From Okeania sp. SIO2B3 (lineage in GTDB: Bacteria; Cyanobacteriota; Cyanobacteriia; Cyanobacteriales; Microcoleaceae): DNA of 34,442 nucleotides. The DNA is taken from assembly GCF_010672525.1 (NCBI RefSeq), contig NZ_JAAHGH010000084.1, positions 1 to 34,442 on the forward strand, in the 5' to 3' direction. Both the position numbers and the translations under genes were made by a program. The notes below the pieces were generated by a model, which made no database searches, had not been told where the DNA came from, and was given only the letters and a program-made list of their open reading frames with translations. Of the stretch, positions 1-34,442 are shown one piece after another. The stretch's first letter is position 1. Each line of letters begins with the position of its first letter.

Positions 1-183
1 TATTCGTTCAATGCGCTATGCTTAACCGCATGATACAGAATGGTAAACCCGAAAGTTATCAAGTATACATCTAGACTGCGCCTCTCCAGGGAGTCATCTG
101 CGATCGCCACTTTCATGCAACAAAGCCATTATTAATTATTAATTGTTAAATATATGTCGATAAATTAGAGGAACTTGATATAG

Positions 184-1128
184 ATGTCAAATCAAGATTT
201 TACCAAGAGATATTTACCTTTCAATGATCTTCAAAGTAATCTGAATAAACGAAATTTGGTGAATAATATTTTTGCCATAATTGGTTTGTTAGTAATTACG
301 GGAGCAATATTAATATTAGCTGCTTTAATCATTAAAATGATGATTGATGGCTTACCACGTCTAAATTGGAACTTCTTATTTTCTTTTCCTAGTAGAAAAC
401 CGGAAGAAGCAGGAATTTTATCAGCCTGGGTAGGTACTTGTTTAGTGATGTTAGTAACTACATTAGTAGCAGTGCCTTTAGGAGTTGCTTCTGGTATTTA
501 TCTAGAAGAATATGCTCGGAAAAATTGGATAGCCGATCTAATAGAAATTAATGTGACAAATCTTGCAGGTGTACCTTCAATTATTTATGGTTTATTAGCA
601 TTAGGATTTTTTGTTTATCAGTTAAATTTAGGAGAAAGTATTCTCACCGCAGGCTTAACTTTAGCCTTATTAATTTTACCTATAGTTATTGTCACTACTC
701 GTGAAGCTCTCCGCTCTATTCCAACTAATTTACGAGAAGCCGCTTATGCTCTTGGAGCAAGTAAGTGGCAAATGATTTGGGACCATCTTTTGCCTTACTC
801 TTTTGGTACTATTCTTACTGGTATAATTATTGGTTTATCACGGGCAATAGGAGAAACAGCTCCAGTTATTACTATTGGTGCATTGACATTTATTGCTTTT
901 TTACCAGAATCTCCGGTGAAAAGTGAATTTCCGTTTATTTCTTTTTCCTGGCTCCAAGCTCCATTTACATTAATGCCAATTCAGATGTTTAACTGGGTTT
1001 CTCGCCCACAGAAAGCATTTGAAATAAATGCAGCAGCAGCAGGTACTATATTAACTATTATGACTTTGACAATCAATACTCTAGCTATTTATTTACGTTA
1101 TTTAGTTCGTAAAGGTATCAAATGGTAA
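184..1128 (+). CDS. pstA: Phosphate ABC transporter permease PstA
   Basis: Inner-membrane permease that pairs with PstC to move phosphate into the cell, driven by PstB. The 314-aa product has a short cytoplasmic N terminus, a first membrane helix at about residues 28-52, further hydrophobic segments, and the binding-protein-dependent transport signature (EAA loop) at about 183-205, with [11 protein letters not shown] followed by a WDHLLP stretch that docks on the ATPase. Length is normal for the family. The ATG has a GAGG Shine-Dalgarno element about 12 bases upstream. It overlaps pstB by 7 bases, so the two are translationally coupled. The 183 bases upstream hold a HIP1 site but no recognisable end of pstC; pstC and pstS may lie outside the window. 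Family assignment is secure from the sequence. Confidence 0.95.
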
Positions 1129-1916
1129 ACTTTTATAGAAACAAACAAGAATTAATTACTATAAAGCCCAAAGCAGAAGTAAAAAAACTGAATTTTTATT
1201 ATGGTTCATCCCATGTTTTAAAAAATATTAATTTGGTTGTAGCAGAAAAAAAAATTACTGCATTAATCGGACCTTCAGGGTGTGGAAAAACTACTTTATT
1301 ACGCTGCTTTAATAGGATGCATGATTTGTATCCAGGAAATTACTATGAAGGGGAAATATGGCTAGATTCTCTGAATATTTTGGCGAAAAATATTGACCCA
1401 ATAGAAGTACGAATGCGCATTAGTATGGTATTTCAAAAACCCAATCCGTTTCCCAAATCAATTTATGAAAATGTAGCTTATGGTTTGCGGGTGCGTGGTG
1501 AAAAAAAACGGAGTTTAATTGATGAAAAAGTAGAACAAGCTCTTCGAGGTGCAGCTCTTTGGAATGAGGTGAAAGATAGATTAAAAGAGGTAGCTTTTAA
1601 TTTGTCTGGAGGTCAACAACAACGTCTATGTATAGCTCGTGCTCTAGTAGGAGAACCTGAGATGATTTTATTGGATGAACCTACTTCTGCTCTTGACCCA
1701 ATTGCTACTGCTAAAATTGAAGAATTGATGAGTCAATTAAAAGAAAAGATAACTATTTTAATTGTGACTCATAGTATGCAGCAAGCTGCAAGATTATCTG
1801 ATTATACGGCGTTTATGTATTTAGGGGAATTGATAGAATTTAGTGAAACTAAAGATTTATTTGCTGACCCTAAAAATCAGAAAACAGAAGATTATTTGCA
1901 TGGCAGAATTGGTTAA
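1122..1916 (+). CDS. pstB: Phosphate ABC transporter ATP-binding protein PstB
   Basis: ATPase of the Pst high-affinity phosphate importer. Visible motifs in the 264-aa product: Walker [10 protein letters not shown] at residues 50-58, Q-loop Gln105 in VFQKPNPFP (typical of PstB), ABC signature LSGGQQQR at 161-168, Walker B MILLDEP at 181-187, and the switch His in IVTHSMQQA. The start ATG lies inside the last codons of pstA, which indicates an operon. No phoU follows: the next kilobase is repeat-rich and non-coding. The first about 17 residues before the core domain vary in the family. Regulation by phosphate starvation is expected from family knowledge; I saw no clear Pho box because the promoter is probably upstream of the window. 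Confidence 0.96.
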
Positions 1917-2054
1917 TTGAAGAAGGAATAAGGAATAAGGAATAAGGAAGGAGGAAGGAGGAAGAAGGAAGAACCGAAGGACTAATACCTGAATCCTAAG
2001 AAATAGCCTAGCTATTTGTAGCAAAAATTTCTCAAATTGGTGTTATACCAAGGG
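1917..2054. other. Polypurine tract and fragment of repeat family E
   Basis: Directly after pstB comes a nearly pure purine strand of about 60 bases made of slipped copies of AAGGAAT, GGAGGAA and GAAGGAA. It is followed by a one-ended copy (about 1994-2041) of the family E terminus seen in full at 18637-18686, reading CCTAAGAAATAGCCTAGC, then TTTGTAGC. No terminator with a T-run was seen. Gene-free. Confidence 0.6.
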
Positions 2055-2198
2055 TCATTTCAGTTATCAGTTATCAGTACCTCTATTTAAAGTCAGAGGC
2101 TTGAAATATTGAACTTGATTTTTTTTCATCCCCTTGTAGAGCGGTAGCTCGCGGCGCAGCCAAGGGGAGGTTTCAGACCTTATTTTTTGGTGAAAAAA
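2055..2198. repeat. Dispersed repeat family I, copy 1
   Basis: Begins TCATTTCAG followed by two TTATCAG units, and later contains GAGGCTTGAAATATTGAAC. It carries a hairpin with arms CCCCTTG (2130-2136) and CAAGGGG (2161-2167) around a smaller GAGC-GGTA-GCTC hairpin. An almost identical sequence lies in opposite orientation at 30161-30416, which has about 100 extra bases inserted; diverged copies are at 6987-7155 and 13604-13735. Non-coding; mobile behaviour is inferred from copy number and position. Confidence 0.8.
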
Positions 2199-2263
2199 GA
2201 ATACTTTTCTTAGGTTAAATTTCAATTATTAAGTAATTAATACAGGTACAATAACATTTTTGA

Positions 2264-2506
2264 TAATTAGTACTTGCTGATTAAATATTAAAGCATTGAA
2301 AGATAAATATTTTAGCCTTTTTAGGTCTTGAAAAAGTGCCTGGTTTTCAGCTCTTGATGCTCAAAAAGTTAGGATTTTGAGCAGACAAGATTCTTACTCC
2401 CCTTTGTGTCCCTATGTCTGGTGAGTCCCCCCATCTCGTCGTCTGGTGCGTCTCCCCCTCCCCGTGTCCTACCCCCACAACCAATTTTTCAGCAAACCCT
2501 AATTAG
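2264..2506. repeat. Dispersed repeat family F, copy 1
   Basis: Left end TAATTAG then ACTTGCTGATTAAAT; right end TTTCAGCAAACCCTAATTA, which is an imperfect inverted copy of the left end. The interior has an AAAGATAAA(T/G)-TTTTAG-CTTTTT stretch shared with copies at 4133-4442 (opposite orientation) and 17812-18072. About 243 bp, with a C-rich segment near the right end. No ORF that could encode a transposase. Confidence 0.75.
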
Positions 2507-2975
2507 TAGGCCAGAGCGTGTATTAAAAAAGCAGTCAGCAGTCAGCAGTCAGTAAGATTATTTTTCTAAGCTGTTAAAAGCTGATAGCTAGTTAATTATT
2601 CTGATGTTTACCAAATAATTAATAATTAAATAATTCGTGCCTTAAAGCCTCCCCTTTTAAGGAGAAAAAAGCGGTCGTTTGCGGAGCATTCCGTAGGATG
2701 GGATGGCGAGGAAACCTGCCCCATATCCAATCGAGCAAGAGAAGAAATAATATTTCCTTATATTCAATTCCGTAACGGTTAAAACCTGAGGTAATTATCA
2801 ATTATCCATTAATGAATTCTTCCCTACTCCCCTACTCAAGAAAATGTAGCAAAAATTTATCTCCCTTGGTATTGAGAATTGTTTTACTGATACAATATCT
2901 CAGTTTTATGTTACTTTTACCAGAGAGTGAAACTTGAAGTTTCAAAAAAAATATTTAGTAAAGGAGTCAGAGAAA
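2507..2975. other. Gene-free spacer with family J palindrome and E-type end
   Basis: Contains triple CAGCAGT slippage (about 2530-2551), the element terminus AAAAGCTGATAGCTAGTTAA (about 2576-2595) that recurs at 7136-7155, and the J module TTGCGGAGCATTCCGTAGGA (about 2679-2698) in a context nearly identical to 30230-30300. Near 2845-2872 is an inverted E-family terminus ending CCCTTGGTAT. A short open frame across 2619-2801 exists only because the repeat is open; it shares its peptide with the copy at 30014-30298 and is not a gene. Confidence 0.6.
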
Positions 2976-3302
2976 ATGTCGCCAGAATATCTTATGGTAA
3001 TTACGACAACTTCCAGTAGAAAAGATGCGGATAATATAGCTAAATACTTACTTGAAAAAAGGCTAGCTGCTTGTATTCAAATTTTCAGCTCCATAACTAG
3101 CAGTTATTGGTGGAATGACAAAATATGTACAGATGAAGAATGGTTATGTTTGATTAAGACAAGTCAGAAAAATTATGAAACCTTAGAGAAAGCCATTAGA
3201 GAAGTTCACCCTTACGAAACCCCTGAAGTAATTGCTTTACCAATTCTAACTGGAAGCCAAGATTATCTCGCCTGGTTAGGCAATCAACTGGAAAATAATT
3301 AA
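2976..3302 (+). CDS. cutA: Divalent-cation tolerance protein CutA
   Basis: Small trimeric CutA1-family protein, ferredoxin-like fold, linked to copper and other divalent-cation tolerance; the exact biochemical role of the family is unsettled. The 108-aa product shows the family's signatures: ITTTSS..DA near the N terminus, LLEKRLAACIQIF (25-37), SSYWW (42-46), E-EW-CLIKTS (54-63), and HPYETPEVIALPI (78-90). I chose the ATG at 2976 because AAGGAG sits 9 bases upstream and the length then matches the family. An upstream in-frame TTG at 2934 would add 14 residues (MKFQKKYLVKESEK) with no ribosome binding site. The next gene follows after 74 bases on the same strand and may be cotranscribed. Confidence 0.93.
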   Translation: MSPEYLMVITTTSSRKDADNIAKYLLEKRLAACIQIFSSITSSYWWNDKICTDEEWLCLIKTSQKNYETLEKAIREVHPYETPEVIALPILTGSQDYLAWLGNQLENN

Positions 3303-3376
3303 CTTTAATGAGATAATTTATATTGTCTAAAAATAGGCTTTTTTGTGGAAAATTTCTGAGGAGTTAAGGTAAAGAA

Positions 3377-3859
3377 ATGAAAATTTTGCTGGGAGCAGAT
3401 ACTTATGGTTTTCACCTCAAGGAAGCAGTCAAACAACACCTACTTAATCAAGAGTTAGAAATAGAAGATGTAGGAATTAGCGATCGCTCGACTGAAACTC
3501 CTTACTATCAAATTGCTTCAGAGGTGGCCAAACGAGTAGGAAGCGATCGAGCATATCGAGGTATTTTGGTTTGTGGTACAGGCATGGAAATGGCCATCAT
3601 TGCCAACAAACACCCGAACGTCTATGCGGCTGTGTGTGAAAGTATTTATGCTGCCCAAAAATCCCGCTCTATTAATAACTCGAACATCTTAACTTTAGGA
3701 GGTTTGATTACCACTCCTCCAGTGGCCCAGGAAATCGTCAATAACTGGCTGAAGACTGAGTTTACCTCAGAATGGGAACCACCCATTCAAGAATGGTTGC
3801 ACAACTCAATGAAAGAGATTAGTCAGATCGAACAAGAACAATTTGGAACAAATAAATAA
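3377..3859 (+). CDS. RpiB/LacA/LacB-family sugar-phosphate isomerase, non-canonical
   Basis: Belongs to the family of ribose-5-phosphate isomerase B and galactose-6-phosphate isomerase subunits, which interconvert aldose and ketose phosphates through a cysteine base. In the 160-aa product Cys66 in the CGTGMEM loop matches the catalytic Cys66 of E. coli RpiB, and the anion-hole Thr/Gly loop is kept. Two histidines of canonical RpiB are not: the N-terminal GxDHxG is GADTYG (His to Thr9), and the His of the RQHND segment (His99 in E. coli) is Ile in SRSINNSN. It may therefore act on another sugar phosphate, or serve LacAB-like chemistry. Cyanobacteria normally use RpiA for the Calvin cycle, so this would not be the housekeeping enzyme. 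A GAGG-AG element precedes the ATG. Alignment was done by eye. Confidence 0.8.
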   Translation: MKILLGADTYGFHLKEAVKQHLLNQELEIEDVGISDRSTETPYYQIASEVAKRVGSDRAYRGILVCGTGMEMAIIANKHPNVYAAVCESIYAAQKSRSINNSNILTLGGLITTPPVAQEIVNNWLKTEFTSEWEPPIQEWLHNSMKEISQIEQEQFGTNK

Positions 3860-4132
3860 CATACAACAAGTATCGGTGTTTCTCTTCAATAAAGAAAGAG
3901 TCCTTTACTTTTCCGCCGTTATTTTCTAACAGATTTACAACGCTTTTTAGATGAATAAATCAGCTAGGAATAGATGGAGAATATCAACAGTGACTTTTAC
4001 TCCTCGATCATTACATATTGAGTACTCCCTAATTACCGAAAAATTGTGCTTTAAAGCCTCTTCTTTTAAGGGGATAAAAAGAAAAATTTTCATGATTAGT
4101 CAATCCTCTTCTTTTAAAGGAGAGGTAATTGT
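3860..4132. other. Gene-free spacer
   Basis: No convincing gene. Contains two related 30-40 bp segments around TTTAAAGCCTCTTCTTTTAAGG (about 4050-4072) and CCTCTTCTTTTAAAGGAGAGG (about 4106-4126), which resemble the middle of repeat family I. Short frames here on both strands fall in repeats and lack ribosome binding sites. Confidence 0.5.
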
Positions 4133-4442
4133 TAATTAGGGTTTGCTGAAAAAGTATTTTTGCGGGGGTAGGAGACAGGAGATAGGAGACAGGAGACAAC
4201 CCACCCCTCGCCCCTCCCCCTCCCAACCCACCCCTAACCCCTCCCAGGAGGGGAGGGGAGAAATGGGAATGTAGAGGAGGTAGAAGCTAAGTTTTGTCTC
4301 TTAATTTTTCTGCCCAACTCTTGCACAAAATGCTAGTTTTTTTGAGCTTTCTTGACGGAAAACAGGCACTTTTTTTTTACCTAAAACAGCTAAAACCTTT
4401 ATCTATCAATGCTTTTATATTTAATCAGCAAGCCCTAATTAT
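4133..4442. repeat. Dispersed repeat family F, copy 2 (inverted)
   Basis: Starts TAATTAGGGTTTGCTGAAAA and ends AATCAGCAAGCCCTAATTA, the mirror of copy 3 at 17812-18072. The interior carries GGAGACA/GGAGATA slippage (about 4171-4199), a C-rich block with several runs of four C (4201-4246) that could form a G-quadruplex on the minus strand, and the conserved AAAACAGCTAAAACCTTTAT segment. About 310 bp. Confidence 0.75.
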
Positions 4443-4525
4443 TAATTATTGAACATATTGCTTTTGAAATTATGTACCAATATTTATAGCAGTCGAAGAA
4501 AAGGTTAGGACATATCAAAAGCTTA

Positions 4526-4665
4526 TACCGTTTCACGGAATTCAAAAGTCAAAAGTCATGCATTATTATTTTATATCTCAAAACTTTGATACTTCACTAA
4601 TTTCAGCAAATTATTCGACATTTAAAGTTTGAAACTATTTGTAATATACTTTTTTCAAATTGGTA
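4526..4665. repeat. Dispersed repeat family D, copy 1
   Basis: A 140-bp element starting TACCGTTTCACGGAA and ending CAAATTGGTA. The second copy at 29559-29706 matches over its whole length, including CAAAACTTTGA/CCAAACTTTGA, TAATTTCAG(C/G)AAATTATT and GAAACTATTTGTRA. It ends exactly at the stop region of the DUF1350 gene (stop codon at 4666-4668), so that gene's 3' flank has been replaced by the element. A one-ended family G terminus (TATAGCAGTCGAAG, about 4485-4498) sits just upstream. Confidence 0.78.
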
Positions 4666-5652
4666 TTAAAACTCAGACAAAGCCAGATTTTTCCTTATTC
4701 CTTTTCTTCCTTCTTCTTCAACCAATAAATGTAAAGCTACTTGTTCTAAATATCTGTGAGAAATTGGCTGAATAAATTTATCTAAAGGATTCAAATCAAC
4801 AATATAGTTACCTATTTTTATTCCCACTGGTTCTAAATGTTTACCGAGAATTTCTTGATGTAATAACCCTTGATTTTTCAAGGTATTTATTAACCAAAGT
4901 ACATCACTTTTATCTTGAATTTCTTGACTTTTGTATCGATCTGTGATGCTACCTGCAACAGTATCTTGAGTAAAAGAAATCATAGAAATTAACTGAAATA
5001 AATCACTATGTTTAATCAAAGATTGGGTTTGTTTTCGATTGGGTTTTACTCCTAAACCAATTCGGTCTATTAATTTTGCTAAAGCAGGGATAGGTATAGC
5101 GCTATTTGTGTCACTAATATCTGGAGCGATTAACAAAGAATGCTGATTTAAAATGGTAGTTATACTGGGATGAATTTGATGGAAAATTCTTTCTATTTTT
5201 TCTATCTCGTGAACATCAGCATATTTTCTGAGTTTGTCTTGCCATCCATTTTCACTCAGGAATTCTAGCAGGACAATATATTTGCAGCCTAAACTATGAC
5301 CAACCCAAAAATATTTTGAGGGGTCAGTATAGATATTATTTTGATAACCCAATTTTTCAGCAAGTTCTGGCATGGCTTTTGCTAAAATACTTTGTTCTTT
5401 TAATAAACTAATAGCAATCGGCCAATGTTGGAAACTAAAGCGGAAAGGTAAAGCAATAATACTGTATCCTTGAGCATACATTTGACTTAAGAAATAGCGA
5501 TAAAAAATCGTTGGGAAACTGCCAAAAAAAGCTCCGCCGATAAATTGGATAATTCCACGAGGTTGAGGATGAAGTGCTACCCAACTAAAAGAAAGTGGTG
5601 TGAATTTTAAACTCATAATTTTATAGTAGGAAACAGGTTTTAATGAAGTCAT
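4666..5652 (-). CDS. DUF1350 family protein (alpha/beta-hydrolase-like)
   Basis: A 328-aa protein of the DUF1350 family, found mainly in cyanobacteria and plastid-bearing organisms, with no established function. Visible: a nucleophile-elbow-like GHSLG at 118-122 (Ser120), preceded by a beta strand KYFWV, and PRGIIQFIGGAFFGS (31-45), whose GG-F-G segment could form an oxyanion hole. The next stretch, YRYFLSQMYAQGYSIIALPFR, also fits an alpha/beta-hydrolase order. No signal peptide. The start is uncertain: the used ATG has no Shine-Dalgarno element, and a second ATG 12 codons later (MSLKFTPLSF) is as good and closer to where homology would be expected. Monocistronic, flanked by repeats on both sides. 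Confidence 0.82.
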   Translation of the reverse strand: MTSLKPVSYYKIMSLKFTPLSFSWVALHPQPRGIIQFIGGAFFGSFPTIFYRYFLSQMYAQGYSIIALPFRFSFQHWPIAISLLKEQSILAKAMPELAEKLGYQNNIYTDPSKYFWVGHSLGCKYIVLLEFLSENGWQDKLRKYADVHEIEKIERIFHQIHPSITTILNQHSLLIAPDISDTNSAIPIPALAKLIDRIGLGVKPNRKQTQSLIKHSDLFQLISMISFTQDTVAGSITDRYKSQEIQDKSDVLWLINTLKNQGLLHQEILGKHLEPVGIKIGNYIVDLNPLDKFIQPISHRYLEQVALHLLVEEEGRKGIRKNLALSEF

Positions 5653-5743
5653 AATTCAGAAGTTAGAAGTTCTTTTTGTCACCGGGATTTGAGCAAGTAT
5701 CCAAGTCAAATAACTTCCGTAAATTACTGTATAATTAAACCTT

Positions 5744-5891
5744 GGCGTTGCTGAATTGAAGTATGAATGTGCGATTTTTTGGTTCTGGTCAAGCCCCCTA
5801 AATCCCCCAAGTTTGGGGGACTTTTAGAGTTTTATCCCCCCCAATTTTGGGGGGTTAGGGGGGCAAAATTATACCCAGAATCAGCAACGCC
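5744..5891. repeat. MITE-like element, family H
   Basis: A 148-bp element with 11-bp perfect inverted ends GGCGTTGCTGA (5744-5754) and TCAGCAACGCC (5881-5891). It holds C-rich and G-rich arms around CCCCCTAAATCCCCCAA and TTGGGGGGTTAGGGGGGC that can fold back on each other. Similar GGCGTTGCTGA-ended elements are common in cyanobacteria (from memory). Only one copy is in this window. Confidence 0.78.
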
Positions 5892-5899
5892 TAAAACTT

Positions 5900-6045
5900 T
5901 TATAGCTCTATAAAATCTGACTTTTAACTTTTGACTTTTATTTGTTTTTATTTGTAGTTCTATAAAATCTGACTTTTGACTTTTATTTGTAGTTCTATAA
6001 AAACTGACTTTTAACTTTTGACTTTTAACTTTTAACTTTTAACTT
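5900..6045. repeat. Tandem heptamer tract (TGACTTT/TAACTTT)
   Basis: Repeated units of the form TTTTAACTTTTGACTTTTA, including two 40-50 bp near copies of TAGTTCTATAAAATCTGACT. The tract runs up to the stop codon of the ATP-grasp gene. Similar ACTTTTA runs occur at 9958-9983 and 30020-30040. Slippage-type low-complexity DNA. Confidence 0.7.
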
Positions 6046-6961
6046 TTAAAGATGCCAGTAATCTAGCTATGGCATTACTAATAGGTTGATTTGTTTCTTG
6101 CTGATAATATGTAAATCCTGGAGAAGGATTCACCTCAAAACAGTACCATTCGCCCTCTGGGGTTTCTCGCAAATCTATACCAGCTAAAGATAATTCCATT
6201 TCTGCCGCCATTAGTCTACATTTATTTTCTATATCTTCCGGTAAACGACAATTAAAAATTTCAGGAGCATTGGCAACTCCCGCGTAACGATAATCATCTG
6301 CAGCAGAACTAATAGCACAGGCAAATATATCTTCACCCACTACATGAACCCGATAATCCCTACCAGGTATATATTGTTGAAATTGAGTTGGACAAGAAAC
6401 AACATTATCCAAACGTTCCTCGTGTTCTGGTCGTAGCTGAGAAACCTTACTGCGGGTACTACTAACAGATTTGTAAATCACACTGCCATGGTTTTGCCAA
6501 AACTCATGTACCGCATTCGGAGTCGTAGTAACTAAAGTGTCAGGTACTTGAAATCCAAACTTACAAATTTGCTGTAACTGATACGGTTTAGAATTATTCG
6601 CTGCCATTGCTGAAAAGCGATTTAAAACTAAGGCAGAAGTAATTTCTACCCATGACAACAAAGCATTGTCTACTGCAGTCGCGTGTTGCCAAGCATAACT
6701 CTCAGCTCCTGCTTCCATGATTTCCGGAAGTCTGTAGGAGTTGTGGGGACGCAAATAAACTCCTGTGACTGCACTCAAGTCTATTTTGTGAGTAGAAGTC
6801 CAGATTTCCCCTGTAATTTTTTCCCCTACAGAAAGCTTAACTTCAGTTTCAAGAATTTCTCGTTGGTTGAGCAGTACATGAGGTATACCTAAATTTTGCA
6901 ATTCTTTCTGTACTGCTGCTAAAGGTGAATCTCCGGGTAGTCCCCACAACAGAATTAACAT
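6032..6961 (-). CDS. ATP-grasp (RimK-like) carboxylate-amine ligase
   Basis: A 309-aa ATP-grasp enzyme, expected to activate a carboxylate as an acyl phosphate and couple it to an amine or thiol. N-terminal pre-ATP-grasp domain about 1-115 (MLILLWGLPGD..., GVYLRPHN at 67-74). ATP-grasp core: nucleotide Lys164 in VIYKSVSS, QQYIPGRDYRVHVVG (195-209), and the metal-binding FEVNPSPG (275-282, Glu276 and Asn278). RimK-type layout resembles ligases that modify proteins or peptides; the substrate is unknown. GAGGAA lies just upstream of the ATG. It follows the degenerate ATP-grasp gene on the same strand after 186 bases that are filled by repeat I. Without the repeat the two would be nearly adjacent, so I infer one operon with the 258-aa protein. 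Confidence 0.88.
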   Translation of the reverse strand: MLILLWGLPGDSPLAAVQKELQNLGIPHVLLNQREILETEVKLSVGEKITGEIWTSTHKIDLSAVTGVYLRPHNSYRLPEIMEAGAESYAWQHATAVDNALLSWVEITSALVLNRFSAMAANNSKPYQLQQICKFGFQVPDTLVTTTPNAVHEFWQNHGSVIYKSVSSTRSKVSQLRPEHEERLDNVVSCPTQFQQYIPGRDYRVHVVGEDIFACAISSAADDYRYAGVANAPEIFNCRLPEDIENKCRLMAAEMELSLAGIDLRETPEGEWYCFEVNPSPGFTYYQQETNQPISNAIARLLASLKVKS

Positions 6962-6986
6962 TTTTTTTCCTCGTTAAAAAAAGCGG

Positions 6987-7155
6987 TCATTTCAGTTATC
7001 AGTTATCAGTACCTCTAGCTGTTCCGGACTCAACAATTCTGTGCCATAGTGACAGAGGATTTTAACGTAGTAGGGGCGAATGGTATTCGCCCAATGCTGA
7101 TAGCTGTTTGCGCAGCATTCCGGTACGGAAATGCTAAAAGCTGATAGCTAATTAA
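6987..7155. repeat. Repeat family I copy 2 inserted between two operon genes
   Basis: Starts TCATTTCAGTTATCAG and ends AAAAGCTGATAGCTAATTA, so the outer ends are loosely inverted. Inside are a perfect hairpin GGGCGAAT-GGT-ATTCGCCC (7074-7092) and the J palindrome GCATTCCGGTACGGAAATGC (about 7114-7133). The element's end overlaps the stop codon (TAG on the minus strand, 7148-7150) of the degenerate ATP-grasp gene, and its other end stops about 15 bases short of the ribosome binding site of the ATP-grasp gene. Confidence 0.75.
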
Positions 7156-7840
7156 AATACTCCAGAATGGCAGTAGCGATCGCTGGTTGAGAAATATCTG
7201 TCCACAAATTAGCATCAATAAATTCTGCATCAGCATCAGCTTTACTAAACTGAACAGTTAATAACTCAACTCCAGCAGCATCAGCAAGACATCTAGCTTG
7301 AGTTGCTAAGGTGGGGTCAACTTCACCAATACAACGCTTACCAACAACAGTTACTGTTGCGGAATATTTTGGAATTACTTCTGGCAAATTTTCCTTCCCT
7401 AGAGCAATATGTTGATGCAGAGGACGTACAAACATCCCCGCTTGAGCAGCAGCATAGATCCATTGGGGCGATCGCCAATTCGATCCAAGTAGACAAGTTG
7501 GTGTCGGTCGGTTGAGCATTGGGCATTTTAGTGTATTTAACCAGGAAACCAAAAATGCTGTCATTTCAGCAGCTACATAAGTGCGGTCGCTAGGAACAAT
7601 ATGAAAAAGTTCCTCTGGAAAAACTACAGGGAGGCGAGTTAACACACCTGTTATTTGTGCAACTTCTATAATTTTTCCTCCCACTACCGCCGTAGAATTT
7701 TTGGTATTTCCCAGATGGTGTCGCCACCCAACCACTGATAAATCTTCAGGGGTTAGTAGCGTTACACCATCAGTTGCCGAATGTTCAATAAAAGACCGAG
7801 CAGACTTGTCATATTTACTAGCAATAACAACAAGCACCAC
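7148..7840 (-). CDS. Degenerate ATP-grasp paralogue (probable pseudoenzyme partner)
   Basis: A 230-aa protein not recognised as a named family, but by eye it lines up with its neighbour ATP-grasp. ITGVLTRLPVVFPEEL (63-78) matches VTGVYLRPHNSYRLPE, and MLNRPTPTCLLGSNWRSPQW (108-127) matches VLNRFSAMAANNSKPYQL. VTVVGKRCIGEV (163-174) matches VHVVGEDIFACA, and FIDANLWTDIS (207-217) matches FEVNPSPGFTY. About 70 residues are missing around the nucleotide-binding Lys, and the ExN metal site is altered (D-A-N). It is probably not active alone and may support or scaffold the ATP-grasp. GTG start with AGGAG just upstream, only 11 bases after the preceding gene, indicating coupling. Its stop codon lies inside a repeat insertion, so the original C terminus may have been changed. 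Confidence 0.72.
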   Translation of the reverse strand: MVLVVIASKYDKSARSFIEHSATDGVTLLTPEDLSVVGWRHHLGNTKNSTAVVGGKIIEVAQITGVLTRLPVVFPEELFHIVPSDRTYVAAEMTAFLVSWLNTLKCPMLNRPTPTCLLGSNWRSPQWIYAAAQAGMFVRPLHQHIALGKENLPEVIPKYSATVTVVGKRCIGEVDPTLATQARCLADAAGVELLTVQFSKADADAEFIDANLWTDISQPAIATAILEYFN

Positions 7841-7851
7841 TCTACTCCTTT

Positions 7852-8628
7852 TTATCCGTTGTTAACAGCAGTTTCACCAACAGCAGGACGCTCTTCAGAA
7901 GATATGAAAGCTTCTTGCGTTGCTAGACGTTGTCCGATGTTATCGATACTTTGAGCCATTAAAGCTAGTGTTTGTTGTACTTCATTTCCTTGGTTAGCGG
8001 TAACTGTTTCGATATTTTCTTTGGGATTTTTTTCAGATTCTTTGGCTTCTTTGATTTCTTTTATTTCTGGTTTTACTTCTTTAACAGTTTTGTCAGATAC
8101 AAGAGATGGCAGCTGAAATAAACTACCTCCATTAGCAGTTGGTAGGGCATAAACTAATTGGTCAAAATCAGAAGCTTTAGGTGTGTTTTCACTGACAAAT
8201 GTTCCTCGGTGTTCGGGAGTTACTAAGACATTAATTTTCTGAAAAAGATTGCGCGCAAATATTTCTACAAATCCACGAATTTCGACCGTATCAACCCCTG
8301 GCTTGAGAGTAGTAATATCTGGTTGTAAAATAACTAAAGCTGTATCTTGGGCAGGTATTCCTACATCAAGACTAAATTTACGACGGTCTCGACTGCGAGT
8401 TAAATCCCCAAATATGTTATTTCCTCCAGCATCAATGACAGTAATAGTATCATCTACATTTAAGTTAGGTGTTGTAGCTGTAAATTGGACTTGAAGCCAC
8501 AAAATAGTGTTATTAGGATTAGCAATTGTTAAAAAGTAACCTTGGAGAACTTGACGGTCAGAATTAGGAATATTTCCTGCCTTAGGAGTGATAGGTTTTA
8601 AGAGTAGTTCAAATGTTGAAACTAGCAT
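7852..8628 (-). CDS. Hypothetical protein: beta-rich domain, charged linker, C-terminal helix
   Basis: A 258-aa protein of no family known to me. Residues about 1-150 look like a beta-sandwich: alternating hydrophobic strands, for example GYFLTIANPNNTILWLQVQF and VEIRGFVEIFA, and no signal peptide or membrane segment. Residues about 178-212 are a Lys/Glu linker with repeated VKEVKPEIKEIKEAKE. Residues 215-243 form a predicted amphipathic helix (VQQTLALMAQSIDNIGQRLA) and the last 15 are polar (EERPAVGETAVNNG). GAGGG lies just upstream of the ATG. First gene of the unit with the degenerate and intact ATP-grasp proteins, so it may be the substrate or a scaffold for the ligase. The acidic, exposed tail would suit modification, but that is inference. 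Confidence 0.78.
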   Translation of the reverse strand: MLVSTFELLLKPITPKAGNIPNSDRQVLQGYFLTIANPNNTILWLQVQFTATTPNLNVDDTITVIDAGGNNIFGDLTRSRDRRKFSLDVGIPAQDTALVILQPDITTLKPGVDTVEIRGFVEIFARNLFQKINVLVTPEHRGTFVSENTPKASDFDQLVYALPTANGGSLFQLPSLVSDKTVKEVKPEIKEIKEAKESEKNPKENIETVTANQGNEVQQTLALMAQSIDNIGQRLATQEAFISSEERPAVGETAVNNG

Positions 8629-8767
8629 TGTTTGCCCTCAAAAAAAAGTAGTTTTTTGGTTATCAAAAATGATTGATAACTTTGATTTTTTTTGGTGTTT
8701 TTTGTTCACCTGTATCTACCTTAACCTGATAATTATCGAGTGTGTAGGACAAAAACCTAAAAGTGAT

Positions 8768-9010
8768 TTACATTTTTCGCTCCGTAATGCGATCGCGTTG
8801 CCAACGTGCCAAAATTTCAGCAGCAAGACGACGAATAGGTCGAGATGGTTGTCTTCTTTGTGCTGCCCATTTGTCTATTGTATCTCTGGTTACTCCTAAC
8901 ATTAAGGCTAAGGAATCTCTGGTTAACCCTTCTCGAATATTAAGCAATGTTAGAGGGTCTATTTCTTGAGTTTCTGCTTCTATTCGTGAAATCACTATAG
9001 TTTTGGACAT
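8768..9010 (-). CDS. Small helix-turn-helix DNA-binding protein
   Basis: An 80-aa basic protein. Residues about 24-60 form a helix-turn-helix: LNIREGLTRDSLALMLGV, then TRDTIDKWAAQRRQPSRPI as recognition helix and wing. The order matches XRE/MerR-like folds of very small regulators. No other domain. It is encoded just upstream of the 258-aa gene on the same strand, separated by 139 bases that contain runs of T and A and could hold a promoter. It could regulate the ATP-grasp unit; this is inferred from position only. The ATG is preceded by GGGGA. The frame includes a HIP1 octamer (GCGATCGCG at 8789). Confidence 0.8.
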   Translation of the reverse strand: MSKTIVISRIEAETQEIDPLTLLNIREGLTRDSLALMLGVTRDTIDKWAAQRRQPSRPIRRLAAEILARWQRDRITERKM

Positions 9011-9051
9011 AAAAATTTTTTCCCCAACTAGAACCTATCATTTATACTACT

Positions 9052-9291
9052 CAGGACTTACCCAAAATTCCGGTGTTATAGCGCTGTGCGCAGCTCATCT
9101 GGCAATAGGCAACAGCTCATCTGGAGGAATAAATTGCTGTTTGCGCAAGCATTCCGTAGGAATCATATAAGACTTTTAGCTATTGGACAGTTGCTGTAAT
9201 TTGTACATAAGTCAGCGCACATTGCTATATTAGCTGTTGTATAGACTTTCCTGTAGGACGCCATACAAATTGAGTTATTGTGTAAGTCCTG
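9052..9291. repeat. MITE-like element, family C, copy 1
   Basis: A 240-bp element with imperfect inverted ends CAGGACTTACCCAAAA (9052-9067) and TTGTGTAAGTCCTG (9278-9291). It contains two CAGCTCATCTGG units and a J-type module GCGCAAGCATTCCGTAGGAA (about 9141-9160), so a smaller repeat has been inserted in it. Two cleaner copies lie at 11669-11784 and 23715-23803. Confidence 0.75.
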
Positions 9292-9383
9292 TTAATTTTC
9301 ATATTTCTGAGACTGCCATAGGTTATGCAGTTATGATGTCAATGGTTAAATAACGAATTTTGACATTGATGATTTGAGGTATG

Positions 9384-9605
9384 ATATCATGTCCGGATAA
9401 TTAGACATCTCCAAAAATCAAAAATAGAATCAATTATTATCCATAAATTATCAATTCTTTCCCCCCTGTTGCCTGTTGCCTTTCGGAGCTGTTGCCTGTT
9501 GCCTCTTTTCTGGAGATGTCTATTGAGGGATATAACTCCGTTCCGCTTACGCGACCAAAAAACTTTCTTCTTCTTTCTTCCCTCCTGACTAATGACTCCT
9601 TAGTT
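9384..9605. repeat. Family A element interrupted by a family B element
   Basis: Starts with the family A terminus ATATCATGTCCGG then ATAA (9384-9400). Six bases after CCGG a complete family B element begins (9402-9522). After it comes the body also seen inside the A copies at 23553 and 29880-29988: CAAAAAACTTTCTTCTTCTT then TTCCCTCCTGACT. The natural reading is that B inserted into A. The right end of A is not recognisable. Confidence 0.65.
9402..9522. repeat. MITE-like element, family B, copy 1
   Basis: A 121-bp element with 12-bp perfect inverted ends TAGACATCTCCA and TGGAGATGTCTA. The interior has AATCAATTATTATCCATAAA then TTATCAATT, and GTTGCCT slippage. Copies at 13815-13909 (inverted, one worn end) and 14289-14426 share the AATCAATTAT...AAATTATCAATT core. 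Confidence 0.82.
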
Positions 9606-9613
9606 CCCCTCCT

Positions 9614-9638
9614 GGGGGGGGGAGGGGCGAGGGGTGGG
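9614..9638 (+). repeat. G-rich module with quadruplex potential
   Basis: Four or more G-runs in 25 bases, ending GGGGCGAGGGGTGGG and preceded by CCCCTCCT. The same module recurs at 14356-14380 and 18614-18631 on this strand and, as C-runs, at 4201-4246. It always sits at or inside a repeat of family B, E or F. Folding is inferred from the G-run pattern only. Confidence 0.6.
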
Positions 9639-9642
9639 TTAA

Positions 9643-9836
9643 TACCAAATTGATAAATGTTTGCTACAAATACTTAGGGTGTTTATTCTAATTGAGAATT
9701 TAAAATTTAGAATGCACGCGGGGATAGATTTAATACCATTTTTGATGTTGTAAATCACATTTTTTGTCAAACATACTTTATTTGAAAGTCTTTTTATGGT
9801 GCTTATTATTCGTAACATTCTTTTTTCAAAATGGTA
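9643..9836. repeat. MITE-like element, family E, copy at 9643
   Basis: A 194-bp element with ends TACCAAATTGATAAATGTTT and TTTTTTCAAAATGGTA. It shares TTTGCTACAAATA near the left end, and TATTATTCGTAACATTCTTT near the right end, with copies at 18473-18685 (inverted), 32682-32901 and 32905-33084. The rest of this gap to the next gene (9837-10007) holds only CAACAGGCAACAGGCA and ACTTTTA slippage tracts. Confidence 0.75.
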
Positions 9837-10007
9837 TAACTCCTAAGTAATAATGCAACAGGCAACAGGCAGGAATATTTAAGAGCAAGAAAAAAACTTA
9901 GATATTCACTCTTGAGTTTACACAAACGATACCAGTGGAAATGATATCAGAGATTACTTTTAACTTTTAACTTTTAACTTTTACCTTGCGCGGAGCGCTA
10001 TACTTCC

Positions 10008-11471
10008 CTACTCTTTATCCGCGATCGCTACTTGATATTTATTACCAACTTTTTTCAAATTAAACGTGTTAGAAGACTTTAAAAAGTCGAGAAATTTACC
10101 ACTTAATTTTAACTGTTTCAGGATTGTAGTAATAGAATGACTATATTGTTTTTTAAATTTTGTGCCAATAATAGAAATGCAAATGTAGCCATGAGGATCA
10201 TGAGCAGCTAAAACTTCAATAATATTCACCAACGCTTGTTCCAATTCTTTTGGAGAGCTAATTATCTGTGAATTTATAGTCGGTACATTTTCAGCAGGTT
10301 CTGGAGAGCTAATTATCTGTGAATTTACAGTCTGTATATTTTGGGCAGCGTTCGCCACTTTATATTCTTTAGATCTTGGTTTTTTTTTCACTCTAAATTT
10401 AGCAGAGAATTTGAAAAAGTTCTCCAGGTCATTGTTAATTTTTAAATCCTTTAATACCTGCCCCATATCCTCCCCAAATATTGCCATAAATTTTTCATCA
10501 ACTAAGTTCAAATCCACAAAAATTTGATTTTTCTTGACTGGAATATTAGAGATGATTTTCATCACTTCTTGCTCAAATTCTGTTCGAGAATTAATCTCCG
10601 GTAAATCAACCCCCTTTGACTGAATATTTTCCTCATTTTCAACTAATTCTGTAGCAATATTTTGAGCTGCCAAAATCTCCGCATCTTCAGAAACTACCTC
10701 TGATAAATTTTGTTTAGACTCTCGAACTAGAGAAATTTCACATCGTTTCTCCAATAAACTAGCAATAATAGATAACTCAGAGCTGCGCCGACTAATTGAC
10801 TCATTTTCCACTTGCAACAACTGTTGAATTTGTTCCACAAACTCTTCTAATGGTGGAATTTCTGTTGCCATTTTCAGAGAATAATGCCTCACCTCCAAAG
10901 TATTTCGATTTTCTATACTCAGAATATTATCCGGTTGTCTTCTCACCCGATAAACAGTCAAACCTTGATTTTGTAAACTATTACAAAGGTGAGTCAATAA
11001 CCAATCCGAAGAACAAACAAAAACAGCTTTAGCATCAGAATATTGCCTACCAATAGCTGCCCCCATAGAAATCATTTGAGCATCAGCACTATTTTTACCT
11101 TCCGGAACATGAATAAGTTGATATCCACGCTCAAAAAGTTCTGCATCATATTTGCTCAAACTAGAATTTTTCCAGTTAGCAAAAGCCATCTTAACTTGTA
11201 AAGAATATTCAGAAATACTAGCTAAAAATTGCTCTGTATTAACATCAATTTTCAGATTTTCAACATCTAATAATAAAATTGCAATTCCAGTCCTTGGAGC
11301 TTCAGATAAAGTTGTTGGTTCAGATTTACTAACAGAAATTTCCTGCCCTATTTTTGATGTAGGCAAATGTGCCATAAACTGCCGACCACAATCTTTGCAG
11401 CGATAGCGTTGACGATTGTTGGGACGACCATTTTTGCGTAAAGATGTAGAACCACAAGTGGGACATTTCAT
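10008..11471 (-). CDS. Zinc ribbon-NYN nuclease-LOTUS-like fusion protein
   Basis: A 487-aa predicted RNA-binding nuclease. N terminus (1-33): zinc ribbon with CPTC (Cys3, Cys6) and CKDC (Cys25, Cys28) around KNGRPNNRQRYR, the type seen at the N terminus of IS1 InsA. Residues 62-200: NYN (PIN-like) domain with acidic residues in LLLDVEN (Asp69), NSADAQM (Asp130) and CSSDWLL (Asp156), the layout of LabA/DUF88 proteins. Residues about 297-373 and 411-482 look like two OST-HTH/LOTUS-type domains, e.g. EVLAAHDPHGYICISIIGTK then LKQLKLSGKFLDFL. The linker has a duplicated (V/I)NSQIISSP. Eukaryotic MARF1/limkain b1 combine NYN and LOTUS; the family context suggests RNA turnover or defence. The 5' side is a polypyrimidine tract with no Shine-Dalgarno element. 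Domain calls were made by eye; NYN is firm, LOTUS likely. Confidence 0.85.
   Translation of the reverse strand: MKCPTCGSTSLRKNGRPNNRQRYRCKDCGRQFMAHLPTSKIGQEISVSKSEPTTLSEAPRTGIAILLLDVENLKIDVNTEQFLASISEYSLQVKMAFANWKNSSLSKYDAELFERGYQLIHVPEGKNSADAQMISMGAAIGRQYSDAKAVFVCSSDWLLTHLCNSLQNQGLTVYRVRRQPDNILSIENRNTLEVRHYSLKMATEIPPLEEFVEQIQQLLQVENESISRRSSELSIIASLLEKRCEISLVRESKQNLSEVVSEDAEILAAQNIATELVENEENIQSKGVDLPEINSRTEFEQEVMKIISNIPVKKNQIFVDLNLVDEKFMAIFGEDMGQVLKDLKINNDLENFFKFSAKFRVKKKPRSKEYKVANAAQNIQTVNSQIISSPEPAENVPTINSQIISSPKELEQALVNIIEVLAAHDPHGYICISIIGTKFKKQYSHSITTILKQLKLSGKFLDFLKSSNTFNLKKVGNKYQVAIADKE
10251..10352. repeat. 51-bp in-frame tandem duplication inside the NYN gene
   Basis: Two adjacent 51-bp units (10251-10301 and 10302-10352) both start TGGAGAGCTAATTATCTGTG and differ at a few bases. 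They add 17 residues to the linker between the two LOTUS-like domains. The frame is kept. Confidence 0.85.
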
Positions 11472-11545
11472 AAAAAGGAAGGAAGAAGGTGGAAGGAAGA
11501 AGGAAGAAGGAAGAAGGTGGAAGGTGGAAGGGAGAAGGAAAAAAC
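11472..11545. repeat. Polypurine tract in the 5' leader of the NYN gene
   Basis: Seventy-odd bases of AAGGAAGAAGG and GGTGGAAG units on the plus strand. In the sense of the NYN gene it is polypyrimidine right up to the start codon, so there is no purine-rich ribosome binding site. Confidence 0.7.
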
Positions 11546-11668
11546 CCTATTTTTAAATAAGCTTTTCAGTAATTTTGCTCCCCACCTCCTCACACTTCCC
11601 ATGTGTTCCGGAGCGTTCGAGAGCTAGAAACAGCCTTAGCCTTTTGCCCTTTGACATTTTAAAAATAC

Positions 11669-11784
11669 CAGGACTTACGCAAATTGACTTTTAAAGCACC
11701 ATTTGTAGGGGCGCAATTCGGAGCTTTGCGCCCCTACAAATGGTATTCGCCCTAGCCATAAGTAGAGTCTCTGCGTAAGTCCTG
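11669..11784. repeat. MITE-like element, family C, copy 2, with strong hairpin
   Basis: A 116-bp element with 13-bp inverted ends CAGGACTTACGCA and TGCGTAAGTCCTG. The interior has a perfect 18-bp stem CCATTTGTAGGGGCGCAA (11699-11716) with its complement at 11726-11743 and the 9-base loop TTCGGAGCT. The loop resembles the TTCGGAGCT found at 9482-9490 in family B copy 1. No ORF. Confidence 0.85.
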
Positions 11785-11857
11785 AATACTCTATATCTAT
11801 TGTCAGTGGATAACTCCTAACTATGCATAACTAACTTCTATTAATAAATAAATGATA

Positions 11858-11935
11858 TATAGCAGTAGAAGGAAAGGGTGCGGACATATCAAAATCTTAA
11901 AACTCATACAACGCAATATTCTTTCCTCTGCTATA
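11858..11935. repeat. Short inverted-end repeat, family G, copy 1
   Basis: A 78-bp element with ends TATAGCAGTAGAAGGAAAGG and CTTTCCTCTGCTATA. A second copy is at 17693-17774, and a lone end near 4485. The shared segment GGACATATCAAAA is also present next to the lone end at 4508-4521. The remaining 11936-12022 has no feature other than short leader sequence for ubiD. Confidence 0.7.
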
Positions 11936-12022
11936 AAAAAACTCCTTTCTAGCTACTGACAACTAATAACTGATATGACTCCTATGATATCATACCGTTG
12001 TTTAACAAAAGTTAATAAAAAT

Positions 12023-13531
12023 ATGGCCCGCGACTTAAGAGGATTCCTGAAAATTTTAGAAGACCGAGGACAATTATGCCGAATTAAAGCCTTAGTTGAC
12101 CCTGACCTAGAAATAGCAGAAATTTGTAACCGAATGTTGCAAAAGGGTGGCCCTGGTCTTCTGTTTGAAAATGTCAAAGGGTCTGACTACCCCATAGCAA
12201 TAAACTTGTTGGGTACAGAAGAAAGAGTATGCTGGGCAATGAATATGGAAAAACCCCAAGAATTGGAAACCTTGGGCAAAAAACTGGGGATGCTGCAACA
12301 ACCAAAACCACCAAAAAAGATTTCCCAAGCAGTAGAATTTGGCAAAGTTTTGTTTGATGTTGTCAAAGCAAAACCAGGGCGCGATTTTTTCCCTCCTTGT
12401 CAACAAGTTGTTGTTGAGGGAGACGCTCTCGACTTAAACCAAATTCCTATGATACGTCCCTATCCTGGAGATGCGGGTAAAATTATTACTCTCGGTTTGG
12501 TTATTACAAAAGATTGTGAAACAGGTACACCAAATGTAGGGGTATATCGGTTACAGTTACAGTCGCGTAATACTATGACGGTACATTGGTTATCCGTCCG
12601 TGGTGGGGCGCGACATTTGCGAAAAGCAGCAGAAAATGGGAAAAAGTTGGAAATTGCAATTGCTCTGGGAGTAGACCCATTAATTATTATGGCTGCTGCT
12701 ACTCCAATTCCGGTAGACTTGTCAGAATGGCTATTCGCAGGACTTTACGGTGGCTCCGGGGTGAAGTTAAATAAGTGTAAAACCTTAGATTTGGAAATAC
12801 CCGCAGATTCAGAATTTGTGCTTGAGGGTACAATTACTCCTGGGGAAATGTTACCAGACGGTCCCTTTGGCGACCACATGGGTTATTATGGTGGGTTGGA
12901 AGATTCTCCGGTGATTAAATTTCACTGTATGACTCACCGCAAAGACCCAATTTATTTGACCACTTTTAGTGGGAGACCGCCAAAAGAAGAAGCAATGATG
13001 GCGATCGCTCTTAACCGGATATATACTCCTATTCTCCGACAGCAAGTTTCAGAAATTGTTGATTTTTTCCTCCCTATGGAAGCTCTGAGTTACAAAGCTG
13101 CGGTAATTTCTATTAAGAAAGCTTATCCAGGTCAAGCACGAAGAGCAGCATTAGCTTTTTGGAGTGCTTTACCACAGTTTACTTATACAAAATTTGTAAT
13201 TGTGGTGGACGATAAGATTAATATTCGTGACCCTCGTCAAGTAGTCTGGGCAATTAGCTCTAAAGTCGATCCTTCTAGAGATGTGTTTATTTTGCCGAAT
13301 ACACCTTTTGATAGTTTAGATTTTGCTAGCGAGAAAATTGGTTTAGGTGGTCGTATGGGAATAGATGCTACTACAAAAATTCCTCCTGAAACTGACCATG
13401 AGTGGGGTGCTGCTTTGGAGTCTGATGCTGATGTTGCTGCAATGGTGGATAGACGTTGGGGTGAGTATGGGTTGGATGATTTGAATTTGGGGGAGGTCGA
13501 TCCGAATTTATTTGGATATGATATTCAGTGA
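12023..13531 (+). CDS. ubiD: UbiD-family decarboxylase (4-hydroxy-3-polyprenylbenzoate decarboxylase type)
   Basis: Prenylated-FMN-dependent decarboxylase; in cyanobacteria the member of this type is expected to act in plastoquinone synthesis. The 502-aa product shows the UbiD core: NVGVYRLQ (cofactor-binding region, Arg176), SEWLFAGLYGG, and GPFGDHMGYYGG near 280-291. In place of the E-G-P-x-G-E/D catalytic motif it has D-G-P-F-G-D (Asp279 and Asp284), which I recall as usual in the cyanobacterial clade. I chose the ATG at 12023 (MARDLRGFLKILEDRGQL) because homology starts there; the ATG at 11975 would add 16 unlikely residues. The ribosome binding site is weak at both. It stands alone between repeats. 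Its closeness to PAL, which makes cinnamate, could hint at Fdc1-like styrene formation, but the sequence type argues for quinone synthesis. Confidence 0.9.
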   Translation: MARDLRGFLKILEDRGQLCRIKALVDPDLEIAEICNRMLQKGGPGLLFENVKGSDYPIAINLLGTEERVCWAMNMEKPQELETLGKKLGMLQQPKPPKKISQAVEFGKVLFDVVKAKPGRDFFPPCQQVVVEGDALDLNQIPMIRPYPGDAGKIITLGLVITKDCETGTPNVGVYRLQLQSRNTMTVHWLSVRGGARHLRKAAENGKKLEIAIALGVDPLIIMAAATPIPVDLSEWLFAGLYGGSGVKLNKCKTLDLEIPADSEFVLEGTITPGEMLPDGPFGDHMGYYGGLEDSPVIKFHCMTHRKDPIYLTTFSGRPPKEEAMMAIALNRIYTPILRQQVSEIVDFFLPMEALSYKAAVISIKKAYPGQARRAALAFWSALPQFTYTKFVIVVDDKINIRDPRQVVWAISSKVDPSRDVFILPNTPFDSLDFASEKIGLGGRMGIDATTKIPPETDHEWGAALESDADVAAMVDRRWGEYGLDDLNLGEVDPNLFGYDIQ

Positions 13532-13603
13532 TTCTACTGAGTAGCAGTTTGCAACTTTCTGTAGGTACAAAATTTTGGGAAAGTAGGCAATACAGAAGAA
13601 GGG

Positions 13604-13735
13604 TCATTTCAGTTTATCAGTTATCAGTTATCAGTACCTCCGGCTAAAGCCATAGGCTTGAAATACTGAAGTTGATCTTTTTTCATCTCCTTGAAAGGGG
13701 AGCCTTGAGACCTTCTTTTTTGGTCAGAAGAGGTA
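13604..13735. repeat. Repeat family I, copy 3 (diverged)
   Basis: TCATTTCAGTTTATCAG with TTATCAG slippage, then AGGCTTGAAATACTGAAG, then TTTCATCTCCTTGAAAGGGG in place of the hairpin of copy 1. A short open frame crossing it (13672-13911) has no ribosome binding site or domain. Confidence 0.65.
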
Positions 13736-13814
13736 AAAAGCAAGAAGCTATCGATCTTCCCTGCTGGAATTCTATATCCTCCATACCTCATCTATCCCTT
13801 ATCTCAAGTCTGAT

Positions 13815-13909
13815 TAGACATCTCCTGCAAAAGAGGGAACAGGGAGGAATAATTGATAATTTATGGGTAATAATTGATTTTATTTTTGATTTTTACGCCT
13901 ATATCTATT
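13815..13909. repeat. Family B, copy 2 (inverted, one worn end)
   Basis: Left end TAGACATCTCC is intact. The core TAATTGATAATTTATGGGTA is the reverse complement of the core of copy 1. The right end has decayed to ATATCTATTA. Confidence 0.7.
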
Positions 13910-14040
13910 AAGAAAGCCATAATAAAAATGTTCTTCTGTTGAGAGAGAATATTTTTTCCGTTTGTCATGGGGAACAAACAAATTTCCTCTTGTTCCCTAC
14001 TCCCTACTCCCTAAATTTTTCCGAAGTGGTTATTTAAAGA

Positions 14041-14108
14041 GACATGATATTACCCATAAGTTTTAGAAGTATTGGAGGGTGGGTCCCCACCCCTAATATC
14101 ATGTCCGG
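14041..14108. repeat. Inverted pair of family A ends
   Basis: GACATGATATTA (14041-14052) faces TAATATCATGTCCGG (14094-14108), enclosing 41 bases with GGGTGGGTCCCCACCC, itself a short palindrome. The same inverted spacing of A ends is seen at 29976-30069. The right-hand motif may instead be the left end of the larger element below. Confidence 0.6.
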
Positions 14109-14602
14109 TAGCATCGGAGCGTATATAAAATTAAGGTGAAAATAGGAGAAAACCTCCTGCCTCCTGCCTCCTGCCTTCTGCCTCCTGCCTCCCAGGAGGG
14201 GAAATGTGGGGGGATGGTTATAGTCGCAATGCTGCTAGAAATTAAATGGCGCACCCATTAGTTATTCACTTTTAGCCACCTCTTTCATTAGACATCTGGT
14301 AAAAATCCAAAATAAAATCAATTATGATACAGAAATTATCAATTATTCCCCTCCTGGGAGGGGGAGGGGCGAGGGGTGGGTTTCCTACTGCCTACTGCCT
14401 ACTCCCTCTTTTGGAGGAGATGTCTATATATTTATGAGAAATGGCAGGTTTGTCTTCACTTCCCTATATTCCTCCTCTCCCTCGTCTCCCCTATGCTGCA
14501 ATTGAATTCAATATATGTAGGTAAAGCATAGCTTTTGAGGGGGTATCAAGGAGGGATAGAAGTACAACTTTTTTGATTACCAGTAATTAACCGACATGAT
14601 AT
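14096..14602. repeat. Possible large family A element carrying a B element
   Basis: ATATCATGTCCGG at 14096-14108 faces CCGACATGATAT (one base missing) at 14591-14602. Between them are CCTCCTG slippage (14154-14191), a family B copy (14289-14426) and a G-rich module. The boundaries are suggestive, not proven. Confidence 0.4.
14289..14426. repeat. Family B, copy 3
   Basis: Ends TAGACATCT and GGAGATGTCTA. It shares AAAATCAATTATGATACAG then AAATTATCAATTATT with copy 1 and carries the G-rich module (14356-14380) followed by CTACTGC slippage. Confidence 0.78.
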
Positions 14603-15596
14603 AAAAAGGGTTCAAACTAGCTTAGGATGGGAGGACTAACGATCGCAAATTAGACGAATAAATCAAGTATTTATGACCTCATTTGTTCCTTCTGATTTGA
14701 TTTTTCTAGAAGGCCAATAAATATTATAAAGGAAAGTTTAACTAGCTGGCAACTGATATAAATTGACGAACCTAATTTATAGTGATTCTAAAATAAATAG
14801 ACTACAGTTGCCAAAGCATTTTTCTACTTTCTACTCCCTACTTCTTGCTCCTAGGCGCAAAAAGAATTATTTTATAATCTACTTAAAATAAAAATGTTGT
14901 AGGTTATGACAATATCTATTGACAATTTAATCTAAAGATTGTTAGATTATTATTGTCCTGGATTCATCAAATGAATATCTCCGTTAAAATACTGACTTGA
15001 GATGGAAAGAAAAAACATACTCAAAATTAAGTTTGAATCAGTTAATTTTGAGTTATCTTTGTGATATTATTAATTTAGCTAAAATTATAGATTAGCTAAT
15101 ATCAAGTTACGTTTAATGAGTTATGCTATGATTTAGTTACGTACTCATAAGTTAGAGCCACCAAATTATCACTCCCACCTAAAGTCCACTTTCATCAGTA
15201 AAAATTCATTTAAGTTATGTAGTGTGTAAATACCTCATCAAAAATGAACTCTACTAATTAATAATTTCTAGATGCGCCTGTTTGTGTTTTAATTCTTTGT
15301 ACAATCCCAAAAAAAAAGTCTGGTGAGAGCGACCAATAGAGAACACTGACAATATCTTCTATTGATTACTCAATCACAGACCGATTGATGCCTTTCGCTA
15401 TTTAAATATTGAATTGCTATTTCTGGTAGCAATTTCAGAGTTAGTTTGTGGTTAAGTTTAGTAAAACTGAACCACTCCATCCAACATGGATACATATAGA
15501 CATCTACTACTCATTGTAATAGATTCTTTATGTCTTGTTGGTGATATGAGTCATGTAAACGTGTGATTTAAATCGCTCAAGAGGAGAAAAAAACAA
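14603..15596. other. Gene-free 1-kb leader region of the PAL gene
   Basis: The only long gap in the window where I see no member of the repeat families. Composition is AT-rich with no convincing ORF. It contains paired short motifs (15075-15142), an inverted pair CAATAGA/TCTATTG (15334-15364) flanked by imperfectly paired GTCTGGTG (about 15318) and CACAGAC (about 15374), and the GAGGAG ribosome binding site of PAL. This could be a long promoter or 5' leader. Confidence 0.5.
15075..15142. promoter_or_regulatory. Candidate operator region far upstream of PAL
   Basis: Two perfect 8-bp palindromes TTAGCTAA (15075-15082 and 15092-15099, 17 bp apart) are followed by a direct repeat AGTTACGT (15105-15112 and 15135-15142, 30 bp apart, close to three helix turns). 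Such spacing suits dimeric regulators, but in AT-rich DNA it could be chance. It lies about 460 bases before the PAL start. Confidence 0.3.
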
Positions 15597-17393
15597 TTGA
15601 GAAATAAATTCCTGAACAACCAACCCCTTCAAAAGTCTGTAGCTAATAAAAGTTCTTCATCTCCCTACAATCAGAGTCTCAAACCCAAAATTGCACCTAG
15701 TATTGAGAACAATTTCTTCATCAGGAAATCCCAATCTGCTCAAACATCAAACCTAATAGTTGTTGGTGAAAACAATCTCACTCTCAGACAGGTAGCGAAG
15801 GTAGCAAAATTAGGATCGCCAGTTACACTCACAAAACGTCTAGATATTTGCCAAGGTATCCAAGACTCTTGCAACTATATTACCAACGCCGTAGAAACCG
15901 GAAAATCAATTTACGGAGTCACTACAGGATTTGGTGGCATGGGTAATACAGCTATTTCCTGTGAAGATGCTGCTGCTTTGCAAGAAAACCTAATTTGGTT
16001 TCTCAAGACGGGTGCAGGAAATCGACTCCCCATTGCTGATGTTCGTGCTGCTATGCTGTTGCGGATGAACTCTCATACAAAAGGTGCCTCTGGTATTCGC
16101 TATGAATTAATCGAACGTATGGCGATATTCCTCAATGAAGGAGTTACCCCTCATGTTTATGATTTAGGTTCCATTGGTGCTAGTGGGGATCTAGTCCCTC
16201 TGGCACATATTACTGGAGCATTACTAGGTTTAGATCCAGCGTTTACTGTAGATTTCAAAGGTACAGAAATCTCAGCTATTGAAGCTCTTAAGCGACTTAA
16301 ATTACCAACCTTGTCGTTGCGTGCTAAAGAAGGGTTGGCAATGGTTAATGGTACTTCTGTGATGACTGGAATAGCTGCTAATTGCGTAAATGATGCTCAT
16401 TCATTATTTGCTGTAGCTATTGCGACTCACGCATTAATGATACAAGCACTGGGTGGTACAAATCAGTCATTTCATCCATTTATCCATGGTTTGAAACCTC
16501 ACCCAGGTCAAGTTTGGGTAGCAGAGCAAATGGTGAATTTGCTGTCTGGTTCCCGTTTGAGTTGTGATGAGTTGAATGGTGATAATCACTTTGATGGTGG
16601 TGATTTGATTCAAGACCGTTATTCTATGCGCTGTTTACCGCAGTATTTGGGTCCAGTGGTAGATGGTTTGTGGGATATTGCTAGTCAGATAGAGACAGAA
16701 ATTAATTCTGTTACTGATAATCCCTTAATTGATGTGAAACGTCAAAGTAGCTATCACGGCGGTAATTTTCTGGGTCAATATGTGGGAGTCGGAATGGACA
16801 GATTGCGTTATTTGATTGGGTTAACTGCTAAACATCTAGATGTTCAAATTGCTCTGTTAGTTACTCCTGAATTTAATGGTGGATTACCTGCTTCTTTGGT
16901 GGGGAATACTCAACGAAAAGTGAATATGGGATTGAAGGGTTTGCAAATTGCTGGCAATTCAATTATGCCGTTGTTGACTTTTTATGGGAATTCTCTGACT
17001 GACCGTTTTCCTACTCATGCGGAACAGTTTAATCAGAATATTAATAGTCAAGGATTTGGTTCTGCTAATTTGGCACGGACTTCTATTAATTTATTCCGAC
17101 AATATTTAGCGATCGCTTTGATTTTTGCTGTCCAAGCAGTGGAGCAAAAAAATTATGTGCTTTTTGGTAATTATGATGTTGAAAAAAACTTGTCACCTGC
17201 AACTAAATTGTTGTACAATATAGTCAGAAAACTGTTAGGAAAACCTGTATCAAAAGAACAGTCTTTGATATGGGATGATTATGAACAAAGTTTAGACATT
17301 TATATTTCACGAATTGCAGATGATTTGAGTGCGCCTGGTCAGATTAGTCAAGCTGTTTCTAATATTTTTTCTGAGTTAATGAATGAAAAATAA
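15597..17393 (+). CDS. Phenylalanine ammonia-lyase (MIO enzyme)
   Basis: Removes ammonia from L-phenylalanine to give trans-cinnamate. The 598-aa product aligns along its length with the Anabaena and Nostoc PALs as I remember them. Seen: Tyr106 in YGVTTGFGG; the MIO triad Ala195-Ser196-Gly197 in GSIGASGDLVPL; Asn251 in MVNGTSVMTG; QDRYSMRC (339-346); and FPTHAEQFNQNINSQG near the end. Residues Phe135-Leu136 (NLIWFLKTG) replace the His-Leu of tyrosine lyases and His of histidases, which points to Phe. The start is TTG with GAGGAG upstream; the first in-frame ATG is residue 115, inside the catalytic core, so TTG is needed. The N terminus is about 28 residues longer than AvPAL and low in complexity. 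First gene of the PAL/ligase/KAS III/SDR group. Confidence 0.93.
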   Translation: MRNKFLNNQPLQKSVANKSSSSPYNQSLKPKIAPSIENNFFIRKSQSAQTSNLIVVGENNLTLRQVAKVAKLGSPVTLTKRLDICQGIQDSCNYITNAVETGKSIYGVTTGFGGMGNTAISCEDAAALQENLIWFLKTGAGNRLPIADVRAAMLLRMNSHTKGASGIRYELIERMAIFLNEGVTPHVYDLGSIGASGDLVPLAHITGALLGLDPAFTVDFKGTEISAIEALKRLKLPTLSLRAKEGLAMVNGTSVMTGIAANCVNDAHSLFAVAIATHALMIQALGGTNQSFHPFIHGLKPHPGQVWVAEQMVNLLSGSRLSCDELNGDNHFDGGDLIQDRYSMRCLPQYLGPVVDGLWDIASQIETEINSVTDNPLIDVKRQSSYHGGNFLGQYVGVGMDRLRYLIGLTAKHLDVQIALLVTPEFNGGLPASLVGNTQRKVNMGLKGLQIAGNSIMPLLTFYGNSLTDRFPTHAEQFNQNINSQGFGSANLARTSINLFRQYLAIALIFAVQAVEQKNYVLFGNYDVEKNLSPATKLLYNIVRKLLGKPVSKEQSLIWDDYEQSLDIYISRIADDLSAPGQISQAVSNIFSELMNEK

Positions 17394-17399
17394 TTGTAA

Positions 17400-17464
17400 G
17401 CATTTCCTGCGGACTGCTGCGCAAACAGCTATTAGCATTTCCTACGGAATGCTCCGCAAACAGC
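17400..17464. repeat. Tandem pair of family J palindromic modules
   Basis: Two 30-base units, GCATTTCCTGCGGACTGCTG and GCATTTCCTACGGAATGCTC, each followed by CGCAAACAGC (17400-17429 and 17435-17464). The same module occurs alone at about 2679, 7108, 9138, 30247 and 30340, usually inside other repeats. Each has a GCATTCC/GGAATGC-type dyad. Confidence 0.75.
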
Positions 17465-17692
17465 CATCAGATGCATGAACATATTCAAGCAATAACTGAG
17501 GTTAGGTTATAGCCAATTTAATTAATGAATTTTAATTCTCCTTGCTGGATAATTCCCCTCTAGCATGATAATGAGTTAATAACAAATAGCTGATAGCTGA
17601 TAGCTGACTGCTGAATGCTTACAAATAATTAGAATACTCTTCGTTTTTCGTTTTTTTTAAATTATGAGTAAAGTTTAGGGTCTATAGCAGAA

Positions 17693-17774
17693 GGAAGAAG
17701 GAAGAAGGAAAAATCTAGCGTTGTCTGAGTTTTGAGCTTTTAATTCTGTCCTAACTTTTACTTCGACTGCTATA
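17693..17774. repeat. Family G, copy 2
   Basis: An 82-bp element with ends TATAGCAG and CTGCTATA, and AAGGAAGAAGGAAGAAGG slippage next to the left end. Compare 11858-11935. Confidence 0.65.
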
Positions 17775-17811
17775 CAATATTACCTCCTATATCTTTACTC
17801 ATAATTAGGGC

Positions 17812-18072
17812 TTGCTGATTAAATCTAAAAGTATTTACAGATAAAGGTTTTAGCTTTTTTAAGTATCAAAAAGTGCGAGGTTTTAGGTGGTAATGGTTCA
17901 ATTAGGAGCGGGTTTTGGTCAAGAGTTGAGCATAAAAATCTAGGGACAATTCTTACTACTACCTCCTCTATAATTCCCATTTATCCTGACTCGGTCTTCC
18001 CCTGCTGGGAGGTGCTAGGGGTGGGTTTACTCCTCCCCTTACCACAAGACTTTGTTCAGCAAAACCTAATTA
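17812..18072. repeat. Dispersed repeat family F, copy 3
   Basis: Ends TAATTAGGGCTTGCTGATTA and TTCAGCAAAACCTAATTA. The interior includes AGATAAAGGTTTTAGCTTTT, as in copy 2, and a G-rich block ending AGGGGTGGGTTTA. About 261 bp. Confidence 0.75.
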
Positions 18073-18240
18073 GGATTACTTTGAATATTTACGATTTCCT
18101 AGAAACAACACAGATAAAAAAATCGGATGTATTTCGGTTTATTTCCTACTCCCCCACTTCTTCATTTTGATTGGTTAAGCCAGAAAAAATAAGGATATTT
18201 CGATGAAATTTAAAATTTTTTTTCCAGATTTTTGTTGTAG

Positions 18241-18393
18241 ATGGTTGTGTTTTTTTTTAAGACTAATTTCTCCAAAAAACTACAATTTTGGCTAGAAACA
18301 ATCGAGCATTGCCAATTTTTTTTTCAACTAGATGCTAGTGATTGGCAACAAATATGTAAAATCATATCTCCGGCTGATTTTATTGCCAAATAA
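18241..18393 (+). CDS. Possible 50-aa small protein or gene remnant
   Basis: An ATG-started frame of 50 codons with protein-like composition: after MVVFFFKTNFSKK come LQFWLETIEHCQFF and LDASDWQQICKIIS, amphipathic and containing three aromatic clusters. There is no ribosome binding site. It is the only part of this gap that is neither repeat nor low-complexity. It could be a decayed remnant of a longer gene between PAL and the ligase, or a real short protein. Family unknown. Confidence 0.3.
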   Translation: MVVFFFKTNFSKKLQFWLETIEHCQFFFQLDASDWQQICKIISPADFIAK

Positions 18394-18472
18394 ACTACTG
18401 ATTTTGAAATTAAAAATTACGATTTTTGCCAAAGAGTTAGATTGGTTTTTGATACATTAATCCAATGTATCA

Positions 18473-18685
18473 TACCATTTTGAAAAAAGAATTTTACGCA
18501 TAATAAGCGTGATTAAAATACTTTAAAGGAGATGTCTTTTTGACATAAAAGAGAATTTCCTAGATCAAAACTGGTATTGAAGCAATTCCCATACGACTCC
18601 TGACTCCCCTCCTGGGAGGGGCGGGGGTGGGTTTACTCCTAAGAAATATCCTAGCTATTTGTAGCAAAAATTTATCAATTTGGTA
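18473..18685. repeat. Family E, copy at 18473 (inverted)
   Basis: Ends TACCATTTTGAAAAAAGAAT and TTATCAATTTGGTA. It contains GCATAATAAGCGTGATTAAA near the left, a G-rich module (18614-18631), then ATCCTAGCTATTTGTAGC near the right end. The right end lies only 55 bases before the ligase start, so it supplies or displaces the ligase promoter. Confidence 0.75.
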
Positions 18686-18739
18686 TCAAACTACTTTCTA
18701 CACCATGGAAAAACAAATATTTGGGGTGAAAAAATCACA

Positions 18740-20230
18740 ATGAATATTACACAACATATTGAAAGAGGTGCTCAATTTTTTCCTCACAAAACAGCTTTAA
18801 TTTTTGAAGAAAAAGTTTTTACTTATGGGGAACTAAATGAGTTAGCAAATCGTGTAACTAATGGTTTGCGGTATTTGGGAATAAAATGTGGCGATCGCGT
18901 AGCTTTGTTTTTGCCAAATATTCCTGAATTTGTCATTACTTATTTGGCAATTATCAAACGTGGTGCTGTGGTTGTTTCTGTTAATTCAATGCTGAAAAGT
19001 GAAGAAGTTCGCTTCATCCTCAATGATAGTGAAGCAGTAGCAGTTGTGACAACAGAATCTTTAAGGGAGCAAATACCCGATCGGGATCTAGCTTTTCTGA
19101 GGAATGTTTTAATTACTCAGGGTGAAACAGATAGAGATATCAGTTTATCTACTCTGATGGAAAAAGGGAGTGCTGATTTCAAGACTGTTTCCATGGAACC
19201 GACTGCCCCTGCTGCTATTGTTTACACTTCTGGCACCACTGGTTTTCCTAAAGGAGCAACCCTGTCTCATGGGAATATCTGTTCTAATATGCACTCCGTT
19301 AAGCATTGTTGTCAGATCGACTCTGATGATAAATTGTTGCTTTTTTTACCCCTTTCCCACTGTTTCGGTCAGAATTTTATTCTCAATGGTGGGTTAAACG
19401 CTTGCGCAACAATTATTTTACAGCGACGGTTTAGGCCAGAAGATGTATTGAAAGCTATTCATAGTCATAGCGTGACCATGTTGTTTGGAGTTCCGACTGT
19501 GTTTTTACGCTTGCTGGAGACTGGTGTGTCGCCGTCAGATTTTAACTCGGTGCGCTATTATTTTAGTGCTGCTGCTAAAATATCTGTAGACCTTGTATGT
19601 CAGTGGCAAGAATTTTGTGGTAAATTGATATATGAGGGTTATGGATTAACAGAAACTTCTCCTTTTGCTTGTTACAATCACGATTTGAGATATAAATTGG
19701 GTTCCATTGGAATGCCAATTGAGAACGTAGAAATGAAAGTTGTGAATGAAGCTGGCGACGAGCTTGAATGTGGGGAAGTTGGAGAGCTGTTAATACGCGG
19801 TCCGAATGTCATGCTAGGATATTGGAATCGTACAACAGAAACACAGAAAGTCTTGGATAATGGCTGGTTTCATACAGGCGATCTAGGCAGTATGGATCAG
19901 GATGGCTATTTCTATATTGTTGACCGCTTGAAGGATATGATTAATGTTTCTGGGTTCAAAGTGTATCCTTCTGAAGTGGAAAAAGTAATTCTGGAACATC
20001 CTGCTGTGCTTGAGGCAGCGGTATATGGTATGAGCGATCGCCTCAAAGGGGAAATTGTTAATGCTAATATTGTTCTCAAACCTAGTAAATTTGTTTCTGC
20101 TGAGGAAATAAAAAGTTTTTGTGCTCAGAGAATAGCAAATTATAAAGTACCTCATACATTTCACTTTGTTGATTATATTCCCAAAAATGCTACAGGGAAA
20201 GTTCTCAAGCGTGTTTTGCAGCAGACTTAG
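18740..20230 (+). CDS. AMP-forming acyl/aryl-CoA ligase (4CL/fatty-acyl-CoA synthetase type)
   Basis: ANL-superfamily enzyme that activates a carboxylic acid as acyl-AMP and transfers it to CoA (or a carrier thiol). The 496-aa product has all core motifs: P-loop VYTSGTTGFPKGA (161-173), YGLTETSP (301-308), GWFHTGDLG (375-383), the hinge DRLKDMINVSGFKVYPSEVE (395-414), and the C-terminal PKNATGKVLK with catalytic Lys487. I chose ATG 18740 since MNITQHIERGAQFFPHKTAL is the usual family opening; the upstream TTG at 18680 lies in repeat E. With PAL upstream, trans-cinnamate is a plausible substrate, giving cinnamoyl-CoA, but a fatty acid cannot be excluded from motifs alone. Together with the KAS III-like and SDR genes it forms a pathway group on one strand. 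Confidence 0.88.
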   Translation: MNITQHIERGAQFFPHKTALIFEEKVFTYGELNELANRVTNGLRYLGIKCGDRVALFLPNIPEFVITYLAIIKRGAVVVSVNSMLKSEEVRFILNDSEAVAVVTTESLREQIPDRDLAFLRNVLITQGETDRDISLSTLMEKGSADFKTVSMEPTAPAAIVYTSGTTGFPKGATLSHGNICSNMHSVKHCCQIDSDDKLLLFLPLSHCFGQNFILNGGLNACATIILQRRFRPEDVLKAIHSHSVTMLFGVPTVFLRLLETGVSPSDFNSVRYYFSAAAKISVDLVCQWQEFCGKLIYEGYGLTETSPFACYNHDLRYKLGSIGMPIENVEMKVVNEAGDELECGEVGELLIRGPNVMLGYWNRTTETQKVLDNGWFHTGDLGSMDQDGYFYIVDRLKDMINVSGFKVYPSEVEKVILEHPAVLEAAVYGMSDRLKGEIVNANIVLKPSKFVSAEEIKSFCAQRIANYKVPHTFHFVDYIPKNATGKVLKRVLQQT

Positions 20231-20256
20231 CGAAGCAGAAGAAAGGTCAAGCTTTT

Positions 20257-20284
20257 GTTGGGTTGCGCTCCCGCTTAACCCAAC
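20257..20284. repeat. Hairpin repeat between ligase and KAS III genes
   Basis: GTTGGGTT (20257-20264) and AACCCAAC (20277-20284) around GCGCTCCCGCTT. This short palindrome is widely scattered in cyanobacterial genomes (from memory). There is no T-run, so a terminator role is not supported. Confidence 0.6.
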
Positions 20285-20388
20285 CTACATATTGCATTAC
20301 TGCCTAAGTTTTGACAAAAATGACTGTTTTCATCTCAACAAATAGTTAAATTCGGCTTTTTTTGTAAATAAATTAGGAATAAATAACA

Positions 20389-21513
20389 ATGAATCAATCT
20401 GTTGGTATCCGAGCACTTGCAGTTAATTTTCCAGAATATGTATTAACAAATAATTACTGGAAAAAGAACTATCCAGATTTGTTGCTTAAACTCGAACAAA
20501 AAAATAAAACTGTACGACTGTTCGACAACGACTCACAACAAAATGATCATTGGGTGCAAGCTGTTCAACCTTATCGAGAAGATATTTTTCGAGGTACTTT
20601 AGAAAGAAGAGTTTTAACTGGAGATGAAACTTCTATGACTCTTGAATGTGGAGCAATAGAAAAGGTTTTACAAGCTGCAAAACTAGATATTAACGAAGTT
20701 GACTTGCTGATTTCTTGTGCAATGTTTCCAGAAAGATTAGCCATTGGCAATGCCACTTTAATTGCTCGAGAATTAGGATTTCGAGGTACAGCTTGGAATT
20801 TGAATGCTACCTGTGGAGGCGCTTTGTTAGCATTAGAAAACGCTGTTTCTGTTATCCAAAGCCAGAAAATAGACCGGATTTTAGTGTCTGTATCATGCGA
20901 TTATTCTAAGCATATAGAGTATACAAATCCATTTTCTTTTACTCTTGGAGATGGAGCTGCAGCTTTTATTGTGGAAAAAGTTCAAACAGGAGAAGGATTA
21001 CTTCATTCTTATTCAACGAATACCCATGAATCTTGTGATGTAGTTTATCCAAAATTTACTGTAGATGAAAAAGGAGAAATAAAATTATTAATTGCCATTG
21101 ATAAAGAAACTGTCAAATATGCCACTTCTTTATTTATTAAATATTTCCAAGAATGCTCTAGAAAAGTATTAGATAAATCAGGAATCAAAGTGGAAGATAT
21201 AGATTTCTTTGTACTTTATCCACCTACTGCCGGGTACATTGACTTTTGTGCTTCAGAATTGAATATTCCTAAACACAAAACTATTGATATCTTTCCTCAG
21301 TATGGAAATATTTCTGTTACTTCAGTAATGGCTGCTTTATATCATACAGCTGAACAGAGGAAAATTAAAAAAGGTGATTTGGTGATGACCTATGCTCATG
21401 GTTTTTCAGGGGCTGCAGCTGCTCATATTATGCGTTGGGGTGATGTAGTTTTAGGATCTGTTCCTACACCATCAGAAAGTTTGATGAAGCTTACTACAAA
21501 AGTTGGAATTTAA
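20389..21513 (+). CDS. KAS III-like (thiolase-fold) protein with altered catalytic triad
   Basis: A 374-aa member of the 3-oxoacyl-ACP synthase III/FabH-like family, which condenses or transfers acyl-thioesters. Nucleophile Cys142 lies in NLNATCGGALLALE. By eye, the FabH VPHQANxRI motif corresponds to VLYPPTAGYI (275-284), so the catalytic His is Tyr277. The Asn is kept (Asn307 in QYGNISV). The glycine-rich end YAHGFSGAAAAHIMRW (335-350) is typical. C-Y-N instead of C-H-N would weaken decarboxylative condensation and could mean acyl transfer, thiolase-like cleavage or another reaction. The N terminus has an unusual Lys/Asp-rich insertion (about 24-65). TTAGGA lies 11-16 bases before the ATG. 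It lies between the ligase and two SDRs on the same strand. Confidence 0.85.
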   Translation: MNQSVGIRALAVNFPEYVLTNNYWKKNYPDLLLKLEQKNKTVRLFDNDSQQNDHWVQAVQPYREDIFRGTLERRVLTGDETSMTLECGAIEKVLQAAKLDINEVDLLISCAMFPERLAIGNATLIARELGFRGTAWNLNATCGGALLALENAVSVIQSQKIDRILVSVSCDYSKHIEYTNPFSFTLGDGAAAFIVEKVQTGEGLLHSYSTNTHESCDVVYPKFTVDEKGEIKLLIAIDKETVKYATSLFIKYFQECSRKVLDKSGIKVEDIDFFVLYPPTAGYIDFCASELNIPKHKTIDIFPQYGNISVTSVMAALYHTAEQRKIKKGDLVMTYAHGFSGAAAAHIMRWGDVVLGSVPTPSESLMKLTTKVGI

Positions 21514-21521
21514 TTTCTTTT

Positions 21522-21570
21522 GAGAGTGAAGTTTTTGTTAAATTGTCATCCTGTGAGTTACTTCACTCTC
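21522..21570. promoter_or_regulatory. Long-loop inverted repeat between KAS III and SDR genes
   Basis: Perfect 11-bp arms GAGAGTGAAGT (21522-21532) and ACTTCACTCTC (21560-21570) with 27 bases between; a second possible pairing is TTAAATT with AATTTAA just downstream. No T-run, so it could be an operator, an mRNA processing stem or a decayed repeat rather than a terminator. Confidence 0.35.
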
Positions 21571-21644
21571 TGAGAGAATTTAACCAATTATTTTCAACAT
21601 TCCCAGATAAGTTTTATTGACAAAAATCAAAGGAGTATTTAAAG

Positions 21645-22406
21645 ATGCCATTTTCACAAGAATTTGATGGAAAAGTTGCTTTAGTTACAGGAGGTTCATC
21701 TGGTATAGGTAGGGCAGCAGCTCTTGCTTTTGCTCAAGCTGGAGCCAAGGTTGTCATTGCCAGTAGAGGTGTTGAAGAAGGAGAGCAAGCAGCACACGAA
21801 ATTTGTGCTAGAGGTAGTGATGCCATTTTTGTGAAGACTGATGTTTCTCAGGCTAACGAAGTAGAGGCATTAGTGAACAAAACTGTAGATATTTATGGCC
21901 GTTTAGACTGTGCATTCAACAATGCTGGTGTTACCAAAATGTGTTCATTAATTGATTCAGGAGAAGAAGATTGGGACTATATTGTTAACATTAATCTTAA
22001 AGGAGTATGGTTGTTGATGAAGTATGAGATAGCACAAATGCTCAAACAAGGCAGTGGTGCAATTGTAAATACGTCCTCGGTTGCGGGTACGATCGGCGTA
22101 GTCAATTTTTCTGTTTACTCAGCAAGTAAAAGTGGGGTTATAGGTATGACTAAGGCTGCAGCAGTTGAGTATGCAAAATTAGGCATCCGTATCAATGCTG
22201 TTAGCCCTGGTATTATTCAAAGTCCAATACTTGAGACATTTTCTACCAAGCAACTCAATCAGTTTTTAGAAGAGCATCCTCATCCTATAGGTCGTTTCGG
22301 TACTCCTGAAGAGGTGGGAGAAGCCGCAATGTGGCTATGTTCCGAGGGTGCTTCTTTCATGACAGGACATAACCTGATTATTGATGGAGGATATACTGCT
22401 CAATAA
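21645..22406 (+). CDS. Short-chain dehydrogenase/reductase, first of a tandem pair
   Basis: A 253-aa classical SDR with a Rossmann fold. Cofactor motif TGGSSGIG (15-22), NNAG (92-95), Asn117 in VNINLKG, Ser145, Tyr158 and Lys162 of the catalytic tetrad (YSASK). The C-terminal GGYTAQ is shared with the next gene. The end of beta-strand 2 is SRG, with no Asp, so NADP(H) is likely. The substrate is unknown; in this setting a 3-keto or 3-hydroxy acyl thioester or an aryl ketone is possible. AAAGGAG precedes the ATG with good spacing. Closely similar to the following SDR, which arose by tandem duplication. Confidence 0.9.
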   Translation: MPFSQEFDGKVALVTGGSSGIGRAAALAFAQAGAKVVIASRGVEEGEQAAHEICARGSDAIFVKTDVSQANEVEALVNKTVDIYGRLDCAFNNAGVTKMCSLIDSGEEDWDYIVNINLKGVWLLMKYEIAQMLKQGSGAIVNTSSVAGTIGVVNFSVYSASKSGVIGMTKAAAVEYAKLGIRINAVSPGIIQSPILETFSTKQLNQFLEEHPHPIGRFGTPEEVGEAAMWLCSEGASFMTGHNLIIDGGYTAQ

Positions 22407-22580
22407 ATTAGTATTATATCATCTTCGGATAATAGTTGTGAGCGGATTGAGTAATAAGTAGTTAGATCGAATTAATTTCATAAGTTTTGGAACCATTGAA
22501 AAAGTGTGCAAATTACTATCCGTTAGCAATCTTCATAGATTTCCAGATTTATTTACTGAAGTGAAAGGAGTATTTTAAAA

Positions 22581-23342
22581 ATGTCATTCTCAAAAGAATT
22601 TGACGGAAAAGTTGCATTGATTACAGGTGGTACATCAGGCATAGGAAAGGCAACAGCTCTTGCTTTTGCTCAGGCTGGAGCCAAGGTCGTCATCGCTGGC
22701 AGAAGAGTTACTGAAGGAGAACAAGTAGTACAAGAAATTTGTGCCAGAGGTGGTGATGCCATTTTTGTCAAAACTGATGTTTCTGTAACTAGTGAAGTGG
22801 AAGCACTAATTAATAAAACAGTTGAATTTTACGGTCGGCTCGACTGCGCCTTTAATAATGTGGGTAATGGGTTAAACCGTCCGCTAACCGAGCATACAGA
22901 AGATGATTGGGATTATATAATCAACGCAAATCTAAAAGGTATGTGGCTTTCTCTCAAATATGAACTTCCGATAATGCTCGAACAAGGAAGTGGTTCAATT
23001 GTTAATATGTCATCTGTTGGTGGCGTTGTAACTATCATGCCTGGTATGTCTGTGTATTCTGCAGCTAAAGCAGGAATTATTGGTTTAACTAGAGCAGCAG
23101 CAATTGAATATGCTAAATCTAATATCCGAATTAATACAATTAGTCCGGGTGCTGTAAAAACTCTAGCTTTGGAAAATAATTTTACCCCTGACCAACTTAC
23201 TTTTATCAACGGGTTGCATCCCTTGGGGCGAATCGGGAAACCGATGGAAGTTGCTGAAGCAGTAATTTGGTTATGCTCTGAACGCACTTCCTTCGTTACA
23301 GGACATAATCTGATCATTGATGGAGGATACACTGCTCAATAA
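22581..23342 (+). CDS. Short-chain dehydrogenase/reductase, second of the pair
   Basis: A 253-aa paralogue of the preceding SDR, well over half identical by eye, with the same N-terminal pattern (F-EFDGKVAL) and identical end FVTGHNLIIDGGYTAQ versus FMTGHNLIIDGGYTAQ. Cofactor loop TGGTSGIG (15-22), Tyr159 and Lys163 (YSAAK), Asn117. The family's NNAG is NNVG (92-95), and the loop after it and the substrate loop (SPGAVKTLALENNF) differ from copy 1, which suggests a different substrate. GRR after beta-strand 2 favours NADP(H). The ribosome binding site AAAGGAGTATT is the same as in copy 1, so the duplication included the leader. Last gene of the group; convergent with the kinase gene. Confidence 0.9.
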   Translation: MSFSKEFDGKVALITGGTSGIGKATALAFAQAGAKVVIAGRRVTEGEQVVQEICARGGDAIFVKTDVSVTSEVEALINKTVEFYGRLDCAFNNVGNGLNRPLTEHTEDDWDYIINANLKGMWLSLKYELPIMLEQGSGSIVNMSSVGGVVTIMPGMSVYSAAKAGIIGLTRAAAIEYAKSNIRINTISPGAVKTLALENNFTPDQLTFINGLHPLGRIGKPMEVAEAVIWLCSERTSFVTGHNLIIDGGYTAQ

Positions 23343-23552
23343 ATTAGTGTAAAAAAAACAAGAGCGAATGTTAAATGTCTTTGTGTATATTTAGATACAG
23401 CAGATCCATCAGGCTTGAGGTACAGCTATAGCGGTTAATCTGCCTCTATTGCAGGCAAGATACCAAACGGCAGAAATTCCCTTGTTAATATCTGTACTTC
23501 ATATACGACCGAATCTGCTGTAAGATTTATGGCGTTGGTGAAAAGAGGTATG

Positions 23553-23645
23553 ATATCATGTCCGGATAAGAGCGCGAACAAAAAACTTTCTCCTTATATT
23601 CCTCTTTATTCTTCTTTCTTCCCTCCTGACTCCTGACTCCTCAAT
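23553..23645. repeat. Family A element (end A), copy at 23553
   Basis: Starts ATATCATGTCCGGATAAGAG then CGCGAACAAAAAACTTTCTC, matching in inverted orientation the element that ends at 29988. GAGGTATG directly before it is also present before the copy at 9384. The far end is worn (TTAATATCAT near 23653). The body is pyrimidine-rich. Confidence 0.65.
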
Positions 23646-23714
23646 AATTTAAGATTAATATCATACACTAATTCACCAATGCCAGATTTATATATTTCTC
23701 ACTTCAACTAATAT

Positions 23715-23803
23715 AGGACTTACGCATATACGCTATATATAGGTCTCAAAACTATTGTCCAATAGTACTTTTACTCTATAAATAGTGCCTTTGCGTAAGT
23801 CCT
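23715..23803. repeat. MITE-like element, family C, copy 3
   Basis: An 89-bp element with 12-bp perfect inverted ends AGGACTTACGCA and TGCGTAAGTCCT, otherwise AT-rich. The remaining 23804-23970, up to the kinase stop codon, has no recognisable feature. Confidence 0.82.
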
Positions 23804-23970
23804 GTAATATTATGTTCGGTTAAATCTTTATTTGAGAATAGGGAATAGGGAAAAATTTTCAGCAGTCCTCTCCTTGATAAGGCGGTTAGATCGGCAATCT
23901 CTGACAAGTGAAATTGCTTTACTCAGCAACGCTGATGAGAAATGCTATTGCCAATGACGCAAGTCTCACA

Positions 23971-26900
23971 TCATCCATCAATAGGAATTTCTATAATAAA
24001 TTCCGTGCCTTGTCCCGGTTGAGAAATACACTTCAACTGTCCTCCATGTTGCTGAGTAACGATTTGGTAACTAATAAATAACCCCAGTCCGGTTCCTTTG
24101 CCGATCGCTTTAGTGGTGAAGAAGGGGTCAAATATCCGTTGACAAACGCTATCGCTCATTCCCATCCCATTGTCAGCAATGAGAATCCTTGCTGTTTGAG
24201 CATCCTGCAGCTCCGTGGTAATCCGAATTTCGGAGTAGCGCCCAATCTCCGAAGTTGTTAAAGCATCGATCGCGTTGCTGAGAATCTGTAGGAATACTTG
24301 ATTTAGTTGACTGGCCCAACAGTTTACTCGAGGTAATTTTCCGTAGTTTTTGACTATGGTAATTTCTGGGCAGGAGCGATTAGCATTGAGCCGATGTTGC
24401 AAAATCATTAAAGTATTCTCTAATCCTTCGTGGATATCTACATCCTTCATATCTGATTCATCAAGGCGAGAGAAGTTCCGCAAACCCAAAATAATTTTAC
24501 TAATGCGATTGCTCCCTGTTTGCATGGAATCTAACAATTTTTCTAAGTCGTCACACAAAAACTCTAGCTCAAGCTCTTCTAATTTCTCTTCTATGACTGA
24601 ATTAGAACCGGAATAGTTTTGTTTGTAAAGATCGAGTATCTCAAGTAAGTCGTGGAAATATTTGCGAGCATAAGTGATATTACTAGAGATAAACGTAATA
24701 GGGTTATTAATTTCGTGGGCAATTCCTCCTACCATTTGTCCCAAAGCAGACATTTTTTCCGTTTGGATCAATTGAGTTTGAGTTTGTTGCAATTTAAGCA
24801 GGGTTTGCTGTAAGTCTTGGTTTTTCTCCTGAAGTGCTTGAGTTCTGTGTTTGACTTGGGCTTCCAGATTGGAGTTATATTCTTCTAGATTCTGGTAAAG
24901 TCTGGCGTTTTCAATGGATATCGCAGCTTGAGTCATAAGTAGATGAAGGACTTTTATGCGGTCTGGAGTAAATGCTCCTGTAGCGAGGCTGTTTTCTAGG
25001 AGCAGGAGAGCAAGAAATTTGCCTTGCTTGACGATCGGAGTACACAAGAGGCTTTTTGGCTGGTGTTCTAGCAGGTATGGATCTCCAGCGAAGGTAGTTT
25101 CTGTTTCAAGCTCATTGATGAGTACGGTTTGTTGAGTCTGTTTGACAGTGTTGATCACAGTATGGGGTAAATCGGTAGTCTGGTCGAGAGATGTGATGCA
25201 TGAATTATAGTCGCCACTCAGGCATTGAATAGGAATTTCCCAATTACCAGAGTTATTTAAAACTAAAGTTCCTTTGTTCGCTCCAGCATTTTCCATGAGA
25301 ATGTGCATCAATTTATCAAGTAAGCTATTTAGTTCGATTTCCTCTGAGATAGTTTGGGAGGCTTTAATAATAGTAAAAAAGTCGAGATTTTTGCTAGTTT
25401 TGCTAGTGATTGAGGATATAGTTTTTGTGATGTCAATTTTTGTAATTTCTGGTGTTTGGCTGCGAATAATTAGGTTGGGGTGGTGTTCTTCTAAGTCTTT
25501 GATTTTGGCAGTCGCACCCCAATTAATATAGCAGTAATAGGCTTCCGTCATGTAGGCTTTGGCTACTTTTTCTCTGCCAAGAGACAGATAAAATTCTGCC
25601 GCTCGTTCGTTGGCGATCGCTTCTTCATGGATGTAACCGTTTTCTGAGGCTCCAGAAATTGCTTTTTCGTAGTAGGTTGCTGCTATTTCATTTTCACCTA
25701 AAACTCTGGCTGTTTCTGCTTCTACTAGATCGTATTTGTGTTGGAAGTTCATGGGGGCGTGCTTTGCCCAAATTTTCATTTGTTTTTGGTTAGACTTGAC
25801 TTTTTTGAGGTATTGTTTTTGTTCTTTTGGGGAGATGTTGGGGTAATTTGCGAGTAGTGCAAGGGAATAGTAGAAGTTGTATTGAGCAAAGTAAATTGTA
25901 CCTTTCATAGTATTTTGATACTTTTCGGCAAATTGAGCAATTTTAGTTGCTTGTACAATGTCTTGAAATATATAACAAATCATCAATTTCATGAGATTGA
26001 TTATTAAGATTCCCGCCTGATTATTAGCTTTGATGAAACCCTCTGTATAATCTTCATCAAGCTTATTACAAATACCTGATTCTCGCTCCTTTAAATCGCT
26101 CAAAATATATTTTACACAATCATTCCATGCACTAGCAAAACGTATATAATAATCTTTTTTACTGCTAATAATTATAGTTAGATAGTCTTTTTGAATACTC
26201 GCGATTTCTTCTAAGTTTTTACCTCTAAATAATATATTTGAACAATAAGTTATAGCACATTCACAAGCATACTGAATATCTCCATTCACAAATCCATCTT
26301 GAAAACCTTCTATTAAGTCTAATTCTGTTTCTTTTATATGTTTTTTCCAAATTTTAACAAATACATTAAACAGCATATAAACTTTGGCTTTATATTCTCT
26401 TGCATTATATTTATTTAATAATTCTATAGATAAAACTCCGAATTTATATCCGGTCTCAAAATCTCCTATGGCCGAACATAAAATAATGCTATAACTTCCA
26501 AATCCATAAGCAGATAGAGGTGAATTTCCATGTTTTAAACATAGAGACACCATTCTAAATATTAGTAATGGGAACAGGTTAGGATTAACTCCAAAAGCAA
26601 CAGGAATAGCAGAAATTGTTATTTTTATCGCTGCTAACTTGTAGGGGTCATTCATTACTGGCAAATTAGCCAAATCATCGACCGAGTAACGACTCAGAGA
26701 AAATTTTATGTATAAATATTCTTTAATTATCGTTAATTTACTAATTTTTTTTGGGAAGGTAAGTTTAAATTTTTTCAATACCTTCAAAGAGGTATCAAGC
26801 GCTTGTTGACTTTGGTTTTGAGAGGTATGAAATTCTATTAATAATTCATAAACTTTGACTTGCTCAAGTAATTTTGTAGTTCTGGCAAATATAAATTCTG

Positions 26901-29400
26901 ACAATTGTTGCGCCCGTTCAAAATTAGTGTTGAGATATTCAGCTTCTAGTGTTTCTACATAGAGTTCTCTTGTCAATTCATAATGACTCTCCCAACTATT
27001 TGTAGGTAACAACTCTAACCCCACATTTAAATATCTACCTGCCGCTTCATAAGCTGTAGCTCCCTTGGCTTTTTTTCCTGCCCATAAATTTAATTTTAGC
27101 AACCCTTCTTTTAACTCTATTTCTGTGATTAAATCACGCCCTATATTCAACTGATTTACAATATCAAATATGTTCTCTTCTATTTGCTCAGAAGGCAGAC
27201 TTTTCCACAATGACTTACCGATTTTTAGATGGATTTTTTTTCGATTTTCCTCAGGAATAAGTGAATATGCTGCTTGCTGCACTCTGTCATGCAAAAAACG
27301 ATAACTTACCCTAGATTCATCAAATAATAACTCCCCAGAGTTGTCGTTTTCGGAAAATAATAAGGGAATTTTATAATCCTGAGAGAGTGGTAATATTAAA
27401 CCTGTTTGTAAAGCACTCCATAAATCTTGTGCTGTCTGAGTCGCAGATTTTTCGTTAACAACTGCTAATACATCTAAACTAAATTTATTACCAATACAAG
27501 CCGCTAGTTTTAAAACTTTTTGGGTAGTTGTTGATAGTTTCCCAATATTCCTAGCAACTAATTCTACTACTCCTAAATCTGCTATTCCAAAACTTTGAAT
27601 CTGCTCAATATCCCACATCCAACATCCAACTGTAAAATCAAATGTTAATAATTTGTCTGTATACAATGTTTTGAGGAGTTGAGTTAAGAAAAACGGATTA
27701 CCTTGAGTTTTACTGTATAGTAGGTCTGATAATTGAGTGACCCGCTCATTAGTGGTAGTAGCTTCTTCTGATAATGTTTCTGCTACTAATTGTCTGATGT
27801 AATTGATTTTTAGAGGTTCTAATATGATTTGATTAACTGTTGTGCTAGTTTTTTGGATTTTTTCTATGGTTTGGATGGTCGGATGTACTGGGTTAACTTC
27901 GTTGTCTCGATAAGCTCCGATAAATAATAAGTGTTGGGTTTCGCTGTCCGTCATTAACTGTTCTATCAGGTTTAATGATGCTAGATCTGCCCACTGTAAG
28001 TCATCGAGAAATAAAACTAATGGATGTTCTGGTTGAGCAAAGACACGGACAAATTTTCCGAATAGTTGATTGAAACGGTTTTGTGATTCAGTGGCTCCTA
28101 ACTGGGCTACTTTTCCTTGTTTACCGATGATTAATTCTAATTCTGGGATGACATCAATGATGATTTGACTATTTTCTCCTAATGCAGTTAATAGTTTCTG
28201 CTTCCATTCGCTAACTTTTAGTGTAGTTTCTGCAAGTAACTGGCGGATTAGCTGTTGAAAAGCTTGGCTGATAGCAGCATAAGGAATATCCCGTTTGAAT
28301 TGATCGAATTTGCCACCAATGAAATAGCCTCTGGCTTTAACTATGGGTTTATGTACTTCGTTAACAACTTTGGTTTTACCGATACCGGAATAACCTGTAA
28401 CTAGAATAAGTTCTTTATTGCATTGACTGATGTTATCATCATCCGTATTACTGACGCGACCAAAAGCTTCTAAGAGGAGACGGACTTCTGTTTTCCTACC
28501 ATAGAGCTTTTGGGGGATACTAAATTGACCTTTTTTGTCCTTTTTCCCTGGAGTAAAAGCTTGAATTCTGTTAATGGTTTCTAGTTTACTCAAGCAATAT
28601 TCAAAGTCTGCTTTTAATCCGAGGGCGCTTTGATAGCGGTCTTCAGCATTTTTTGATAGCAGTTTCATCACTATTAAGGATATAGCAATGGGAATTTCTG
28701 GGTTAATTTGGTGTGGGGAGATAGGGGTTTTAGCTATGTGTGAGTGGATGATTTCCATTGGGTCATTGCTATAGAAGGGAAGCTGTTTAGTAAGAATTTG
28801 ATAGAAAGTGACACCCAAGGAATAGAAGTCACTGCGATAGTCTATATTGCGGTTCATGCGTCCAGTTTGTTCTGGAGATATATAAGCTAGAGTGCCTTCT
28901 ATATAATTTGGGTTGATGATGGTCTGAGTTTCTGTTTCTAGACGGGTGGCAATGCTGAAGTCTATGATTTTTGTTTTTTGTGTGGTAGGATGGATCAGGA
29001 TGTTGTGGGGCTTAATATCTTTGTGGATGATTTGTTGTTGATGTATTTTATCTAGGGTGTCACTAAGTTGGAAGGCTATGTTGAGAAATTGGGAAATTGC
29101 GATCGATGAGTCTGTTATATGTTGTTTGAGAGATACGGAATTGAAGTATTCGAGGATCAGGATGAGGCGATATTCCTGGTGGATCAGGTCTATGGATTTG
29201 ACAACTCCTTCAACGTTGAGGTTTTTGAGGATATTGTATTCATGTCTAATGCGCGCAATTTCTTCTGGAGCAGGGTATTCAGAGATTTGCGTCTTGAGGA
29301 CAACTAGAGTATGATCGGACTGGCGTAATGCCCTATATATTATACTGTTGCTGCCTTGGTATAAGGTTTGTAAATTTGAATAGCCAGGAGTATTTAACAT
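23971..29400 (-). CDS. HstK-like Ser/Thr kinase-AAA ATPase-GAF-histidine kinase
   Basis: An 1809-aa multidomain signalling protein of the type described in Anabaena as HstK. Order: Ser/Thr kinase about 7-270 (Lys36 in VVLK, HKDIKPHN with Asp128, IDFS with Asp147, SPEQTGRMNR). Then an AAA-type predicted ATPase about 290-560 (Walker A GYSGIGKT with Lys342, Walker B LVLFLDDLQWAD near 463). A long helical, TPR-like part follows at about 700-1320, then GAF about 1342-1485 and coiled coil about 1495-1550. The histidine kinase has an H-box LGQMVGGIAHEINNP with His1562, N-box near 1708, DNGMGM near 1745 and FDPFFTTK...GTGLGL. No membrane segments. All key residues are present in both kinases. No response regulator is adjacent. 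The start ATG has no clear Shine-Dalgarno element. Confidence 0.92.
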   Translation of the reverse strand: MLNTPGYSNLQTLYQGSNSIIYRALRQSDHTLVVLKTQISEYPAPEEIARIRHEYNILKNLNVEGVVKSIDLIHQEYRLILILEYFNSVSLKQHITDSSIAISQFLNIAFQLSDTLDKIHQQQIIHKDIKPHNILIHPTTQKTKIIDFSIATRLETETQTIINPNYIEGTLAYISPEQTGRMNRNIDYRSDFYSLGVTFYQILTKQLPFYSNDPMEIIHSHIAKTPISPHQINPEIPIAISLIVMKLLSKNAEDRYQSALGLKADFEYCLSKLETINRIQAFTPGKKDKKGQFSIPQKLYGRKTEVRLLLEAFGRVSNTDDDNISQCNKELILVTGYSGIGKTKVVNEVHKPIVKARGYFIGGKFDQFKRDIPYAAISQAFQQLIRQLLAETTLKVSEWKQKLLTALGENSQIIIDVIPELELIIGKQGKVAQLGATESQNRFNQLFGKFVRVFAQPEHPLVLFLDDLQWADLASLNLIEQLMTDSETQHLLFIGAYRDNEVNPVHPTIQTIEKIQKTSTTVNQIILEPLKINYIRQLVAETLSEEATTTNERVTQLSDLLYSKTQGNPFFLTQLLKTLYTDKLLTFDFTVGCWMWDIEQIQSFGIADLGVVELVARNIGKLSTTTQKVLKLAACIGNKFSLDVLAVVNEKSATQTAQDLWSALQTGLILPLSQDYKIPLLFSENDNSGELLFDESRVSYRFLHDRVQQAAYSLIPEENRKKIHLKIGKSLWKSLPSEQIEENIFDIVNQLNIGRDLITEIELKEGLLKLNLWAGKKAKGATAYEAAGRYLNVGLELLPTNSWESHYELTRELYVETLEAEYLNTNFERAQQLSEFIFARTTKLLEQVKVYELLIEFHTSQNQSQQALDTSLKVLKKFKLTFPKKISKLTIIKEYLYIKFSLSRYSVDDLANLPVMNDPYKLAAIKITISAIPVAFGVNPNLFPLLIFRMVSLCLKHGNSPLSAYGFGSYSIILCSAIGDFETGYKFGVLSIELLNKYNAREYKAKVYMLFNVFVKIWKKHIKETELDLIEGFQDGFVNGDIQYACECAITYCSNILFRGKNLEEIASIQKDYLTIIISSKKDYYIRFASAWNDCVKYILSDLKERESGICNKLDEDYTEGFIKANNQAGILIINLMKLMICYIFQDIVQATKIAQFAEKYQNTMKGTIYFAQYNFYYSLALLANYPNISPKEQKQYLKKVKSNQKQMKIWAKHAPMNFQHKYDLVEAETARVLGENEIAATYYEKAISGASENGYIHEEAIANERAAEFYLSLGREKVAKAYMTEAYYCYINWGATAKIKDLEEHHPNLIIRSQTPEITKIDITKTISSITSKTSKNLDFFTIIKASQTISEEIELNSLLDKLMHILMENAGANKGTLVLNNSGNWEIPIQCLSGDYNSCITSLDQTTDLPHTVINTVKQTQQTVLINELETETTFAGDPYLLEHQPKSLLCTPIVKQGKFLALLLLENSLATGAFTPDRIKVLHLLMTQAAISIENARLYQNLEEYNSNLEAQVKHRTQALQEKNQDLQQTLLKLQQTQTQLIQTEKMSALGQMVGGIAHEINNPITFISSNITYARKYFHDLLEILDLYKQNYSGSNSVIEEKLEELELEFLCDDLEKLLDSMQTGSNRISKIILGLRNFSRLDESDMKDVDIHEGLENTLMILQHRLNANRSCPEITIVKNYGKLPRVNCWASQLNQVFLQILSNAIDALTTSEIGRYSEIRITTELQDAQTARILIADNGMGMSDSVCQRIFDPFFTTKAIGKGTGLGLFISYQIVTQQHGGQLKCISQPGQGTEFIIEIPIDG

Positions 29401-29558
29401 AGTTTTTATTTTTTGAAGATTGTCCAGCAGGAGTATTAAAAGGTAGGGAAAAAAAAAGAGTGAATTATGCCTAGTAGTATAGTACCTAAAAAGTACGAAG
29501 ATTAACTTTTATTAATTTTATTTCATCAACTTACTCATCGTCAAGAAAAATAAACTCA

Positions 29559-29706
29559 TACAGTTTCACGGAAGTTATAAGTCAAAACTCAAAACTCAAA
29601 AGTCAAATTTTATCACCTCCAAACTTTGACGCTACAGTAATTTCAGGAAATTATTTAACATTTAAAGGAGCGAAACTATTTGTGACATCTTTAAAGTGAA
29701 TTGGTA
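29559..29706. repeat. Dispersed repeat family D, copy 2
   Basis: A 148-bp element, TACAGTTTCACGGAA to GTGAATTGGTA, in the same orientation as copy 1 at 4526-4665 and alignable throughout. Internal AAAACTCAAAAGTCAAA slippage accounts for the length difference. 29401-29558 (upstream of the kinase gene) and 29707-29879 show nothing recognisable. Confidence 0.78.
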
Positions 29707-29879
29707 TCAGGTGGAGAAATATTGAGAAAAAAAGAGTCAAGAGTGAAATACGCAGAAAATTTTGTATCTACTAGACCAGAAATACCATTTTAGTCGTCAG
29801 TAATTATATCGTTGTATGTTAAATATTAATACTTTGAAAAAACATATAGAACCCCCGATCTTATCTTCATAAATTTAGC

Positions 29880-29988
29880 AAGGAGTCAGGAGACAGGAGA
29901 CAGGAGACAGGAGGCAAGAGGGAAGGAAGAAGAAGAACTGGATTTGAAGGAGAAAGTTTTTGATCACGCTCTTATCCGGACATGATAT
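29880..29988. repeat. Family A element, right end intact
   Basis: Begins in a purine tract with four GGAGACA/GGAGGCA units and ends GATCACGCTCTTATCCGG then ACATGATAT. It is the inverted counterpart of the element at 23553. Its end CCGGACATGATATTA (29976-29990) is a perfect 15-bp inverted match of 30055-30069, the start of the next A element. Confidence 0.65.
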
Positions 29989-30056
29989 TACAAAATCCTA
30001 AAACAATTACAAATCAAAAATGACTTTTAACTTTTGACTTCCGCGTAGCGGCACTA

Positions 30057-30438
30057 ATATCATGTCCGGTTGAATACTTATAATTAAGATAGTAGGAGAG
30101 TAGGGGAGTGGGGGAGTAGGGAAAATAGAAAGATTTACTGTTAAAGCACTTATGATAAGTTTTTTCATCACCAAAAAATAAGGTCTGAAGCCTCCCCTTG
30201 GCTGCGCCGCGAGCTACCGCTCTACAAGGGGATGAAAAAGCGGTCGTTTGCGGAGCATTCCGTAGGATGGGATGGCGAGGTTTCCTCGCCATATCCAATC
30301 GACTAAGAGAAAATCAAGTTCAATATTTCAAGCCTCTGACTTTCCTGCGGAGTGCTGCGCAAACGGGCAGAGAGAGGTACTGATAACTGATAACTGATAA
30401 CTGATAACTGAAATGACGCTCTTATCCGGACATGATAT
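30057..30438. repeat. Complete family A element carrying family I and J cargo
   Basis: A 382-bp element with 13-bp perfect inverted ends ATATCATGTCCGG (30057-30069) and CCGGACATGATAT (30426-30438). Just inside the ends the two sides differ: the left continues TTGAATACTTATAA, the right (read inward) ATAAGAGCGTCATTT. The interior 30161-30416 is an inverted copy of repeat I, including the CCCCTTG hairpin, with two J modules and a GGCGAGG-TTT-CCTCGCC palindrome inserted. Short frames on both strands here come from the repeats. Confidence 0.8.
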
Positions 30439-30557
30439 AACTACTTCTTCAAGGCTTAATTGACTGGAATTGATATAATCCAAGAGTTATCATTTTTGAA
30501 GTCTCCCTTTATCTGATAGAAAAACGAGAGTAAGATGATTTCGATGCCTATGAATGC

Positions 30558-30576
30558 ACAGATTATTTCAATCTGT
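30558..30576 (+). promoter_or_regulatory. Hairpin over the translation start region of the bestrophin gene
   Basis: Perfect 7-bp arms ACAGATT and AATCTGT with loop ATTTC, ending 10 bases before the ATG, where a ribosome binding site would be. No Shine-Dalgarno sequence is visible. It could modulate translation start. Confidence 0.35.
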
Positions 30577-30586
30577 CTAAATTAAT

Positions 30587-31543
30587 ATGTTTACAAACAG
30601 GGTGATAGATGGTCGCTATCGGGAAAAGCGAGAATGGTTGACGGTTATTCTACAAATGCGATATTCGGTCATTCCGGCTATTATTTTTCGGGTGACATTC
30701 TGCGGATTTTTTGGTTGTTTGATTTCTTTACTTAACTATTTTAATTTTCCTGTAACTTTGCCTGCGAAAAGTAGTATTGTTCCTAGTTTAGTCTTGGGTT
30801 TACTATTAGTTTTTAGAACAAATACTGCTTATGAAAGATTCTGGCAAGGTCGGCAATTGTGGGGAAAAATTGTGAATACAGTTCGTAATTTTGCCCGACA
30901 AATTTGGGTTTCGGTTGAAGAAAATGAACCAGCAGATAGAAAAGTAAAAGAGGAAATAATGAGGTTGTTAGTAGCTTTTGCTATCGCTGGCAAATTATAT
31001 TTGCGTGGCCAGAGTGTCAATAGGGAATTAGAGGGATATATGCCTCAACAGTGGTATAAAAAGCTAAAAACTATGAATCATCCTCCTATTCATATTGCTT
31101 TTTGGATTAGTGATTATCTCCAAAATGAATATGAACGTGGTTGCATTAATCCTTATCAACTTACTGCTATGTTTAAGTTGTTAGATAGAATGGTTGAAGC
31201 ATTAACTGGTTGTGAGGGAATTTTAAATACACCAATTCCTTTAGCTTATTCCATTCATCTGAGACAATTATTGTTAATTTATTGTTTATCATTGCCATTT
31301 CAAATAGTTAATGAATTTCATTTTTGGACTGGTATTGTAGTTGGCTTAATCAGTTTTACAGTATTTGGAATTGAAGAAATTGCTTTAGAAATAGAAAATC
31401 CTTTTGGTTACGATCCTAATGATTTACCTTTGGATGATATTTGCTATACAATGCAGCGTAATATTGAAGATTTAATTACTTTAGCACCTAGTGTTAGACA
31501 TTGGAAGTGTACAGCAGTTAATTCAGAAATGCATCATTTTTAA
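30587..31543 (+). CDS. Bestrophin-family (UPF0187) anion channel protein
   Basis: A 318-aa membrane protein of the bestrophin family, pentameric anion channels; cyanobacterial and thylakoid members are linked to chloride or bicarbonate flux. Visible: two N-terminal hydrophobic segments (about 28-50 and 64-78) with the family motif LVFRTNTAYERFWQGRQLWG (75-94), then an amphipathic middle part. A second hydrophobic block follows (about 220-265; PLAYSIHLRQLLLIYCLSLP), and the C-terminal signature IEEIALEIENPFGYDPNDLPLDDI, the acidic loop typical of the family. Length is normal. No Shine-Dalgarno element; a small hairpin sits just before the ATG. Monocistronic, 359 bases before the cytochrome b gene on the same strand. 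Confidence 0.9.
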   Translation: MFTNRVIDGRYREKREWLTVILQMRYSVIPAIIFRVTFCGFFGCLISLLNYFNFPVTLPAKSSIVPSLVLGLLLVFRTNTAYERFWQGRQLWGKIVNTVRNFARQIWVSVEENEPADRKVKEEIMRLLVAFAIAGKLYLRGQSVNRELEGYMPQQWYKKLKTMNHPPIHIAFWISDYLQNEYERGCINPYQLTAMFKLLDRMVEALTGCEGILNTPIPLAYSIHLRQLLLIYCLSLPFQIVNEFHFWTGIVVGLISFTVFGIEEIALEIENPFGYDPNDLPLDDICYTMQRNIEDLITLAPSVRHWKCTAVNSEMHHF

Positions 31544-31757
31544 CTAGTGGTCTGTCAAGATAAAAATGACGGGTATTTCAAAATTGAAAAGCTGATCGAT
31601 CAAAATTTTTGAGAGTTGATTATTCGTCAAAATTATTGGTTATATGTGTAATATTATACGGATTTAATTTTTGTTTTGTGGTAATCACGATCGCTATTCA
31701 TTATGTTTCATAATTTTGCCTAAATTGCAACAAAAGAAAAAGTTATGTTAAGATTTA
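31544..31757. other. Gene-free spacer before the cytochrome b promoter
   Basis: AT-rich spacer with no ORF and no member of the repeat families. No clear terminator for the bestrophin gene was found. Confidence 0.5.
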
Positions 31758-31822
31758 TATAATCTAGTCACAGATAGAGTTAATAGGGCTCTAAATCCAG
31801 AGTGGCTGAGGACTTTATCTGT
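31758..31822 (+). promoter_or_regulatory. Candidate promoter and structured leader of the cytochrome b-like gene
   Basis: TATAAT at 31758-31763 is a perfect -10 box; no good -35 is at the right distance. Seven bases later begins a fold with outer arms ACAGATA (31770-31776) and TATCTGT (31816-31822) and inner arms CTCT (31789-31792) and AGAG (31799-31802). The predicted transcript start would thus be the first base of the stem, which suggests a structured 5' leader of about 130 bases. Known riboswitch classes were not recognised. Confidence 0.35.
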
Positions 31823-31902
31823 CTCTATTTTGCAGACATGGCTTTAATGCTATATCTGCTCATTTTAATATCCGCAATAATTTATAGACTTTCACTCATC
31901 AA

Positions 31903-32556
31903 ATGATTAACAATATTAATTCGACCTTGAGTTTACGAAGATTAGCTACAATTGTAGCTGTCTCAATTTTGACATTAACTCTAATATCTGCCTTGTCTGG
32001 AGCATTGCTAGCGTTTAATTATCAACCCACCGCTGGTGGTGCTTACAAATCTCTAGAAATGATTACCAGTGAAATTCCTTTCGGATGGATAATTCGAGAT
32101 TTACACAATTATGCTGGTAACAGTATCATTATACTCGGCTTAATTCAAATAGTAATTATGTTTTTAAGTCGGCAGTTTCGCTCTAGTTGGTTGATTGCTT
32201 GGATTAGTGGGATTTTCCTTGTTTTAGTCGCAATTGGTTTGGGTTGGACAGCAATGATTCTTGACTGGTCTCAAGAAGGTTTTTGGAGATTTTCCATAGA
32301 ATTATCTACTGTAGAAACTATCCCTTTCATTGGTTCTTTACTAAGATATATTTTAACGGGTGGTAATGGTATTAGTACTATGACTGTATTGCGTCAGTAC
32401 AGCTTACATAGTTATTTTTTACCTATACCAGCGATCGCTTTAGCATTTACTCATTTAGGTGGATTGATTTGGCAGTCAGCTCAAGACAACAAAAATCAAT
32501 TAGATAATAATGAACAGCAGGAAACAGAAAAAGGTTTCAATGCTTCAGTATCATAG
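31903..32556 (+). CDS. Divergent cytochrome b6-like protein lacking one haem ligand
   Basis: A 217-aa four-helix membrane protein related to cytochrome b6 (PetB). FNYQPTAGGAYKSLEMITSE (38-57) and FGWIIRDLH (60-68) mirror the b6 sequences around its first ligand, and LRQYSLHSYFLP (163-174) the third helix pair. By eye the ligands map as His68 (b6 His86), Gln82 (b6 His100), His169 (b6 His187) and His184 (b6 His202). One bis-His pair (haem b-p) is intact, but the other has Gln in place of His. The Cys that tethers haem c-n in b6 is also absent (no Cys in the protein). No petC or petD is nearby. The hydrophilic C-terminal tail (from about 191) is unlike PetB. It is an orphan paralogue, not the photosynthetic b6 subunit; its redox partner is unknown. 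Confidence 0.85.
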   Translation: MINNINSTLSLRRLATIVAVSILTLTLISALSGALLAFNYQPTAGGAYKSLEMITSEIPFGWIIRDLHNYAGNSIIILGLIQIVIMFLSRQFRSSWLIAWISGIFLVLVAIGLGWTAMILDWSQEGFWRFSIELSTVETIPFIGSLLRYILTGGNGISTMTVLRQYSLHSYFLPIPAIALAFTHLGGLIWQSAQDNKNQLDNNEQQETEKGFNASVS

Positions 32557-32681
32557 ATAAAATTAGCACAAATCTATTCCCTAAAAAAATAGTAATTTCA
32601 TCTATTTATATTCATCTCTTCGGATTGACTTTTGGAGAGATTTTTCTTTTGGAATATAAATTGCTGGCTGCTTTGAGATAA

Positions 32682-32901
32682 TACCAAGCGTGATAAATAT
32701 TTGCTACATTTTCGCATTGCGGGGGAGTAGGGGAGTGGGGGAGTGAACCTACCCGCGGACCCCGACCGTGGAGGGGAAGTAAAGATCAGAATAATTAACA
32801 AGAAATAGCGTGTTAATTATCAAAAAAGTTCCATAGGTCTGTATTAATTACTTAATAATTGAAGTACAACTTAAGTTAAGCATTCTTTTTTCAAATTGGT
32901 A
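32682..32901. repeat. Family E, first of a head-to-tail pair
   Basis: Ends TACCAAGCGTGATAAATATT and TTTTTTCAAATTGGTA; about 220 bp. It contains a G-rich block with GGGGGAGTAGGGGAGTGGGG (about 32719-32738). 32557-32681 shows nothing recognisable. Confidence 0.72.
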
Positions 32902-32904
32902 TTA

Positions 32905-33084
32905 TACTAAGCGTGATAAATATTTGCTACAAATAAATAGGTTATTTCTCAGTAGTCAGGAGTCATAATAAATAGCTTTGATACCATTTATTAGGTCTAA
33001 ACTTATCTTTTGAGTCCAAGTAAAATTTCTGATAAAGTCTTTTATTTCCCTTATTATTCGCAACATTATTTTCCCAAATTGGTC
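32905..33084. repeat. Family E, second of the pair
   Basis: Starts TACTAAGCGTGATAAATATT three bases after the previous copy ends and runs to CCCAAATTGGT. It carries the TACCATTTATTAGGTC interior and TTATTATTCGCAACATTATT near its end, as in the copy at 9643. 33085-33262 has no feature. Confidence 0.7.
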
Positions 33085-33262
33085 TAACAGCCAATAGTGG
33101 GAAAAACCTTTCTTCATTTTAAGATTTATCATCAATCTCTTTCCTAAACCACCCTTTCTTTGCTATATAATTAGTCCTACTTTGAAAACTTGTAGATGAA
33201 AACCTTCGCTCAAAAAGAGAGTTTAATATAATTGTTTTCCTTCTGTTAATTTTGAATAATTT

Positions 33263-33436
33263 ATATCAAGTCCGGATAATTAATGATGAAAAAACTTATC
33301 CTCCTTACACAGGGCAAATCTCTCTATTCTCCCCTTTCCCCGCTCCCTCTCTTGGTGCGCTACCAGGTGCGTCTTTGGCACACCGCAGGGTCGCACCGCT
33401 AATCCCTTATTTATAAGTATTCAACCGGACATGATA
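33263..33436. repeat. Family A element, copy at 33263
   Basis: A 174-bp element with ends ATATCAAGTCCGG (one mismatch) and CCGGACATGATAT. Inside the left end it continues ATAATTAATG; inside the right end, read inward, TTGAATACTTATAA, the same asymmetric pair as the element at 30057. The cargo is unlike the others and includes TGGTGCGCTACCAGGTGCGT. 33437-33631 is AT-rich leader for the next gene. Confidence 0.78.
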
Positions 33437-33631
33437 TTACTATGCCCCTAATTTTTATTTGTTCAAAGTAAAATATTATTATACTATTAATCATAGTATA
33501 AGTATTATAAAACATCGGAAAAAGTTTGGCCAATATATGAATTTTTTTGACATTGATAAAAAATATTGAACATAGATGATTTACTATATGGTAAAGGATA
33601 AAAAATTGATTGAAAAAATTTAGTAAACAAG

Positions 33632-34442
33632 ATGGAAAATAATCAAATTGATATCGCAGTTATTTATGAGCAGGCACTAGCTCGTTACCAATGGGGAGAT
33701 TATTATGGGGCGATCGCTGATTACACGACAGTTATAGAGATTGAATCAAATAATGCAGAGCTTTACTACAATAGAGGTATTGCCAAGCATCAAATAGAAG
33801 ATTATCAAGGTGCAATTTTTGATTATACCGAAGCGATTAAAATTAATCCTAGTAATAGCGATTTTTATAATAATCGCGGTTTAGCTATTTCTCAAATAGG
33901 ATATCATCAGAAAGCGATCGCTGATTTGACACAAGCACTCCAACTTAGTCCTAATGATGCTGATGGTTATTACAATAGAGGTTTTGTGTATGAAGCAATA
34001 GCAGACTATGAAAAAGCTATTACTGATTACACAGAAGCACTAAAAATAAATCCTGATTATGATGAAGCTAATCAAAAGCGAGAGTATCTGCTTTCTCTGA
34101 TAGAGAAACAGTCCGCAGCAGTAGCAGAAGAAACAACAGCAGAAGCACAACAGACTGAGATTGAGACGGAGAAATCTCCAGATGTATCTGTTGAGGAAAG
34201 TTTACCACAAAAACCAAAAAATGATGTGGAGATGGAAAAATCTCCTAATTCAGCTAAATCTCCGATTGGGAGCGTGTTACATCGCTATTTGCAGAGAGGT
34301 CGATCAGTAGAGAAGACTTTACCGCAGAAACCAAAAAATGATGTGGAGATGGAAAAATCTCCAGATGTATCTGTGGAGGAAACAATCCCAGAAACCGCAC
34401 CGAGTCAGATGGAGATGGAAAAATCTCCAGATGTATCTGTGG
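33632..34442 (+). CDS. TPR-repeat protein with C-terminal acidic repeats (partial, cut by window end)
   Basis: Open from the ATG at 33632 to the last base, 270 codons with no stop, so the C terminus is outside the window. The first about 150 residues are four tetratricopeptide repeats (e.g. ALARYQWGDYYGAIADYTTV, YYNRGIAKHQIEDYQGAIFD, NNRGLAISQIGYHQKAIADL), a protein-protein interaction scaffold common in cyanobacteria. From about residue 165 come acidic Lys/Glu/Pro-rich repeats: EMEKSPDVSVEE or close variants four times and LPQKPKNDVEMEKSP twice. No signal peptide. Two HIP1 octamers lie in the TPR part. The start has no strong Shine-Dalgarno sequence. The TPR call is firm; partner and role are unknown. 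Confidence 0.88.
   Translation, partial: MENNQIDIAVIYEQALARYQWGDYYGAIADYTTVIEIESNNAELYYNRGIAKHQIEDYQGAIFDYTEAIKINPSNSDFYNNRGLAISQIGYHQKAIADLTQALQLSPNDADGYYNRGFVYEAIADYEKAITDYTEALKINPDYDEANQKREYLLSLIEKQSAAVAEETTAEAQQTEIETEKSPDVSVEESLPQKPKNDVEMEKSPNSAKSPIGSVLHRYLQRGRSVEKTLPQKPKNDVEMEKSPDVSVEETIPETAPSQMEMEKSPDVSV

Follow-up and report, generated by a model that had tools for sequence, protein, structure and literature searches.

A phenylalanine ammonia-lyase, CoA ligase and ketosynthase cluster of Okeania sp. SIO2B3 as a probable CybE-less variant of the furanolide kind

The window analysed here is the whole 34,442-nucleotide stretch of contig NZ_JAAHGH010000084.1 from Okeania sp. SIO2B3. The following features concern us:

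15597..17393, + strand: ammonia-lyase with an MIO group, predicted PAL in the CybB-type position (PF00221, 464 bits)
18203..18393, + strand: copy of a small gene between lyase and ligase, spread over two frames (tblastn E 7e-4, 36 aa)
18680..20230, + strand: ANL acid-CoA ligase in the CybC-type position (PF00501, 327 bits; C-terminal domain PF13193, 75 bits)
20389..21513, + strand: KAS III-like, CybF-like enzyme (above cut-off for ACP_syn_III, with 48.7 bits, and for ACP_syn_III_C, with 64.3 bits)
21645..22406, + strand: SDR1, NADP(H)-type by its sequence, optional member (adh_short_C2, 227 bits)
22581..23342, + strand: SDR2, optional member and tandem copy of SDR1 (adh_short_C2, 224 bits)
23971..29400, − strand: Ser/Thr kinase-AAA-GAF-histidine kinase of 1809 aa, likely regulator (Pfam)

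The five enzyme frames that the initial annotation had placed in series on one strand (PAL, CoA ligase, KAS III-like enzyme and two SDRs) are all open. The ligase carries the complete ANL motif set ascribed to it (YTSGTTGFPKG, YGLTETSP, GWFHTGDLG and PKNATGKVLK), and both SDRs, which share 65% identity, display TGGxSGIG and YSA(S/A)K as well as an Arg that follows the second strand, in keeping with the NADP(H) type proposed. An Rfam search of this DNA at gathering scores gave no match, no tRNA was found in it, and the window proteins scanned included no PKS module.

In the lyase, Ala-Ser-Gly starting at residue 195 forms the MIO triad, and the Phe-type selectivity residues claimed for the enzyme were read as Phe135-Leu136; triad and pair together point to a PAL. 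Its best PDB chain is 2nyn (792 bits), which we take to come from Anabaena variabilis, and the fourth is 2nyf, the PAL of Nostoc punctiforme (783 bits); the score of 391 bits on the NCBIfam model phe_am_lyase, below the cut-off of 519, counts against the assignment. In the available text of PMC9002059 and PMC8773403, a His89Phe replacement switches the selectivity of the Rhodobacter sphaeroides TAL, and that of PMC3992019 indicates that the first residue of the pair can be either Phe or His in PAL sequences, the pair being no absolute rule. For the ligase, the ATG at 18740 is the likelier start, since the three other annotated Okeania ligases are all 496 aa long, which is the length obtained from 18740. 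The best PDB chain by sequence is 8wev, a feruloyl-CoA synthetase (273 bits), and among the 25 NCBIfam matches listed the ligase passes one model, PRK06187 'long-chain-fatty-acid--CoA ligase' (478 bits, cut-off 476). Note that PRK06187 is a general model, and that its fatty-acid name counts against a cinnamate ligase reading; CybC is likewise named a long-chain acyl-CoA synthetase in the portions available of PMC12395478 and PMC8777810. As a sequence-based prediction, the route to cinnamoyl-CoA through PAL and ligase is supported: the lyase would deaminate L-Phe to trans-cinnamate and the ligase would form the CoA ester.

The KAS had been called odd, and its active site bears this out: Cys142 and Asn307 are kept and Tyr277 stands in the column of the catalytic His (alignment), so the enzyme does not have the FabH-type Cys-His-Asn triad. 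Indeed, the His is absent from 35 of 35 CybF-like rows with data, all of which retain Cys and Asn, whereas HQAN is found in 5 of 5 FabH rows; Gly282 lies in a column that holds Trp in 30 of the 35 CybF-like rows. In the tree, the window KAS belongs to a deep subfamily of five, the stem of which is long (1.17 changes per column), and it shares 37% identity with a KAS of the same His-less family at the complete locus L073, its CybF likeness being judged through such kin and not from the CybF sequence. Because of this identity and the long stem, its chemistry may have shifted far from that of CybF. An AlphaFold2 model from a 3-row alignment had a mean pLDDT of 41.

Conservation of gene order in relatives had been named as the check on the cluster, and the cluster survives it. 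Among 61 family genomes, PAL occurs in 12, the KAS in 12 and both in 11 (Fisher p 3.4e-10, kinship ignored), and all 11 have PAL, ligase and KAS in this order on one contig with the ligase in the middle; the single-gene cases (G416 and G421) lie at contig ends. At each of the 11 loci the frames of lyase, ligase and KAS are open over their full length, and dN/dS is ≤0.35 in every comparison of these genes that yielded a value (one lyase pair yielded none). In the 19-kb stretches inspected, the PALs of G037, G350 and G162 are not accompanied by a CybF-like KAS. The single cluster supposed initially holds for PAL, ligase and KAS and fails for the SDRs, which are optional members: the clusters of G426, G419 and G421 lack them, none is seen in the 2 kb of contig past the KAS in G418, and that of G394 has an internal deletion. 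An orthologue of the kinase adjoins the KAS or SDR in 9 of the 12 family loci bearing the KAS; it was not seen in G439 and G418, and the contig of G427 ends at that place. In a quick tree these nine kinases form one clade that excludes the 6 paralogues tested from the window's own genome (the genome holds 19 other matches at E 1e-100, some of them pieces). The kinases adjoining the ThDP gene in G252 and G381 were considered as the same regulator and rejected, since the tree groups both with other paralogues.

Comparison of related loci revealed an identity break at the ligase/KAS junction. The window and G425 share 91.0% identity in the lyase and 91.5% in the ligase but 39.6% in the KAS; for G339 and G394 the values are 95.2%, 96.2% and 44.2%, respectively. 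AU tests against one shared tree gave p 3.6e-56 and 1.6e-42. As judged from these sequences, lineages swap the KAS while the lyase-ligase feeder stays constant. The selectivity pair differs with the KAS type, with Phe-Leu in 8 of the 12 loci compared and Tyr-His or His-Leu in 4, and in the rows compared Phe-Leu and Tyr-His are separated by two T/A differences; the Tyr-His pair would, by analogy, be Tyr-type. A clade made of the Phe-Leu set is rejected by lyase and ligase (p 1.4e-5) and not by the KAS (p 0.447). Note that the minimum number of changes in the pair is 2 on both trees, so that its coupling with the KAS rests on few events.

Several known systems begin in a similar way. The isopropylstilbene enzymes StlA/B/D and the dialkylresorcinol enzyme DarB belong to pathways on cinnamoyl units and resemble the window in PAL, ligase and KAS III-type enzyme; the window KAS differs, reaching 24 bits on the StlD/DarB NCBIfam model with a cut-off of 450. 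Enterocin EncP/EncH likewise combine PAL and acid-CoA ligase; the window scan shows no PKS module beside them. According to the text available of PMC13288894, PMC12395478 and PMC8777810, furanolides (cyanobacterin, nostoclide and maculalactone) rely on four core enzymes, CybB, CybC, CybE and CybF, and their clusters (cyb, ncl and mac) unite ammonia-lyase, CoA ligase and CybF-type KAS, as the window does with a CybF-like KAS. The initial view that no known pathway matches does not hold, as homologues of three of these four (CybB, CybC and CybF) are present. A complete furanolide-type locus used for comparison is L073 (in G116), which is maculalactone-like, with DAHP synthase, lyase, ligase, ThDP enzyme, KAS, chorismate mutase and tyrosinase; it covers most of the mac gene set as far as the partial sources report it. 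The window lyase (66% identity, equivalent position) and ligase (62%) are assigned to the CybB and CybC types through L073, not through CybB and CybC themselves. L073 and L060 (in G439) share the lyase-ligase-KAS order of the window but, unlike the window, have the ThDP gene between ligase and KAS, and their lyase pairs are Tyr-His and His-Leu, respectively, versus Phe-Leu in the window. The partial sources also report that mac prefers cinnamoyl-CoA at the alpha position.

Compared with cyb, ncl and mac, the window also has a deeply diverged KAS and adjoining SDRs and giant kinase; DAHP synthase, chorismate mutase, tyrosinase and halogenase families are absent from the window proteins scanned, and no CybE-type ThDP gene was found in the cluster or elsewhere in the genome. 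With the L073 ThDP protein as query, no CybE-type acyloin synthase was matched at E 1e-60 in this genome, listed as 99.85% complete, and 10 of the 11 family genomes were equally without a match. At E 1e-30 two matches appeared (27% identity), both acetolactate synthases, of which the genome holds two (1092 and 864 bits), and PF02775 occurs in three further remote places. On the ScyA model the query itself reached 970 bits, short of the cut-off of 1020, and on the ScyA-related model 1022 bits, above the cut-off of 1000; it finds no likeness of a scytonemin ScyA ThDP enzyme in the genome.

We consider that the locus is probably a small specialised-metabolite cluster, a CybE-less variant of the furanolide kind rather than a furanolide cluster proper. 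The CybF-like KAS, lacking the His and thus probably incapable of ordinary KAS III decarboxylative condensation, would take the cinnamoyl group onto Cys142 and pass it to an acceptor whose source is other than a CybE-type enzyme, probably with C-C bond formation as in CybF, and the SDRs might then reduce the product as an optional step. Being exchanged across lineages on a constant feeder, with the lyase pair differing accordingly, the KAS would determine the product, and the neighbouring kinase would be a likely sensor. More tentatively, this may be a combinatorial locus, in which a fixed lyase-ligase feeder serves a swappable, His-less, C-C-forming KAS, the lyase shifts its preference between Tyr and Phe by two point mutations upon a swap, and a Phe-type KAS subfamily free of acyloin synthase leads to an undescribed cinnamoyl scaffold. 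CybF is described in the text available of PMC8777810 as the first enzyme to catalyse a Morita-Baylis-Hillman reaction; a KAS subfamily independent of CybE, if true, would reveal further substrates of this chemistry. The window and G425 provide paired loci within one genus, in which the link between KAS and lyase selectivity is directly testable. Among the open PMC papers that our searches brought up we saw no report of this CybE-less cluster; the words Okeania and Microcoleus are absent from the text available of PMC13288894 and PMC12395478, and PMC12914315 and PMC12481558 mention both furanolide and Okeania.

One candidate acceptor is a hydroxy-keto acid of the acetolactate type, supplied by the acetolactate synthases of the cell itself. 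It would make the pathway a true furanolide pathway, a special case of the CybE-less reading that we regard as rather unlikely. From cinnamoyl-CoA and 2-acetolactate one would then expect a butenolide, C13H12O2, with benzyl at the alpha, methyl at the beta and methylidene at the gamma position. Acetolactate is an alpha-hydroxy-beta-keto acid, as CybE-type products are in the partial sources, and both synthases and a KAS within the CybF-like family are at hand; however, the synthases are nothing specific, since matches of like size and score are widespread in the genomes compared, and the gamma-substituent is aromatic in all natural furanolides known so far, according to the part available of PMC12395478.

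Plain acyl transfer, in which the KAS merely cinnamoylates an alcohol or amine and forms no C-C bond, is a similarly doubtful alternative. KAS III-fold acyltransferases exist, and a kept Cys with a lost His would suit one, but CybF kin form C-C bonds in the text available of the furanolide papers (including PMC12395478). Ordinary KAS III elongation, close to what the initial annotation inferred, seems improbable: cinnamoyl-CoA would be extended with malonyl-ACP to a 3-oxo-5-phenylpentenoyl chain, from which the SDRs would make an arylalkanoid by reduction. KAS III family membership and the adjoining FabG-like SDRs suit it; nevertheless, from what is generally known of the FabH mechanism, the decarboxylative condensation is probably beyond an enzyme whose His is gone, as in all its CybF-like kin with data, and SDRs are missing from the cluster in three loci (G426, G419 and G421) and internally deleted in G394. 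It is very unlikely that the cluster is the decaying relic of a furanolide cluster after CybE loss, as the missing CybE, the split small ORF and the deleted SDR of G394 could suggest, given the intact lyase, ligase and KAS in all 11 loci, the low dN/dS and the 10 family genomes equally without a CybE match.

That PAL is an unrelated neighbour, as the 1.3-kb gap before the ligase had led the initial annotation to allow, is hardly credible with PAL and ligase adjacent in 11 of 11 loci and a small conserved gene housed in the gap in kin. An upstream UbiD gene (11975-13531) was tried as a cinnamate decarboxylase for a styrene route and rejected: a housekeeping role is likelier, since it is the sole PF01977 match in the genome and shares 98–99% identity with its counterparts at the three other Okeania loci. 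The small gene filling the gap encodes 110 aa in 6 loci (a form without Pfam match at E 0.1) and appears as frames of 72–88 aa in the three other Okeania, and its tblastn match lies at the identical position in 4 Okeania loci.

The initial annotation placed the five enzyme genes of the cluster correctly, as all frames are open at its coordinates and the families are those it named. The window's lyase carries the MIO Ala-Ser-Gly and, as its selectivity pair, Phe135-Leu136; its top PDB chain is 2nyn (792 bits), which we take to be the Anabaena variabilis enzyme, and the fourth is 2nyf, the Nostoc punctiforme PAL (783 bits). The ligase has the ANL motifs, finds feruloyl-CoA synthetase as its top PDB chain and passes one NCBIfam model among the 25 listed, that of a general fatty-acid ligase. 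Among KAS III enzymes the KAS is a distant member (top PDB chain 94 bits). The source genome comprises 249 contigs and 10.0 Mb.

Conservation of gene order in relatives, which the annotation had proposed as a check, was found. The lyase (E <= 1e-50) occurs in 12 of 61 family genomes, the KAS in 12 and both in 11, and in all 11 the two lie on one contig with the ligase between them. In G416 the lyase was found on two 3.3-kb contigs, each ending beside it, and in G421 the KAS and the large kinase share a contig that stops next to the KAS. At class level, 7 of 388 genomes hold the lyase (E <= 1e-100); a CybF-like KAS (CybF being the furanolide synthase) adjoins it in four (G000, G339, G116 and G365) and is not beside it in G037, G350 and G162. 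By our own count, 24 of the 388 give a KAS match at E <= 1e-39, below which scores drop to FabH level (<=93 bits). Scanning named genomes with the KAS gave two loci at 79-80% identity, each in a MAG recorded as Okeania sp.; G426 and G427 are likewise assigned to the window's genus. Note that a different lyase context exists within the class: in G350 (locus L102) a Phe-His lyase has a peroxiredoxin and an acyl-CoA dehydrogenase-like protein of 406 aa in its vicinity, and in G162 (locus L103) the neighbours of such a lyase include a 406-aa frame and a PLP enzyme.

The families and the conserved cluster (11/11 loci) stand and the annotation's interpretation is partly supported, but the view that it matches no known pathway does not hold, the cluster being a variant of the furanolide kind. 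According to the portions consulted of three sources (PMC13288894, PMC12395478, PMC8777810), CybB yields 4-coumarate and CybC its CoA ester; CybE, a ThDP enzyme, turns two keto acids into an acyloin-type acid, and CybF joins the parts through O-acylation, a Morita-Baylis-Hillman reaction and a hydride shift; the mac enzymes reportedly favour cinnamoyl-CoA at the alpha position. The G116 locus holds DAHP synthase, lyase, ligase, ThDP enzyme, KAS, chorismate mutase, tyrosinase and a Coq4-like protein, and the maculalactone cluster is described, in the part of the source consulted, as four core genes, DAHP synthase, chorismate mutase, tyrosinase and four less clear genes (PMC13288894). The G439 locus combines lyase, ligase, ThDP enzyme and KAS with a Rieske oxygenase and an SDR, and G365 has the four core genes on one short contig, with lyase and KAS cut. 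No ThDP gene was seen in the stretches of the other ten family loci, judged by frame lengths and matches, and no CybE-type match was found at E 1e-60 in their genomes. In four genomes of another family of the window's order (G283, G375, G381 and G252), the KAS adjoins a ThDP gene and no lyase was found at E 1e-100; the two halves of the furanolide core are therefore found separately as well. A ScyA/CybE-like ThDP gene adjoins the KAS at loci L072, L074, L075 and L100, whose genomes are without a matching lyase; these pairs resemble the cybE/cybF pair reported from Plesiocystis (PMC8777810, in part). PF02775 matches five places in the window's own genome, the two strong ones being acetolactate synthases. 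Any acyloin partner would have to be supplied by these, by other chemistry or by an outside source, and acetolactate as a substrate of the window's KAS is our conjecture. Overall, the cluster is a CybE-less variant of the furanolide type, Phe-type by sequence, with a natural KAS exchange. Its genes, their order and co-occurrence, the failure to find a CybE-type gene, the residue differences and the exchange are observed; its substrates, KAS reaction, product and the regulatory role of the kinase are inferred.

This exchange occurred on a constant lyase-ligase pair. The window and G425, of the same genus, share 91.0% identity in the lyase, 91.5% in the ligase and 39.6% in the KAS, and nucleotide identity falls from 91% to 72% in the bin with the ligase/KAS junction and then to <=60%. 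Between G339 and G394 the values are 95.2%, 96.2% and 44.2%, with nucleotide identity falling from 94% to 58% at the junction. Against G418, the window's KAS is 70% identical, exceeding the lyase (67%) and ligase (65%). Across 12 loci, a single clade of the four Okeania is incompatible with the KAS data (AU p 3.6e-56), as is a single clade of the window's KAS group with lyase plus ligase (AU p 1.6e-42).

In an alignment of 41 rows (the window, 35 other CybF-like and five FabH), HQAN was read in the FabH rows; its His is found in 0/35 CybF-like rows with data, the window having Tyr277, and Cys and Asn are kept in all 35. The Trp of the TAW/TPW motif is present in 30/35, and Gly replaces it in the five rows of the window's group (window, G426, G427, G418 and G394). 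In the KAS tree (39 rows) these five form one group on a long stem (support 100/100), among the CybF-like rows and away from FabH. A second CybF-like branch, with rows >500 aa from several families, is seen at L070, L105, L106 and L109 together with a chorismate-binding enzyme; we found no name for it. At L070, the one locus checked, Pfam detects a carrier domain in the KAS. L070, L105 and L106 additionally encode an ANL ligase as well as large proteins that contain ANL domains, which Pfam identifies as NRPS in L070.

The lyase pair appears coupled to the KAS type. Phe-Leu is found in the window, G426, G427, G418, G394, G339, G412 and G393; Tyr-His in G425, G419, G416 and G116, and in G037 without a KAS nearby; His-Leu in G439; and Phe-His in G350 and G162. 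Seven lyase columns divide the eight Phe-Leu rows from four Tyr-His rows (G425, G419, G416 and G116); of these columns, 135 and 136 alone are invariant inside both sets. Among seven rows compared by codon, the pair reads TTT CTC in G000, G426, G427 and G339, TAT CAC in G425 and G419, and CAT CTG in G439. In the excerpts consulted, the His89Phe exchange moves the preference of a tyrosine lyase in the direction of phenylalanine (PMC9002059, PMC8773403), and the Streptomyces clavuligerus tyrosine lyase has Tyr at the equivalent position. Speaking against a strict rule, PAL sequences can have Phe or His at this position (PMC3992019). By analogy, Tyr-His would be tyrosine-type. Lyase plus ligase reject the Phe-Leu set as a clade (p 1.4e-5) and the KAS does not (p 0.447; 12 loci each); since a simple count gives two changes of the pair on each tree, these tests offer support, not proof, of the coupling. 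At E 1e-60, a CybE-type gene was found in 0/8 genomes of Phe-Leu loci and, among the other four, in G116 and G439 and not in G425 and G419.

The remaining members vary. Two SDRs lie at the cluster in the window, one each in G425, G339, G412, G393 and G439, and none in G426, G419 and G421, nor in the 2 kb of G418 contig past the KAS. The G394 SDR is internally deleted, leaving a 153-aa frame (L066 7044-7505), and in G427, whose contig ends beside the KAS, a 59% match lies on another contig. The kinase, which may act as regulator, is orthologous in nine loci versus six own-genome paralogues, according to a quickly built tree in which some branches are long. Between lyase and ligase, six loci have a small gene, and four Okeania show a weak match in the corresponding position. 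These features and the flank are as follows:

Window 4666-8628, reverse strand: a DUF1350 protein, a RimK-like ATP-grasp protein (Pfam) and two further proteins, without a Pfam match at E 0.001
L063 8796-9128: small protein of 110 aa with two stretches holding Trp-Gln-Gln; no Pfam match found
Window 18203-18393: copy of the small gene, frame split

In the three other Okeania, the small-gene frame spans 72-88 aa.
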